DNA of 55,730 bases from Planctomyces sp. (lineage in GTDB: Bacteria; Planctomycetota; Planctomycetia; Planctomycetales; Planctomycetaceae), in assembly GCA_005798445.1 (NCBI GenBank), contig SYJG01000518.1, forward strand, positions 1 through 55,730, written 5' to 3'. The notes under the pieces are model-generated. The model saw only the letters and a program-made list of their open reading frames with translations. It was not told the DNA's origin and searched no databases. This document shows positions 1-55,730 of the stretch, in pieces (positions within the stretch are counted from its first letter, which is position 1; every line of letters begins with the position of its first letter). The position numbers were made by a program, and so were the translations under genes.

Positions 1-124
1 ACTTAATCTGCGCACACATCGCTGGGACTCCATTCCCAAAGGGCCTTTCCAAAACACACCCAATGAGAACGTCCCAGCGATCTTTTCCTCTACTTCTGCT
101 TTGTTCAGAACCGTTGCGTTTGAG

Positions 125-283
125 ATGAGCGAGCGCCAGTTCCTCGCGTCTGAAGATGGCCCGACCGCGGTTGAGTACGCCGTCATGCTGGCCCTGATCG
201 TTGTGGCCTGTATCACCACGATTTCCGCCATTGGAACGAAGGTTAACACCTCGTTCAACGCGACCAAGGCCGCTCTGCCGTAA
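125..283 (+). CDS. flp: Flp/Fap-type IVb pilin
   Basis: This 52-residue protein is the structural subunit of a Tad (tight adherence) pilus. A short leader ends in a Gly-Pro-Thr-Ala-Val-Glu-Tyr stretch, the class IVb cleavage site with Glu at +5. A hydrophobic helix (roughly residues 20-40) follows, then a short Thr/Asn-rich tail, which is the usual Flp layout and length. I chose ATG 125; the frame also opens at TTG 101, which would lengthen the leader to 60 residues. The prepilin peptidase and assembly genes lie just downstream on the same strand, so this is the first gene of the pilus cluster. Confidence 0.85.
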   Translation: MSERQFLASEDGPTAVEYAVMLALIVVACITTISAIGTKVNTSFNATKAALP

Positions 284-384
284 CGAGACGGGGGCATTCG
301 CCCTTCAACCATTTTTCTGCCGACTGCCTCGCCGGGGATGCCCGGCCGAGGCGGTTCGGCTGTTTGAAACAAGGTGTGTGCGTC

Positions 385-498
385 ATGTTCTTCTCCTGGA
401 TGAATCTGGAAATGGCTCAGCTCGTTGAGCTGCTGACCGCGTCGTTGGTCGCAATGGCTTCGACGGGAAGTTGGCTGTTCCTGTCGGCCCGGTCATAG
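385..498 (+). CDS. possible 37-residue membrane peptide in the pilus cluster
   Basis: This short frame lies in the 330-base gap between the pilin and the prepilin peptidase. It starts at ATG 385 with AAGG about 11 bases upstream and encodes a mostly hydrophobic peptide (residues 10-33 could span the membrane). I do not recognise a family. Its position inside a co-directional pilus operon and its hydrophobicity are the only support. It may equally be noncoding leader sequence. Apart from this frame I see nothing in 284-615. Confidence 0.3.
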   Translation: MFFSWMNLEMAQLVELLTASLVAMASTGSWLFLSARS

Positions 499-615
499 AC
501 CTGTCGCTCCGCAAGCCTGTGTGCGACGTGGTGCCGACAAACCGCGAACGAGTCGCGGCCGAGCACAGTCGATCAACCCCCTCGAATCGAAGCCTCACAC
601 GAAAGGCCCTGAAAC

Positions 616-1188
616 ATGGACTGGCAAGAACTGTTACTGAATCACTGGCATGTCAAGCTCGTGACGATTGTGTTGATCGTCGCGGCGTGGATCGACGGCA
701 AAGAACTCCGCGTGCCGAACTGGATCACCTTTCCAATGGTGCTGTCCGGGTTGGTCTACAACCTGATCGCTGGTGGTTGGGGCGGCTGGAATAGCGGCCT
801 CGCCGGAGCGTTGCTCGGTACCGTCGTGGGTCTGGCGACTCTGTTCTGGTTGTGGATGCTCGGCGGCATGGGTGCTGGTGACGTCAAGCTGATGGCTGGC
901 ATTGGCGCGTGGCTCGGCCCGGTGGTTATCACGGAAGTTTTCGTGGCAACAGCCATCATCGGCGCCGTCATGGCCGTGGTGATGGTCGCGATGCAGAAAG
1001 ATTGGAAGCGTCACTCGACGAATTTCCTGGTCATTCTGCACGAATGGCGGGACATGAAAAAGTTGGGGGTCAGCGGCGTGGCTGATAGCGCTGCGGAGCG
1101 CAAGCCAACGATGCGGCTGTTGCCCTACGGCATTCCGATTTGCTTCGGAGCCATCGCCGTGTTCCTGTACGACGGCATGTTGATCTGA
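616..1188 (+). CDS. cpaA: TadV/CpaA prepilin peptidase (A24 family)
   Basis: Aspartic membrane protease predicted to remove the leader of the Flp prepilin at the inner membrane. The protein has 190 residues and five or six hydrophobic segments. Both A24 catalytic sites are visible: the first Asp in WIDGKELRVPN (about residue 27) and the second in the GMGAGDVKLMA motif (about residue 90, the GxGDxK signature). It lacks the N-terminal methylase domain of PilD, as TadV/CpaA proteins do. It sits between the pilin and cpaB, as expected for a Tad locus. Confidence 0.88.
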   Translation: MDWQELLLNHWHVKLVTIVLIVAAWIDGKELRVPNWITFPMVLSGLVYNLIAGGWGGWNSGLAGALLGTVVGLATLFWLWMLGGMGAGDVKLMAGIGAWLGPVVITEVFVATAIIGAVMAVVMVAMQKDWKRHSTNFLVILHEWRDMKKLGVSGVADSAAERKPTMRLLPYGIPICFGAIAVFLYDGMLI

Positions 1189-1359
1189 CCGGCAGAAACT
1201 GCAAATCGTTGGGGGCCACTCGGCCCCTTTCGGCTTGCGCGAGACGAATGGTGAAGGCGTTCCTTGTGATTCCGAGAGTCCCCGCGATCGGCAAAGGCGT
1301 TATAGGCTGAAGAGTTTGCCCAGACGGTGCCGATCATACGAAGGAAGGCATGGTGTCCC

Positions 1360-2292
1360 ATGCGACCGAAGACATTGGCTTTGTTGGCTGTCGCCGCGAT
1401 GTGCGGATTGGTGGCCATGTTGGGAGTTCAGCAAGTCCTGTCGAAACAAGGCGACGGGGCGACAGATACGGGACAAGTTCTCGTCGCCAAGGCGGACATC
1501 CTTCCGGGACAGCCGCTCGACGAGAACAACGTGGAGTTCAAGGAATGGCCAACCGGCACCATCCCGGAAGGGGTGGTGTCTCAGAAAGAGCAGTTTCAGG
1601 AGCGGACGCTGAAGGTGCGAGCCTTTGCAGGCGATCTGATTCTGCAAGCCAAGCTCGACAAGAAGGGAAACCGGAGTGCAGCCAGCCAAGTCCCAAAGGG
1701 TAAATGCATCGCGTCCGTGCCGATCGATACAACGATGAACGGCACGGGCTTGATCAATCCCGGAGACCGAGTGGATGTGCTTGTCACCTACAAGCCATCG
1801 AACGGTAACCGAGACGTCGGTGGGATTGGCATGGAAGTCAAAACAGTTTTGGCAAGTGTGGAGGTGTTTGCTCTCGATGGCGTGACGGACGCAGGCATGA
1901 TGGCTCGTGTGGGCGATTCCAAAGCGGCCGTGATGAAAAATGTTTCATTGATCCTGACCAACGAACAGGCTCGGCTGTTGAAGCTGGCCGGCGATTTGAG
2001 TGGAGGAAAGTTACACCTGACGTTGCGAGGCATGAACGACGTCACACCGGTCGACCCGAAGGACTTGTTCGATCCGACTCAAGCGGAACATGCCATGGTT
2101 CATGCCAGCGATTCGGATCGCGATAAGCCACGAAACGTCGCTCCGGTGGAAAGTGAAGAGCCAGTTCGGTCCGTGAAATCGGGCAAGAAGAAATGGAAAA
2201 TTGAAATCATCGCCGGTTCGGATCGGCGATTTGACGAGGTGGATCTACCAGATGAGGAACCTGTGACCCTCAATAGTACGCAGGGAACTTAG
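1360..2292 (+). CDS. cpaB: CpaB/RcpC pilus assembly protein (SAF domain)
   Basis: Periplasmic Tad component thought to assist the outer-membrane secretin. An N-terminal hydrophobic anchor (residues 5-24) is followed by an SAF-like domain beginning with VLVAKADILPGQPL and then an RcpC-type beta domain that includes GDRVDVLVTY. The C-terminal 50 residues are charged. The start at ATG 1360 has AAGGAAGG upstream and leaves the signal anchor at the N-terminus; the frame is open further upstream but that would bury the anchor. It is co-directional with the secretin gene that follows. Confidence 0.85.
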   Translation: MRPKTLALLAVAAMCGLVAMLGVQQVLSKQGDGATDTGQVLVAKADILPGQPLDENNVEFKEWPTGTIPEGVVSQKEQFQERTLKVRAFAGDLILQAKLDKKGNRSAASQVPKGKCIASVPIDTTMNGTGLINPGDRVDVLVTYKPSNGNRDVGGIGMEVKTVLASVEVFALDGVTDAGMMARVGDSKAAVMKNVSLILTNEQARLLKLAGDLSGGKLHLTLRGMNDVTPVDPKDLFDPTQAEHAMVHASDSDRDKPRNVAPVESEEPVRSVKSGKKKWKIEIIAGSDRRFDEVDLPDEEPVTLNSTQGT

Positions 2293-2308
2293 GGGATTTT
2301 CTATTGCT

Positions 2309-2357
2309 GATTTTTGATTTTCGATTGAACCGCAGTGTTGATCGAAAATCAAAAATC
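2309..2357. repeat. perfect 17-bp inverted repeat between cpaB and cpaC
   Basis: GATTTTTGATTTTCGAT (2309-2325) pairs exactly with 2341-2357 across a 15-base loop. No T tract follows, so it is not a standard intrinsic terminator. It could be a repetitive palindrome or a processing or stability hairpin that sets the ratio of CpaB to secretin. Similar AT-rich words recur in the loop of the palindrome at 32284-32374. Confidence 0.75.
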
Positions 2358-2374
2358 GAAAATCGAACACAGGG

Positions 2375-4237
2375 ATGTGGGGTGCAGGGATGCGCGGGTT
2401 TCATCGAACAATCCATGCCACAGGAACGCTGTTCGCACTGCTGTCGAACATCTTGTTGAATTGTGGAATGCTGTCGGCGCAGGCTCAGCCGGTCGAGCCA
2501 GCGGCCGCCAACGTCAATGAAGCCGCTGTGTCGGTCACGTCGAACCGCACGCCAATCGAGATGATCGAGAAGTTCTCGAAGGTCTTCGAGACAAAGAATC
2601 GAATCGTCCGTGTCAACGGCTTCGATGAGACGATCTTGGAAGTCGCCGCCCTGACTCCCAACCGCATCAGCGTGAGGGCTCTGCTGCAAGGCGTGACCAA
2701 CTTCATCATCACGGACGAGGCGGGAACCAACTTTACGGTCGAAGTCTTCGTCAAAGGGGACGCTCGCCAGTTGCAGACGATGATCGACCGAATGTTTCCG
2801 AATTGCTCGATTGACGTGTTCAAGGTGCAAGGAGAAGCCGTCGCGCTGCGCGGTTGGGTCACGAATCCCGAGCACATCACGCAGATCACGGAAATCGCGG
2901 AGCAGTTCTATCCCACAGTGCTGAACCAGATGAAGGTCGGTGGCGTACAGCAAGTGCTGCTCAAGGTCAAAGTCATGGAGGCCCAACGATCGCTGATCCG
3001 TGAACTGGGCATGAACTTCACCTATCTGTCGCGCAGCGGATACGTCAACAGCGCCCCTGGCGGGTTAAACACACTGGGGTCCGTCACCTACAGCCCCTTG
3101 GGGTTCACGAGCAGCAGTAGCCCGGCTCTCACGGGGTCGTTTGGAATCGTTGGCAACAATAGCATCTTCAACTCTTACATCTCGGCCTTGCGCGACGAGG
3201 CGTTGTTGAAAATTCTGGCTGAGCCCGAGATGGTCGCGACCAACGGACGACCGGCGACGATGCTCTCTGGCGGTGAATTTCCGATCATTGTCTCTCAGGG
3301 TTTTGGAACGCAAAGTATCCAATGGCGCGAATTCGGCGTCCGCTTGGAAGCGGTTCCCTTCGTTTTGGGTGGCGGAGCACTGCGGCTGGATTTGCAACCC
3401 GAAGTCAGCGAGCGTGATTTTTCAAACTCCGTGACAATCGGTGCGACGACGGTGCCTGGCCTGAGTGTTCGGCGAGTCAACACACAAGTCGAAATGAAAT
3501 TCGGTCAGACTCTGATGTTGGCGGGGCTCATTTCCAAGCGGCAGACGGCGACGACGCACAAAATTCCGTTTCTCGGTGAATTGCCGTACGTCGGAGTCGC
3601 GTTCAGTCGTAAGCACAGTGAGGATTCCGAAACCGAAGTGGTCATCACGGTCACTCCCGAATTGGTCTCGGCATTGGATGACGGACAAGTTCCCGCTGGC
3701 GGTCCGGGCCAATTCACGGACACGCCGACCGATCGTGAACTGATGGGCTACGGTCTGATTGAAATTCCCAAATACGGGGAACGCTGCGCGAACTGCCCTC
3801 CCGGCCAAGCGGGACCGCTCATCGTGCCCGGTCTGAAACAGCAAACTGGTCCGGCGTTGAATCCCACAACGCCAGCGGCTGTTCCCGCGGATCGTAAGGA
3901 ATTGCTCGCCCCACCGGCTCCGAAAGACGCGGAAACGACGGAAGCCGCTCGTCGCTTTGCGACTCAAATGGCCGCCAAGCAGCGGAGCAATTCGAGTGTG
4001 CGGCAAGTTGGCCACGATGAAGCCACCCCCAAGCCGCGTGCTCGCGCCGCGACTCGAGCTCCGGCTCCGCAGACCGCCAATCAGCCTGTGGAAACCACGC
4101 CCAACCGTTCCAACAAAACGGCTGCCGCGAGCAATCGCAGCAGCATTCCCAATGCGACAGAGACGAATCCCTCGAAGACCAACACGAATTCGAGCCGTGG
4201 TAAGAAGCCAGGCTTCATTGAGCCGCCCGCCCGCTGA
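2375..4237 (+). CDS. cpaC: CpaC/RcpA outer-membrane secretin of the Tad pilus
   Basis: Forms the outer-membrane channel for the Flp pilus. The N-terminus carries a signal-type hydrophobic stretch (about residues 14-36). A pilus/secretin N domain and a BON-like segment (residues 60-180) come next, then the secretin core (about 190-440). The core contains the VLLKVKVMEAQRSLIREL region and the LAEPEMVATNGRPA and GGEFPI motifs usual for type II/III/Tad secretins. The last 120 residues are Pro/Ala/Thr/Asn-rich and probably disordered, which makes this 620-residue protein longer than typical CpaC. ATG 2375 and ATG 2390 are both possible starts. Confidence 0.9.
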   Translation: MWGAGMRGFHRTIHATGTLFALLSNILLNCGMLSAQAQPVEPAAANVNEAAVSVTSNRTPIEMIEKFSKVFETKNRIVRVNGFDETILEVAALTPNRISVRALLQGVTNFIITDEAGTNFTVEVFVKGDARQLQTMIDRMFPNCSIDVFKVQGEAVALRGWVTNPEHITQITEIAEQFYPTVLNQMKVGGVQQVLLKVKVMEAQRSLIRELGMNFTYLSRSGYVNSAPGGLNTLGSVTYSPLGFTSSSSPALTGSFGIVGNNSIFNSYISALRDEALLKILAEPEMVATNGRPATMLSGGEFPIIVSQGFGTQSIQWREFGVRLEAVPFVLGGGALRLDLQPEVSERDFSNSVTIGATTVPGLSVRRVNTQVEMKFGQTLMLAGLISKRQTATTHKIPFLGELPYVGVAFSRKHSEDSETEVVITVTPELVSALDDGQVPAGGPGQFTDTPTDRELMGYGLIEIPKYGERCANCPPGQAGPLIVPGLKQQTGPALNPTTPAAVPADRKELLAPPAPKDAETTEAARRFATQMAAKQRSNSSVRQVGHDEATPKPRARAATRAPAPQTANQPVETTPNRSNKTAAASNRSSIPNATETNPSKTNTNSSRGKKPGFIEPPAR

Positions 4238-4303
4238 GCTTGAATGACTCACATTGCAGATTTGAGATTGGAAATCGTTTCTCGATCACAAGTGACCCGC
4301 GCC

Positions 4304-5521
4304 ATGAATGTTGTCCGACTCGCACTGGTTGACCCGAAGGATTCCAGCCGCGCGTCTTTGAAAAACCTGCTGTTGGGTATTGATGCCGTCTGGCTGGAAG
4401 CGGAATGCTCCAGTTACGACTACTTCTTTGATGTCGTCACACAGACGCAGCCGGACATCGCGCTGATCGCGATCGACTCAGACCCAACCAAAGCCCTGGA
4501 CTTGGTCGCGCAGGTTTCGGCCAACTTGCCAAACTGCGCCGCGCTGGTCATCAGCGGCTCGCAAGAAGGCAGCCTGATTCTGCGAGCCATGCGAAACGGC
4601 GCGCGTGAGTATCTGAGCCAGCCCTTGCGGCTCGATGATTTCTTGCCCGCGTTGGATCGCATCGCACACACTCAGAACAGCCGCACCGACGAAGGGAGCC
4701 GCGCGAAGGCCTCGCAGATCATCACGATCGCCGGAGTTTGCGGCGGTGTCGGATGCACGGCGATCGCGGTCAATCTCGCGTGCATCCTGGCTCAAAATCC
4801 GAACAACAACGTCGGGATCATCGACCTCGATTTGGCTCTGGGCGACGCTGACGTCTGGCTAGACATCATCCCCGACTACACGATCCAGGATGTCGCCGAC
4901 AACATCAGCCGCCTGGACTACTCACTGCTGAAACGCTCGCTGACCAAACATTCGTGCGGTGCCTACCTGTTGCCTCGACCTGTGCAGATGGATGATCGAC
5001 CGGCGATCTCTCCGGACGAACTCCGCCGCGTCCTGACGCTGGTGAAAGCCACCTTCACGCATTTGATTCTGGACGTCAGCAAAAGCTTCAGCGCGTTGGA
5101 TCTCGCGGCGATGGAAGTGTCGGACAGCGTGCTGCTCGTCACACAGCTCGATTTGCCCTGCCTGCGAAACGTGGTGCGGCTGATGCAATTCTTCGATCAG
5201 CGTTCGGGGTTGATTGAAAAGATGAAGATCATCGTCAACCGCATCGGCCTGCAGGACGCGAGCATCAGCCTGAACAAGGCTCTCGAAACGATCGGGCGGG
5301 AGATCTACTACCAACTGCCGAACGATTACGTCTCGATGGTCGAGTCGCGCAACAACGGAATTCCGCTGTTGCTGCACGCTCCCAAATCGCGCATCACGAA
5401 AGCGATCGAACAGCTCGCCCAACAGCTTGATCCAAAAATCGAAGAAGCCGTCAAGAAACCCGGTGAATCCGCCAAAGCCAAAAAAGGATTGTTCAGCTTC
5501 CTGTCGAGCGCGACCCGGTAA
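4304..5521 (+). CDS. cpaE: CpaE/TadZ-like pilus localisation ATPase
   Basis: A receiver-like N-terminal domain (about residues 1-115) is fused to a MinD/ParA-type ATPase (about 135-380); TadZ/CpaE proteins place the pilus machinery in the cell. The P-loop reads GVCGGVGCTAIAVNLA. The Lys that precedes the Thr in ordinary ParA is replaced by Cys, a known kind of deviation in this family that suggests weak or absent hydrolysis. A switch-like LILDVSK segment follows. I chose ATG 4304 because the receiver-like domain begins there (MNVVRLALVDP); an in-frame ATG at 4244 would add 20 residues without family character. The usual next gene, tadA/cpaF, is missing. Confidence 0.82.
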   Translation: MNVVRLALVDPKDSSRASLKNLLLGIDAVWLEAECSSYDYFFDVVTQTQPDIALIAIDSDPTKALDLVAQVSANLPNCAALVISGSQEGSLILRAMRNGAREYLSQPLRLDDFLPALDRIAHTQNSRTDEGSRAKASQIITIAGVCGGVGCTAIAVNLACILAQNPNNNVGIIDLDLALGDADVWLDIIPDYTIQDVADNISRLDYSLLKRSLTKHSCGAYLLPRPVQMDDRPAISPDELRRVLTLVKATFTHLILDVSKSFSALDLAAMEVSDSVLLVTQLDLPCLRNVVRLMQFFDQRSGLIEKMKIIVNRIGLQDASISLNKALETIGREIYYQLPNDYVSMVESRNNGIPLLLHAPKSRITKAIEQLAQQLDPKIEEAVKKPGESAKAKKGLFSFLSSATR

Positions 5522-5640
5522 ATAGTGATTTGTAGCGCACGCGTCGTGCTAGAGGTCATGCTGTGCGCGGGTTCTTGCGGTTCAGCGAGGGACTCGGTTG
5601 AGAAACCGTTTCGCAACCTGCGGTTCAGCGGAGTGACACG

Positions 5641-5712
5641 GTCGGGAGACCGTGACACAACAGCGGGAGACCGTGACACAACAGCGTGACACAACAGCGT
5701 GACACAACAGCG
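5641..5712. repeat. 13-bp minisatellite (GTGACACAACAGC units)
   Basis: Units of GTGACACAACAGC recur about four times head to tail at the right end of this block. Two more units are separated by GGGAGACC spacers on the left. No gene is read through the block on either strand. It lies just after the truncated-looking end of the pilus operon. Confidence 0.75.
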
Positions 5713-6108
5713 TGAGCCGAGTCGCGGAGCGACATTCGATGGTCGCCGTGGGTTTCAACCCACGGATTCGGATGACGCGATCCACATTCGTCGCGGAGCG
5801 ACGATTGAATCGTGGGCGATGACACGCATTCAGTTGGTGGTTGGGGGCATGGCGATGGTTTCAATCGTTGCTCCGCGATGAATTCGGTTTGCTCGATTGC
5901 CAACCGTGGGCTGAAACCCACGGCTACCGTCGCGCGGTCGCTCCGCGACCAAAACACGGACGGTCGCTCTTAAGCGGTTTCAGAACCGGTGGTCAGGCTT
6001 TCCAGCCTGGCCCGAATTGGCAAGATCACATCGTTCGCTGATCGAGTCAGCCTGGAAAGGCTGACCTACGATTCACCACAGGGCTGAACGCTGTTTCGCC
6101 CTGTGGTG
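5713..6108. repeat. cluster of REP-like palindromes in a gene-free stretch
   Basis: This stretch has no credible gene and holds several hairpins. They include GTCGCGGAGCGAC (5721-5733), CCGTGGGTTTCAACCCACGG (5746-5765), a related hairpin at 5904-5923 and CACCACAGGG pairing with CCCTGTGGTG (6074-6108). The last lies at the 3' end of the minus-strand peptidase gene and could help end its transcript. Such intergenic palindromes are common in planctomycete genomes. Confidence 0.7.
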
Positions 6109-6115
6109 GATGGGG

Positions 6116-8194
6116 CTATCGTCCCAGTTCGTTGGCCAGCTTGCCGGCGTCGTAGATCTTCCGCATCGCCTCCAGCATCCCGGCCGAGTGAACCGAAATT
6201 GACCGGCCACCAATGTCTGAAGAATGTCGAAACTCGTTGGCGAGCGCGGCAATGTTGGAATCAAAAATCAGCCCAACGACTTCGCCGGCGCGGTTCACAA
6301 CCGGACTGCCGCTGTTTCCGCCGACTCCATCTGCTGTGCCGGCGAAATTCAACGGTGTCGCGAGTTCGAGTTTCGATTTCTGATCGTGCCACGAGCGTGG
6401 CAATTTCCACGGCTCTTGACCTCCGTGAGCCGCTTCGTGGTCGAAGGCTTCGGCCATCGTTGTCCAAGCGGGAATCTTCGTGCCGCTGTCCTCGACACCC
6501 TTCACCGTGCCAAACGCCAGCCGCAGCGTGAACGTCGCGTCGGGATAGACTGATGTGCCAAACTTCGCGAACCGCAACTTGGCAATCTCGCCATAAGCCT
6601 GCCGCTCCGGTTCCTCCACGGACGTTTCGAGTTCTTTGCGAACCACTCGTGCCCGCTCGTCAATGTCACGAGCCAGCACGATCATCGAGTCGGTCGAAGA
6701 CTCGATTGCCTTCCAACCGCCGGTTGCGATTCGTTTCCGTTCCTCGACGTCCTTGAGTTTCGTACCGTGGACCAGTTCCGCTGCTCGCGCGACCGGCCCC
6801 TTTCCGGCAAGTGCTTTTTGCAAAACGTCCGGCTCGTACTGGAGTTCCTCCAGCAGCATCGCGAGCGAATCCGTCAGCTTGGCTCGTTCAAGGTCTTCGT
6901 AGATTGGAGCGGGCGAAAAAACTCGTCGCTTGAGCGATTCGCGGCCAGAGTCGCGGTACTCGGCGAGGCGTTTCTCGTTCGGTTTCTCGTCCTCGGCCGC
7001 CATCCGTACCAGCGACCGAGCGATGCTGAACAGGTCCGAGTAAAACCCGGCTCCCGTTTCGAGAAGCATGTGTCGTTTGAAAAGATGCGCGTGATGCTGG
7101 TTGGCAGCCGCGATGCGATCCCAAGGATCGAATGCAAGAGTATCGCCCGGCGAATCGACACGACGAAAACGCAGCTCCACTTCTGCCGATTTCTTCGCGT
7201 CGAACAACCGTGGGTCGTGTAGCGACTGCATCTGGCCGACTGATCGCTTACGGCTGTTCTGCACGCCGAACAAATCTTTCTTGGCTCGCCGAGCGAACTC
7301 CTCGCCGTCGGCCGCGAACTGTTGCAGCAGGATTTCGCGCCGACGCAACAGATTCACCATCGCAGGGAATCGAACATCGCGCTGAAATTTCAACGCCTCG
7401 ACCGTCAACAGACGGCTGGTCCGTGCCGGATGACCGGAGACGAAGATCAGTTCTCCGTCCGCCGCTCCCTTGGCCGACCACTTCAAGAAATGCTCGATCT
7501 TCACCGGCTGTCCGTTTTCGTAGACGCGGAAGAGCGCCATGTCGAGATCGTGGCGCGGGTACTCGAAGTTGTCGGCATCACCACCGAAGAACGCGATCGA
7601 AAACTCCGGAGCGAAAGCCAGTCGGACGTCAGTGTATTTCTTGTAGCGATAGAGGTGATACGCCCCGCCTTGATACAGCGTGATGACGTCGCTGCGGAGC
7701 TTGGTCTGCTCGGTCGATTCCTTTTCAATGGTCGCGATCGCGGCCTGTCGTGCAGCCTGTGCCTTGTCCGGCGCTTCCGCCGCAACCGCTTTGTTGACGC
7801 GATCGGTGACATCCACGATCTCGACAAGCTGATTGAGTTCCAAGTCCGGCGCAGGAACTTCGTCGGCGAGCGCCTTCGCCAGAAAGCCGTCGCGGTAGTA
7901 GTTGTGCTCGGCGGTGGAGATTTTCGCGAGCGTATCGGCCGCGACGTGGTGATTGGTCAGGACAAGTCCGGTGCTCGACACGAACGAACCCGACCCTCCC
8001 GAATTGAACCGCACCGACGAACGCATCAAATGCTCCGCCCAACCGGGCGGAGGCTCGAAGCCGTATCGTTCTTTCAAAAGCTTCGTCGGGAGTTGGTTGT
8101 AGACCCACATGCCTTCGTCAGCCGATGAGTGGCCAAAACCCAGTGCGACAATCAGCAACCAACCGAATCCAGAACGTCGTGGCATTTGTCGCAT
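6116..8194 (-). CDS. S46-family dipeptidyl-peptidase (DPP7/DPP11-like), exported
   Basis: Serine exopeptidase that removes dipeptides from the N-terminus of peptides, acting outside the cytoplasm. A signal peptide (residues 1-25) precedes the mature protein. The chymotrypsin-type triad can be read: His in LTNHHVAAD (about 82-83), Asp in the GGDADNFEYPRHDLDMALF region, and Ser in the GNSGSPVVNRAGEVVGL region near the C-terminus. The length (692 residues) matches the family (about 700). ATG 8194 is preceded by AAGGA and gives a clean signal peptide; the frame extends to 8227. I cannot assign DPP7 versus DPP11 specificity by eye. It is a single-gene unit transcribed away from the decarboxylase cluster. 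Confidence 0.9.
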   Translation of the reverse strand: MRQMPRRSGFGWLLIVALGFGHSSADEGMWVYNQLPTKLLKERYGFEPPPGWAEHLMRSSVRFNSGGSGSFVSSTGLVLTNHHVAADTLAKISTAEHNYYRDGFLAKALADEVPAPDLELNQLVEIVDVTDRVNKAVAAEAPDKAQAARQAAIATIEKESTEQTKLRSDVITLYQGGAYHLYRYKKYTDVRLAFAPEFSIAFFGGDADNFEYPRHDLDMALFRVYENGQPVKIEHFLKWSAKGAADGELIFVSGHPARTSRLLTVEALKFQRDVRFPAMVNLLRRREILLQQFAADGEEFARRAKKDLFGVQNSRKRSVGQMQSLHDPRLFDAKKSAEVELRFRRVDSPGDTLAFDPWDRIAAANQHHAHLFKRHMLLETGAGFYSDLFSIARSLVRMAAEDEKPNEKRLAEYRDSGRESLKRRVFSPAPIYEDLERAKLTDSLAMLLEELQYEPDVLQKALAGKGPVARAAELVHGTKLKDVEERKRIATGGWKAIESSTDSMIVLARDIDERARVVRKELETSVEEPERQAYGEIAKLRFAKFGTSVYPDATFTLRLAFGTVKGVEDSGTKIPAWTTMAEAFDHEAAHGGQEPWKLPRSWHDQKSKLELATPLNFAGTADGVGGNSGSPVVNRAGEVVGLIFDSNIAALANEFRHSSDIGGRSISVHSAGMLEAMRKIYDAGKLANELGR

Positions 8195-8274
8195 CGATGA
8201 AAATCCTTGTCGATCGCTGAGACTCAACGAAAAAGGGCAGGCGAATCGCCTGCCCCACGAGTTTGCAAAGTGGC

Positions 8275-8781
8275 CTACCCACCGTCGATCGAATTGGTGA
8301 TGGCGTTCTTGGGGCTGGGAGGCAGATTGAGAACGTCGGACGGAAAGAGGTCCACGAGAAAGTCCACGATGTCCCGCACCGAGAGCACTCCGACGGGTTT
8401 GGCACCATCCACGATCGGGATGTGGCGATAGCCGCCGACGCTCATCTTGTTGAGCGCGAAGGCGATGCTGTCATCGGGTTCCAGCGATTCGGGATTGGGA
8501 GTCATCACCGATTCGACCGGGACCGTGTGACTGTCGGCACGGAAGAAGTCTTTGGTCAGCACATCACGCTCAGTGAAGATGCCGATCAATTTGCCATCTT
8601 TCTCCACAAGCACGCAGCCGGTGTGATGGTCGTTCATGTTTTTGACGGCGTCGGCCACACTGGACGTGGAACAGACCAGAATGGGATCACGCAGCGGCAG
8701 ATCGCTGATGGGGGTTTCGAGGATCGCTCCGCGAATGCGTTGTTGATCGTCATAGGCGTCGTCGAATTCGCTCATGTGCAT
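8275..8781 (-). CDS. tandem CBS-domain protein
   Basis: A cytoplasmic protein of 168 residues made almost wholly of a CBS pair, which commonly binds adenine nucleotides. The first CBS spans about residues 22-85 and contains DHHTGCVLVEKDGKLIGIFT. The second spans about 90-155 and contains GGYRHIPIVDGAKPVGVLS. I start it at ATG 8781 because AGGAGG lies 6 bases upstream; the frame runs to 8916 but without a ribosome site. It is divergent from the decarboxylase gene. Its target is unknown. Confidence 0.85.
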   Translation of the reverse strand: MHMSEFDDAYDDQQRIRGAILETPISDLPLRDPILVCSTSSVADAVKNMNDHHTGCVLVEKDGKLIGIFTERDVLTKDFFRADSHTVPVESVMTPNPESLEPDDSIAFALNKMSVGGYRHIPIVDGAKPVGVLSVRDIVDFLVDLFPSDVLNLPPSPKNAITNSIDGG

Positions 8782-9033
8782 TTCAAACCTCCTGGTATCG
8801 AAGAGGGGACGCGGACTTCGCATGGCAGGCAACCGAATAGTCAACAAGACGGTGAAAGAGGTGAACCGCCTTGGCCTGCCGCGAGGCACAGTGCCATCAC
8901 TTTCGTCGGTTGTCAAGCAGTACGAGCGGGGCCGAACAAACGCTCGTGGCTCGCGCGAACGGGCAGTATCATCTCGCTCAAGTCAGGAATTGCTGTGAGA
9001 AGTTGTGTCCGTCTTCGAGATTCAGGTCGCTCC

Positions 9034-10674
9034 ATGTTGGATGAACCCGCATTGCAGATGGCTCAGCAGCGACTGCGCGCGATGTACGATCCGCAGCGGT
9101 TTCGAGCGGCGGCACAGCAGTGGGGAGAACTGCTTGCCACGCACCTGGAGCAGGTTCAGCAGCGAGAAACCCGCGTGCTCAACTGGGCGGAGCCGGTCGC
9201 CAACATCGCCGAGGCCGAGCGTTGGCTGGACGGTGTCTCGGCCAAGCCCTCAGCCCGCTTCACCGACATCGTCAGGCAAATGCTCGACCGAGGGCATAAT
9301 CTGCATCATCCGCGGTACATCGGCCATCAGGTGCCGGCTCCAGTGCCGATCGCCGGGTTGTTCGATGCGGTCGGTTCCGTCACGAACCAAGTCATGGCGA
9401 TCTACGAGATGGGTCCGTGGGCCACCGCCGTCGAGCGATCGCTGGTCAATCGGCTGGGTGAGCAAATCGGTTGGCAGCGCGATTCGTTTGCCGGATTGGT
9501 GACTCACGGCGGCTCACTGGGGAATCTGACCGCCTTGCTGACCGCGCGAAACGTCGCGCTGGTGGGATCGTGGGAAGAGGGTGTTGCCAGCGACGACTAC
9601 GCTCGGCGCGGGCCTCCTGGCCCCACCGCAGGCTGGACCGAAGGTCTGCCTGCCGGCGCGACAACAGAATCGAAATCGATCACAGCCGGGAGACCTTCGG
9701 TCAGCGAGACGGCGGGGTCGGGAGACCCGCGCCGAGCGCCGGTCATCGTCGTGCAAGGGGACGCACACTACTCGGTCGCGCGAGCGGCGGGAGTCATTGG
9801 ACTCGGTACGAAGCAAGTCTTGCGAGCCGCGCTCGATGAGCGGCGGAAGCTCGATCCGCAAAAGCTCGATGAGCAACTGACCGATCTGATCGCGAAAGGA
9901 CATCGCGTCGTCGCGGTCTCGGCCTGCGCGTGCGCGACGCCGATTGGAGCATTCGATCCATTGCGGGACGTCGCCGCCGTCTGCCGAAGGCACGGTGTTT
10001 GGCTGCACGTCGATGCGGCTCATGGCGGAGCGGCGTTGTTCAGCCGACGGTATCGGTACCTGCTCGACGGAGTCGATCAAGCGGACAGCGTCGTGTGGGA
10101 CGCTCACAAGATGATGTTCATGCCGGCTCTGTGCGCGTTCGTCTTGTACCGCGACAAGCGGCATCGCTTTGAGACGTTCCGCCAGGAAGCTCCGTACCTG
10201 TTCGATCCGTCGGCTCCCGGCATGGCCGAATACGACAGCGGGATGTTGACTCTCGAATGCACGAAACGAGCCGCCGCTTACGGCCTCTGGGGGACGTGGT
10301 CGCTGTTCGGACAACAACTTTTCGAGGACTTGGTCGACGTGACCTTCGACCTCGGCCGTGTCTTTTACGAGAAGCTGCTCGCTGCCGAAGACTTCGTGCC
10401 GCTACACGATCCGGAATGCAACATCGTCGCATTTCGTCACGTCCCGGCCGGGATGAAGGACGCTCCGTCGGAAGCCCTCGGCGCGTTTCAACGGGAGCTG
10501 CGAAGGCGACTCATCGAGTCCGGTCGGTTCTACATCGTGCAGACGAATCACGGTGGCGTCGGTGCGCTACGAGTCACGATCATCAACCCGCTGACAACGA
10601 CCGATGATCTCGACGAGTTACTCGTCACATTGCGTGAACTTGGTACGGAGTTGTTGAAATCGGATCGTCCATGA
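9034..10674 (+). CDS. PLP-dependent group II decarboxylase
   Basis: A 546-residue enzyme of the glutamate/aromatic-amino-acid/diaminobutyrate decarboxylase superfamily. The PLP site is clear: HVDAAHGGAALF (Asp and His contact the cofactor), then WDAHKMMFMPAL with the Schiff-base Lys at about residue 359. The substrate cannot be told from motifs. Residues 189-235 (9600-9738) are low-complexity and encoded by a large palindrome, so they look like an in-frame insertion. The start at ATG 9034 fits the family N-terminus; GTG 8995 is also in frame. The stop overlaps the next start (ATGA), so it is translationally coupled to the membrane protein downstream. Confidence 0.85.
   Translation: MLDEPALQMAQQRLRAMYDPQRFRAAAQQWGELLATHLEQVQQRETRVLNWAEPVANIAEAERWLDGVSAKPSARFTDIVRQMLDRGHNLHHPRYIGHQVPAPVPIAGLFDAVGSVTNQVMAIYEMGPWATAVERSLVNRLGEQIGWQRDSFAGLVTHGGSLGNLTALLTARNVALVGSWEEGVASDDYARRGPPGPTAGWTEGLPAGATTESKSITAGRPSVSETAGSGDPRRAPVIVVQGDAHYSVARAAGVIGLGTKQVLRAALDERRKLDPQKLDEQLTDLIAKGHRVVAVSACACATPIGAFDPLRDVAAVCRRHGVWLHVDAAHGGAALFSRRYRYLLDGVDQADSVVWDAHKMMFMPALCAFVLYRDKRHRFETFRQEAPYLFDPSAPGMAEYDSGMLTLECTKRAAAYGLWGTWSLFGQQLFEDLVDVTFDLGRVFYEKLLAAEDFVPLHDPECNIVAFRHVPAGMKDAPSEALGAFQRELRRRLIESGRFYIVQTNHGGVGALRVTIINPLTTTDDLDELLVTLRELGTELLKSDRP
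9600..9738. repeat. large palindrome inserted in frame in the decarboxylase gene
   Basis: Outer arms 9600-9617 and 9721-9738 are complementary except for one position. Inner arms GACCGAAGGTCT (9636-9647) and AGACCTTCGGTC (9691-9702) pair exactly. The element encodes about 46 Gly/Pro/Thr/Ser-rich residues that interrupt the enzyme fold without breaking the frame. Confidence 0.7.
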
Positions 10675-11744
10675 CTGCGGAAGTTGTTTCCGAATCGTCC
10701 CGTGTCAATCTCTTCCGTCGGCTGTGGCCGGTGTTGAAGTGGGTCTTGTTCGCGCTGGTGATCGTGTTCGTGGGGCAGCGAGCCTGGAAGTTGTGGCGCG
10801 AAGGGGACGTCGGCTCGGTGACGATTCATTGGCGGTGGCTGCTGGCGGCAGGAGTGCTGTACCTCATCGGCTGGTTGCCATCGGTGTTGTTGTGGCATCG
10901 GCTGATTCATGGCCTGGGTGGCACGTCGAGCCGTTTCGACGTCGCCCGCGCGTACTTCGCCGGGCACTTGGCGAAATACATCCCCGGCAAGGCCTCAGTC
11001 CTCATTGTTCGTGCGGGGATGTTGGCCGACCGAGGGTGTCGGCCGAGCGTCTCGGCGTTGACCTCGACGTACGAAGTCTTGGTGGCCATGGGAGTCGGAC
11101 TGGCGGTCGGAATCACGATGGCTCCGGTCGTCTGGCCGAAGACAGTGATTGGCCGCTTTCCGCCAGCGATTCGTTCGGCCTTCGAGCATCCGATGATCTT
11201 TGGCGTCGGCGTGGTGGTCGTCTGCGTCGCGCTGGTGCCGTTCGTCGCGCGAGTGCTCGGCCTGATCGCCCGCAGGTTGACGCCTCCAGTCACCTTGTCA
11301 CCCGGTCAGCTTGTCACTCCCTCAGATTCAAACACCCCCACCGACCCGTCGCCGACTCAAATTGGCGGCACATTCCTGCTTGGGTGGTGCTTCTTCTCGG
11401 TAACGACGTGGCTCGTTCACGGCCTGAGCCTGGGCTGCACTTTGCAGGCCGTCGGTGTTGAGGCTTCGATGTCCGATTGGCTCATCTGGACGGGCGATGT
11501 TGCATCAGCGTCCTTTCTGGGATTCGCAGCGATGTTCGCCCCCGGCGGCCTGGGAGTTCGTGAGGCCGCGCTGCTGGAGTTGCTGATGTCTCAGCCGGGG
11601 ATCAACCCATCGCAGGCAGCAGCGGCCACCGTGCTGTTGCGAGCGGCGTGGTTGGTGGCTGAAATCCTCGCCGCCGCCGCATTGAGTTGGCGGGGCTTCC
11701 GCAAGCTAACCCGAAGCGCCAGCGAGGGCGATCGCTTCAAGTGA
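10671..11744 (+). CDS. lysylphosphatidylglycerol synthase TM-region / UPF0104-type membrane protein
   Basis: Polytopic inner-membrane protein with about eight hydrophobic segments over 357 residues. It resembles the flippase-like domain of MprF and stand-alone UPF0104 proteins. Recognisable features are the early Arg-Ala-Tyr-Phe-Ala-Gly-His-Leu-Ala-Lys-Tyr-Ile-Pro-Gly-Lys segment (about residues 88-102) and the late MFAPGGLGVREAAL motif (about 285). There is no aminoacyl-transferase domain, so a transport role is more likely than lipid lysylation. The start overlaps the decarboxylase stop (ATGA). The last 12 residues (LTRSASEGDRFK) are encoded by one arm of a repetitive palindrome and are probably not part of the original protein. 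Confidence 0.82.
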   Translation: MTAEVVSESSRVNLFRRLWPVLKWVLFALVIVFVGQRAWKLWREGDVGSVTIHWRWLLAAGVLYLIGWLPSVLLWHRLIHGLGGTSSRFDVARAYFAGHLAKYIPGKASVLIVRAGMLADRGCRPSVSALTSTYEVLVAMGVGLAVGITMAPVVWPKTVIGRFPPAIRSAFEHPMIFGVGVVVVCVALVPFVARVLGLIARRLTPPVTLSPGQLVTPSDSNTPTDPSPTQIGGTFLLGWCFFSVTTWLVHGLSLGCTLQAVGVEASMSDWLIWTGDVASASFLGFAAMFAPGGLGVREAALLELLMSQPGINPSQAAAATVLLRAAWLVAEILAAAALSWRGFRKLTRSASEGDRFK

Positions 11745-11797
11745 CTGTGAATTGAAAGCGTCTTGATACGTGCGCCCTCGCTGGCGCTTCGGGTTAG
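11706..11797. repeat. 25-bp planctomycete-type inverted repeat, also terminator-like
   Basis: Arms 11706-11730 and 11773-11797 are perfect 25-bp complements. A run of six T follows the right arm, so a transcript from the left would end in a strong hairpin plus U tract. The left arm supplies the LTRSASEG tail of the upstream protein and its stop codon lies in the loop. I recognise the sequence type from many planctomycete genomes. Confidence 0.85.
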
Positions 11798-11828
11798 TTT
11801 TTTGTTGCGAACATTCTTGGAGACTCAC

Positions 11829-13022
11829 ATGCCTGCCGCACATCACGTCATTACCGACGTCGCTCGCCAAATCTGGCACGACGACTTTGAATTGTCGGGA
11901 GCCTCGCTGCCACTCAACGGCTCCAACAATTGGTCCGTCCGTCAGCGGCGGCTGCGCGGCGGGCTGTCCGATGGCGTGGACGTCGTCGAGATCGACAACG
12001 GGGCTTTGAAGTTGGAAGTCCTGCCGACTCGTGGCATGGGCGTGTGGCGCGGAAACTTTCAGGGCATCCCGATCGGCTGGGACTCGCCGGTGAAAATGCC
12101 GGTGCATCCCGCCTTCGTGAATCAGACCGAGCGAGGTGGACTCGGCTGGCTGGCGGGCTTCAACGAGTTGATTTGCCGTTGCGGCCTCTCGTTCATGGGA
12201 CCGCCCGGTTGCGATGCGGATTTTGAAGATCACCCGATCCTGGGCGAGCTAACGTTGCACGGCAAGATCGCGAACCTGCCAGCGCATCGCGTCGAAGTGA
12301 CCATCGATCCCGACCAACCGGGCCGCATCGCGGTGACGGGCATCGTCGATGAGTGCTCGATGTTCGGCCCCTGCCTGCGACTCACCTCAACCATCGAGAC
12401 AACGATCGGCTCGAATCACTTCACGATCAGAGACGAAGTCACCAACCTCTCCGCGAAGCACGCTGAGTTCGAGATGCTGTACCACACGAACATCGGCCGT
12501 CCGTTCCTCGAAACCGGATCGCGGTTCTTGGCTGCGGCCCGTGAAGTCAGTCCCCGTGATGCTCGCGCGGCCGAAGGAGTCGATACCTACGACAAGTACG
12601 CCGCCCCTGACGCCGCCTACGCCGAACAAGCGTACTTCTTCCGCCTGGTCGGTGACGCTCAGCAGCGAGGTCTGGTTGTGTTGCGCAATGCCTCCGGCGA
12701 TCTCGCGCTCAGCCTCAGGATGTCATTGGCAGAGTTGCCCTGCTTCACGCTTTGGAAAAACACAGCCGCCGAAGCGGACGGCTATGTGACCGGCCTCGAA
12801 CCCGGCACGAACTTCCCAAACCTGCGCAGCTTCGAGCGTGCTCACGGCCGCGTGCTTTCGCTGGCACCGGGAGCCAGCCGCCGGATGTCGTTTGAGTTGG
12901 CGATTCATCCAGATAAAGCGTCGGCCCAACAAGTGGCCGAGGAAGTTCAAAGCCTGCAGCGCAGCACAACCGTCGCGATGTCGTGGGAACCGTTGCGAGA
13001 GTACTCACCGGTAGGCAAGTAG
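11829..13022 (+). CDS. DUF4432 family, aldose-1-epimerase-like protein
   Basis: A 397-residue cytoplasmic protein of the galactose-mutarotase superfold. Typical features are NGALKLEVLPTRGMGVWRG near residue 60, the KMPVHPAFVN region, LHGKIANLPAH near residue 140 and EMLYHTNIGRPFLE near 215. These resemble the mutarotase substrate pocket, but the physiological sugar is unknown. ATG 11829 follows TTGGAG; the upstream extension of the frame overlaps the palindrome and is unlikely to be coding. The antisense integrase frame of element A runs into the 3' end of this gene. Confidence 0.82.
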   Translation: MPAAHHVITDVARQIWHDDFELSGASLPLNGSNNWSVRQRRLRGGLSDGVDVVEIDNGALKLEVLPTRGMGVWRGNFQGIPIGWDSPVKMPVHPAFVNQTERGGLGWLAGFNELICRCGLSFMGPPGCDADFEDHPILGELTLHGKIANLPAHRVEVTIDPDQPGRIAVTGIVDECSMFGPCLRLTSTIETTIGSNHFTIRDEVTNLSAKHAEFEMLYHTNIGRPFLETGSRFLAAAREVSPRDARAAEGVDTYDKYAAPDAAYAEQAYFFRLVGDAQQRGLVVLRNASGDLALSLRMSLAELPCFTLWKNTAAEADGYVTGLEPGTNFPNLRSFERAHGRVLSLAPGASRRMSFELAIHPDKASAQQVAEEVQSLQRSTTVAMSWEPLREYSPVGK

Positions 13023-14664
13023 CACCGCCAAAAGAGTTTGATTGAAGCCTGTGAGTTCGATTGCCGACTCTATTGACGCGACTTGGGTGCGGACTAGAAT
13101 CCCGCCCGCCTGAGCCCCAGCAGATTCCTATTCCGATTAAATCCAAGGGGCCGTAGCTCAATTGGTTAGAGCGCCGGACTGTCGATCCGGAGGTTACGGG
13201 TTCGAGTCCCGCCGGCCTCGCTGAAGGAAACCCCGCTAAAACTTCGTGTTTTGGCGGGGTTTTCTGCATTTCTGGCGACTCATCGGAACCGGGGATCGAG
13301 GCGGCTGATAACCATTCAAAAGAGCCGTTTTCGGCAGGTCGTGTGCAACTTTTTGTGCAACTGAAATCGGCAGCGTCATCCGTGGTGTCGGCGGCTCGCA
13401 TCGTTTGCGATTCTGGAGCGGCGATGGTCGGCAGCGATCCGAGCGCCGAGTTCATGTCGATCAGCCCCAAATGCGTGTAGCGGTCCATCGTCAGGGTGAT
13501 GGTCGAGTGCCGAGCCAGTTGCTGGGCGAGCTTCGGATGGACTCCGCCAGCCGCGAGGTTGCTGATGAAAGTATGCCGCAGCGAATGAAAGTCGGCGATG
13601 CCGTCATCGGTGACGTAGGGAATCCCCGCCGCTTCCAGATCATTGCGGAGCATCTTGTACGCTCGCTCTGTCCACGTTCCCGGAAAGAGAAGCTCTTGCT
13701 TCGCGTCTGCCGCACGATCGAATGCCAGGACGGCTCTTTGTTCGTCGGCAACGTGCTCGCGATTTGAGAGCCACTGACGCAATCGAGCGGCCAAGTCGGG
13801 ATGCAAGGGCAGGACATCTTCGCGGCGATGTTTCGAGTACGCGGCTTCCAGGGTGACGGTCGGCACGCCAGCGGCAAGGTCGAACGATGCCGAAGTCAGG
13901 CTGGCGAGTTCACTGGCTCGCAGTCCGGTCATCGCGGCCACGCGGTACAGCATCGCCCGCGTTGCCCCATTCAGCCCCCGGAATGTTACTTGGCTTTTCC
14001 CGGTCTCAGCAATCAGCCCGGCCAGTTCGTTGGGTGAAAGTGCGCGGCGTTCGTGGCGGACATCGACACGACCATTCAGCCGAGACAAGTGAGCGAACGG
14101 ATTCTCCGGCCCCCGTCGATCCTTCACGAGCCAATGACCGAACGACTTCACCGCAACCAAATAGTGATTGCTGCTCGCGACACTCAAGCCGGCGATGACG
14201 TTTCCATCTTTGTCCGTCTTCGGTTTACGACGATCTGCCAGCCAGCCGGAGACTCTGCCCGCGTTGAGGTCGCACAGTTTTCTGAACTTGCAACCGTCGA
14301 CCACAGCCGAAAGACGTTGAACCGTCAACGTGACGTGTGCGGCGGAGTTGCCTTTCGATTCCAGCAACGAACGGAAGTCTTCAACGTGCTCGGCTAGTGG
14401 CCGCTCGCGATGATCTTCAAACGGGTCGATGTCACCACGTTTGATCCGTTGCGCTCGTTGCTTCATCGCGGCCAACATTACTTCGGCGGCTTGCTCGTCA
14501 TCGCACAAGGCGACTGGACGAGGCTTGCCATTCGCGTCGGCCACGCGGCCCCAAAAGGTTTTCGACTTTTTACGGACACGCCTTGCTCCGAGTGTCCCCT
14601 TCGGGACTTGTTGGCCTTTGGTGTTGATGTAGCGAATGATCGTCGGGCGATAGGTTCCGGACAT
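12745..14664 (-). CDS. int: tyrosine recombinase/integrase of element A
   Basis: Site-specific recombinase expected to insert and excise element A at tRNA-Asp. It has an N-terminal arm/SAM-like domain (about residues 60-185) and a catalytic domain (about 205-415). The active-site series is present: Arg in MTGLRASEL, HSLRHTF, the His of LARHST, and Tyr in MDRYTHLG. The frame does not stop after the catalytic domain. It runs through the terminator and the tRNA in antisense (GLEPVTSGSTVRRSNQLSY) and ends inside the DUF4432 gene, so about the last 170 of 639 residues come from host DNA. The start at 14664 follows the HTH gene by 6 bases. Confidence 0.88.
   Translation of the reverse strand: MSGTYRPTIIRYINTKGQQVPKGTLGARRVRKKSKTFWGRVADANGKPRPVALCDDEQAAEVMLAAMKQRAQRIKRGDIDPFEDHRERPLAEHVEDFRSLLESKGNSAAHVTLTVQRLSAVVDGCKFRKLCDLNAGRVSGWLADRRKPKTDKDGNVIAGLSVASSNHYLVAVKSFGHWLVKDRRGPENPFAHLSRLNGRVDVRHERRALSPNELAGLIAETGKSQVTFRGLNGATRAMLYRVAAMTGLRASELASLTSASFDLAAGVPTVTLEAAYSKHRREDVLPLHPDLAARLRQWLSNREHVADEQRAVLAFDRAADAKQELLFPGTWTERAYKMLRNDLEAAGIPYVTDDGIADFHSLRHTFISNLAAGGVHPKLAQQLARHSTITLTMDRYTHLGLIDMNSALGSLPTIAAPESQTMRAADTTDDAADFSCTKSCTRPAENGSFEWLSAASIPGSDESPEMQKTPPKHEVLAGFPSARPAGLEPVTSGSTVRRSNQLSYGPLDLIGIGICWGSGGRDSSPHPSRVNRVGNRTHRLQSNSFGGATCLPVSTLATVPTTSRRLCCAAGFELPRPLVGPTLYLDESPTQTTSGGWLPVPAKARGREHARSCAGLGSSCRVRGRSHSRPLRRLCFSKA
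13073..13100 (+). promoter_or_regulatory. sigma-70-type promoter of tRNA-Asp
   Basis: TTGACG (13073-13078) and TAGAAT (13095-13100) are 16 bases apart and end 46 bases before the tRNA. Both boxes are one or two changes from consensus. This is the only promoter-like pair I see in the 124 bases before the tRNA. Confidence 0.6.
13147..13220 (+). tRNA. tRNA-Asp (anticodon GTC)
   Basis: A complete 74-nt cloverleaf. The acceptor stem GGGGCCG/CGGCCTC has one G-U pair, the D arm contains AGCTCAATTGGTTAGAGC, the anticodon stem CCGGA/TCCGG holds loop CTGTCGA, and the T arm is ACGGG-TTCGAGT-CCCGC. The discriminator base is G and CCA is not encoded. The 3' part is the attachment site of element A, and copies recur at 26538 and 36796. 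Confidence 0.95.
13228..13262 (+). terminator. intrinsic terminator after tRNA-Asp
   Basis: A 15-bp stem (AAACCCCGCTAAAAC with GTTTTGGCGGGGTTT, one G-U pair) encloses loop TTCGT and runs into TTTTCT. It lies inside the element, so the element supplies a new terminator to the tRNA. A near-identical copy is at 36852-36886. Confidence 0.9.
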
Positions 14665-14670
14665 GTTGAA

Positions 14671-14889
14671 TTACTTTCGCTTCACGAGTTCCAATCCGAA
14701 GTGAGTTGCCAACTTGTCGGCCACGTCCAGGTGCAGCGAACGCTCCCCCCGCATGAAAAAACGCAGTGACGCTCGTTTGACTCCGGTTTCGCGCTCCAAC
14801 GTCAGTAGCGGCATATCTGCCGCCAGCATCGTTTCGCGGAGCACGTCGGACATCGTCGGCGGCTGTTTCATCTTTATCGGCTTGGGCAT
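14671..14889 (-). CDS. small HTH (XRE-like) DNA-binding protein
   Basis: A 72-residue protein with a helix-turn-helix of the Cro/XRE type, about residues 20-60 (LTLERETGVKRASLRFFMRG). Such small proteins often regulate the adjacent integrase or act as recombination directionality factors. It lies 6 bases upstream of the integrase on the same strand and is probably co-transcribed. Its exact role is inferred from position only. Confidence 0.7.
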   Translation of the reverse strand: MPKPIKMKQPPTMSDVLRETMLAADMPLLTLERETGVKRASLRFFMRGERSLHLDVADKLATHFGLELVKRK

Positions 14890-14931
14890 GGTGTCGCAAT
14901 TATTCCATGCTGGCGACGATCCGTCAATGAG

Positions 14932-16296
14932 TCAAGATTTCGTCTCGGCTTCAAAAGTGCCGCGATACCGAAATCGACTCGCGCGTGCTTTTTTCTGAGT
15001 GCCCTTAGCGACCAGTTCGATAACGCCTTCCATCTCCAAGAGCTTCAGCCAGCGTGATCCGGTGCTTGGATTGACTGAAAAGTATTCCGCCACCGTGCGA
15101 ACCGACAGATAGAAGGGTGCCTCACCACGCGCTCGTTGCAGTTCACGACATAGAGCCGCGAGTCGTTTCAGCGGTTCCGATTCGTAGTGGCGGACGCACT
15201 CAGGTGGATCAGCGGCAAATGCGCGTTCGACAATTTCAGCCATTGGCTCTTCGCCTTTCGGGTATTTGACGCGGGGCCAAGCGTGGATGAAATCAGTCCA
15301 AGTTTCCTCGAATGCCTTTGTCGTGATGTACGGCTTTGCTAGTTGGTGCCAACGCCTCACCAGCGGTTGAAGCTGGTCAAAGCTGGCGTCGCAAAATTCG
15401 GGCAGAGCCTTCAGCGTGCGAGCCAGGTCAAACACTTTGTTGTTTCGCTGTCCCGCACACGTCGGCAACGTAGACCGAATTGCCGAGTCGAGCACGCAAT
15501 CTATTGTCACGTCCTCGCCAGACGACTGCGTGGCATCGACGTCTCGGCCAGGAGTCGGTGGTTTGGTCGGCAACTTACCGACTTTTAGTTTTGGCTTCCG
15601 TTTCGACTTATCGCCTTCTGTTGTCCTTTTTCTGTTCTTCGTGCCAGAAGACGAGGGGCACGTCCCAGAAGTCTCGGAACTACCACCAACCACAAGCACG
15701 CTCATGGCTTCTGTGCTCTCCGTCCTCTCCGTTGCATGAAGGTAAAATCCAGACTCAGAAACGGTCAGCAAGGGGATCGTCCCACCAAAAGGCGACACGA
15801 TCCAGCGGTAGATGAATCCACTCGGATGCCGACTCGGTGGGAGAACGGAGTAGCAGCCCACTCCGACCCGCAGTTCGCCGCCGTCGCAGCGAATCGCCCC
15901 GGTCCCACCCGCCTTGCCGATACTTCGGCGGAACGCGGCCACATCGTCGCGAGCGAAGCGGCAATAGACGTGACGCCCGCGACTCGTCTCGACAGTCGGC
16001 AATATTTTGGCAAGTTCGGGATGTTCGACCGCCCACCGTTGATAAATAGCTAGGTCATCGAAATCACGACTCGCAAGCCCGCCAGAGATCTCACCAAAGA
16101 TCGCCGCCAAGCCGTAGTCGCTTTTGCCGTCGAACCACTCGGCGAGTCGCTTTCCATCCGGTCGATGTTTTTGGAAGGGCTTCCAGCGAACGGCAGGCGG
16201 CTTCTTTTTTTTCACGTCGTTTATGTCGCCTGTCTTCATTGGGATGATGCACCAGCCCAAGGCTGAGTATTCGAGCGCGTTCTTAAGAGTCACCAC
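14932..16296 (-). CDS. prim-pol type replication protein of element A
   Basis: A 454-residue protein whose first 190 residues resemble the bifunctional DNA primase/polymerase domain of plasmids and phages. The early LGWCIIPMKTG, the acidic motif SRDFDDLAIYQRW, the GRHVYCRF segment and CDGGELRVGVGCYSVLPPS match its usual order. A Ser/Thr/Lys-rich linker (about 205-255) leads to a C-terminal part with a winged-helix look (TVAEYFSVNPSTGSRWLKLL, near 415), perhaps for origin binding. It probably initiates replication of the excised element. The start overlaps the end of the upstream small gene by 7 bases. Confidence 0.75.
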   Translation of the reverse strand: MVTLKNALEYSALGWCIIPMKTGDINDVKKKKPPAVRWKPFQKHRPDGKRLAEWFDGKSDYGLAAIFGEISGGLASRDFDDLAIYQRWAVEHPELAKILPTVETSRGRHVYCRFARDDVAAFRRSIGKAGGTGAIRCDGGELRVGVGCYSVLPPSRHPSGFIYRWIVSPFGGTIPLLTVSESGFYLHATERTESTEAMSVLVVGGSSETSGTCPSSSGTKNRKRTTEGDKSKRKPKLKVGKLPTKPPTPGRDVDATQSSGEDVTIDCVLDSAIRSTLPTCAGQRNNKVFDLARTLKALPEFCDASFDQLQPLVRRWHQLAKPYITTKAFEETWTDFIHAWPRVKYPKGEEPMAEIVERAFAADPPECVRHYESEPLKRLAALCRELQRARGEAPFYLSVRTVAEYFSVNPSTGSRWLKLLEMEGVIELVAKGTQKKARASRFRYRGTFEAETKS

Positions 16297-16505
16297 GATC
16301 GACCCTCCGGTCGGAGGCCGCCGCTCGCCTGCGAAAGCATCCTTGTGACTTGCTTCGCGTGTTCACGCTCGCGGGCTTTCAGCGAACGAAGCACCGTCCG
16401 CAATGCCTTCTCTTCAGCGATGAGTTCGCACAGCCGATCTTCGATGTCGGCTACGGAGAGGCTCTCCAGCAGAGCACTAGCGGTTGTGAAACTGTTCGCT
16501 TTCAT
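16290..16505 (-). CDS. small coiled-coil protein, unknown
   Basis: A charged 71-residue protein with a likely helix or coiled coil (about residues 20-55, rich in Glu, Leu, Arg and Lys). I recognise no family. It overlaps the prim-pol start by 7 bases on the same strand, which supports translation. ATG 16505 is the more natural start; the frame extends to 16529. Confidence 0.45.
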   Translation of the reverse strand: MKANSFTTASALLESLSVADIEDRLCELIAEEKALRTVLRSLKAREREHAKQVTRMLSQASGGLRPEGRSW

Positions 16506-16552
16506 GCCGCAGTTTGTCGCGGCGGGCAATCCGCTTCAGAAACGAGCGGTCA

Positions 16553-17587
16553 TCAGTTTGTGGCGGTTGGTAGCGAATGGCTAGATTTCACCGCCAGCGA
16601 GGGATTGAATCGCATCCCGTCATGCTTTGAGGCTTGGATCAGCTTCGCCAGTTTCGGACATTTCTTTTTGAGAGATTTCAGTTTGTCCGATGGCTTCACG
16701 CCGTCCAGGTCGTCACCGCCGTGTGTCATGTAATCGGCGGGACGAATCCATTTGTCAGGATGTTCGGCCAATACCTTGAGCCAGCGAGCAACGCCCTCGC
16801 TAGGCAGGTCAGCCGTGTCTCCAACATTACCAATGCGCAAAGTGGCACTTCGTGTCTGTACATTGACTTCAAGTGTGACCACAGCCGGTGCCGTTGGCGG
16901 TTCGATGGTTGATTTTGTTGGCAGCGAGCCTGCCTTCGTCTTTGGATTGGCAGGCGGCAATTGCTTTGGATCGTCAATGAGTGGCGCAAGCACTTTCGGT
17001 TCGAGTTGCTGATCCAGAAACGAGGGGGCGAGTTCACCCATGTATTTGCCAACAAGTCGGGAAGCTAAGTCCAGGACACACTCTTTGAAGAGCGGGACAC
17101 GTTCGTTGAAGGGTGAGACACCCTTTTTGACGACCGGGACGCCTTCGTTGAAGAGCCGGATAAGCTCAGTGTCATCCTCCCCACCAAGCATCGCCTCGAA
17201 AACATCTTTCTCATCGCAATCCGACAGCGCATCGACCAGACGCCTTGCGACGTCATTCGGTAAACGTGACATCGCATCCCGCAGCAAACCGATGCCCTTT
17301 TTTGAGAAGTCTTCCTCCGACATCCCAGGATGCTTCTGCCGAGCCTCACCTCTGGCCGCAAGTAGCGCAAAATAAATGTGGCACAGTTCATTGATGGGGC
17401 GTTCGAGCTTCTCTTGTTCGGCCTTTGCTATTTGGTCTGCTTTGGCATTGGCCTCACTCTCGGCCTTTGCTTTTTTCTGTTCGGCCTTTCGCTTGGCCAC
17501 GCGCTCTTTACGTTTCTTTTGCCATTCGTTTGTCACAGCAGGATTCTTTCTTCTCATCCCGTCGGAAGCGATCGCACGTTCGGGCAT
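16553..17587 (-). CDS. hypothetical protein with basic coiled-coil N-terminus
   Basis: A 344-residue protein of unknown function. Residues 15-65 are a Lys/Glu/Ala-rich helix, probably a coiled coil. The middle contains short degenerate repeats (FNEGVPVVKKG, FNERVPLFKE) near residues 145-175. A linker rich in Pro and Thr (about 205-240) follows, then a C-terminal region with a possible winged-helix shape (VARWLKVLAEHPDKWI). It heads the minus-strand replication cluster of element A and is divergent from the cargo operon. It may start at the internal Met 11. Confidence 0.55.
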   Translation of the reverse strand: MPERAIASDGMRRKNPAVTNEWQKKRKERVAKRKAEQKKAKAESEANAKADQIAKAEQEKLERPINELCHIYFALLAARGEARQKHPGMSEEDFSKKGIGLLRDAMSRLPNDVARRLVDALSDCDEKDVFEAMLGGEDDTELIRLFNEGVPVVKKGVSPFNERVPLFKECVLDLASRLVGKYMGELAPSFLDQQLEPKVLAPLIDDPKQLPPANPKTKAGSLPTKSTIEPPTAPAVVTLEVNVQTRSATLRIGNVGDTADLPSEGVARWLKVLAEHPDKWIRPADYMTHGGDDLDGVKPSDKLKSLKKKCPKLAKLIQASKHDGMRFNPSLAVKSSHSLPTATN

Positions 17588-17821
17588 CGTTGACGAGATT
17601 CATTAGCTTTGGAAAGGAGCATATTCAACCTGTCGAGTGAACTGCCAAAGGCACGGCGATAGACTATCAGTAGATTCGGTCTTAAATCTTGGCAATGAAC
17701 GGGGTCTTTTGAATGTGGTTGGTGTTATCCTTGGCCGCCACTTTCGAGTAGTCCGCCCGCGAGACCTGTCTTACTTCATTCTGCACCTCAGCCGACTGCG
17801 TTGATGCGAAAGGAACTGGTC
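17588..17821. other. divergent intergenic region of element A
   Basis: This stretch separates the minus-strand replication genes from the plus-strand cargo operon, so it should hold promoters in both directions. I find no convincing -35/-10 pair, hairpin or small gene by eye. AAAGGA at its right end is the ribosome site of the first cargo gene. Confidence 0.4.
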
Positions 17822-18031
17822 ATGGAACTTCATGAAATCGAGGTCTTCATTGACTCGACCGGCAATGTGCAATTGGAGGTCCGGGGCGTGAAAGGCAGGA
17901 GATGCCTGGACCTGACAAAGCAATTAGAGGCAGTGTTGGGTGGTGAGGTGCTCGACCGGAAAATGACTTCGGAGGCGAATGAGTTAGGCGGCGAGGTTGT
18001 CCACGATCAACAGCGGGTTGGCGAAAGATGA
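17822..18031 (+). CDS. DUF2997 protein (first gene of cargo operon)
   Basis: A 69-residue protein of the DUF2997 type. It has a short beta strand start (MELHEIEVFIDSTGNVQLEV), the Gly-Val-Lys-Gly-Arg-Arg-Cys patch and a helix with LTKQLEAVLGG. The biochemical function of the family is unknown. Its genes are known to me as companions of DUF1257/Ycf35 genes, and that partner is present 4.4 kb downstream. AAAGGA lies 9 bases before ATG 17822. The stop overlaps the next start (ATGA). Confidence 0.75.
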   Translation: MELHEIEVFIDSTGNVQLEVRGVKGRRCLDLTKQLEAVLGGEVLDRKMTSEANELGGEVVHDQQRVGER

Positions 18032-18612
18032 GCGCTTCGGCGGGGGAATGGTTGCGAATTCATGCGTTCGTACCGGAGAGCTATGCGAACGGGCCGGGGC
18101 GGAGAGCAGTGGTTTGGGTTCAAGGGTGCTCGCTGGGATGCCCTGGTTGTTTCAATCCAGCGACGCATTCGTTGACGTATGGCCGAGTGGTCCTCGTAGA
18201 TGAATTGTTTTCGGACATCGCTGCGCTGACCGAGCGGGTTGAGGGGCTGACGCTAAGCGGTGGTGAGCCGTTGCAACAGCGACGCGGCGTGCTTGCGCTA
18301 CTGCGACGTATTCGTTGTGAAACTTCCCTGTCGGTGGTGGTTCTTACGGGCTATTCATGGGAAGAGTTTCTGTCGTTTCCCGAATCAGACGAGTTGTCAA
18401 AGTTGGTAGATGTTGTGATTGCTGGCCGTTACGAATCCTCTCGAAATCTCGCGTCATCGCTGCGAGGCTCCGCTAACAAGACGGTTCATCGAATCACGAA
18501 TCGTTATCAATCATCAGACCTGCAAGATGGTCCTGCTGCCGAAGTCATTATTTCCGAAACCGGCGACTTGATTTCCACAGGCATCAAACCAGTTCTGTTC
18601 AAAATCGTTTAG
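18028..18612 (+). CDS. radical-SAM activase-like 4Fe-4S protein
   Basis: A 194-residue protein resembling NrdG and other organic-radical activating enzymes. The cluster motif CxxxCxxC is intact (GCSLGCPGC, about residues 31-39) and the SAM-binding GGEP follows (LTLSGGEPLQQ, about 73-83). These enzymes make a 5'-deoxyadenosyl radical and usually install a glycyl radical on a partner. No glycyl-radical enzyme is encoded nearby, so the substrate is unclear and may be another product of this operon. Translationally coupled to DUF2997 by ATGA. Confidence 0.85.
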   Translation: MSASAGEWLRIHAFVPESYANGPGRRAVVWVQGCSLGCPGCFNPATHSLTYGRVVLVDELFSDIAALTERVEGLTLSGGEPLQQRRGVLALLRRIRCETSLSVVVLTGYSWEEFLSFPESDELSKLVDVVIAGRYESSRNLASSLRGSANKTVHRITNRYQSSDLQDGPAAEVIISETGDLISTGIKPVLFKIV

Positions 18613-18630
18613 TTTCAGGTGGCTGATTTC

Positions 18631-20781
18631 ATGCCTGATAAACGCCCCGTTCCATCAGGGGGAACTCCGCCAGATGCAATTGGTCTCTTGGAGCGGCGCG
18701 ACGCAATTGACGCAATGGCGAAAAATGGGACACCAGAGGTTGTCACGATACTGGTCCAAGCCATTGAGACGTTGAAGGATGATCAGATTCACGATTTCTG
18801 CAAAAAGGCTCTGAGGAATTTGGAACTTCCTTCGGCAAGAGACGAGTTGTGTCGCTTGGTCATCGAAGAAGACAATCAGGTTGCGAGAGCGATTGCCCTT
18901 GAAGCGAAATTTGCCCCGACGGATGAATTCCATCGTGCCTTATTCTTCTTCATCACATTTCAGTGGGCTGAATACGAAGCCCTCGATTTCGATGCGCGTC
19001 TCATTCGGCTCGCCTACCGCACGGCGAACGAAACCGTCAAAGCTCGCGTTGCAGCAACAGCTCGTTCAGCGGGCCGGATGGAATGGTTAGGGATCGTCTC
19101 AGACGGCAGACCGTTGCGATCGGTGAGCGACCTGACGGACAAGGATTGGGAGACGACCGTTGACGTGCTTGTCAATTCCGAACGTTGGAAGGAATTGTGG
19201 CAGTTAGCTCAAGAAGCCCCGGCTAAGTGGAGCGTTCAGTTGCTGAAGCGGTTTCTACAATCGGGGGCACGCTGGCGACCGAATGGGACATTAGCAGAGA
19301 GCCGCTTTCAGGAATTGCTTTGGCTTGCGGACAAATGCCAGCTAACGATTGGCAAAGCGAGATTACGAAAAAACCTTGGTGGTCACACGAAGGGCGTGAA
19401 CTGTTTGGCGTTTACGCCGAATTCAGAATTGCTTGTGACTGGTGGCGGTCGTGGTGACGGAAATTTGAGGTTTTGGAAAACGAGCACTGGAAAGCTTGTT
19501 GAGACAATTGGGTTTCCCAAAACTCTGTCCGCTTTTGATTCTCAATATAATTCGAGAAGTATCAATCGTCTGGTAATCAGCCCTGACGGCGGCTTTCTCA
19601 CTAGCGGAAACGGCAGCAACTACGCGGATGGAAGCAAAATCCATTTTTGTCAACTTGGCGGAAAACGGCGAGATCGCATTAAGCTTCGCGATTGTCCTGA
19701 ATCATTTTCTGGCTCCGATGTTTTGCTGCTTGAAACGACACAAAATGGTTCGACTGCAATCAGCGGTGATTGCCGTGGACGAATCGAATTGTGGAACGTA
19801 GCTGACTGCCGTATGGTCAGGTCATTTCAAGCACATTCTGGCGACATCAAATGCCTTAAAGTCATGCCAGATGGGGACGTGTTTGTCAGCGTCGGGCGAG
19901 AGGGAGCAATTCGATTCTGGAGCATTTCAGATCCGCAACACGTTTGGACGCGGAATCGGCTCGTGTCTCTCTCCAGTTCACTGTTTCATTTCATTGAACA
20001 AAGCCCTATTCGGTTTCTCAGAGCGATCACGGAATTCCTTTGCAAGAACATTTGCGGTATCACCAAAGTCGATTCGTTAGCTCTGAGTCCTGAAGGGGAT
20101 GTCGTCGCGACTGGCATGGAGGATGAGACGATTCGTTTATGGAACGCCACCGACGGGAAGTTGCGGACCAGACTGAGAAGCACGACACGTTTCACGCATT
20201 GGCTTCAACGGCTTCTGGGGCGTGTGGCCTCCATCGAATGCCTCGCAGTGACACCGGATGGGCAGATACTTGTGAGCGGAAGTCGTGATGGCAAAATCCG
20301 GTTCTGGTCGATTTCCGAGGGGCGTTTGTTGCGTACTCTTGATGCGCATTCGTCGGCAGTCTCCTGTTTTGCAGTGGCCCCGAATGGACGTCTCTTGATA
20401 AGCGGAGGCCGGGATAAGACCGTTCGGATTTGGAGTTTTCCGGATGGCAGGTTGATTCAAAATCTTGAGGGATATTCTACTTGCCTCGCGATCAGCCCGG
20501 ATGGCCAACTTCTGGCGATCGGGGATGGTGCCGAAAAGCACGTTGAGTTGTGGGAGCTACCTTCGCTGCCGATTACAAAGAAGCCGGTGCGGCGGATCAC
20601 CTCGGAGGAATTGGCAGAACTGGAATTGGCTTTAAAAAACCAGTCCATTGAAAGTAACGAGCGTCATTGGTTCGAGTTTCTAGTGTTGATGGTCCGCTGG
20701 AACCAAAGATTTGATTTGGAAGTCAGCGACATCTCCAGCCATGTCTCTGTTGGGCCGTTCGACATTGAGATCAGCGTCTAA
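18631..20781 (+). CDS. HEAT-like/WD40 repeat scaffold protein
   Basis: A 716-residue protein with two parts. The first 230 residues are helical with HEAT-like repeats (for example AMAKNGTPEVVTILVQAIET). The rest is a beta propeller of about six or seven WD40 blades, such as HTKGVNCLAFTPNSELLVTG, DIKCLKVMPDGDVFVSVGRE, IECLAVTPDGQILVSGSRDG and AVSCFAVAPNGRLLISGGRD. No signal peptide is seen, so it is likely a cytoplasmic docking protein. ATG 18631 has AGGTGG 8 bases upstream; GTG 18619 in the same frame is an alternative. It follows the radical-SAM gene closely. Confidence 0.82.
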   Translation: MPDKRPVPSGGTPPDAIGLLERRDAIDAMAKNGTPEVVTILVQAIETLKDDQIHDFCKKALRNLELPSARDELCRLVIEEDNQVARAIALEAKFAPTDEFHRALFFFITFQWAEYEALDFDARLIRLAYRTANETVKARVAATARSAGRMEWLGIVSDGRPLRSVSDLTDKDWETTVDVLVNSERWKELWQLAQEAPAKWSVQLLKRFLQSGARWRPNGTLAESRFQELLWLADKCQLTIGKARLRKNLGGHTKGVNCLAFTPNSELLVTGGGRGDGNLRFWKTSTGKLVETIGFPKTLSAFDSQYNSRSINRLVISPDGGFLTSGNGSNYADGSKIHFCQLGGKRRDRIKLRDCPESFSGSDVLLLETTQNGSTAISGDCRGRIELWNVADCRMVRSFQAHSGDIKCLKVMPDGDVFVSVGREGAIRFWSISDPQHVWTRNRLVSLSSSLFHFIEQSPIRFLRAITEFLCKNICGITKVDSLALSPEGDVVATGMEDETIRLWNATDGKLRTRLRSTTRFTHWLQRLLGRVASIECLAVTPDGQILVSGSRDGKIRFWSISEGRLLRTLDAHSSAVSCFAVAPNGRLLISGGRDKTVRIWSFPDGRLIQNLEGYSTCLAISPDGQLLAIGDGAEKHVELWELPSLPITKKPVRRITSEELAELELALKNQSIESNERHWFEFLVLMVRWNQRFDLEVSDISSHVSVGPFDIEISV

Positions 20782-20914
20782 ACCATTCCTTGGTCCGCTC
20801 TCATCAAGATGTTGTGTGTGACATTTCAGCGATATGCTGACGTTTCGGCAGCAGCGGTGAGTTTTCCGGTCGCTCCAGCACGGTTGCAGTGACCGCCAAT
20901 TGAAAGGGAGCCTC

Positions 20915-22441
20915 ATGGCGCTTGATCGAGATTTGGACGTTTATCTGCGTGCTCGATTCACCTTAATAGTTTTGCAGACCACCGAAGAAGAACGCGCAAT
21001 TCAGATCATCAAATCTGTTTGTGAGAGCGCCAAGCGACCGTGTCTTTTGTGGGACGTAGCGGACGGATTTCAAGTTCAGTGCGGCACAGCGTCACCCCCT
21101 ACGGCTCGTGACCCTGTTACGGCGTTGGAGCACATCGACAAAGTGGATGGAAACGCCGTCTACGTGTTGCGAGATTTCCACGACTGCTGGAAAAACGAAC
21201 TGGTGAAACGCAAACTCCGTAGTGTTGCCCAGCGGCTAAAGACAACGAAGAAATCCATCGTCGTCACCACGCCGACGAACTCGGCCCCAGAGGAATTGAA
21301 GGACGAATCATTCATCGTCGAATTATTGCATCCAGGTATTACTGAGTTGGATCAAGTACTGAATCAACTGACTCAAGTGCCCGGTGTGAAAATGAATCTT
21401 ACCTCGCTGGGCAGGGAAAAGTTGTTGAAGGCGGCATTGGGACTGACGATATCTCAAGCGCAGCGAGTCTTTGCAAAGGCCATTGTCTCACGCGGGGCAT
21501 TAGACGACCGAGATATCGGCTTGGTCACAGAAGAGAAAAAGCAAATCATTCGCGAAAGTCGTTCGCTGGAATTCTTCGCCGTTACAGAAACCCCTCAAGA
21601 CATCGGTGGCCTCGGCGTGCTGAAAGAATGGCTGAGACTTCGCGAACAAGCCTTCACGGAGGATGCACGCAGCTACGGACTCCCGGCCCCGAAAGGAATT
21701 GCCTTGATCGGGATTCCAGGAACAGGAAAAAGTCTCACTGCCAAGATGATTGGCGGACTTTGGCGGCTACCGCTGCTGAGACTCGACGTTGGATCACTCT
21801 TTGGCAGTCTGGTCGGTGAATCGGAAGAACGAACGCGACAGGCTTTGCACATCGCAGAAACGGTGGCTCCCTGCGTGTTGTGGATCGACGAATTGGAAAA
21901 AGCGTTCGCCGGTGGCGGATTGGATGGCGGTACAAGCATGCGCGTCTTTGGCTCAATTTTGACTTGGATGCAAGAAAAAACAGCCCCATGCTTTGTCGTG
22001 GCGACCGCCAACAACATCTCACAACTTCCGCCTGAACTTCTGCGGCGAGGACGGTTCGACGAGATCTTCTTCCTCGATTTGCCGACCAGCGCCGAGAGAC
22101 AAGAAATTTTTGCCGTTCATCTCAAGAAACGCAAAAGGCTGATTCAAGACTTCGACGTTGTTGCACTGGCGAATGCGTCTCAAGGCTATGTGGGGGCAGA
22201 GTTGGAACAGGCCATCGTCGATGCGATGTATCTGGCCTTCAACGACAGACGACGCGAATTCAATACGGGCGATATTCTGCAAGCCATCGCTCGCCAAGTG
22301 CCGTTGTCCGTTTCGTCCCGCGAGACCATCGAGTTCCTTCGGAATTGGCTTCGGGAAGGACGAGCACAATCGGCCTCATTTCAAGAAGCGAGAGACGCAG
22401 TCGAGCAATTCGTGCCATTACAACTGGAACTGGACCACTGA
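20915..22441 (+). CDS. Ycf46-like AAA+ ATPase
   Basis: A 508-residue ATPase whose N-terminal half (about 1-215) has the degenerate domain of Ycf46-type proteins (plastid and cyanobacterial homologues are conserved but little understood). The C-terminal half is a classical AAA module: Walker A GIPGTGKSLTAKMIGG (about 269), Walker B CVLWIDELEKAF, sensor VVATANN, arginine finger LLRRGRFDEIFFLDLP and a small helical lid. All catalytic residues are present, so it should hydrolyse ATP and remodel a protein partner. ATG 20915 has AAAGGGAG just upstream. A 133-base gap separates it from the WD40 gene. Confidence 0.88.
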   Translation: MALDRDLDVYLRARFTLIVLQTTEEERAIQIIKSVCESAKRPCLLWDVADGFQVQCGTASPPTARDPVTALEHIDKVDGNAVYVLRDFHDCWKNELVKRKLRSVAQRLKTTKKSIVVTTPTNSAPEELKDESFIVELLHPGITELDQVLNQLTQVPGVKMNLTSLGREKLLKAALGLTISQAQRVFAKAIVSRGALDDRDIGLVTEEKKQIIRESRSLEFFAVTETPQDIGGLGVLKEWLRLREQAFTEDARSYGLPAPKGIALIGIPGTGKSLTAKMIGGLWRLPLLRLDVGSLFGSLVGESEERTRQALHIAETVAPCVLWIDELEKAFAGGGLDGGTSMRVFGSILTWMQEKTAPCFVVATANNISQLPPELLRRGRFDEIFFLDLPTSAERQEIFAVHLKKRKRLIQDFDVVALANASQGYVGAELEQAIVDAMYLAFNDRRREFNTGDILQAIARQVPLSVSSRETIEFLRNWLREGRAQSASFQEARDAVEQFVPLQLELDH

Positions 22442-22471
22442 ACGAATCTGGTCGCTAATGGGGATGAATGG

Positions 22472-22879
22472 ATGTCGCACTTCACGACAATCAAGACTCA
22501 TATTGTGGACTCAAAAGCCCTCATAGCAGCCCTCAACGATGTTGGCTTCAACGAAGTCGAGGTTTTCGACAAGGCCCAGCCGTTGATTGGTTTCGGAGGC
22601 ACTTCGCGCCAGCAAGATGCAGAAATCATCATTCGCAAGAAAGTCGTCGGCAGTTTATTTAGTGACCTTGGTTTCAAACGCGGTGGTGATGGCACGTTCG
22701 ACGCGATAATGGACGACTACGATGCCAAAAAGTATTCGCGAAAGTGGTTCGACCAACTGACGCAACGATACGCCTACCATGCGACGAAGGCAAAACTTGA
22801 GGCGCAGGGCTTTTCGCTAGTCGCTGAGGAAAAAGGAGATCGTGGGCAGATACATTTGGTTCTGCGCCGGATGAGTTGA
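22472..22879 (+). CDS. DUF1257 (Ycf35-like) protein
   Basis: A 135-residue protein with the full DUF1257 pattern: MSHFTTIKTHIVDSKALIAA at the start, a middle IGFGG segment, DAIMDDYDAKKY and the closing YAYHATKAKLEAQGF. Plastid Ycf35 belongs here. The function is unknown. It lies 30 bases after the Ycf46-like gene, and both families are old plastid-conserved reading frames, so their pairing supports a joint role. No membrane segment or catalytic motif is visible. Confidence 0.88.
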   Translation: MSHFTTIKTHIVDSKALIAALNDVGFNEVEVFDKAQPLIGFGGTSRQQDAEIIIRKKVVGSLFSDLGFKRGGDGTFDAIMDDYDAKKYSRKWFDQLTQRYAYHATKAKLEAQGFSLVAEEKGDRGQIHLVLRRMS

Positions 22880-22998
22880 CGGTTCTTTGATGTTGCGGCC
22901 ATAAGAAAAGAGGTAGCTGTGACCGACTAGGGATGCGCTGAATCACGATGCGCGAGGACGGGCTTGTAGTGGCAACACGGCGACTTGAGGACGTTGGC

Positions 22999-23529
22999 AT
23001 GTGGGGATGGTTAAAATCGCTGTGGAGTTCACCGCAAATTGCCCGCCAAGACGTGAACCTTGAAGACGCCAAGCTCTCTTGGGATGCCGAACGGCGAACA
23101 CTGCAACTTGAGTTGGAGGAACAACAACGACGACTCATTGCTCTCTCGCGGGATTTAGAGACGCTTCGGAGCCGTGCAGCAAGTGACGTTCAAGAGCGAG
23201 TCGATTCATTTGTCGTGAAGCTAATGACTGAAGCTGCCGGGCCAATTTCACAATTACTGATGCAAACTCACGCGATTGAAAAGCAAGGACTGCCTGTCGC
23301 CGTCCGTGACGTGTTGGTCATCGCTAACCGGTTGATTCGAGTCTTTGAAGATGCCGGATTGACCCGCGAAGGCAGCATTGGAGACGAACAACTGTTTGAC
23401 GCTGACTGGCATCAGCCCATTGGCGATGGGGACTTTCAAAAAGATGAACCTGTCATCGTCCGTTTTGTCGGCTTGAGTTATGCGGGCCAGTTGTTGAGGT
23501 CGGCGAGCGTCGAGCGGAAAAAGGACTGA
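22999..23529 (+). CDS. GrpE-like nucleotide exchange factor
   Basis: A 176-residue protein with GrpE architecture. A long N-terminal coiled coil (about residues 18-62) leads to a helical middle and a C-terminal beta domain (about 125-165) with LFDADWHQPIGDGD, the counterpart of the GrpE FDPxxHEAV region. GrpE proteins release ADP from Hsp70, and an Hsp70-like gene starts 3 bases downstream. ATG 22999 (MWGWLKSLW) has GAGG 8 bases upstream; the frame is open from 22948. It is divergent from housekeeping GrpE, suggesting a dedicated pair. Confidence 0.78.
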   Translation: MWGWLKSLWSSPQIARQDVNLEDAKLSWDAERRTLQLELEEQQRRLIALSRDLETLRSRAASDVQERVDSFVVKLMTEAAGPISQLLMQTHAIEKQGLPVAVRDVLVIANRLIRVFEDAGLTREGSIGDEQLFDADWHQPIGDGDFQKDEPVIVRFVGLSYAGQLLRSASVERKKD

Positions 23530-23532
23530 GCG

Positions 23533-25164
23533 ATGCCAGGACGCCTTGCCGTTGATTTCGGGACGTCGAATACCGTCGTTGCCGTCTGGGACGAATCTCT
23601 TGGCGAGGGCGTGCCGTGGCATCTCGCAAAGTTGGGAAAGTGGACGAACGCCATCTCACTCGAAGAAAAGCCGCCCGACAAGACGGGTGAGGCAATTTCG
23701 GTCATCCCTTCGCTCATTCACTACTCATCAGACACTCGCGCTTGCTTGGGACGACAAGTTTGTGAGCGGAGCCTAGAAGATTCCGCGACGTCCTTCCGGT
23801 GGATGAAACGCTACATCGCCAACCGCAGTCCTGTCACACGTCAGGTTCATGGACGGCAAGTTTCAAATTCGCAAGCTGGCAGTGATTTCCTGCGTCTCAT
23901 ACTGGCGACCGCGAAGGCCGAATTGAGTTTGAACTCGAATGACGAAATTGCGCTGACCGTACCCGTTGAAGCTTACGAGCACTATGAAGATTGGCTGGCT
24001 GAAGTTGCGAGAACCGCTGGATTCAGACGGTATCGCCTCATTGACGAAGCGTCAGCGGCAGCGTTGGGCTACGGGACTCACATACAACCCGGACACGTCT
24101 ATGTCGTCTTTGATTTCGGCGGGGGGACTTTGGATGTCTCGGTCGTCTTAATCGAAGACTCCGAAACCGCTGCCACCGGACGCCGCTGCCGAGTGCTCGG
24201 TAAAGCGGGCCATGATCTTGGAGGTAGCTCCATTGACCAATGGCTATTTGCGGACGCGATCCGCCAGAGCAACCGTCGGGATTTTGATAATGACGTGCGG
24301 GCTATGAGTCGGCAGTTACTTGGCGAATGCGAACTGGCAAAGATCGCTTTGTCTCAAAGACAGAAAGCCGATGTCACGATATTGAACCCTCAGACCGGAG
24401 CTATCGTTGTCGCGGCTGAATGGACACGCAGTCAATTTGAGGAATTACTCGACAAGCACGATGCGCTCACTGAGATTGACAAAACGATCCGCCGAGCGCT
24501 GAACGATGCTCGTGAGAAAGGCTACTCCGACGAGCAAGTGCGGAATGTGCTGCTTGTCGGAGGAGGCAGCTTGATACCCTGTGTTCAGCAAATGCTGCAA
24601 CGCATTTTCGGCAAAGAAAAAGTCCAATTGAATCGTCCACTTGATGCAGTTGCACGAGGCGCTGCAGCGTTCATTGCCGGGGTCGATTTTTACGATCACA
24701 TCCAGCACGATTACGCCTTGCGTCACCGAGACTCAAGCACTGGAGAAGAGTCCTTTCACACAATCGTCCAGCGGGGAACCCCATATCCCACCAAAGAATC
24801 GGTCGCAAAACTGACGATCCGAGGCTCATTTGACGGACAGGAGCAACTTGGCCTTGCGATCTTTGAACTCGGCGAATCCCGTCAGCACATCAAAGCAGGT
24901 GGAACGCTTGAATTGGTTTATGATTCGTCCGGGAACGCTCGCATTACGGCAGTTTCTTTTGAGGATGAAGACCGCCGAAACCATTTTTGGTTGAATGAAG
25001 ACAACCCCACATTTCTCAAGGCTGATCCGCCAACGCAGAAAGGGCAGCCCCGCTTTCTGATCGAGTTCGGTGTCGATGGCAACAAGCGTCTGCTAATCAC
25101 CGTCCGCGATATTCTGGCTAATCGGCTGATCCATCGGGATTTGCCCGTTGTCAAACTAACCTGA
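23533..25164 (+). CDS. Hsp70-like chaperone
   Basis: A 543-residue Hsp70 relative. The actin-like nucleotide-binding domain has phosphate-1 LAVDFGTSNTVVAVWD (about 5), phosphate-2 VVFDFGGGTLDVSVV (about 193) and the adenosine-site VLLVGGGSLIPCVQQML (about 338). A substrate-binding beta domain follows from about residue 400 (RGTPYPTKE). The C-terminal helical lid of DnaK (about 100 residues) is absent, which should loosen peptide trapping. No J-domain gene is encoded in the operon. It is the last gene of the cargo operon, 3 bases after the GrpE-like gene. Confidence 0.87.
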   Translation: MPGRLAVDFGTSNTVVAVWDESLGEGVPWHLAKLGKWTNAISLEEKPPDKTGEAISVIPSLIHYSSDTRACLGRQVCERSLEDSATSFRWMKRYIANRSPVTRQVHGRQVSNSQAGSDFLRLILATAKAELSLNSNDEIALTVPVEAYEHYEDWLAEVARTAGFRRYRLIDEASAAALGYGTHIQPGHVYVVFDFGGGTLDVSVVLIEDSETAATGRRCRVLGKAGHDLGGSSIDQWLFADAIRQSNRRDFDNDVRAMSRQLLGECELAKIALSQRQKADVTILNPQTGAIVVAAEWTRSQFEELLDKHDALTEIDKTIRRALNDAREKGYSDEQVRNVLLVGGGSLIPCVQQMLQRIFGKEKVQLNRPLDAVARGAAAFIAGVDFYDHIQHDYALRHRDSSTGEESFHTIVQRGTPYPTKESVAKLTIRGSFDGQEQLGLAIFELGESRQHIKAGGTLELVYDSSGNARITAVSFEDEDRRNHFWLNEDNPTFLKADPPTQKGQPRFLIEFGVDGNKRLLITVRDILANRLIHRDLPVVKLT

Positions 25165-25388
25165 AGATCAGTTCGTCGCGACACTCACCAACGCCGTTGC
25201 CTGCTTGACGGTCAAACCGAATCCAAACCACTTTTGACCTCGGTCTGCGCAGAATCTCGAACAGTCGTTCGCGAGGAATTTGACCTTTTCTGACGCCGCG
25301 ACAGATCCGATTCAAATAGCAGCCGGGATGATCGAGGCCCGTTTGATGACCTTGCAGGTAAATTTCTTGCTGCCGAACATAATGGCAT
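25151..25388 (-). pseudogene. fragment related to the next minus-strand gene
   Basis: A minus-strand frame without a start codon contains DHPGCYLNRICRGVRKGQ. This resembles DHPSRCRKRILRDMMRGR near the C-terminus of the 214-residue protein just upstream (25392-26036). It therefore looks like the tail of a degraded second copy. It overlaps the last 14 bases of the Hsp70-like gene on the other strand. The resemblance is by eye only. Confidence 0.3.
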
Positions 25389-25391
25389 CCA

Positions 25392-26036
25392 TCAGCTACC
25401 TTTGGCGACCGGGCTAAGACTGTAGCACAGCATTTGAACCGCTTGCTCGCGAGTGATTCGGCCTCTCATCATGTCGCGGAGGATTCGCTTTCTACAACGG
25501 CTAGGATGATCGGTCGCTCTATTGATGGCCTTGAAATTCAAGGAAATCTGCCAAGCCGGTAGGCCCGCGTTCCCAAGCATCTCGTCGATTCGGCGGAGAT
25601 CGCAACTCAACTCGTCAACCCGTGCATCGTGTTCGTGAGCCGACCGGTGAATCAGTCTGTGGCAATGTCGGCAACCGAACTGGCTGGCCCACGACGGCAG
25701 ATAGAGGCAGCGAACCCGCTGCAAGCATGTTCCCGCCGGGCCACGATGCGGACAGAGAAACCATCGCCGGCAGCCGCCAAGGAAGCACTCTGACGCGACA
25801 ACGGAGATCGTCTTTTGAAACGACCGAAGCGAATCCTTAAACGAAAGGGTCACGGCAGTCTCGGTCGTCAGGTAGTCGGCCTCAGCAAGCCGAGATTGAT
25901 TTTGTCCCCACGTCATATCCCAAGTCAGTTGTCCGAACGCTCCTGGCCGAAAGACACCAAGCCGCCGCATGTCGCTCGCGTCGAGCTTGAGGGCGTCTTC
26001 AACAAGTCCAAGTGAAGGCTTTCCGCGTCTTCGCAT
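25392..26036 (-). CDS. hypothetical zinc-ribbon-like protein at element A right end
   Basis: A 214-residue protein of unknown function. Residues 85-135 hold several Cys and His (FLCPHRGPAGTC, RVRCLYLP, FGCRHCHRLIHRSAHEH) that could bind zinc. The C-terminus is helical and basic. I have the impression of similar unnamed proteins near planctomycete integrases, but cannot name a family. It is convergent with the cargo operon and in the same orientation as the two small genes at the element edge. Confidence 0.55.
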   Translation of the reverse strand: MRRRGKPSLGLVEDALKLDASDMRRLGVFRPGAFGQLTWDMTWGQNQSRLAEADYLTTETAVTLSFKDSLRSFQKTISVVASECFLGGCRRWFLCPHRGPAGTCLQRVRCLYLPSWASQFGCRHCHRLIHRSAHEHDARVDELSCDLRRIDEMLGNAGLPAWQISLNFKAINRATDHPSRCRKRILRDMMRGRITREQAVQMLCYSLSPVAKGS

Positions 26037-26120
26037 TTTGCCGCTCCTAAATCAATTGGCAGTCCTCAGTCGAGCACGCTGATTGGACATTCGGAGCGAT
26101 CCGCCAACGAGACTCAAAAG

Positions 26121-26348
26121 TCAAAAAAGTTCTGGGGATATGCCGTCTACGGTCTCACCCAACAGTCGGTCAACGATGGGGGTGGTCACTTCGATATTTC
26201 GACCCTCCCCTGGTCCAGTGGGCACACGACTCAACTTCACGATCAGCATCTTGCCAGTCGAATCTCCCAGCATTCCGACAGAGCCTGCCACCCGCCACGC
26301 CCGGCGGTCTCTCAGAAGGAACAACCGACTCGAATCGCGCTCAGTCAT
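26121..26348 (-). CDS. small hypothetical protein at element A right end
   Basis: A 75-residue protein with a basic N-terminus and a beta-rich middle (GKMLIVKLSRVP). No family is recognised. Its start is 4 bases after the stop of another small gene on the same strand, an operon-like spacing that argues for translation. Confidence 0.5.
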   Translation of the reverse strand: MTERDSSRLFLLRDRRAWRVAGSVGMLGDSTGKMLIVKLSRVPTGPGEGRNIEVTTPIVDRLLGETVDGISPELF

Positions 26349-26352
26349 CTAT

Positions 26353-26487
26353 TTAATCAGCATCCACCGCCGCCAGAATCATTCGCTTCACGACCGCTGA
26401 CAGTTTCGGCCACGCTGCCACGAGCCGAGCCAAATCGGGGTCCGTTTCGGCCAACGTCATCAATCGTTCGCCACTGTTTTCCGCCAT
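26353..26487 (-). CDS. 44-residue protein of the element-edge family
   Basis: A tiny protein with the pattern ETDPDLARLVAAWPKLSAVV followed by a short helix. A second version of the pattern (NDPRLARLIEVWPMLSEDVK) is encoded at the right edge of the tRNA-Phe insertion (46490-46654), also next to an attachment site. Recurrence at the same place in two elements supports a real gene, possibly tied to excision or maintenance. It is below the usual length cut-off of gene finders. Confidence 0.55.
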   Translation of the reverse strand: MAENSGERLMTLAETDPDLARLVAAWPKLSAVVKRMILAAVDAD

Positions 26488-26537
26488 GTCCGTTGCAACT
26501 TTCTGTGCAACTGAACTGAAACGGCCCGCGTTTTCTC

Positions 26538-26596
26538 GGTTAGAGCGCCGGACTGTCGATCCGGAGGTTACGGGTTCGAGTCCCGCCGGCCTCGCT
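26538..26596. repeat. attachment repeat att2 (3' part of tRNA-Asp)
   Basis: This 59-bp segment matches the intact tRNA-Asp from the D loop to just past the discriminator base. The 5' half is missing, so it is not a functional tRNA. It is the junction between elements A and B and contains the stop codon of the second integrase. Confidence 0.9.
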
Positions 26597-28333
26597 TGTG
26601 AAACGCTCGCTGCTAGTCGTTAGCAGCGAGCGTTTTTCGTTTGATGCCATGACGTTGTGACCGAGCAAGTTTTCGGAGTCGCCGACACTCGGAAATGCGT
26701 TCAAGGTGACAGCCGTTGACTGCGAAACACTCGAAAAGTCAGTCGGAACTGCCACCAGAACTGCCACGGCAGATGGCGTGAACGTTTCCGCTCCGGCCGC
26801 AATGCGTTGGCGGTTGTCGTTCGGTTCCGACGTTGTGGAAATCTGAGGTAGCGACTCGACCGCCCCTTGCACGTCCAGCAATCGCGGGTCGGTGTAGACG
26901 TTCATCGTCAGGTCGATGCTTGAATGCCGCATCGCGGCTTGAGCAACGCGGGGAGCGACTCCAGCCATGCTCAACATCGTGCCGAACGTGTGCCGCAAGG
27001 CGTGAACGTCAATTGTGCGGCCTCGGTCATCACGTTTCGGGATACCGGCCGCTTTCAAGTCGCGGTCGAGAATCTTGCAGAACGCATCCGGAACGTTGAG
27101 CAGCGGCGTTGAGGCAGGGCGTTCGACCGGGACAGCATCGCGGCGAAAAGTGAGCACGTCCGCCAAGCCAGTTGCACGATCGAACAATCTCGACACCCAC
27201 CCCCGCAAGTCGTCGGCCACGTCTTGGCGAAGCGGGATCGAATTCCCCTGCCGGTTCTTTTCGTCGGCCGCGTTTAACCGGACATGCGGACAATCCGCGT
27301 CGAGGTCAAGTTGCCCAATGGTCAGCGAAGCGAGTTCGTTCTTTCGTAGCCCGGTCGTGACCGCCAGCTTGTAGACCAACTCCCGCTCTTGGCCGAGCCG
27401 TTCCTGTTGAGCGATGAACTCCGGGTTGTCTTTTAAGCGTTCGTGCGCACGACCGACCGCCGCGTTGAGTTCGTCGAACGTGAGCGGCTTGTACGTCCAG
27501 GACGCTCCACGTTTACGTTTGCCGCGTCCCGCTTCGGCGGTTGACTCCCGCGTCATGGTTTCGCGTCCGTACTCGGCCAGCGGTCGCAGGCGAGCCACGA
27601 TCAGCAAGTGGGACAACTCCGCCTCGGTCAGTGCTCTGCGTTGCCGGCGTCGGTCGGAGCGTTCGTCGGCCCGGTCGAGTTTCGCCAGCGGATTGAACGG
27701 CAGCCGGTCGCGTTCGACACACCAGTTGCAGAAACTCCGCAGTGCGATCAAGTAGGAATTACGAGTCCGCGCTCCCATCGCGGTCTTGCCCGTTTGTGCC
27801 TTCGATTGTTGAGCGAGCCAGCGTTCGACCGCTTCGGCTTGGATGTTGGACAGTCTGCGCAAATTCAATTCGTCGATGACTCGTTGAATCAGTCGCTCGG
27901 TTCCCGTGACGTGAGACTCCGCCCGTCCGGCCGCTTGCATCGTGGCGATGAACTCGGCGAGATGATCGGCCAACGCAGTGTGCTGATGATCGGCCATCGC
28001 ATTCTCGGCGGTCGTGATGATGCCCGACCGTACCTTTTCGGCTCGCTTCTCAAGTCCAGCCAGCACCGCCCGCGCCGCCGTTTCGTCTTTGCAGCCCGTG
28101 GCAACACGACGGAGATGCCCGTTGCCGTCCCGGTAGTCGGCGAAAAACGTCGGCGTCTCGACAACGATGCGTTCCTGTCCGATGAACTTTCCTTCGGTCG
28201 GCACAACGACGGCAGCCGTCCGCGTTCGGCCTTTGGAGTCCTGCCACTTCGCCAGTCGTTGCCCTTTGCGGGAAAACAACTCAGCCCCGACCGGCAGCGG
28301 TTTCGTCGAGGTTCGTTTGAAGACGGTTCCCAT
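26540..28333 (-). CDS. int: tyrosine recombinase/integrase of element B
   Basis: A 597-residue recombinase. The N-terminal part (about 110-215) is the SAM-like DNA-binding domain. The catalytic part (about 235-510) shows TTGLRKNEL (Arg), HALRHTFG, the His of MRHSS, and Tyr in LTMNVYTDPRL. An insertion of about 60 residues between domain start and first Arg (near residues 255-320) makes it longer than the element A enzyme, to which it is only distantly similar. The last 20 residues (EAGGTRTRNLRIDSPAL) are antisense tRNA-Asp and the stop is within the tRNA D-loop sequence. Confidence 0.88.
   Translation of the reverse strand: MGTVFKRTSTKPLPVGAELFSRKGQRLAKWQDSKGRTRTAAVVVPTEGKFIGQERIVVETPTFFADYRDGNGHLRRVATGCKDETAARAVLAGLEKRAEKVRSGIITTAENAMADHQHTALADHLAEFIATMQAAGRAESHVTGTERLIQRVIDELNLRRLSNIQAEAVERWLAQQSKAQTGKTAMGARTRNSYLIALRSFCNWCVERDRLPFNPLAKLDRADERSDRRRQRRALTEAELSHLLIVARLRPLAEYGRETMTRESTAEAGRGKRKRGASWTYKPLTFDELNAAVGRAHERLKDNPEFIAQQERLGQERELVYKLAVTTGLRKNELASLTIGQLDLDADCPHVRLNAADEKNRQGNSIPLRQDVADDLRGWVSRLFDRATGLADVLTFRRDAVPVERPASTPLLNVPDAFCKILDRDLKAAGIPKRDDRGRTIDVHALRHTFGTMLSMAGVAPRVAQAAMRHSSIDLTMNVYTDPRLLDVQGAVESLPQISTTSEPNDNRQRIAAGAETFTPSAVAVLVAVPTDFSSVSQSTAVTLNAFPSVGDSENLLGHNVMASNEKRSLLTTSSERFTSEAGGTRTRNLRIDSPAL
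26601..26635 (+). terminator. intrinsic terminator beside att2
   Basis: A perfect 15-bp stem (AAACGCTCGCTGCTA with TAGCAGCGAGCGTTT), loop GTCGT and a T tract. Its sequence differs from the terminator beside att1 and att3, but it sits at the same distance from the tRNA segment, so element B has its own tRNA terminator. Confidence 0.9.
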
Positions 28334-28348
28334 CGTGTTGCCCTTCGT

Positions 28349-29356
28349 TCATTCTTGCTTTAAGACGTAGCGGCCGTTTTTCTTCGTGCCGAGCTTTTCG
28401 ACCAGTCCCGCTTCCAGCAGCGGATTCAGCACGTTCATGGCCCCTTGTTTCGACACGTCCAAGAATTCCCAAATCTCAGCCGGTTTCAGACTGCCGTGGT
28501 CACGGAGCAGTTGCAACAGTCGCTCTTGCTTCGGACTTAGAACCAACTTGTGTGATGACTTCACGTTGAATGCCTGAACTCTCAGCCAAGCCCGCTCCAG
28601 AGTTTGTTGCAGCCCTTCCGCGCAATATTCCAGCCACTCGCTCAAGTCTTCACCAGCGCGGCGCACCGCCGTCAGCGCGGCGTAATAACGTGGCCGGTCT
28701 TCCCAATAGAACTCGTCCACCGAGAAGATGTGATGCGTGTCGAACCCTCGCCGATACAGTTCCCACAACGACAACGCCCGGCCCGTGCGACCGTTGCCGT
28801 CGGCAAACGGATGAATGGCCTCAAACCGATAGTGCAAGATTGCGGAACTGAGCACCGGCGACAATTGCTCCGCTTCGCTGTTCCACCATTCCAAGAGTTC
28901 AAACATCAGTCCCGACACGTCCGCCGCCCGTGGTGCGACGTAATCGCCGACGCGAACCCCCGTCGTGCGATAACGCCCCGCCTCACCTTGATCCATGACT
29001 CCAGCGGCCAACAGACGATGAAGTTTCAACACGTCGTCGTGTCGGATGCTCTTCTTGTTCGCGTTCTTTTCGATGTACCGCAAACCGGCGAAGTAGTTCA
29101 GCACTTCTCGTTGCGAGCGTTGGTCGGGTGCCGCCAGTTCGCGGCCGTCGGCCAGAGCACGCACCTGTTCCAACGTCAGCGGATTCCCTTCGATGGCCGT
29201 TGAAGCGTGGACGTTGCGAGTCCGAGTGTCTTTTTGCAGAGCCGGAACCCACGACAGTTCAACGGTCGCGTTCTGAATCTGCGTCCGCAACGCGGCCACG
29301 CTCTCGACAAGCGACAGCAAGCGGGGACTGATCGAAAACTGCGGGATGTACGCCAT
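28349..29356 (-). CDS. fic: Fic-domain AMP-transferase-like protein with self-inhibitory motif
   Basis: A 335-residue Fic protein, expected to transfer AMP from ATP to a target protein. The complete catalytic motif HPFADGNGRTGR lies near residue 190. An N-terminal inhibitory helix is present as STAIEGN (about residue 53), matching (S/T)xxxE(G/N), so activity is probably self-restrained (class II). The C-terminal 70 residues form a winged helix (LKPAEIWEFLDVSKQGAMNV). ATG 29356 is chosen; a TTG at 29368 overlaps the stop of the upstream gene. It lies between the integrase and the replication module of element B. Confidence 0.88.
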   Translation of the reverse strand: MAYIPQFSISPRLLSLVESVAALRTQIQNATVELSWVPALQKDTRTRNVHASTAIEGNPLTLEQVRALADGRELAAPDQRSQREVLNYFAGLRYIEKNANKKSIRHDDVLKLHRLLAAGVMDQGEAGRYRTTGVRVGDYVAPRAADVSGLMFELLEWWNSEAEQLSPVLSSAILHYRFEAIHPFADGNGRTGRALSLWELYRRGFDTHHIFSVDEFYWEDRPRYYAALTAVRRAGEDLSEWLEYCAEGLQQTLERAWLRVQAFNVKSSHKLVLSPKQERLLQLLRDHGSLKPAEIWEFLDVSKQGAMNVLNPLLEAGLVEKLGTKKNGRYVLKQE

Positions 29357-29364
29357 GAGATAAG

Positions 29365-29760
29365 TCAACCGTTAGTCCATTCGTGAGTCAAGAGAGAATT
29401 CAAGCATTTCAAATCGTGAGCCAGCCCGCCGTAGCGGCCCCGTGGCCCTTCCGGCCCGCTGGCGATGTCGGCGTCGAGTGAGCGATAGAACAACGCGGCA
29501 TCGACCACCCACGCCCCCGGCCACAAGCAAAACGGCTCGACCGGCAGTCGATCGCAGTTGGCTCGAAACCAGTCGATCAGCTCTGCCGTTGAGGCGTCCC
29601 ACGTTGCCGGCGTGCCTGCCAACCGAGTTGGCGGGATCGGTGACGGTTGCCACTCGCTCGGCACGAACGCCGCCTCCCCGTCCGCTTCGGCGGTTGCTTC
29701 GGTGACGGGTTCACCCCACAGCGTTTGCAGTTGGGCGAGAATCGCGGGATCGGTGGGCAT
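29365..29760 (-). CDS. hypothetical acidic protein of element B
   Basis: A 131-residue Trp- and Pro-rich protein with no recognised domain. It has a conserved-looking C-terminal part (AWVVDAALFYRSLDADIASG, then RGRYGGLAHDLKCL). It is probably co-transcribed with fic, since its stop is 8 bases before the fic ATG. Its function is unknown. Confidence 0.6.
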   Translation of the reverse strand: MPTDPAILAQLQTLWGEPVTEATAEADGEAAFVPSEWQPSPIPPTRLAGTPATWDASTAELIDWFRANCDRLPVEPFCLWPGAWVVDAALFYRSLDADIASGPEGPRGRYGGLAHDLKCLNSLLTHEWTNG

Positions 29761-29787
29761 GGTCGCGTTCTCTTTCTGTTTCTGAGA

Positions 29788-29907
29788 ATGGTCCTGCCGT
29801 CAGGCAAGTGGACCATTCGCTTATGGTCCCTTTCTGGGATATGGGAAGTGGGCTTCCCCGGTGAATGTCGCAAAACTTCCCCCGTTAGTGGGAAGCCAGC
29901 TTCCCAC
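29788..29907. repeat. cluster of inverted repeats between element B genes
   Basis: Three hairpin-forming units lie in this 120-bp gap. AATGGTCC pairs with GGACCATT, with nested TGCC/GGCA; GGACCAT (29810-29816) also pairs with ATGGTCC (29823-29829). GGGAAG/CTTCCC is at 29843-29858. GTGGGAAGC/GCTTCCCAC is at 29888-29907. No T tract follows. The cluster sits beside an HTH gene in a replication module, so operator sites or an origin are possible. Confidence 0.65.
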
Positions 29908-29908
29908 G

Positions 29909-30313
29909 TCATTCGTTCAGTTTGGCCAACGGACTGACGCGATAGACCGACATTCCGCGATTGATTCCCCCTTGATGAATGAGCCGCAGCAATCCGCGTT
30001 TCCGCAGGCCAGCCACGGCATTCGTCACCGCTCGGCGGCTTGTTCCGATTCGGCGAGCAATATCGACCGAACTTGTTCGCACCGTGCCGCCTTGCTTCGT
30101 GTCGCGCCACAGCACCAGCCACGTAAGAGCTTCGGCCCGCGACAAGTCGATCAACGAACAATCCACGAACGAATTGAGTTCGCGAAACCGATTCGACGTT
30201 GTTTCCGTGCGCTTCGACTTCTCGGCCTTGCTGTTGTTCGCGGTTGCCGGTCGAGGGTTCATCGGTGGCAACACAGAACAGCCCGGCAATCGTGGCGGAT
30301 GTCCGTGGTTCAT
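29909..30313 (-). CDS. winged-helix DNA-binding protein of element B
   Basis: A 134-residue protein with a disordered Pro/Asn-rich N-terminus (about 1-45) and a winged helix (about 60-125, with SSVDIARRIGTSRRAVTNAV and LRKRGLLRLI). It resembles replication regulators or initiators of small mobile elements. I start it at ATG 30313, which overlaps the stop of the ATPase gene (ATGA). The inverted-repeat cluster immediately downstream is a plausible binding target. Confidence 0.65.
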   Translation of the reverse strand: MNHGHPPRLPGCSVLPPMNPRPATANNSKAEKSKRTETTSNRFRELNSFVDCSLIDLSRAEALTWLVLWRDTKQGGTVRTSSVDIARRIGTSRRAVTNAVAGLRKRGLLRLIHQGGINRGMSVYRVSPLAKLNE

Positions 30314-31257
30314 CAGTTGGCCCCCCAATCGTCAACGTCTTCGCGGCCCCTTGGAGTTCTGGCCCACAGTTCGGCAATTGCCGATCGGAGCTTGCCCGGT
30401 CGCTCGCCGTTCGATGTCACGTTGCCGGCGTCGATCGGCGTGAAGCGTTGCAGCGGCTTATCGAACGTCAGCCGCAGGTCACGGCATTCACCGTTGCGGC
30501 TCTTGAGATGTCGCAGGATCACTTCCGAGTCCCTGTCCGGCGTCAGGATGAAGGCATCGTCGGCCCCGAATTCCAACTCGCTCGATTCGCGGAACGATGC
30601 CAGCGACAGCCCTTCGCCGGAGTAGCTCGACCGGCCTTGCTTGTCCTTCGTTCGTCCGACTGCCGACAACACGACAACCGCCACGCCCGCGTCAGCGAAC
30701 GCCCGCAGATGGTTCATCGTGGCATCGACCGAGCCGCGTTTGTCGCCGTGTTCGCCGGGAGGTTGAATCCGTTGGATGTAGTCCAGCACGATCAGCCCCG
30801 CGTCGAACTCATCGGCCACGGCCGCGATGTTGGCCAGGTCAAACGGCGGTCGCACGAACGCCAGCCGGTCGCACACTTCGGCCAGAGTCGTCAGCCCCGC
30901 GTCGATGCGTTCTGAGTGTTCCGCCGTCAGCCGGCGATAACGGATCGTCGTGAGGTCCACTCCCGACAGTCGAGCGAGTTGCCTATCGAGCAACACGCTC
31001 GGCGGCATCTCGATATTGCAGACGACCGCCCGCAGTGTCGGCGTCAGTCGCAACGCATCGACCACGGCTTGCATCGTGAACGCGGTCTTGCCAGATCCCG
31101 GCGCGCCGCCGAGCAACGTCACCAACCCCGGCCCGATTTCAAGGCGACTGAGTTCCCCTTCGCCGATCGGATAGAACGTCGGCGGCTTGCCGCTCAGCAC
31201 GTCATCGCGCCAGCCGTCGAGCACGTCGGCCCCGCTTCGGTAATTGGTCGTCGTCAT
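30313..31257 (-). CDS. RecA/DnaB-type ATPase of the replication module
   Basis: A 314-residue P-loop ATPase resembling the C-terminal domain of DnaB helicase or RepA-like plasmid helicases. Walker A is GGAPGSGKTAF (about residue 50), Walker B is LIVLDYIQRI (about 155), and a DnaB-like FRESSELEFGADDAFIL region follows. There is no DnaB N-terminal domain. It probably unwinds or remodels DNA during element replication together with the AEP primase encoded just upstream. Confidence 0.78.
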   Translation of the reverse strand: MTTTNYRSGADVLDGWRDDVLSGKPPTFYPIGEGELSRLEIGPGLVTLLGGAPGSGKTAFTMQAVVDALRLTPTLRAVVCNIEMPPSVLLDRQLARLSGVDLTTIRYRRLTAEHSERIDAGLTTLAEVCDRLAFVRPPFDLANIAAVADEFDAGLIVLDYIQRIQPPGEHGDKRGSVDATMNHLRAFADAGVAVVVLSAVGRTKDKQGRSSYSGEGLSLASFRESSELEFGADDAFILTPDRDSEVILRHLKSRNGECRDLRLTFDKPLQRFTPIDAGNVTSNGERPGKLRSAIAELWARTPRGREDVDDWGAN

Positions 31258-31268
31258 GCTGTCCCCTT

Positions 31269-31334
31269 CGTAGCCGAACTCGTCAGAGTTCGGTTGTCCC
31301 GCGCCACGCCTGAAATCTCACGATTTCAGCTACG
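31269..31334. repeat. REP-like double palindrome
   Basis: Two stems, CGAACTC-GTCA-GAGTTCG and CTGAAATC-TCAC-GATTTCAG, are enclosed by the outer arms CGTAGC and GCTACG. It lies in the 72-base gap between the primase and ATPase genes and slightly overlaps the primase 3' end. Confidence 0.7.
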
Positions 31335-32391
31335 GGGCGCGCTGTGAGTGTTTCAATCCGCAGTCGATTTGCCGTTGAGCTTCTTTCGGACTGAGTCCCG
31401 AATCGAGCGCCGCTTCGGTCAACAGTTCGCGAACCAACTCAGACGGACACCCGAACTCGGCGAGGTTCGCCGCCGCCGAGAACAACAGCCGATGCCTGTC
31501 ACCGCTCCCGGCCCCGTGGCGAATGAAGTCCAGCGTTGAGCGATTCAACCGCGTCGATCCGTTGCCGGATGTTCGACGTTGCTGAATCGCTTCGGCTTCG
31601 CGTTCCATCGCTTGCACCGCGTCGAGCCAATCGGCGGCAGCTTGTTCGTTGCGTGTGGTCGTCGTCGGCAGGTCGAATGCCAGCGGCTCCCGTGCGAGGT
31701 CTTGAATCCGCTCGACCGACAACCGCGTCAGTTCGTCGAGCGTCAACGCCCGCTTGTGAAGTCCCGTCTTCGGATGCCGTGAGTTCGGAGCACGGAACGC
31801 CCGGACCTTGTCATAGACTCCGCCGTCGATCGTCACTTGCACCGCGGCGGCCAGCCCTTCGGCCAGTCGTCGAACCGTGCGAGGAAACGTCAGCGAAGCG
31901 GACGGTTGCCAAAGGTCCGTTGGCAATCCGAGATGAAACCCCTTCGATCCCGAAAAGAACATCAGCGGCCCGTCATCGTCGAGCGAATAGCGTTCGATCA
32001 AACGCAGAGACAATTGAGCCACATCACGCCGAGCGGTTTCCAAGTCGCCTTCCCTGTCGATGTCGAACCAAATGAACCGCGCCCCACAGACACCATCAAA
32101 GCCCTTCGTTGAGCCGGTCGCATCAAGATGCTGTCGGAACTCATCGCCGAACGTAAACGCTGAGAGATACGCTTCGCGATGCACTTCGGCCCGTTCGTCG
32201 AGTGCGGCATACCCCACGAACGCCACTTGCCAATCGACAAGCCGGCGTTCGTTGGAGCATGGCCCAACGATCCTGAATCCCAGTAGGTTGGGACTCCGTC
32301 CCGACCGCTTTGAATTTGAGATTTCAAATTTGAGATTTGAGATTTCGGACAGGTCGGGACAGAGTCCCAACCTACGATCGTAGGTCGTCAT
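31330..32391 (-). CDS. archaeo-eukaryotic-type primase of element B
   Basis: A 353-residue AEP-superfamily primase. The catalytic acidic motif is WFDIDREGD (about residue 105), the nucleotide motif FFSGSKGFHLGL (about 145) has the Ser-x-Gly-x-His pattern, and YDKVRAFRAPNSRHPKTGLH follows (about 195). The helical C-terminus resembles a PriCT module. ATG 32391 follows GAGAGGGG. Residues 6-36 derive from a palindromic insertion (32284-32374). A 195-bp piece of a close relative lies at 44062-44256. Confidence 0.78.
   Translation of the reverse strand: MTTYDRRLGLCPDLSEISNLKFEISNSKRSGRSPNLLGFRIVGPCSNERRLVDWQVAFVGYAALDERAEVHREAYLSAFTFGDEFRQHLDATGSTKGFDGVCGARFIWFDIDREGDLETARRDVAQLSLRLIERYSLDDDGPLMFFSGSKGFHLGLPTDLWQPSASLTFPRTVRRLAEGLAAAVQVTIDGGVYDKVRAFRAPNSRHPKTGLHKRALTLDELTRLSVERIQDLAREPLAFDLPTTTTRNEQAAADWLDAVQAMEREAEAIQQRRTSGNGSTRLNRSTLDFIRHGAGSGDRHRLLFSAAANLAEFGCPSELVRELLTEAALDSGLSPKEAQRQIDCGLKHSQRAP
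32284..32374. repeat. MITE-like palindrome at the start of the primase gene
   Basis: 23-bp arms (32284-32306 and 32352-32374) are complementary except at one base and begin and end with TA. The 45-base loop is AT-rich with repeated TTTGAGATTT words. It is translated as part of the primase N-terminus, which suggests insertion just after the start codon. Confidence 0.75.
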
Positions 32392-32402
32392 GTTCGCCCC
32401 TC

Positions 32403-32936
32403 TCACAGTTTCGAGGGATCGAATGACGTGTCCGCCTCACCCTTCGGATCGGCGGCATCACCCGGCGGCTTCGGAGCGAACGCATCGGCTTTCGGCTTGT
32501 CGATGCCGACCGCGTCAAAGATTTGCACCTTGTTGCGTTCGATGCCGTCATCGTCGCGCCGCACGACCGCCGTCACGTTGCAGCGAATCCACTTCGGCAA
32601 CGGCTGTTCCATTTGAGCCGGCGACGTGATGCCCAGCTTGGCCAAGTCCCGTTTCGACTGCGGCAGCGCAGCCGGCGTGAGCCAGCAATCGAGCCACAGC
32701 TTGCGGCCTTGGAAGTCCCCGTCGATCACGGTGAACTCGACCTTGTAACCCGGCGTCGATTTCGAGCGGCTCGATTCGAGTTCCCCCTTGGTGGCATGGC
32801 AGACATAAACGCCACGGGGAATCGGCCCGAATTCACCCGCCGCCGCGGTCGCGTTCCAAGCATCGTTGAAATCACTGCCACAGCCGTTGAGATTATCAGA
32901 CAGCTTGAGTCGTGACGAAGGTGATTGCGTGACAAC
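32403..32936 (-). pseudogene. DUF669-like protein without a usable start
   Basis: The frame is open from the kinase stop codon to 32403 and encodes a DUF669-like protein. Its features are LKLSDNLNGCGSDFNDAW, then IPRGVYVCHATKGEL, then DGDFQGRKLWLDCWLTPAAL and a Pro/Asp-rich tail. DUF669 proteins occur in phage replication modules. No ATG, GTG or TTG occurs before GTG 32729, which would remove the first half of the domain. The kinase gene abuts it in the same frame, so the original 5' end was probably lost when the kinase gene arrived. Confidence 0.6.
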
Positions 32937-32939
32937 CAG

Positions 32940-34136
32940 CTAAGATTGCTTGGTCGAGTTGATCCACGCCGGCGTCTCTTGGAAGGTGTCGCGAGCAAAA
33001 AGTTGGACATGACCGCAATGACTGCAAGTGAAGACCTTAAATGATTGGGTTCCTGCTGGGGTTAACCCAAAATTACGAAGCAGAGAAATTGCTCTTTCTC
33101 CCCCAGTGATTTTCAACTCGTACTGGCCGATGCCACAGATACCACAATGTCGGACGATATTGTCACCCAGACGCGTTCCACCCCGCTGAATCTGCGAAAT
33201 CACGCGATCAACTTCGGCAAGCAACTGATCTGCAGACTGGAGGCAGTCGGTTTCGTTCTCAACGATGCACTTTTCAAAGATGCTCCTGACGAGTCCGATG
33301 TGTGGCACATCGGGAAACAGTTTTTCGACATCAAACTGGGGCCTGTCAAAGTACCAGAGTTGGAGCAACTTCTTTCCTGAAATCAGTGACCATAGGACTT
33401 TGCCGAGAGTGAAGACGTCAAAGGACGGCCGAATATCCTCAATGCGCATGCCCATCGCCCACGGCGGCATCCAATCGCGGGTTCCAACATTCTCGAACGT
33501 CGCTGACAACCTTGTGTGCTCATCGTCTTCAAAGAAGACGAGTCCAAAGTCGCCCAATACCAAATCTCCGGTGTCGGCGATGAAGACATTCTGTGGCTTG
33601 ATGTCGCGATGAACCATCTTGCCTTTGTGAAGTTCGGCGACGCCAGCAACAAGCCCGCGAAATGCCTGAAGCGCTCCGACCACATTGCCTTTGAACTGAT
33701 CCAACTTCTCGATCAGCACTCCGCCAGAGTAGTAGCGCGACACATACCAGCGATCAGCGGGCTTGGAATCCAGAACCTCGACGAGATTGGGATGCTTAAT
33801 TTTCTGCATTGCGGAGATTTCGCGATTGAGTCGCTCGTCGGCCAAAAGTGGATCACGAGCATCCGCTGAACTATGCAGAATCTTCAGTGCCCCAAACTGT
33901 GACGTTTTTTCTCGGTTCAACACCTCATCTAATGCTGCACGAAACTCTTCAAAAATCTTCTCTTCGCTATCGGCAAAAGTAACGCCGCTCGTAATGTCTT
34001 GGAGTGCCTTCTTGAAACGCTTCCTCAGTTGCTCCTTTGGTGCCACGGCGGTTGTATCGAGTACGCGATAGACCGTTCCTTGGCCACCTTCTCCGAGTTT
34101 CGATCCAACCTCCCACCGCGTTTTGTAACTCTCCAT
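32940..34136 (-). CDS. Hanks-type Ser/Thr protein kinase with C-terminal zinc ribbon
   Basis: A 398-residue soluble kinase. The Gly-rich loop is LGEGGQGTVYRV (about residue 14). The ATP Lys is in FGALKILHS, after an unusual insert of about 60 residues. The catalytic loop is VHRDIKPQNV, the DFG is LGDFGLVFF, and an activation segment follows. The last 70 residues hold CGICG and CSHCGH pairs, a likely zinc ribbon. No transmembrane segment or PASTA domain is present. The start at 34136 has AAGGAG upstream; GTG 34154 is in frame. It sits between the PvuII-like methylase and the broken DUF669 gene, as defence-type cargo would. Confidence 0.85.
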   Translation of the reverse strand: MESYKTRWEVGSKLGEGGQGTVYRVLDTTAVAPKEQLRKRFKKALQDITSGVTFADSEEKIFEEFRAALDEVLNREKTSQFGALKILHSSADARDPLLADERLNREISAMQKIKHPNLVEVLDSKPADRWYVSRYYSGGVLIEKLDQFKGNVVGALQAFRGLVAGVAELHKGKMVHRDIKPQNVFIADTGDLVLGDFGLVFFEDDEHTRLSATFENVGTRDWMPPWAMGMRIEDIRPSFDVFTLGKVLWSLISGKKLLQLWYFDRPQFDVEKLFPDVPHIGLVRSIFEKCIVENETDCLQSADQLLAEVDRVISQIQRGGTRLGDNIVRHCGICGIGQYELKITGGERAISLLRNFGLTPAGTQSFKVFTCSHCGHVQLFARDTFQETPAWINSTKQS

Positions 34137-34213
34137 TTCTCGTGGCTCCTTCACGTTTTCACTGGCGAATCAAGCTGATGGTGGGGCAATCTCCGATGCA
34201 GACATCGTAACCG

Positions 34214-35224
34214 TCAGGCGAACAACTTCATCTGCTTTGAGAAGCGGCTGAGGTCGTCACCGTCTCCGGTTTCAATGCGGTCGTAGATCACCTGTAGCTC
34301 GGCGATGGAGAGGTCTTTCGGCACGAAGCGGAATGCGGATGCCGCGAGGTAGTCGGCTCGTTCATCGAATGCGAACCAGTGGCGGCCTTCGGACTCGGCC
34401 ACCATGCCCGTCGTGTTGGAACCGGCGAAGATGTCGAGCACCGTATCGCCGGGATCGGTCAGAAAGCGGATGAAGAACTCCGGCAACTTGGCGGGGAACC
34501 TCGCAGGATGCGGGGTCACGCCCACGGCTTTACAGGCGGTTGTGTACTGGCCGTTGGATTCCGAATTGGGAATCTGCAATAGGTTCGACGGAATCGCTCC
34601 GCCATTGTCCTTTCCGAACGCTTTGCTGATGTCGTGGCCGGACGGGCGCTTGGCGGGGTCGTAGAAACTCTCAGGGTCTGCCAGCAACCGCTTCATGCGT
34701 GAGCTGTAGGCGGTAAGCACATTGGACACGTTCGCTTTCGGCCAAGCCGTTTTTGCGAACCACCAGACGGTGTTGACGGAGTCCTTGGCTCGGAGTTTCC
34801 GCTTGTTGACCCATTCGATGGGACTGGGAAGCTTCGAGGGATTGTGCCAATAAAAATCTTCCGCCAGCACGAAACCAACGTCGTCGCAGAATCTGAGTAG
34901 CACCCGAAAATTGTAGAGGCTCCGCACCGGCGTGCCTCGTTCGTAAGCGCCGCCCAGGTCGATCACGAAGCTGCCGTCATCACGCAGCTTGCGATGCACG
35001 AGTTCCGCGAACGTGACCAGCCAATCGACGTACTCGGATTGCGATTTGTTGCCGTATTCCTTTTCACGCAACAACGCGAAGGGCGGACTGGTGATGACCA
35101 GATTGATGCTGTCATCCGGAATCTGCGCCAACAAATCTCGCGAGTCGCCGCAGTACGCCGCGCCCAGAGATGTCCTGTAAACAGGGTTTTGGGCCAACCT
35201 GATTGGCAAATGCTTCCGTGACAC
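34214..35224 (-). CDS. pvuIIM-like: PvuII-like DNA methyltransferase (probable N4-cytosine)
   Basis: A 336-residue beta-class methylase that should protect host DNA from the adjacent endonuclease. Motif IV is ITSPPFALLREKEYGN (about residue 45), placed before motif I VLDIFAGSNTTGMVAE (about 262). The SPPF form and order match N4-cytosine enzymes of the PvuII type. A basic middle (residues 145-230) is the likely target recognition part. It is divergent from the C and R genes, the same arrangement as in the PvuII locus. The recognition sequence CAGCTG is inferred from the endonuclease. Confidence 0.87.
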   Translation of the reverse strand: MSRKHLPIRLAQNPVYRTSLGAAYCGDSRDLLAQIPDDSINLVITSPPFALLREKEYGNKSQSEYVDWLVTFAELVHRKLRDDGSFVIDLGGAYERGTPVRSLYNFRVLLRFCDDVGFVLAEDFYWHNPSKLPSPIEWVNKRKLRAKDSVNTVWWFAKTAWPKANVSNVLTAYSSRMKRLLADPESFYDPAKRPSGHDISKAFGKDNGGAIPSNLLQIPNSESNGQYTTACKAVGVTPHPARFPAKLPEFFIRFLTDPGDTVLDIFAGSNTTGMVAESEGRHWFAFDERADYLAASAFRFVPKDLSIAELQVIYDRIETGDGDDLSRFSKQMKLFA

Positions 35225-35311
35225 GCTCGCGTCTCCTGCCGCTGATCGTCCGCCAAATGCTACGTTAAGAGTGTAGATGCAAAGTCATCAGAGAACCATT
35301 CTGCGGCCATC

Positions 35312-35554
35312 ATGGCATTGACCAAGAACCGAGAAAAGGCCCGCGACATCTTCGCCGCGAACATGCGGCGATTCCGACTTGCCGCCGGCCACTCGCAAGA
35401 AACACTAGCTGCCCTTTGCGGACTTCACCGGACCTACATCGGTTCGGTGGAACGGGGCGAGCGAAACATTTCCATCGACAACATGGAAGCGATCGCTCAC
35501 GCGTTGAAATGCAGCGTTGCCGCTCTCGTCACCGGAAACGGAGAGCGGTCATGA
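35312..35554 (+). CDS. pvuIIC-like: controller protein of the PvuII-like system
   Basis: An 80-residue XRE-type HTH protein (helix-turn-helix about residues 28-50, [20 protein letters not shown]). It matches the C proteins of PvuII-type systems, which delay endonuclease production after entry into a new cell by binding C boxes upstream of their own gene. In the 87-base gap upstream I could not identify a clear C-box pair by eye. The stop overlaps the endonuclease start (ATGATG), so C and R are co-translated. Confidence 0.87.
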
Positions 35555-36033
35555 TGCACGCCGACAAAAAAAAGTTGGATCGAATCTGGCCGTCCATTGT
35601 CGAGTACCAAAAGCTGGCCTCAGAACACGGCATCGACGACATCTTTCAAGACAATGGCGGCAAGATTCTTCAGGTCTTGCTGATTACGGGACTGCGGCGT
35701 GTGGTTGGCCGCGAAGGCAATGATGCGGTGGACGACGACGGCCAGGAATATGAACTCAAGTCCGTCAACATCGCGCTGACGAAAAGTTTTTCCACTCATC
35801 ACCACATGAACCCGACGATCATTGCAAAGTACCGGAAAGTTCCGTGGATCTTTGCCGTGTATCGTGGCATTGAACTCCTGGAGATTTACCGGCTTGAATC
35901 CAGCGACATGGAACCGTGGTATCGGAAATGGGAAGACAAATGGCACGCCGATGGTGGGCGAGACATCAATAATCCGAAAGTGCCTCTGACCTATGTGCGA
36001 GAACACGGCAAGAAGCTCTATCCAGAAATCTGA
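35551..36033 (+). CDS. pvuIIR-like: PvuII-like restriction endonuclease
   Basis: A 160-residue type II endonuclease very similar to R.PvuII (157 residues, cuts CAGCTG). The catalytic residues fall at the same numbers as in R.PvuII: Asp58, Glu68 and Lys70 in [20 protein letters not shown]. The recognition histidines are kept in STHHHMNP (83-85), and the [17 protein letters not shown] and KDINNP-like [12 protein letters not shown] parts are conserved. I expect the same specificity. ATG 35551 overlaps the controller stop. Confidence 0.92.
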
Positions 36034-36061
36034 CGTGCGGTGGCACGCTTCGCGGGCCGAC

Positions 36062-36202
36062 TCACGTTAAACGGACAACACGAGAGCGGAATTCATCAAT
36101 TGTTGCCATGCTGAGCCGTTGCGTTTCCCGTTCATCGCCTCGCATCAGCGCCGAAACCCGCTCCCGCTCATTCAGCCGGTCGTACAAGTTCGCCACGTTC
36201 AT
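36062..36202 (-). pseudogene. truncated copy of the 199-residue element-edge gene
   Basis: A 46-residue frame starts with MNVANLYDRLNERERVSAL, nearly the same as the start of the intact 199-residue protein at 54832-55431. The match ends after about 35 residues, where different sequence leads to a stop. It overlaps the upstream gene by ATGA, as the full copy does. The break lies just beyond the PvuII-like gene, so arrival of that system probably removed the 3' part. Confidence 0.65.
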
Positions 36203-36522
36203 CAGGCAGCCCTTTCCTTCGGTCGTGATTTCAAGATCGACTCCAACGCTTCCAACCGTGCCACCGTGTCACCCGCTTCGATGGCTCGCAACGCGATGCC
36301 GGCCAGATACCCAACCCCCTTCGCCCGCTCGACCGAGCCAAGCGAAGCGTCTTGCCTCAACGTGTTGAGTTGCTCGTTGAGCAACGCCAGCACGTCCGCC
36401 GCCGTCTTCGCTCGAAACTCCGCAGGCAGGGCTAGACGGGTCGGACACGGCTCGGCCACCCGCGCCTTCCGCTTGTAGTCGGCGTCATACGCCCGACGTT
36501 TTTCGGGATCGGAAAACGGCAT
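36202..36522 (-). CDS. hypothetical element-edge protein (KRRAYDADYKRKA type)
   Basis: A 106-residue mostly helical protein. It starts with a basic stretch (MPFSDPEKRRAYDADYKRKA), continues with LPAEFRAKTAADVLALLNEQ and ends with ALESILKSRPKERAA. I recognise no named family. A near-identical copy lacking the first 22 residues is at 54584-54834, in front of the same downstream gene, so the pair is a conserved module of these elements. ATG 36522 is 3 bases after the stop of the small gene upstream. Confidence 0.65.
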   Translation of the reverse strand: MPFSDPEKRRAYDADYKRKARVAEPCPTRLALPAEFRAKTAADVLALLNEQLNTLRQDASLGSVERAKGVGYLAGIALRAIEAGDTVARLEALESILKSRPKERAA

Positions 36523-36525
36523 GGC

Positions 36526-36693
36526 TCAGCCCTCCCCCCGCTTTGGCAATTGCTCGGCCATCAACCGCCGCACCGCGTCCGCCTTCTCCGCATCCGACAA
36601 CGGCAGCGAAGCAATCATCGCCAGCGCGGCCGAGAACGAATCCGCCTTGATCGGCAGCGACTCCGCCCGACTCGAAACCGACCCGCCGACCAC
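36526..36693 (-). CDS. small protein at element B right end
   Basis: A 55-residue frame starting at GTG 36693 encodes a helical protein (ADSFSAALAMIASLPLSDAE, then VRRLMAEQLPKRGEG). Its stop is 3 bases before the next gene. The frame is open further upstream into sequence that resembles the 3' end of the element B integrase gene, so the true start may have been lost. Confidence 0.45.
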   Translation of the reverse strand: MVGGSVSSRAESLPIKADSFSAALAMIASLPLSDAEKADAVRRLMAEQLPKRGEG

Positions 36694-36795
36694 TTCGCCG
36701 CGTTCGTTTTCCGGTGAGCAACTGCCACCAGAACTGCCACGGCGCGAACGCCGCTTCGCAACTCGTTGCGGCTTCTGAGTGTTAGAACTCTGCCC

Positions 36796-36846
36796 CGCCG
36801 GACTGTCGATCCGGAGGTTACGGGTTCGAGTCCCGCCGGCCTCGCT
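36796..36846. repeat. attachment repeat att3 (3' part of tRNA-Asp)
   Basis: A 51-bp segment identical to tRNA-Asp from the anticodon stem to just after the discriminator base. It marks the right end of element B and the left end of element C. Confidence 0.9.
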
Positions 36847-36851
36847 GAAGA

Positions 36852-36886
36852 AAACCCCGCTAAAACTTCGTGTTTTGGCGGGGTTT
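36852..36886 (+). terminator. intrinsic terminator beside att3
   Basis: Same stem and loop as the terminator after the intact tRNA-Asp (13228-13262), followed by TTTTCT. Its identity with the element A copy shows that elements A and C share an ancestor. Confidence 0.88.
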
Positions 36887-37555
36887 TCTGCATTTCTGGC
36901 GACTCATCGGAACCGGGGATCGAGGCGGCTGATAACCATTCAAAAAGCCGTTTTCGGCAGGTCGTGTGCAACTTTTTGTGCAACTGAAATCGGCAGCGTC
37001 ATCCGTGGTGCCGGTGGCTCGCATTGTTTGCGATTCGGGAGCGGCGATGGTCGGCAGCGACCCGAGCGCCGAGTTCATGTCGATCAGCCCCAAATGCGTG
37101 TATCGGTCCATCGTCAGGGTGATGGTCGGCACGTCAGCGGCGAGGTCGAACGATGCCGAAGTCAGCCTGGCGAGTTCACTGGCTCGCAGTCCGGTCATCG
37201 CGGCCACGCGGTACAGCATCGCTCGCGCCGCCCCATTCAGCCCCCGGAATGTTTCTTGGCTTTTCTCGGTCTCAGCAATCAGCCCGGTCAGATCGTTGGG
37301 TAAAAGTGCGCGGCGTTCGTGGCGGACATCGACGCGAGCATTCAGTCGAGACAAGTGGGCGAACGGATTCTCCGGCCCCCGTCGATCCTTCACGAGCCAA
37401 TGGCCGAACGACTTCACCGCGCCCAAGCAGTGATTGCTGCTCGCGACACTCAATCCGGCGACGACGTTCCCGTCCTTGTCCGTTTTCCGTTTTCGATGAT
37501 CTGCCAGCCAGCCGAAGACTCTGCCCGCGTTGAGATCAGAGAGTTACTTGAACTT
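36860..37555 (-). pseudogene. decayed integrase of element C
   Basis: This region closely matches the element A integrase gene but is damaged in three ways. The match begins only around codon 120 of the intact gene (near 37555). A stop codon interrupts it at the DGCKFR-equivalent position. An internal deletion joins the segment after SASFDLAA directly to ITLTMDRYTHLG, removing the His-x-x-Arg box and second His. The Arg box (MTGLRASEL) and the Tyr motif survive, but a working recombinase is impossible. The 3' part extends toward att3 as in the intact gene. Confidence 0.85.
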
Positions 37556-37830
37556 GCAGGCTCGGACGCCAAGCGAAGAAAGGCTGACGCTTCGCAACGT
37601 CGTCCGAGTCACTTGAGAGAAGGTCCGCTTGAAACCGTGCATCTCGCCTGTGGTCGTTCAGGAACAGTAATCGACGGGGCCATCGCAGGTGTCGACGTGC
37701 AGTCACTCGCTGTGTGCGGAGTTCTGCATTAGCTTGTTCGTACCAACATCGGCCGTGCCGGTGATTTTGAACTCGCACTGTCTTGCCGACCAAAGTCACA
37801 CGCCTTGGGTGAGCATGAATCGAACGCCAC

Positions 37831-38886
37831 ATGCCCGATTTGAAGCCAGAACAACTCGCCCGACAGCAGATTGACGCGCAGCTCGTTGCGTGTGGCTGGG
37901 TCGTTCAGGACTACAAGGCGGTCGATTTTTCTGCCGGACGTGGTCTTGCGCTTCGCGAGGTTCCGCTCAAGACCGGCCCCTGCGATTATTTGCTGCTCGT
38001 GGACCGCCAAGCTCTCGGCGTGATTGAGGCCAAGGCCGAGAACGAAGGCTCCAGACTCTCGACCGTCGCCGACCAGTCCGACCGATATGCTTCCAGTTTG
38101 CCCGACCTTCTCTCTAGCGGACTCAGCGGCCAACTTCCCTTTCGTTACGAATCAACAGGCGTGGAGACCTACTTCCGCGACTCGCGTGATCCGCATTCGC
38201 GTTCCCGGCGCGTCTTCTCGTTCCACCGCCCCGAAACACTCATCGACTGGTTTGCCGAGTCCGACACTCTTCGCGACAGGCTTGCCCAAATGCCGACCGC
38301 GCACCCGCTGGCAACCAACGGCATGCGCGATTGCCAGATTGAAGCCATCACCGGCCTCGAAAAGTCCTTCGCTGAGAATCGCCCGCGTGCCCTGATCCAC
38401 ATGGCGACTGGCGCGGGCAAAACTTTTACGGCCTGCGCCTTCACTTATCGGCTCATCAAATACGCCAAAGCTCGCCGCATCCTCTTTCTCGTCGATCGTG
38501 CGAATCGTCTCTGGGACGCCTTCGCCGTCACCGAGCCGGCTAAGGTCAAAGGCCGTTCGCAGGCGGGACGCTTTGCGGACCTCGTGGCCCTCGTCCGCTT
38601 CGCGTTGGAGCAGCAGCCTGTGCTCGCACCCTTCGCCGACTCCGTGTCCGAGCGGTTCGACGAATGGCTCGCGGACAAGACCAAGGCCGGCTCGGTCTTC
38701 ACGCCTGAGCAACTCGCTTGGCTCAACCTCATCCGCGACCATGTCGCCACCAGCCTGAGCATCGAGCCGGACGATTTCGATTACTCTCCGTTCAGCCAGC
38801 GAGGTGGCTTGGGCAAAGCGCATCAGCTCTTCGGCGAGCAACTGCCCATACTGCTCGATGAACTCAACGAGGCGCTTGCCGCATGA
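37831..38886 (+). CDS. hsdR: HsdR with internal deletion (type I restriction subunit)
   Basis: Residues 1-165 match the nuclease domain of EcoEI-type HsdR, with the PD-(D/E)xK pattern visible (GPCDYLLLVDRQALGVIEAK, about 50-69). The helicase domain begins normally with HMATGAGKTFTA (about 190), then after FLVDRANRL (about 226) the sequence jumps to the C-terminal HsdR domain (FADLVALVRFALEQQ). DEAD box, motif III and all later helicase motifs are gone. At 351 residues it is less than half the usual length and cannot translocate DNA. The frame is intact, so the protein may still be made. The stop overlaps the next start. No gene is visible in 37556-37830. Confidence 0.82.
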   Translation: MPDLKPEQLARQQIDAQLVACGWVVQDYKAVDFSAGRGLALREVPLKTGPCDYLLLVDRQALGVIEAKAENEGSRLSTVADQSDRYASSLPDLLSSGLSGQLPFRYESTGVETYFRDSRDPHSRSRRVFSFHRPETLIDWFAESDTLRDRLAQMPTAHPLATNGMRDCQIEAITGLEKSFAENRPRALIHMATGAGKTFTACAFTYRLIKYAKARRILFLVDRANRLWDAFAVTEPAKVKGRSQAGRFADLVALVRFALEQQPVLAPFADSVSERFDEWLADKTKAGSVFTPEQLAWLNLIRDHVATSLSIEPDDFDYSPFSQRGGLGKAHQLFGEQLPILLDELNEALAA

Positions 38887-40178
38887 AAAAGAAGCTCATC
38901 AAACGGAGTGCTTTCTCAGTCGCTGCCGGCAACTATTCCGCTTTGCTGGCCGACATCAAGCAGCGCATTCGCACCGCCCAAGTGCGTACGGCGATGGCGG
39001 GTAATGCCAGCTTGCTCATGCTCTACTGGGAGATCGGCGGGGTGTTGGCTGAGCGGCAGAAAAAGGAAGGCTGGGGCGCTGCTGTCTTACCCCGGCTGGC
39101 GACAGATTTACAAAACGAATTGCCTGATGTGAAAGGTTTCTCCGATCGCAACATGCGCCGCATGATCCAGTTCCATCTGGAGTATCCAGCTCTCTTTTCA
39201 ATTTGGCCACTGCCTGTGGCCAAAAGTGGGCTACCGATGGAGACGGTCTCAAGTGGGCAACCACCCGTTGCCCAATTGCCAGTACTTTCGCCCGACGAAC
39301 CAATTTGGCCACGGCCCGTGGCCAAATTGGCAAACCGCACTTCCCACGGAACAAAAGGGTCACAGGCTGTGGCCCAATTACCCACTGAGCCGGGCGACGC
39401 CCCAATTTGGCAACGGGCCGTTGCGCAATTGACTTGGGCTCACAACATCATCCTCATCCAGAAGGTCAAAGACCTTCGCACGCGCCTGTGGTATGCGGAG
39501 CAAGCCTTCGAGCATGGCTGGAGCCGCGATGTCCTTTCCCTCCAGATTCAGAGCCGGGTTCACGAGCGGCAGGGAAAAGCGGTCACCAATTTTCAGAGCA
39601 CTCTGCCTCCACTCCAGTCCGACTTGGCCTCGCAACTTTTGAAAGACCCGTACCTGTTCGACTTCCTGACTTTGGAAAAGCCGTTCCACGAACGCGAACT
39701 CGAAACCGGGCTGCTGCGCCACCTTCAGAATTTTCTTGTCGAACTTGGGACCGGCTTCGCCTATGTCGGTCGTCAAGTTCCGATGGAGGTCGGCGACGAG
39801 GACTTCTACATCGACCTCCTCTTCTACCATTTGCGACTCCGTTGCTTCGTGGTGATTGATTTGAAGGTCGGTCGCTTCAAAGCCGAGTATGCGGGCAAGA
39901 TGAATTTCTATCTGAACGCGGTGGACGACCAGATGAAGCACGCCACGGATCAACCTTCCATCGGCCTGATCCTCTGCGAAGAGAAGAATAAGATCGTCGC
40001 CGAGTATGCCCTGCGCGGCATGGACAAGGCCATCGGCGTCTCCGCCTATCAACTCACCCGCGCCCTGCCGAAGAAACTCCAGAGTGCCCTGCCGAGCATC
40101 GAGCAGTTAGAGCGAGAACTTTCGCGGACGAAGTCATCCAGACCCACTGCCGCTGCGAAAAAGAGGAAGCACTCATGA
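38883..40178 (+). CDS. DUF1016 (YhcG-type) PD-(D/E)xK nuclease-domain protein
   Basis: A 431-residue protein with the DUF1016 N-terminal domain (YWEIGGVLAERQKKEGWG, then FSDRNMRRMIQF) and C-terminal nuclease domain. The latter contains DEDFYIDLLFYHLRLRCFVV and the VIDLKVGRFKAEYAGKMNFY segment. Such genes often accompany type I restriction systems. Residues 105-183 are an unusual expansion with repeated I-W-P-x-x-V-A-x-L type units, encoded by palindromes. It overlaps hsdR and the KilA-N gene by 4 bases each. Confidence 0.85.
   Translation: MKKKLIKRSAFSVAAGNYSALLADIKQRIRTAQVRTAMAGNASLLMLYWEIGGVLAERQKKEGWGAAVLPRLATDLQNELPDVKGFSDRNMRRMIQFHLEYPALFSIWPLPVAKSGLPMETVSSGQPPVAQLPVLSPDEPIWPRPVAKLANRTSHGTKGSQAVAQLPTEPGDAPIWQRAVAQLTWAHNIILIQKVKDLRTRLWYAEQAFEHGWSRDVLSLQIQSRVHERQGKAVTNFQSTLPPLQSDLASQLLKDPYLFDFLTLEKPFHERELETGLLRHLQNFLVELGTGFAYVGRQVPMEVGDEDFYIDLLFYHLRLRCFVVIDLKVGRFKAEYAGKMNFYLNAVDDQMKHATDQPSIGLILCEEKNKIVAEYALRGMDKAIGVSAYQLTRALPKKLQSALPSIEQLERELSRTKSSRPTAAAKKRKHS
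39196..39430. repeat. five palindromic units inside the DUF1016 gene
   Basis: The centre is a perfect palindrome with arms CCAATTTGGCCACGG (39300-39314) and CCGTGGCCAAATTGG (39316-39330). Related imperfect units lie around 39201, 39253, 39360 and 39402, for example TGGGCAAC-CACCC-GTTGCCCA. All are kept in the same frame and each adds a Val-Ala-(Lys/Gln)-Leu-type unit to the protein. Confidence 0.8.
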
Positions 40179-41020
40179 ACAAGCCCAAGAAATCCACCAT
40201 CGAAGTTCAGGGCACCGAGATCACCATCCTGTCCCAGGAACACGGCGACTACATCTCGCTGACCGACATGGTGCGGATTTTTGAGGGCGGCAGCGCCCTC
40301 ATTGAGCAATGGCTCAAGAACAAGGACACCGTCCTTTTCCTGGGTGCCTGGGAGCGAATTCACAACCCGGATTTTAATTCCCTCGAATTCGAGGGAATTA
40401 GAAACGAAGCAGGTCGCAACAGCTTTTTCCTATCCGCCAAGACGTGGATTGATCGCACCCGCGCTCAAGGACTGACCGCCAGCGCCGGGCGTTACGGCGG
40501 CACCTACGCTCACCGGGACATCGCCTTCGAGTTCGGCTCGTGGCTCAGCCCGGAGTTCAAGCTCTACCTCATCAAGGAATTCCAACGGCTCAAGGACGAC
40601 GAAAGCCGTCGCCTTTCCCTCGCCTGGAATCTCAATCGTACGCTGTCCAAGCTGAACTACCGCATTCACACCGATGCGGTGAAGGCGCACCTGATTCCGC
40701 CCGAAGTCACGCCCGCGCAGGCGGCCTTCACCTATGCCAGCGAGGCCGACCTGCTCAACGTCGCCCTGTTCGGCCGGACGGCGAAACAATGGCGCGACGC
40801 CAATCCCAAGCTCGAAGGGAACATGCGCGACCACGCCACCATCGAGCAACTGCTGGTACTGGCCAATATCGAAGGCATGAACGCCGAGTTCATCCACATG
40901 GCCCTGCCGCAAGGGGACCGGCTCAAACGGCTCAACGCCATCGCCATTCGCCAGATGCAGACGCTCACCGCCAGCAGCGCCTTGCGTTCGCTGGAGCCAC
41001 CGAAGGGCGGCAAGGCATGA
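40175..41020 (+). CDS. KilA-N domain protein
   Basis: A 281-residue protein with an N-terminal KilA-N-type DNA-binding domain (about residues 20-135). Marks are YISLTDMVRIFEGGSALIEQ, TWIDRTRAQGLTASAGRYGG and TYAHRDIAFEFGSWLSPEFK. The C-terminal half is helical. KilA-N genes are frequent accessory members of restriction loci, where their role is not settled. The start overlaps the upstream stop and its stop overlaps hsdS (both ATGA). Confidence 0.85.
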   Translation: MNKPKKSTIEVQGTEITILSQEHGDYISLTDMVRIFEGGSALIEQWLKNKDTVLFLGAWERIHNPDFNSLEFEGIRNEAGRNSFFLSAKTWIDRTRAQGLTASAGRYGGTYAHRDIAFEFGSWLSPEFKLYLIKEFQRLKDDESRRLSLAWNLNRTLSKLNYRIHTDAVKAHLIPPEVTPAQAAFTYASEADLLNVALFGRTAKQWRDANPKLEGNMRDHATIEQLLVLANIEGMNAEFIHMALPQGDRLKRLNAIAIRQMQTLTASSALRSLEPPKGGKA

Positions 41021-42720
41021 GTGCGAATCGCAAAACCAAAGCCCCAACGGGGCGAAAGAAAATCGCCCAGAGCCAGGAACGCAGCGACGACGCTCTGGGG
41101 CACGAATCCCAAAACACGGCGAGTACTGATGGGGCGAAAGAAGGCGGGACTCAGCGATTGGAAGTTGAGACGGGCAAAGAACTGCTCGCCCGCATCCTCA
41201 TCGAGCGCCGCCAAAACTGGCAGGGCCGTGGCCAATACAAAGAACCCGCCGCTCCCGACACCACCAGCCTCCCACAACTCCCCGCAGGCTGGACGTGGGC
41301 GAGCTTGGAACAAGTCTCACGGTCGTCGTCCTATGGGACTTCGGCGAAGTGTAGTCCAGACAACCCCGGTCCACCGGTGTTGCGTATTCCAAACATTGCA
41401 GGCGGACGCATTGACCTGACCGATTTGAAGTTTGCCGGAGCGGACGAACCCCTCGACACTGGGAATGAACTCGCGCCGGGCGACCTGCTCATCATCCGCA
41501 CCAACGGCAGCAAGAACCTCATTGGCCGCTCGGCCGTTGTCCGAACAAAACTCGATCGTGCCACCAGCTATGCTTCTTACCTGATTCGTTTTCGCCTGTT
41601 CGGTTCACCGCCGCTCTTCGATTGGGTGGGGACAATCTGGGACGTTTTCTTTCTTCGTGCGTGGATCGAGCAACGGGCAGCTACTTCCGCAGGCCAGCAC
41701 AACATCAGCATGAGCGTGTTGAGCACCATGCCACTTCCGCTCCCGCCCCTCGCCGAACAGTGTCGCATCGTTGCGGAGATTGAGAAGCAATTCACGCGGC
41801 TGGAGGCGGGGGTGGCGGCGCTCCAGCGGGTGCAGGCCAACCTCGAACGCTACCGCGCCGCCGTCCTCAAAGCCGCCTGCGAAGGACGACTCGTCCCCAC
41901 CGAAGCCGAGTTGAGGAGAACCGCGGATCACGCGGAGGGGGCGGATCAGAACGTCCGGAAATCCGCGTCCTCCGCGAAATCCGCGGTCAAAACTCCGGCC
42001 TACGAAACCGGCGCAGAACTGCTCGCCCGCATACTCGCCGAACGCCGCCAAAACTGGCAGGGCCGGGGCCAATACAAAGAACCCGCCGAGCCGGACACAG
42101 CGAAGCTTCCAGCGCTTCCCGAAGGTTGGACGTGGGCGAGCGTCGAGCAGACCGCAGCAGCGATCGTTGATTGCCCTCACTCGACGCCAAAATGGACTGA
42201 CCGAGGCCGCATGTGTGTGAGGACCACTGAATTTCGCGCCGGCTTGCTCGATCTGACAGAAGTTCGATTTGTCAGCGAAGAATCATTTCAAGAAAGAATA
42301 GCGCGCCTTGAACCGCGTGCGGGCGACATTCTCTACAGTCGAGAGGGCGGGATTCTTGGGATTGCGTGCCCAGTTCCGGACGGGGTCAGCCTTTGCCTCG
42401 GACAAAGAATGATGCTGATTAGACCCTCTGGCGGTGTCATCTCTCACTTCGTCATGGGTTGGCTAAATTCGACGACGATTCTCAACCTCGTTAAGAGCCT
42501 CACCTCCGGCAGCGCGTCACCACATTTGAACGTGGGGGAAATTCGCCAGTTTCCCATCCCTCTCCCCCCGCTTGCCGAGCAGACGCGGATCGTGGCGGAA
42601 GTGGAGCGGCGGTTGAGCGTGGTCGAGGAGTTGGAAGCGGTGGTCTCCGCCAACCTCCAGCGAGCCACACGACTCCGACAGGCCATCTTGCAGAAAGCAT
42701 TCACCGGAGAACTCGTATGA
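41017..42720 (+). CDS. hsdS: HsdS specificity subunit
   Basis: A 567-residue type I specificity protein with two target recognition domains. Each half begins with a near-repeat (ELLARILIERRQNWQGRGQY at about 54, ELLARILAERRQNWQGRGQY at about 332). Each ends with the conserved LPPLAEQCRIVAEIE or LPPLAEQTRIVAEVE helix region. The two recognition domains differ, so a bipartite asymmetric target is expected. The linker near residues 305-325 is encoded by the CCGCGGATCACGCGG-type repeat. It overlaps KilA-N and the next gene by 4 bases. It seems intact although its HsdR and HsdM partners are broken. Confidence 0.88.
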   Translation: MSANRKTKAPTGRKKIAQSQERSDDALGHESQNTASTDGAKEGGTQRLEVETGKELLARILIERRQNWQGRGQYKEPAAPDTTSLPQLPAGWTWASLEQVSRSSSYGTSAKCSPDNPGPPVLRIPNIAGGRIDLTDLKFAGADEPLDTGNELAPGDLLIIRTNGSKNLIGRSAVVRTKLDRATSYASYLIRFRLFGSPPLFDWVGTIWDVFFLRAWIEQRAATSAGQHNISMSVLSTMPLPLPPLAEQCRIVAEIEKQFTRLEAGVAALQRVQANLERYRAAVLKAACEGRLVPTEAELRRTADHAEGADQNVRKSASSAKSAVKTPAYETGAELLARILAERRQNWQGRGQYKEPAEPDTAKLPALPEGWTWASVEQTAAAIVDCPHSTPKWTDRGRMCVRTTEFRAGLLDLTEVRFVSEESFQERIARLEPRAGDILYSREGGILGIACPVPDGVSLCLGQRMMLIRPSGGVISHFVMGWLNSTTILNLVKSLTSGSASPHLNVGEIRQFPIPLPPLAEQTRIVAEVERRLSVVEELEAVVSANLQRATRLRQAILQKAFTGELV

Positions 42721-43244
42721 ACGACTTGATTCCAGCTTCGCCCGCCCCCGGCGGCGAATTCCTGCTCTACCAGACGGAAGACGGCCGCACACGCATCCAA
42801 TGCCGGTTTGAAAACGAAACGATCTGGCTGACGCAGGTGCTCATCGCGGAGCTGTTTCAGATCACAGTGCCAACTGTCAACGAGCACTTGAAAGGCATTT
42901 TCGCGGAGGGAGAACTGGAGGCAGGGGCAACTATTCGGAAATTCCGAATAGTTCGATCGGAAGGCCGCCGCGAGGTCACGCGGGAGATCGAACACTACCG
43001 GCTGGAGGCCATCGGCAAGCTAATTCCCGATCTCATCGTGGACGGCAAGGTCATCGCCGATCCGAAAGTCGTCTCCGCGTTCAATGACACTCATCTCGCG
43101 CAGATGCTGGGCTACCTCAACATCACCGGTCTGCAAGTGGCGCTGCTCGTGAACTTCAAAGAATCCAAACTGACTTGGAAGCGTGTGGTGAATGAACGAA
43201 GGAATTTGACCGCGGATGACGCGGATGACACGGATAGGAAGTAA
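42717..43244 (+). CDS. RhuM N-terminus fused to a GxxExxY-type C-terminus
   Basis: Residues 1-100 are the start of a RhuM-family protein (FLLYQTEDGRTRIQCRFENE, then IWLTQVLIAELFQ). Residues about 105-155 instead match the end of GxxExxY proteins (LIVDGKVIADPKVVSAFNDT, then LAQMLGYLNITGLQVALLVN). Neither family is complete, so this is an in-frame chimera left by deletion or recombination. The final residues (LTADDADDTDRK) come from a GCGGATGACGCGGATGAC-type repeat. It overlaps hsdS by ATGA. Function of the hybrid is doubtful. Confidence 0.75.
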   Translation: MNDLIPASPAPGGEFLLYQTEDGRTRIQCRFENETIWLTQVLIAELFQITVPTVNEHLKGIFAEGELEAGATIRKFRIVRSEGRREVTREIEHYRLEAIGKLIPDLIVDGKVIADPKVVSAFNDTHLAQMLGYLNITGLQVALLVNFKESKLTWKRVVNERRNLTADDADDTDRK

Positions 43245-43408
43245 CGCAATAGGGTCGCAAATGACTAAGCCCCAACCTCCAATGCTCAGAGAAGTGGGAT
43301 TGGAAATTGGGACCTCTTGCTCAGAGAACAACACAAGACATTCGCTCAACAGATTTCAAATCGTTCCCTCCCCATCCGCGTCCTCCGGGTAATCTGCGGT
43401 CAAAATCC

Positions 43409-44086
43409 ATGTCACAACAACTCGTCCAAAAGCTGTGGAACTACTGCAACATCCTGCGCGATGACGGCCTGTCCTACGGCGACTACGTCGAACAGCTCAC
43501 GTTTCTGCTGTTCCTGAAAATGGCGGACGAGCAATCGAAGCCACCGTTCAACAAGACATCGCCCATCCCCAAAGGATTCAGTTGGGGCACGCTACTGAAG
43601 ATGGATGGCGATGATCTCGAAGTGCATTACCGCCACACGCTGGAGGAACTCGGCAAGCGGACGGGGATGCTGGGGGTCATCTTCCGCAAGTCGCAGAACA
43701 AGATCCAAGACCCGGCCAAGCTCCGCCGGCTGATCGTGGACCTGATCGACAAGGAGCAGTGGTCGAGCCTCTCGTCCGACGTGAAGGGGGACGCCTACGA
43801 AGGGTTGCTCCAAAAGAACGCCGAGGACGTGAAAGGAGGCGCGGGCCAATACTTCACACCCCGTTCGCTCATCGCCGCGATGGTGGACGTGGTTGCCCCG
43901 CAGCCGGGACAAGCCATTTGCGATCCAGCGTGTGGCACCGGCGGTTTCCTGCTCGCCGCCCATGATTATCTGGCGAAGCACTATCAACTCGACCGTGCCC
44001 AAAAGAAGAAGCTCAAGAGCGGTACATTCTTCGGCATCGAGCTGGTGGATAGCGTCAGTTCGTCGAGCATCAACGCCCGCTTGTGA
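43409..44086 (+). pseudogene. hsdM: truncated HsdM (type I methylase)
   Basis: The N-terminal HsdM helical domain (MSQQLVQKLWNYCNILRDDG) and the first part of the methylase domain are intact. These include GGAGQYFTPRSLI and SAM motif I ICDPACGTGGFLLAAHD (about residue 175). The homology stops at FFGIELVD (about 44050), before the catalytic NPPF box. After that the frame enters antisense primase sequence for 12 residues and ends. Without motif IV it cannot methylate. A separate piece from an HsdM middle part occurs at 45706-45829. Confidence 0.85.
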
Positions 44087-44256
44087 AGTCCCGTCTTGGG
44101 ATGCCGTGAGTTCGGAGCATGGAACGCCCGGACCTTGTCATAAACTCCGCCGTCGATCGTCACTTGCACCGCAGCGGCCAGCCCTTCGGCCAGTCGCCTC
44201 GTCGTGCGAGAAAACGTCAGCGAAGCGGTTGGTTGCCAAAGGTCCGTCGGCAACCG
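44062..44256 (-). pseudogene. fragment of an AEP primase gene
   Basis: About 195 bp closely match 31733-31931 of the element B primase gene. The translation includes LPTDLWQPTASLTFSRTTRR and YDKVRAFHAPNSRHPKTGLH. The fragment lies in reverse orientation to hsdM and truncates it. It shows that a relative of element B was once inserted or recombined here. Confidence 0.85.
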
Positions 44257-44528
44257 GCCGCGACCGCCATGTGATCATTGCTGCAACCGGGACGTCCGAA
44301 GGGAACCAACCCTTCTCCGATTTTCGATCGCGCCGGCAAGTCCCATGCGAACGACTCAAATTGATTCCAAACGTCTCTTTGGCTTGGTCGGCTGGGCGCG
44401 GTCTTTTCCGTGACCTGATACGACTTGAACGAACAATAGGCGAGCCGATATCCTTGGGGGTGTAAACAGTCGCATTTGTGTATCAATCATGTGTCAGCCA
44501 TTTTTGCGATTGAACGCAACTCGTTTCG
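44257..44528. other. gene-free region before tRNA-Phe
   Basis: No credible gene on either strand. It presumably holds the tRNA-Phe promoter. TTGAAC near 44422 with an AT-rich hexamer about 17 bases later is the only candidate, and it is weak. Confidence 0.35.
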
Positions 44529-44601
44529 GGACAGGTAGCTCAGTCGGTAGAGCACAGGACTGAAAATCCTGGTGTCGGCGGTTCGATCCCGCCCCTGTCC
44601 A
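44529..44601 (+). tRNA. tRNA-Phe (anticodon GAA)
   Basis: A full 73-nt cloverleaf. Acceptor GGACAGG/CCTGTCC, D arm GCTCAGTCGGTAGAGC, anticodon stem CAGGA/TCCTG with loop CTGAAAA, T arm GGCGG-TTCGATC-CCGCC, discriminator A and no encoded CCA. Its 3' part is repeated at 46763-46804. Confidence 0.95.
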
Positions 44602-44780
44602 CTTTCAGCAACAGCCCGGACGAAGTCGCAACCAGCGGCATCGTGCGGGCTTCTGTTTGCGCCTCGACCTGCGGGTCGTTCAGTACTTCGGAAGAGCAAA
44701 CGAGTGTTTGCGAGGCGATGCGGGACTCTACTGCTGCGCTTTCTGCTGCGCGCAGCACGAGGTCGTTGCTGGCGGCATCT
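44602..44780 (-). pseudogene. probable integrase C-terminal remnant
   Basis: A minus-strand frame reads through this region into the tRNA-Phe antisense ([13 protein letters not shown]), as integrase genes do at the tRNA-Asp elements. Upstream of that tail the sequence ([20 protein letters not shown]) has no recognisable catalytic motif, so only the variable tail would remain. The assignment rests on position. Confidence 0.35.
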
Positions 44781-44781
44781 G

Positions 44782-45702
44782 GGCTACGCGCGAACTCTCG
44801 ACATCCCATTCGTCTTCAGCAGCAATGGCGACGGCTTCCACTTTCACGACCGGACTGTGACGTCCGTCGCGATGGAGACCGAACTCCCGCTCGCCGAGTT
44901 TCCTTCGCCTGAGCAACTCTGGCAGAAATACAAAGCGGTCAAAGGCATCACCGACGCCGTTGAGGCCGTCGTCGCTCAGGACTATTTTTCTGACGGCTCG
45001 AACCGCTCGCCGCGCTACTACCAGCAGATCGCGATCAACCGCACCGTGGAGGCTATCGCGAAAAACCAAGGCAACAATCGCCATCTCCTCGTCATGGCGA
45101 CCGGCACCGGGACGACCTACACCGCGTTCCAGATCATCTACCGCCTGTGGAAAAGCGGCTCGAAGAAGCGAATCCTCTTTCTCGCCGACCGCACGTCGCT
45201 CGTTGATCAGACGGTTCGCGGCGACTTCCGACACTTCAAGGAGGCGATGACGGTCATCAAGCACAAGCAGATCGACACCGCCTACAACATCTACCTCGCG
45301 CTTTACCAAGGACTTTCCGACAACAATCACGACGACGCCTACAAGCAGTTCAGTCCCGAATTCTTCGACCTCATCATCGTGGACGAATGCCATCGCGGCA
45401 GTGCCCGTGACGACAGCAAGTGGCGTGAGATTCTCGAATATTTCAAAGGGGCCACGCATATTGGCCTGACCGCCACGCCGAAGGAGACCAAGCAAGTCTC
45501 CAGTTCAGAGTATTTTGGCGACCCGCTCTACACCTTCTCGCTGAAGCAGGGAATCGACGATGGTTTCCTGGCTCCCTACAAGGTCATCAAGGTGACATTG
45601 GACATCGACGCAGAAGGCTGGCGGCCCCCCAAAGGGTTCAAGGACAAGGAGGGCAATCTCGTTGAAGATCGCATCTACAACTGCACTGATTTCGACAAGC
45701 AC
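44782..45702 (+). pseudogene. internal fragment of a second HsdR, Walker A mutated
   Basis: About 305 residues from the middle of an HsdR of a different subfamily from that at 37831. It begins at the [18 protein letters not shown] segment and includes the DEAD-like [10 protein letters not shown], motif III LTATP and ends near [14 protein letters not shown]. The nuclease N-terminus and the C-terminus are absent. The P-loop reads [11 protein letters not shown]: the essential Lys has become Thr (ACG at 45112-45114). No natural start codon belongs to it. Confidence 0.85.
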
Positions 45703-45705
45703 CTC

Positions 45706-45829
45706 GTCGTCGATGGCCGCTGCGCCATCGTGTTGCCCGACGGCTGCATCACCGGCGACGGCTACAAGGAGCGCATCCGCGAGAAGCTGCTCACCGACTG
45801 CAACCTCCACAACGGGATCAGCCGGAAAC
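45706..45829 (+). pseudogene. HsdM fragment fused to the HsdR fragment
   Basis: In the same frame as the HsdR piece, about 35 residues ([20 protein letters not shown], then [13 protein letters not shown]) match the HsdM region after the catalytic motif. The normal gene order and hundreds of residues are missing between the pieces, so deletion joined them in frame. Confidence 0.75.
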
Positions 45830-46033
45830 ATGCCGAAGGTCAATCAAGAGACGGTCGTCAATACCCTCATCCCACTCCCCCCGGTGTCCGAGCAAACCGC
45901 GATCGTTGCGCGAGTAGAGTCTCTGCTGACGACCTGCCGCGCGCTGGAATCGGAGATCGAGCACTCCCGCACCCACGCCGCCCATCTCCTCCAAGCCGTC
46001 CTCAAAGAAGCCTTCGCCCCGGCCGCCTCATAG
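45830..46033 (+). pseudogene. HsdS C-terminal fragment
   Basis: A 67-residue frame beginning at ATG 45830 encodes the end of an HsdS protein: [20 protein letters not shown] followed by the coiled tail [20 protein letters not shown]. The recognition domains are gone. Its last 90 bases are the first unit of a tandem repeat that continues downstream. Confidence 0.75.
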
Positions 46034-46441
46034 ATCAACAGGGGCCAGAGTTTGGGGAACACTCATCTTCGCTGTTCCACGCTAATCTGATCCTGTCCGA
46101 ATTAGCGAAGATCAGCGTCGATCAGTGTTCCAACTCATTTCTTTTTGCTGGAATCGGAGATCGAGCACTCCCGCACGCACGCCGCCCACCTCTCCCAAGC
46201 CGTCCTCAAAAAAACCTTTGCCCCCGCCGCCTCATAGAACCGCAGGGGGCAGAGTTTTTGGGAACACTAATTCTCGCTAATCCACGCTAATCTGTTTCTG
46301 TCCGAATTAGCGAAGATCAGCGTCGATCAGTGTTCCAACTCATTTCTTTTTGCTGGAATCGGAGACCGAGCACTCCCGCACGCACGCCGCCCACCTCCTC
46401 CAAGCCGTCCTCAAAGAAGCCTTCGCCCCCGCCGCCTCCTG
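45944..46441. repeat. 204/205-bp tandem repeat made from an hsdS 3' end
   Basis: Units start at 45944, 46148 and 46353 (the last is partial). Each unit has about 90 bp of hsdS tail ([15 protein letters not shown]). The first two also carry about 115 bp of spacer containing CGAATTAGCGAAGATCAGCG and the word AGTGTTCC. The spacer can fold because GCTAATC-type and GATTAGC-like words are in opposite orientation. Copies differ by scattered substitutions. Confidence 0.88.
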
Positions 46442-46489
46442 AGCACCGAAGATCACGTCGTCGCCGTCATCGAACATCCCCGCTCACCA

Positions 46490-46654
46490 TCACGACCCTG
46501 CCGCTCTGACCAGAGCCACCGTCACATCGTCGGAGTCGTCATCCACAAGATGCGCGAGTCGGAGAATTGCCCGCTTCACGTCTTCCGAGAGCATCGGCCA
46601 GACTTCGATCAACCGAGCCAGTCGCGGGTCATTCAGAGCGGAACTCCCACCCAA
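46490..46654 (-). CDS. element-edge small protein (possible remnant)
   Basis: A 54-residue frame with TTG start contains NDPRLARLIEVWPMLSEDVK, the pattern seen in the 44-residue protein at 26353-26487. It has no ATG, so it may be a 5'-truncated relic. It lies 110 bases from the right attachment repeat, the same relative place as in element A. Confidence 0.4.
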   Translation of the reverse strand: MGGSSALNDPRLARLIEVWPMLSEDVKRAILRLAHLVDDDSDDVTVALVRAAGS

Positions 46655-46762
46655 GTGCTGCGCTTTCTGTTGCGCGCCCGATTCTCACCGTTGCCGCTCG
46701 AATCGCGAACAATTAAGTTGCCGCTCGTTACGAGTGGTTCGAGAGCGGATCACAGACCGGCC

Positions 46763-46804
46763 GAAATCCTGGTGTCGGCGGTTCGATCCTGCCCCTGTCC
46801 ACTG
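46763..46804. repeat. attachment repeat: 3' part of tRNA-Phe
   Basis: Matches the tRNA-Phe gene from the anticodon loop to just beyond the discriminator base, with one substitution (T-loop side CCC to CCT). It marks the right end of the tRNA-Phe insertion. Confidence 0.88.
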
Positions 46805-46882
46805 CTCCTCTTCATTTCGCATGAGCCTTCGACGACCATGTCGCGGGGCTTTTGGCACTTCTGTCTGAAAGAAGACACTTTT

Positions 46883-47074
46883 ATGCCACTCAAGATGAAG
46901 ACACTTCGTGAGGCGTCCGCGGAGTTGGGGATCCCGGAAAAAGAGATTCGCGCTATGGTCGATCTCAAAAAATTGCGGGCCGTCATGAAAAAGGGAAACT
47001 TGACCCTTGCTCCTGACGAGATCGCTAAGTTGATTCGACAGAGAAAAACTCTGCCGGAGTCTGCGAAGAAGTAG
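46883..47074 (+). CDS. small HTH protein
   Basis: A 63-residue protein with a MerR/excisionase-like helix-turn-helix (TLREASAELGIPEKEIRAMV, residues 7-26) and a wing (MKKGNLTLAPDEI). It may be a host regulator or a leftover of an integrative element, since it lies directly beyond the attachment repeat. ATG 46883 gives the natural HTH start; no strong ribosome site is visible. Confidence 0.6.
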   Translation: MPLKMKTLREASAELGIPEKEIRAMVDLKKLRAVMKKGNLTLAPDEIAKLIRQRKTLPESAKK

Positions 47075-47215
47075 CCGACGCCAACCCTCTCGTTTGTCGA
47101 TGTTGCGGCGAGTTGATCGGTCGGCACCAAGTTTCGGGCTTTGTTCTCGCCCGTTAGACTTCTCTGTTGGTGTGTCCCAAGGACGATCAAGAAGTCTGTC
47201 GTGAGGAGCCAGGTG

Positions 47216-48625
47216 ATGACGACCGCGCAGGATGGAAGCGTGCAAAAAAAGTGTCGATGGTGGACGCGACCTCTGGCGGCCACGTCTTTAGCGGGATTGT
47301 TTTTGTTACTGATCGTTGGCCGTGATCCATCGTTGAGCCTGACACCAACGAGTCTTGCAGACGAACGTCCGACAAAGGCCGGCAACGCGAAGCCGTCTCC
47401 GCTGGCGTCCGCGAAGGGTTCGGCGAAAACTTCCGAATGGCTTCGTTTCCGCGGTCCCAGTGGCATGGGGACCAGCGATGCGAAGGGGTTGCCGCTGAAT
47501 TGGAGCATGACCGAGAACATCGTCTGGAAGGCCGACCTGCCAGGGCCGGGGGCCTCCAGTCCGATCGTATTTCAGGACCGCATCTACCTGACGTGCTACA
47601 CGGGGTTCTTTATCCCTGGGCAATCTGGCGGCAGTCAGGAGGATCTCAAGCGGCACTTGATTGCCATACGGCGCAGCGATGGCGGCGTCATTTGGGATCA
47701 AGCGTTCGCGGCGAAGTTGCCCGAAGAAGATCGAATTCGTGATCACGGCTTTGCGGCGAATACTCCCGCCGTGGACGACCAACGAATCTATGCCTTCTTC
47801 GGCAAGACTGGCGTTTTTGCCTTCGATCACAGTGGCAAACAACTTTGGCAGTCCGACGTCGGTTCCAAGACTCACGGCTGGGGAACGTCGGCATCTCCGG
47901 TGCTCTACAAGGATTTGGTGTTCATCAACGCCAGCGTTGAAAGCTCGTCGCTCGTGGCGCTCGATCGCCGTACTGGTGAGGAGAAGTGGCGAGCGAAGGG
48001 GATTCGTGAAGCCTGGAACACACCACTCGTGATCACAGCAGAATCTGGACGTCAGGAATTGATCGTGGCGACTCAGGGGAACGTGTTGGCTTTCAATCCC
48101 GACACGGGAGCGCCGCTTTGGTCCTGCAAGACAGACATCGGTTGGTACATGGTCCCCAGCGTCGTGGCACAAGACGGCATCGTCTATTGCCTGGGTGGAC
48201 GCTCCGGGGTGGCGGGACTTGCGGTGCGAGCCGGAGGCAGCGGAGATGTCACAGAAACGCATCGACTCTGGACGAGCATCAAGGGTTCCAACGTCACATC
48301 GCCCGTTTATCTCGACGGGCATCTCTATTGGATGAACGACAACCGAGGGATCGCGTACTGTGCTGAAGCCGACAGTGGAAAGATCGTTTATGAGGAGCGG
48401 CTCGACCGTGCTGGAGAAGTCTACGCGTCCGCGCTGCTCGCGGATGGCAAGCTGTATTACCTCACGCGAGACGGCCGGACGTTCGTGCTCGCCGCCAAGC
48501 CAAAGTTTGAGCAACTGGCCGTGAACGACCTGCGCGACCGCAGCATCTTCAATGGCAGTCCGGCCGTGGATGAGTCGCGGCTGCTGATCCGATCGGACAA
48601 GTTCTTGTACTGCATTGGCCAGTAG
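47216..48625 (+). CDS. PQQ-repeat (outer membrane PQQ-like beta-propeller) protein
   Basis: A 469-residue exported or membrane-anchored protein. A hydrophobic segment (about residues 22-42) precedes a beta propeller of PQQ-type repeats, with DPTG-like GALLWSCKTDIGW-type strands. Visible repeat motifs include WLRFRGPSGMGTSDAKGLPL, typical of planctomycete PQQ/pyrrolo-quinoline repeat proteins, and AFDHSGKQLWQSDVGSKTHG. No catalytic dehydrogenase residues were identified. ATG 47216 has GAGGAG upstream. Confidence 0.82.
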   Translation: MTTAQDGSVQKKCRWWTRPLAATSLAGLFLLLIVGRDPSLSLTPTSLADERPTKAGNAKPSPLASAKGSAKTSEWLRFRGPSGMGTSDAKGLPLNWSMTENIVWKADLPGPGASSPIVFQDRIYLTCYTGFFIPGQSGGSQEDLKRHLIAIRRSDGGVIWDQAFAAKLPEEDRIRDHGFAANTPAVDDQRIYAFFGKTGVFAFDHSGKQLWQSDVGSKTHGWGTSASPVLYKDLVFINASVESSSLVALDRRTGEEKWRAKGIREAWNTPLVITAESGRQELIVATQGNVLAFNPDTGAPLWSCKTDIGWYMVPSVVAQDGIVYCLGGRSGVAGLAVRAGGSGDVTETHRLWTSIKGSNVTSPVYLDGHLYWMNDNRGIAYCAEADSGKIVYEERLDRAGEVYASALLADGKLYYLTRDGRTFVLAAKPKFEQLAVNDLRDRSIFNGSPAVDESRLLIRSDKFLYCIGQ

Positions 48626-48645
48626 TCACCTCCGAAGCAACGATC

Positions 48646-49191
48646 ATGTCGAACTCGGCTCTGCAACTCGCGACGCTTGGCGGAGGCTGCTTCTGGTGCC
48701 TGGAGGCGGTGTTCGAGCAGCTTCGCGGAGTCCACAAAGTTGTCTCCGGCTACACCGGCGGTGTCGTGCCGAATGCGACCTACGACGAAGTCTGCACGGG
48801 ACGCACCGGACATGCCGAAGTGATCCAGGTCACGTTCGATCCCACCGAGATTTCGTTTTCCGATCTGCTCGACGTGTTCTTCGCAACGCACGATCCGACG
48901 ACGTTGAATCGGCAAGGTGCTGACGCCGGCACGCAGTATCGATCGGCGATCTTTTGCCACGACGACGATCAGCAACGTGTCGCAATCGCCAAGATCGAAG
49001 AACTCAACGCGGCGAAACTCTGGAACGCTCCGATCGTCACACAGGTCGCGCGGCTGGAGGCGTTTTACGCGGCCGAGGATTATCACCAAGGATACTTCCG
49101 ATCGCACCCCGCACAGGGTTATTGCCAAGCGGTCATCTCGCCGAAGGTCGGTAAGTTCCGGCAGAAGTTCGCTCATCGGTTGCGCGGGTGA
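48646..49191 (+). CDS. msrA: peptide methionine sulfoxide reductase A
   Basis: Reduces methionine-S-sulfoxide in proteins, using thioredoxin as reductant. The 181-residue protein has the catalytic GCFWCLEAVFE (Cys at about residue 15), the SGYTGG segment, YRSAIFCHDD and the YHQGYF motif in place. It has the usual length. It follows the PQQ gene by 20 bases on the same strand and may be co-transcribed. Confidence 0.95.
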   Translation: MSNSALQLATLGGGCFWCLEAVFEQLRGVHKVVSGYTGGVVPNATYDEVCTGRTGHAEVIQVTFDPTEISFSDLLDVFFATHDPTTLNRQGADAGTQYRSAIFCHDDDQQRVAIAKIEELNAAKLWNAPIVTQVARLEAFYAAEDYHQGYFRSHPAQGYCQAVISPKVGKFRQKFAHRLRG

Positions 49192-49273
49192 CTGGTATCG
49201 CGATTCGTTGCCTCGATCTGGAGCTCCCGCTTCAATGCGGCCGATTCGCTCCCCACCTTGGAGACTCCCGCCC

Positions 49274-52200
49274 ATGCTCCGTTCGTTCTCTGTCGCAGCC
49301 GCTGTGTTCGCGTCCTGTTTTGCGCCGCTTTCGGCCGCTGAGTTGTTGTTCCCGCAGGAGCGACAGGCGTTTTACTCGCACGAGGCGATTGAACTCGCGG
49401 TCACGGGATTGCCCGAGGGGTCGAAGGCCGTTGTCGAGCTTGTGCCAACTCGTGCTGCGGTCGCACCGATGTCGTTTGATGTGATTGGCAAGACAGGCAC
49501 GACAACGGTCGAAGTGACTTCGGGGTCGCTCGCACCGGACGTGTATGTCGTGAAGCTCGACGGCAAAGAGACTGGCAAGCTGACGATCAGCAGCGGCGTG
49601 ATTGACTCGACTTTGCTCGTCTCTCAAACGGCGAATCTCAACGAACTCAAAGCCGGTGGGGCAAATTTCTTTCTCGGAAACGCGTTCAGTTTTGGACGGC
49701 TCAACCCCCAGCAAGACGGGCCGAGCCTCGCGCCGCGCGGGACGAAGACCATCGGGATGCGAGTCTTCGAAGACGCGATTGCCGCGAACCTGCCGACCGT
49801 CGTCTACATGTATTGGACAGGCTATGTGACTCACAAACCGTTCGGTTCGATGAAAAGCTGGGCCGCCCCAGAGATGAACGACTCGATGCGTCTGTTGAGT
49901 TTTCATACTTCACAGCGCGTGCGGCGGTTCTCGTCGAACATCCTGAGTATCGGCACGCTCGATGAACCAGGACTTGGCTGGGGCAAGACGCCCGCCGGTG
50001 GCACAGCCAGCGGTTTTCCGGATTGGGACGAGCAAGCGTGGTACGAGCAGCGCGGCTGGCAATTCACGGACAACCCCGCGTCGCGAGCAGATGCCGACTG
50101 GCTCAAGTACATGACCATCCGCTGCGAAATCCTAAAAGACTGCCAGCGGCAGGCTCGGCGAGACCTCAAGACCCCCTGGCCGCAGGCGACGTTCAGTACC
50201 GACTTGTACGCGCCGCACGCGATCATGGACGGCACCGATCCGCTCAACCAGGAAGTCAACGACATCCCATCGTCGCACGTCTTCGTCGATTGGGGCATCG
50301 ACCGATTGGGAGCCTACTCCGGCGTGCAACTCGAAAAGTCGCATGATCCGACGTCGCGCATGGCTCACGCGATGAATGGACAACTCTTCGGTGATCCGGT
50401 TGCTCCACCACAGCAAACGTACGCCTACCGAGCCGCCATGAATGGAATGCTCGCGGCTGGGCTGACCAGCAACTGGTGGCTCAACACGGGTGCCATGAAG
50501 CCGGCCGATCTGGCCGAGGTCAACAACGCCGCGAAGAAGATCGGCCCCGTGCTCAAAGAGACGATGTTCACCGGCCACGATGTCGCTGTCTTGTGGAGCT
50601 TCACCGAACTGGCAATGCGCGAGAAGGACCTCACGCTCAAGGAGTCCAGCAAGAAGTCCGGTGAGCAAATCAAGCTGATGATCGCCTCACTGCCAGAGAA
50701 CACCGCGCTCAAGGGAAAGGAGATCGACATCAATGCCTACAACATCGGCGGCGATTACAAGGAGGCCGTGCTGACCGCGCACTACGCCCTCGCACGAGCC
50801 GGCTTTCCGGCTCAGATCATTCACGAACGGACTCTGCCCTACGGTGCGCTCAAGACCATCACAACGCTGGTCATCGTCGGCCAAACGCACGCGCTGCCCG
50901 ACACGATTACAGAGCACCTCAAGAAATTCACTGATGCCGGCGGACGAATCGTTGTCGACAAGAACTCGACCGTGAAGTTCGACAACGCCATCGTCGCCGA
51001 CGTTGATCTCAAAGGATTGTCTTATCGCTGGAGCGTGCTGTTCTTGCAGGACGCAAAGTCGTTCAAAACGCCGCGAGAAGCCAGTCTCTTCCAGACCAAC
51101 CACTTTATGGATGAACCGGTTCGCAACGCAGTCGCGCCGCTCAAAGCCGCGATGCGGAAGACGGCCTCAAAACCGTGGGCCGAGACCGATTCGACGGAAC
51201 TGCTCATCGAGCACCAACGTGGCGGCGAGGGAACGATCTTGCTCGCGATCAATGGCTACGAAGAGTTGCCAGCCATCGCCGACGACAAGAAGTATCCGAT
51301 CTACAACTACACGTCGTACTCGCCGAAGTTCGCATTGCAATTACCCCCTCTCCCCCTGGGAGAGGGCCGGGGTGTGGGAGCCAATCCTCAATCCACGCCG
51401 GTTGTCTTCACGCTGGAAGGCCCGAACTTCGACCGCTCCAGCGAACTCGCAGATCCCGCCGCGCCGATCGCGGCGAAGTTTGAGCCGGGTGAAATGAAGG
51501 TCTACTTCGTCGCGCCTCGCAAGCCGGAGGGAATCGCCGTGGCCGCGACTGTTCACAATGGAGTGCTTGCTATCGAAGCGACTCTCAAGCGATTGAGCAT
51601 GCCCTGGCCGATCGTCGTCTCCATCACCGATCCGATCGGCCACGAGTTGTTTCGCGTCAACCGTTCAACAAATCTGACCGGTAAATTTCACGAGACGTTC
51701 CCGCTGGGAGCGAATGCTCCGTCCGGTGACTACGTCGTGAAGTTGACCAGCGTGGTCGCCAACCTGGCTGGTGAAACCAAAGTGGCTCATCAGTCCAAAA
51801 CTCGCACGTCACGCGCGGTCGCGAACGTGCGTGTCTTCGACGCCGAACGATTGAAGGATTTCCTGCTCACCAAGCCGGAGATCATCGTGGCCACGCACGC
51901 GGACACTCCGGCCGATGTCGTGCGGCTGCTGACCGACCGCCTGGCGATCGCCGGTTTGAAGGTGACCGTCAAACCAGAATCAGACGTGCTGCGCAAGGTC
52001 GCGTATCCGCGCGTGTGGAATCCGTACGCGAAGGTCTTCACCGTCTCGAAGACGAAGGAGCCGACTGCTGCAAAGATCGACAAAGAAATCACGCTGGGCG
52101 TTGCCGCCAATGGCTCATTCACCGCGAAGACCACCGACGGGCAAGACGTCTCGAACGATTGGCGGCAGCCCAATGCTCGCATCACGATCGTTGGCGAGGG

Positions 52201-52651
52201 CCTCGTCGATTTCAGCAGCGACGTCGAGCAATGCTATGAACCGGGAGTCCAACTGCACGTCAACGAGCAACGCCAAATCACGGTTCTCAACGCCGACGGC
52301 ATGCAAGTGAAGACGTCTGCGGAGTTCCGTGCTCGTTGGGCCAAGCCGTGGTCGAAACTGACGCAGCATGTCGGCGCGTTTCAACTCCCCGCACAGTTGC
52401 CGGAGGCGTACACGACCGATTCGCACTTGATCGTGCTCGGCAGCAGCACGACCAGCCATGCCGTCGCCCTGTTGCAAGCCAGTGAGCTGCTGCCGCAGAT
52501 CGCCGACGAAAAATATCCCGGCCCCGGCGGAGCGTTGGTCAGTCTCTGTTGGAGTCCGTTCGCCGTCGAGAAGCATGCGATTGTGCTGGCCAGTTCCGAT
52601 CCCATCGGACTCAAGGAAGGCGTCGAAGCACTCACGAGACTGCTGAAATGA
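49274..52651 (+). CDS. very large exported protein, possibly glycoside-hydrolase-like
   Basis: A 1125-residue protein with a signal peptide (residues 1-22). An Ig-like N-terminal part (about 25-115) is followed by a likely TIM-barrel-like region with TLDEPGLGWG (about 235), then a flavodoxin-like segment (ITEHLKKFTDAGGRIVVDKN, about 545) as in beta-galactosidase trimerisation domains. Several beta-rich domains end the protein. I cannot confirm an enzymatic class. Residues 690-712 (LPPLPLGEGRGVG) come from a repetitive palindrome. ATG 49274 gives the signal peptide; the frame extends upstream over msrA and that part is not coding. Confidence 0.75.
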   Translation: MLRSFSVAAAVFASCFAPLSAAELLFPQERQAFYSHEAIELAVTGLPEGSKAVVELVPTRAAVAPMSFDVIGKTGTTTVEVTSGSLAPDVYVVKLDGKETGKLTISSGVIDSTLLVSQTANLNELKAGGANFFLGNAFSFGRLNPQQDGPSLAPRGTKTIGMRVFEDAIAANLPTVVYMYWTGYVTHKPFGSMKSWAAPEMNDSMRLLSFHTSQRVRRFSSNILSIGTLDEPGLGWGKTPAGGTASGFPDWDEQAWYEQRGWQFTDNPASRADADWLKYMTIRCEILKDCQRQARRDLKTPWPQATFSTDLYAPHAIMDGTDPLNQEVNDIPSSHVFVDWGIDRLGAYSGVQLEKSHDPTSRMAHAMNGQLFGDPVAPPQQTYAYRAAMNGMLAAGLTSNWWLNTGAMKPADLAEVNNAAKKIGPVLKETMFTGHDVAVLWSFTELAMREKDLTLKESSKKSGEQIKLMIASLPENTALKGKEIDINAYNIGGDYKEAVLTAHYALARAGFPAQIIHERTLPYGALKTITTLVIVGQTHALPDTITEHLKKFTDAGGRIVVDKNSTVKFDNAIVADVDLKGLSYRWSVLFLQDAKSFKTPREASLFQTNHFMDEPVRNAVAPLKAAMRKTASKPWAETDSTELLIEHQRGGEGTILLAINGYEELPAIADDKKYPIYNYTSYSPKFALQLPPLPLGEGRGVGANPQSTPVVFTLEGPNFDRSSELADPAAPIAAKFEPGEMKVYFVAPRKPEGIAVAATVHNGVLAIEATLKRLSMPWPIVVSITDPIGHELFRVNRSTNLTGKFHETFPLGANAPSGDYVVKLTSVVANLAGETKVAHQSKTRTSRAVANVRVFDAERLKDFLLTKPEIIVATHADTPADVVRLLTDRLAIAGLKVTVKPESDVLRKVAYPRVWNPYAKVFTVSKTKEPTAAKIDKEITLGVAANGSFTAKTTDGQDVSNDWRQPNARITIVGEGLVDFSSDVEQCYEPGVQLHVNEQRQITVLNADGMQVKTSAEFRARWAKPWSKLTQHVGAFQLPAQLPEAYTTDSHLIVLGSSTTSHAVALLQASELLPQIADEKYPGPGGALVSLCWSPFAVEKHAIVLASSDPIGLKEGVEALTRLLK
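51344..51398. repeat. planctomycete repeat inserted in the large exported protein gene
   Basis: CCCTCTCCC (51346-51354) pairs with GGGAGAGGG (51358-51366), followed by CCGGGGTGTGGG. This word family occurs widely between planctomycete genes. Here it is translated, in frame, as LPPLPLGEGRGVG. Confidence 0.75.
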
Positions 52652-52811
52652 TTCGAAATGGCTGGCCAATATCGTCATTCGGATGGTTGGTATCAACCGC
52701 CCCATTTGAAACATTGGCCTGCCCTGCACACGGCCGATGAATCATGGCCAGAGTTCTACGAGGCAGATATCCTCCGGCCACACATCCCCATCACTTCAAG
52801 GAGCATTCGTC

Positions 52812-53870
52812 ATGTCGACTCCGCTGCAATCGCTCATCGCATCTGGCACGAAATTGTGGCTCGACAGCATTGATCCCGACTTGGTGCGGCTCAATCGCGA
52901 GCAAGGGGCGACGGGAGCGACGTCGAATCCGATCATCGTGTCGGACCTCATCAAGACAGGACGGTTCGACGATCGGCTGGCAGCGTTGATGAAGCAAGGA
53001 CTGGACGACGAAGCGATCGCGTGGCAGGTGACCGATCAGTTGGTGCGCGGTGCTCAAGAGGTGTTCGCGCCTGTGTGGGCGGAGACTTGTGGCAACGACG
53101 GCTACGTTTCGTTCGAGCTGGACCCGCTGTTGGAAGACGCCGCTTGCACGCTGAGCCTGCCGGACAAGATCGCTCGGTACGTTGAACTCGGCAAGAAATG
53201 GGCGGCAGGGCACACAAATCGGATGATCAAAGTCCCCGCGACTCCAGGAGGCCTGGGTGCGTTGGAAAAACTGGCGGCGGCAGGAATCACGCTGAACGTC
53301 ACACTGATCTTTTCGGGACGCCAGTATCACGCGGCTCGTGAGGCGGTGTGGCGTGGTGCTCAGCGGCGGAAGTCGCTCGACGGGTTCAAGTCGGTCTACA
53401 GCATCTTCGTCAGCCGCATTGACGTGTACACGAAGCAAAAGGTCTCGCCGTTGTCGGTGGCCGCTCAGGGACAAGTCGGGCTGCTGAACGTGCAGCGGAT
53501 CTGGCAAGACAACGAACGCTGGTGGATCGACAAACGACTGCCGCTGAAACAAGAAATTATTTTCGCGAGCACCGGCACGAAAGACCCGGCCGAGTCGCCC
53601 GACAAGTACGTCGCCGCTCTGGCTGGCTCTGACATTCAAACGAATCCGCCCGCAACAAACGCCGCCGTGCAGGCAATGACCGGCAAAGTGTTCTCACGCC
53701 GCGTGGATCAAATGCCGCCCGCCGACATCGTCGCCGAAATCGATCGGCAGATCGATTTCACGAAGCTCGAAGAGACATTGATGTCCGAAGGACTTCAGAA
53801 GTTTGCCGACCCGCACAAGGCATTACTGAAACTGATTGGTGAAAAACGTCAGAGTTTGCAAAGTTCGTAG
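52812..53870 (+). CDS. tal: transaldolase
   Basis: Pentose-phosphate enzyme that transfers a dihydroxyacetone unit between sugar phosphates. The 352-residue protein starts with [18 protein letters not shown] and [13 protein letters not shown], the standard transaldolase N-terminus. The Schiff-base Lys is in [13 protein letters not shown] (about residue 138), and [14 protein letters not shown] follows. AAGGAG precedes ATG 52812. Because of length and the SNPIIV form it belongs to the longer, TalAB-distinct subgroup. It lies 160 bases after the large exported protein gene. Confidence 0.92.
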
Positions 53871-53936
53871 TCCGGACGCCCACGTCCGGACAAAGGCTTT
53901 GCGTTTCGACAGCCCGGACGTTTGCGTCCGGGCTAC
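53867..53936. repeat. two REP-like palindromes after transaldolase
   Basis: GTCCGGACG-CCCA-CGTCCGGAC (53870-53891) and AGCCCGGACG-TTTG-CGTCCGGGCT (53911-53934). The outer arms can also pair with each other. The transaldolase stop codon is inside the first arm. From 53937 to 54102 I see only a short open minus-strand frame without a start. Confidence 0.75.
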
Positions 53937-54102
53937 GCTTCATCGTCGTCGTCGAACAGCGAGAAGTGATTAGTCGCCAGCTCACCACCCGCGCTGCTCG
54001 GTCGGTCCTGTTCAACCCAGAGCCGATCATCGTCGTCAATTGACTTCGCCTATCAAACGATAAACTTTGAAAACGCCATGCCCAGTGAAACACCGTTTCG
54101 TG

Positions 54103-54765
54103 ATGTCGAAAAGCTCAGTGGCGAAGAGGGCGGCTTCACGAAGTCGTAAGCGGTTGGATCGTCCGTTCGATGTCGCCGTTTGGTCAGAAGCTGAGCGGCT
54201 CGTGAGCCAGTACCAAGTCATCCTGCACTTCGAGGATGACCTTTGGTACGGCCGCGGGTTGGAATTCCCAAAGGTGTTCGCCGATGGCGCGACCGCTGAC
54301 GAATGCGTAGCCGTGGCTCGGCAGGCGATGCAAGAGGTAGTCGCGTTTCTGATCGAGTCGGGCATACTGCGAAAACGGCCCGACTCGGAGTGTCAGGCTA
54401 CTCGGAAAAACCACTTCTCGGATCGCTGGTTGGCCGATCGTTGGCGTCGCTCCCGATTCGCAGACGATGCGAGCAACCGGCACGATGGACGACTCCACGG
54501 ATGGTTGTGCGCTTGGTTGCACACGACCTTTCGAAACCACCCCCTTTCAGGCGTTATCAACCGTTTCGCCGACACCGGCGGAGCCGTGTCCGACCCGTCT
54601 AGCCCTGCCTGCGGAGTTTCGAGCGAAGACGGCGGCGGACGTGCTGGCGTTGCTCAACGAACAACTGGAGACGTTGAGGCAAGACGCTTCTCTTGGCTCG
54701 GTCGAGCGGGCGAAGGGGGTGGGCTATCTGGCCGGCATCGCGTCGCGAGCCATCGAAGCGGGTGA
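54103..54765 (+). CDS. HicB-like antitoxin-type protein with foreign C-terminus
   Basis: Residues 1-95 match a HicB-like fold (YQVILHFEDDLWYGRGLEFP, then DGATADECVAVARQAMQEVV). HicB proteins neutralise the HicA RNase, but no hicA is visible upstream. After about residue 103 (54414) the sequence enters the tail of a decayed integrase read in the wrong frame, so the C-terminal 115 residues are not native. The usual C-terminal DNA-binding part is absent. Expression of a working protein is uncertain. Confidence 0.6.
   Translation: MSKSSVAKRAASRSRKRLDRPFDVAVWSEAERLVSQYQVILHFEDDLWYGRGLEFPKVFADGATADECVAVARQAMQEVVAFLIESGILRKRPDSECQATRKNHFSDRWLADRWRRSRFADDASNRHDGRLHGWLCAWLHTTFRNHPLSGVINRFADTGGAVSDPSSPACGVSSEDGGGRAGVAQRTTGDVEARRFSWLGRAGEGGGLSGRHRVASHRSG
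54415..54583 (+). pseudogene. integrase C-terminal remnant, plus orientation
   Basis: In one frame this reads APDSQTMRATGTMDDSTDGC and CTRPFE, parallel to APESQTMRAADTTDDAADFS and CTRPAE in the tail of the element A integrase. It is therefore a leftover of a related integrase, with all catalytic parts lost. It joins the truncated HicB-like gene to the element-edge genes. Confidence 0.6.
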
Positions 54766-54834
54766 CACGGCGGCACGATTGGAAGCGTTGGAGTCGATCT
54801 TGAAATCACGACCGAAGGAAAGGGCTGCCTGATG
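54584..54834 (+). pseudogene. 5'-truncated copy of the element-edge gene at 36202
   Basis: Matches residues 23-106 of the 106-residue protein at 36202-36522 (CPTRLALPAEFRAKTAADVL, then the RPKERAA end) with very few changes. The first 22 residues are replaced by integrase-tail sequence, with which it is in frame. The stop overlaps the start of the next gene, as in element B. Confidence 0.75.
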
Positions 54835-55431
54835 AACGTTGCGAACTTGTATGACCGGCTGAATGAGCAGGTGCGGGTTTCGGCGTTGTTGCTGGCGTTG
54901 GTGCGAGGCGATGACCTCGATATGCAACGGCTCAATGCGACCGCTCCGCAACGAAGCGAGCGGCGGTGGCATCATCACGACCGAGTACAAGCGGTTTGGA
55001 ACGTCTCGGCGACGGCGTGGGTTGAACAACTCACAACGCTGGCGAATCTGTGGCACGCTCAAGCGCGGTTGGCGAGGGTGACGGACAAGACCAAAGCCGA
55101 CGGCGAATCGCCCGATGCGGTGAGCGATGCCCTCGCCCGTGAGGTTCGTTTGTGGCGAGCGTTCGTCAACGTCTGCTGTTGGAAGCTGTCGCAGCATCAA
55201 GCGGCGTGGCGGATCGTTTGCGAGCGGCTGGGCATTGCGCCGGAGTTTCTCAACGAGTTCGGCGATTGCATCGCGCTGAAGCTCACCGAAGCTCGGCTTG
55301 CCGACAACAGGGCGACGGCGGAGACGGTGCGGCAAGAGTTGTCGGAGTTCGGTGAACTAGCGGGCGAAATGGCAACCGCCGACAGCATCGCGGCCGGTTG
55401 GCTCGACCTGTTCACGAAGCTGGAAGCCTGA
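54832..55431 (+). CDS. 199-residue element-edge protein (full-length copy)
   Basis: A helical protein of unknown function: MNVANLYDRLNEQVRVSALL at the start, WRAFVNVCCWKLSQHQAAWR in the middle. It is the full-length version of the 46-residue truncated frame at 36062-36202. Overlap with the upstream gene by ATGA is kept in both copies. This shows it is a resident gene of this element family and gives the expected full length. Confidence 0.65.
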   Translation: MNVANLYDRLNEQVRVSALLLALVRGDDLDMQRLNATAPQRSERRWHHHDRVQAVWNVSATAWVEQLTTLANLWHAQARLARVTDKTKADGESPDAVSDALAREVRLWRAFVNVCCWKLSQHQAAWRIVCERLGIAPEFLNEFGDCIALKLTEARLADNRATAETVRQELSEFGELAGEMATADSIAAGWLDLFTKLEA

Positions 55432-55714
55432 AAACGCCAAGGTACTACTTGGGGAGATGCGCAACGCGGGGCGTAAGCATGGCGCAGAAAACCGTATCAC
55501 CGGGCTGAAAAGTGGCGGCTACTACGTTGGCCAAGTTGCAGCGTGGCGTTGTCAAACCGAGGCGGATAGCACTGCGACTGCCCACCTAGTTTTCCGGTTC
55601 CCCAGCGGAATCTGTGAGTGAACAGCGTGTGAACGAAGGAGAGAAGCATCCTGGAGTGATCTCTGATAGGAATGATGTTGTTGACGACAATCATTTCGAC
55701 CGGGGAGTTCCAGG
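55432..55714. other. gene-free stretch with a terminal inverted repeat
   Basis: No credible gene. GCATCCTGGA (55646-55655) is repeated inverted as TCCAGGATGC (55709-55718), the second arm covering a possible start codon. This could be a structured leader or the left edge of an insertion sequence that continues past the window. Confidence 0.45.
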
Positions 55715-55730
55715 ATGCGACTGCAGACAT
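55715..55730 (+). CDS. possible start of a transposase, cut by the window end
   Basis: ATG 55715 with GGAG 8 bases upstream begins a frame reading MRLQT before the window ends. Some planctomycete transposases of the IS4-like group start in this way, and the inverted repeat just upstream would fit. Five residues are too few to be sure. Confidence 0.3.

Follow-up and report, generated by a model that had tools for sequence, protein, structure and literature searches.

A recurring seven-gene AAA, Hsp70 and radical-SAM operon in a planctomycete mobile element: a predicted conflict or stress system

Seven co-directional genes carried by a small mobile element of a Planctomyces sp. encode families that, as genome comparison supports, form one recurring unit. 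Its inner part, composed of a DUF1257 protein, a DUF2997 protein and an AAA ATPase, is strongly supported as a single module; the outer layer consists of Hsp70/GrpE and of propeller proteins, in which the propeller itself varies most. The seven-gene machine most likely serves in conflict or stress, and a defense role of the operon is a plausible prediction. The specific reading that we favor, at a probability of roughly 0.4, is one chaperone/AAA remodelling machine with a redox link and a variable subunit for recognition, the mobile copies of which would most likely be directed against invading elements or the stress that these bring about.

The operon and its mobile element

The window, i.e. 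the whole stretch of DNA analyzed, comprises 55 730 nt of contig SYJG01000518.1. All seven genes of the operon (17822–25164) share the plus strand and are spaced by −4, 6, 133, 30, 68 and 3 nt (Table 1), in agreement with the original prediction of co-directional, tightly spaced or overlapping reading frames. At the level of Pfam families the assignments made there held as well, all scores being above the curated cut-offs, except for one domain: the third protein, described as HEAT/WD40, does contain WD40 repeats, but no HEAT family was found among the Pfam matches listed (25 of 51 families). This protein is built from a conserved N-terminal region, a WD40 propeller and a conserved C-terminal tail with a final FDIEISV; the N-terminal part is repeat-like and gave 216 profile matches in 114 ORFs. 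For the AAA gene the best start is the ATG at 20915. The DUF1257 protein clears the PF06868 gathering score of 22.2 and hence falls into the Ycf35 family, with which the available text of PMC4284462 equates DUF1257; its AlphaFold2 model has a mean pLDDT of 91.0. Hsp70 and GrpE fall far short of the housekeeping DnaK and GrpE models, with scores of 126.5 and 21.3 compared to cut-offs of 648 (NCBIfam) and 184 (curated), respectively. Hsp70 identity is 50–60% within the 13 full sets described below. An HPD motif indicating a J-domain partner was found in none of the seven proteins, and the operon Pfam matches listed include no killing effector such as a nuclease or protease.

Table 1. Features of the operon and of the element that carries it
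Feature	Position	Strand	Match
Tyrosine integrase, 3′ end runs through tRNA-Asp	12745..14664	−	PF00589, 68.6 bits
Left attachment repeat, 3′ part of intact tRNA-Asp (13147–13221)	13164..13222	+	59-nt perfect repeat
Prim-Pol (primase-polymerase) protein of the element	14932..16296	−	PF09250, 48.6 bits
Element ORF without Pfam match	16553..17587	−	
DUF2997 protein, 69 aa, invariant Cys28 in G-x2-G-x2-C	17822..18031	+	PF11211, 57.1 bits
Small NrdG-like radical-SAM protein, CX3CX2C at Cys34/38/41	18028..18612	+	Fer4_12, 111.4 bits; Radical_SAM, 34.7 bits
Propeller protein, GTG start	18619..20781	+	WD40, 175.1 bits
AAA ATPase, no P-loop in N-terminal part, CDC48/FtsH-type AAA in C-terminal part	20915..22441	+	PF00004, 96.6 bits; AAA_lid_3, 29.2 bits
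DUF1257 (Ycf35 family) protein	22472..22879	+	PF06868, 62.3 bits
Divergent GrpE	22948..23529	+	PF01025, 30.3 bits
Divergent Hsp70	23533..25164	+	PF00012, 133.4 bits
Element ORF without Pfam match	25392..26036	−	
Right attachment repeat, overlaps 3′ end of second integrase (26540–28333, −)	26538..26596	+	59-nt perfect repeat

The operon had been described as the only plus-strand operon of a mobile element, and repeats, an integrase and a Prim-Pol gene were indeed found around the seven genes. The element measures 13.4 kb and is flanked by 59-bp copies of the 3′ part of tRNA-Asp; in 100 shuffles, with up to three mismatches allowed, the mean number of matches to this repeat was 0.00. The G+C content of the operon is 0.52–0.54 compared to 0.57–0.62 for most of the remaining window. 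A second stretch of low G+C (0.54–0.56) lies at 32–36 kb. Because this Hsp70 is absent from 11 of 11 congeners, whose top-scoring matches are ordinary Hsp70s with 29–32% identity, the seven-gene unit looks horizontally acquired in this genome. No MoxR or vWA match was listed for the 17 window proteins scanned against Pfam, and no structural gene was matched among the element ORFs scanned. With no other plus-strand cargo on this small integrative element, the operon could be regarded as a maintenance (addiction) module that stabilizes its carrier; however, it has seven genes with no toxin family among the Pfam matches listed, and a chromosomal neighbor is constant in nine Chloroflexota loci (see below), so we consider this highly improbable.

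Recurrence of the gene set

The expectation that the seven families would be found together in other genomes was confirmed: among the best 80 of 505 loci, 13 contain all seven and 17 more contain all but GrpE. These 80 loci were found through the AAA gene alone and chosen by AAA similarity, so that the census favors this AAA clade; many of the loci are MAG contigs, possibly misbinned, and 38 of the 80 hold <19 kb. The recurring loci come from Chloroflexota, Actinomycetota, a planctomycete, a Thermaerobacter MAG and Methanoregula, with gene order shuffled and content conserved across phyla. Streptomyces spinoverrucosus NBRC 14228 is one isolate in which the set is complete. Throughout the best 80 of 505 AAA-centered loci the partners share the AAA strand: 43/43 Hsp70, 18/18 GrpE, 41/41 radical-SAM, 43/43 DUF2997 and 54/54 DUF1257 genes as well as 110/112 propeller-family genes, the profile for the latter having been built from a WD40 protein and possibly pulling in unrelated WD40 proteins. 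For each of the 15 pairs among six families (propeller left out) the sequence distances correlate (r = 0.59–0.89), with none of 500 permutations as high, although common ancestry also contributes. In Thermanaerothrix daxensis the AAA gene lies on one contig and an Hsp70-DUF1257-DUF2997-radical-SAM-propeller block on another, and both are kept. Recurrence, co-direction and correlated divergence all contradict the view that the genes are chance neighbors rather than a functional unit, which we regard as practically negligible.

The inner module and its Fe-S partners

That DUF1257, DUF2997 and the Ycf46-like AAA belong together, as had been suggested, is apparent from Planctomycetota, the phylum of the window, where 87 DUF2997-centered loci include DUF1257 in 83 cases and AAA in 76. 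The triad also occurs alone, on plasmids and phages, and on viral contig L299 a 355-aa ORF fuses DUF1257 (185–294) to DUF2997 (301–344). Rhizobium phage L338C carries AAA with both small families, and so do 10 of 20 viral contigs with AAA (two pairs of these near-identical). GrpE, Hsp70 and the propeller N-terminal region were detected at E 0.001 in none of these 20 contigs, none of which thus showed the full set. Such viral triads, together with a Treponema plasmid on which a radical-SAM–AAA pair lies among VgrG and baseplate genes, would fit a machine that assembles or matures a large complex of element or host, e.g. contractile injection particles, and in which AAA and radical-SAM proteins mature a structural protein. 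As structural genes were neither matched among the ORFs of the window element that were scanned nor recurrent in 103 flanking proteins scanned, this explanation appears improbable.

The AAA protein is presumably of the Ycf46 type; profile matches give a CDC48/FtsH-type AAA. Near-full-length relatives with 43–47% identity are present in three cyanobacterial genomes. Of 159 AAA sequences, 134 have the P-loop pattern in the C part and 2 in the N part, and the N part aligns only weakly with the AAA part (E 0.0026 to 0.16, probability ≤5.2%). The largest clade of the AAA tree in which loci carrying Hsp70, GrpE or propeller genes predominate (71 of 82 members) has a support of only 0.65. Some of its 11 other members are short contigs or split Thermanaerothrix loci; L100, L103, L114, L119 and L130 hold 12–21 kb without Hsp70, GrpE or propeller genes. 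Three loci with such genes lie outside the clade.

A radical-SAM gene is present in 41 of the 80 AAA-centered loci (best 80 of 505). For the 87 Planctomycetota loci the counts are 7 for this radical-SAM family and 8 for a second radical-SAM cluster, which occurs in 14 loci and whose representative was confirmed by Pfam; an Fe-S partner is present in many loci, but accompanies a minority of the triads in this phylum. Ubiquitin-like conjugation genes were seen in sister triad loci. In three of three cyanobacterial genomes a ferredoxin-like gene, recognized by its cysteine motif, follows DUF2997-DUF1257, and the available text of PMC4284462 gives DUF2997, ycf35 and fed7 as cyanobacterial cluster g. 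The DUF2997 cysteine is present in every one of the 141 sequences that score above 40 bits (144 matches at E 0.001, three below 40 bits excluded). Because it is equally invariant in triads without a radical-SAM gene in the stretch, it need not be the target of that enzyme.

Variation of the propeller proteins

Comparison of propeller paralogs within loci revealed a middle part less conserved than both ends in 53 of 58 pairs (22 loci); mean conservation was 0.46, 0.34 and 0.43 for N end, middle and C end, respectively. Loci of Streptomyces and Actinomadura carry about four propeller-family genes in tandem. We considered the C-terminal tail as a shared client tag. Its pattern occurs in 52 of 2624 called genes, and because 46 of these belong to the propeller family (107 called genes) the tail is not a shared tag in these loci; the six remaining genes look like chance. 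Even within the propeller family less than half of the genes show the pattern.

Genomic surroundings

Enrichment in islands, which had been proposed as a check, was not seen: among 103 proteins flanking the loci or inserted in them, each family was matched at most twice, and MoxR/vWA is not among the listed families (25 of 89) that match 2 of them. The sample derives from 235 proteins, of which the shortest 150 were kept and 103 scanned after removal of near-duplicates, and thus covers proteins up to ∼360 aa. A use in conflicts is favored by the integrative element of the window and by two further observations: in two Pseudanabaena loci the operon encloses the PADLOC candidate defense pair HEC-02, and AbiL and SspB genes are located around the triad on a Geminocystis plasmid with the triad only. 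Nine Chloroflexota loci, mostly labelled as Anaerolineaceae or genera thereof, keep the same gene within ∼4 kb upstream, and this constant neighbor suggests a resident role.

Resident quality control instead of defense is possible and receives appreciable, if minority, weight from us. Oxidatively damaged (perhaps Fe-S) proteins would be found and then repaired or removed, with ferredoxin or radical-SAM sensing redox via DUF2997 and Hsp70/AAA refolding or extracting the client. The constant neighbor, the presence of the set in Methanoregula and the cyanobacterial DUF2997-DUF1257-ferredoxin clusters are consistent with such a function. These clusters and separate AAA-DUF1257 pairs also mean that the occurrence of each gene alone in housekeeping contexts, named beforehand as an argument against a dedicated system, was observed in part. 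Regulation and distribution of ycf35 point in the same direction: in the available text of PMC8875361, Synechocystis ycf35 and fed7 depend on SigD under standard conditions, the SigD high-temperature regulon includes ycf35 and this gene is named among the genes down-regulated in high light, and in that of PMC5940233 the presence of ycf34, ycf35, ycf46 and pbsA in red-algal plastids is concordant with habitat, a phylogenetic pattern also being seen by the authors. However, propeller divergence and tandem paralogs would be odd for housekeeping genes, as would carriage on an integrative element, plasmids and (for the triad) phages and the absence from 11 of 11 congeners.

Proposed mode of action

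The remodelling machine that we favor would combine a private Hsp70/GrpE pair, an AAA remodeller with its DUF1257/DUF2997 partners, an iron-sulfur enzyme and, for target selection, a propeller protein. The propeller, whose fast divergence is documented above, may recognize a foreign or damaged protein, while Hsp70/GrpE would keep the complex inactive and set a threshold. The radical-SAM enzyme (ferredoxin instead in the cyanobacterial clusters) would then modify or reduce DUF2997 and thereby arm the complex; given the invariant cysteine and the linked Fe-S genes, this cysteine is the most likely site. Finally, the AAA ring, with DUF1257/DUF2997 as adaptors, could pull the propeller protein by its conserved C-terminal tail and unfold or dismantle the bound target. 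The likeliest use of mobile copies such as this one would be against invading elements or stress arising from them. Points against this best explanation are the minority of Fe-S partners, the mixed flanks, the constant neighbor, the lack of an effector and of HPD, and the weak N-terminal AAA-like half. A broader version, about which we are rather doubtful, would make the triad an ancient redox-controlled machine of bacteria, archaea, phages and red-algal plastids and the seven-gene form a new immune or stress class, with an Fe-S-armed cysteine protein, an Hsp70/GrpE threshold and propeller tails handing targets to the AAA protein.

Relation to known systems

Our search of openly accessible literature agrees with the original prediction in that it found no named system with this set. 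The closest published kind is the FtsH ternary system, a predicted conflict system of planctomycetes and actinobacteria (Kaur et al. 2020, PMC7159879). According to the available text its AAA protein has two FtsH-type domains, the first inactive, and is linked either to a radical-SAM enzyme whose presumed substrate is a peptide encoded by a separate gene or to genes for ubiquitin-like conjugation; propeller domains are also described. The radical-SAM gene of this simpler type is matched here by 18028–18612, whereas the conjugation genes of the complex type have no match in the window operon. The defining pair of FtsH ternary systems, a MoxR ATPase with a vWA protein, is not among the matches listed for the 17 window proteins scanned; conversely, the available description does not include the Hsp70/GrpE pair and does not name Ycf46, DUF1257 or DUF2997, the AAA proteins being compared by description only. 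GAP1-N2 GTPase systems (PMC7159879, available text) resemble our operon in that a predicted conflict operon includes its own HSP70 and GrpE, but the seven genes here have no GTPase match (Pfam). Cluster g (PMC4284462, available text) shares the two small families and an Fe-S protein; AAA, chaperone, radical-SAM and propeller genes are absent from those clusters. The AAA protein shows similarity to the IetAS defense system (PADLOC, 78.4 bits) confined to the AAA part, and none of the seven proteins matches IetS. With NrdG and PflA activases the radical-SAM protein has the CX3CX2C motif and the domain in common; its score of 111.1 is below the NCBIfam NrdG cut-off of 126.1 (TIGR02491), and no NrdD or glycyl-radical enzyme was matched in the operon (Pfam).

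We know of no settled function for Ycf35 or Ycf46, though many plastids retain both. The operon and the recurrence of the triad tie DUF1257 (Ycf35) to a Ycf46-like AAA, DUF2997 and often an Fe-S partner, and the operon offers a route to the function of families that are elsewhere familiar as enigmatic proteins of red-algal plastids. Should the immune reading hold, the operon would be a conflict system that combines its own Hsp70/GrpE pair with an AAA protein and a recognition subunit that diversifies; our searches revealed no such system in print. Compact versions exist in named isolates, namely in Streptomyces, in Longilinea and on a Pseudanabaena plasmid, where each gene can be removed.

Recurrence of the seven-gene operon

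The operon encodes, in order, a DUF2997 protein, a small radical-SAM protein (rSAM) with a CX3CX2C motif, a WD40 propeller, a CDC48/FtsH-type AAA protein, a DUF1257 protein and divergent GrpE and Hsp70 proteins. Its genes, all on the plus strand, are separated by −4, 6, 133, 30, 68 and 3 nt and all seven products score over the Pfam cut-off of their own family, which bears out the original prediction of co-directional, closely spaced genes of these families; the WD40 domain of the presumed HEAT/WD40 protein is present, but Pfam does not confirm a HEAT part. The strict NCBIfam criteria for NrdG, DnaK and GrpE do not assign the rSAM, Hsp70 and GrpE proteins. G+C is lower in the operon than across most of the window.

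A search with the AAA protein as sole query yielded at least 505 relatives, the best 80 of which formed our census. Near the AAA gene of these 80 we found propeller genes in 67 cases, DUF1257 in 50, DUF2997 and Hsp70 in 43 each, rSAM in 41 and GrpE in 18; for the 42 loci among them with at least 19 kb the numbers were 38, 32, 30, 31, 29 and 9, respectively. The predicted set does recur: 13 of the best 80 loci are complete (six from Chloroflexota, three from Streptomyces, and one each from an Acidimicrobiia MAG, Glycomyces, a planctomycete MAG and a Thermaerobacter MAG), and 17 hold all families except GrpE, including isolates of Longilinea, Ornatilinea, Actinomadura, Dactylosporangium and Streptomyces and two Methanoregula MAGs. 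In the best 80 loci five families are always on the strand of the AAA gene, as are 110 of 112 propeller-family genes. Pairwise sequence distances correlate in 15/15 pairs of six families, a pattern to which common descent contributes. Thermanaerothrix daxensis retains the unit split over contigs, with GrpE not detected.

A mobile element at tRNA-Asp

The operon is the sole plus-strand cargo between two 59-nt repeats; the minus-strand genes between them encode an integrase, a Prim-Pol protein and two ORFs without a match. Since the right repeat coincides with the 3′ end of a second integrase gene, with Fic and DnaB-like genes beyond, another element probably lies in tandem at the same site. Each of the 12 genomes searched within the genus, the window's own among them, has the gene left of the tRNA; the operon-type Hsp70 was found in none of 11 congeners, where the best-scoring matches are 29–32% identical. 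tRNA-Asp with the identical 59 nt is present in four of nine congener stretches read (two of the four span just ~3 kb), followed by a relative of the window's second integrase in two, integrase pieces in one and neither in one. The tRNA-Asp site is therefore used by several integrating elements.

Positions of features in the window and in other loci
Feature	Source	Position	Remark
Perfect repeat, 59 nt, two copies	window	13164-13222 and 26538-26596	covers 3′ part of tRNA-Asp
Seven-gene operon	window	17822-25164	
Second integrase, then Fic/HTH and DnaB-like genes	window	26538-32406	directly past right repeat
AAA, then DUF1257 and DUF2997	Rhizobium phage L338C (L230)	4836-8239	
rSAM-AAA pair	Treponema succinifaciens plasmid (L231)	7351-9506	amid contractile injection system genes
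Single 355-aa ORF	viral contig (L299)	9660-10727	DUF1257 at residues 185-294, then DUF2997 at 301-344
HEC-02 between DUF1257 and DUF2997	Pseudanabaena operon (L075)	4739-6303	
HEC-02 between DUF1257 and DUF2997	Pseudanabaena operon (L228)	10149-11722	

AAA, DUF1257 and DUF2997 form the core

Among 392 genomes of the Planctomycetota, 60 carry DUF2997. The 87 such loci retrieved contain DUF1257 in 83 cases, AAA in 76 and all three within the stretch in 72, but rSAM in only seven, the propeller in four, Hsp70 in two and GrpE in none; the triad is thus the core, of which the seven-gene set is one elaboration.

A ~320-aa protein without a Pfam family is common to 45 triad loci (41 among the 87). 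Ubiquitin-like pathway genes were seen in 11 loci, 10 of which belong to these 45. In L149, L150, L164 and related loci the triad adjoins this protein and ThiS-like, ThiF (L150), E2/RING-like and JAB-like genes. ThiF is assigned by Pfam and the ThiS match is slightly under the cut-off (20.5 versus 22.5), while the E2/RING-like and JAB-like calls were made by eye and Pfam matches neither; by gene content, a putative ubiquitin-like pathway is linked to the same core at such loci. A different radical-SAM gene cluster is found in 14 loci (eight of the 87; one representative confirmed by Pfam). In L018, L020, L027, L029 and L190 a different radical-SAM gene (one member confirmed by Pfam) lies upstream of the triad, and unknown genes and a pilT-like gene (by eye) follow downstream, in similar order in several genomes. 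The window's own assembly carries two more triads (L016 on C474, L174 on C392); a member of the second radical-SAM cluster accompanies one of them and the ~320-aa protein the other.

The nearest known kind is the FtsH ternary system of Kaur et al. 2020 (PMC7159879), described there as a tandem FtsH-type AAA protein with a dead first domain, accompanied by rSAM or ubiquitin-like genes and propellers. We do not file the operon as a member because it lacks the MoxR-vWA pair of that system. In the AAA family the P-loop pattern lies in the C-terminal part, and the N-terminal part shows a weak, in-register alignment to the AAA core.

Plasmid, phage and cyanobacterial carriers

A Paenibacillus plasmid has the order AAA-DUF1257-DUF2997-rSAM. 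DUF1257 and DUF2997 are both in the stretch of 10 of 20 AAA-bearing viral contigs (two pairs among these are near-identical) and neither is in the 11.5 kb read of a Mycobacterium phage with AAA. The window's three triad proteins each match PHROG families of unknown function.

All three cyanobacterial genomes examined contain DUF2997-DUF1257-ferredoxin-like clusters, an arrangement already published as cluster g (PMC4284462), and AAA-DUF1257 pairs elsewhere. HEC-02, a PADLOC candidate defence pair, lies within two Pseudanabaena operons, and the PADLOC families AbiL and SspB lie beside the triad on a Geminocystis plasmid, whose stretch has no chaperone or propeller gene. Whether red-algal plastids have ycf34, ycf35, ycf46 and pbsA accords with habitat (PMC5940233); since the authors also note a phylogenetic pattern, this is no more than suggestive of a ycf35-ycf46 link.

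Possible function

DUF2997 carries a G-x2-G-x2-C motif with nearly or fully invariant glycines and cysteine; the cysteine is present in 141/141 sequences above 40 bits and kept in every context. The window's DUF1257 protein has no cysteine. Propeller-family proteins are conserved at both ends, the tail terminating in two DIEIG/FDIEIE-like stretches (by eye), and most divergent in the middle. Of 58 pairs of paralogs from one locus, 53 show lower similarity in the middle than at either end, a conservative test as the middle may take in some N-terminal repeats. None of three Streptomyces members scanned matches any Pfam family at E 1e-5, so that their middle may be a different or very divergent propeller. 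About four propeller-family genes stand in tandem in L125-L135 (Streptomyces, Actinomadura).

An AAA motor combined with variable recognition, gating by chaperones and an iron-sulfur step would be consistent with the predicted remodelling machine. Fe-S genes adjoin just a minority of triads in the Planctomycetota, which weakens a redox step as a general feature. For the mobile copies we rate the proposed conflict role somewhat above housekeeping, given mobile carriage, absence in congeners, propeller divergence and PADLOC defence families at cyanobacterial loci. Stress or quality control, which we place somewhat lower for these copies, is favoured by the mixed flanking genes, the ferredoxin clusters of cyanobacteria and the same neighbour gene in nine Chloroflexota loci; conflict and housekeeping may both be true of one machine. 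The Chloroflexota neighbour (L073, L077, L078, L080, L085, L090, L091, L092 and L106) is aldehyde ferredoxin oxidoreductase-like by eye and lies on the opposite strand, at most ~4 kb upstream of the AAA gene.
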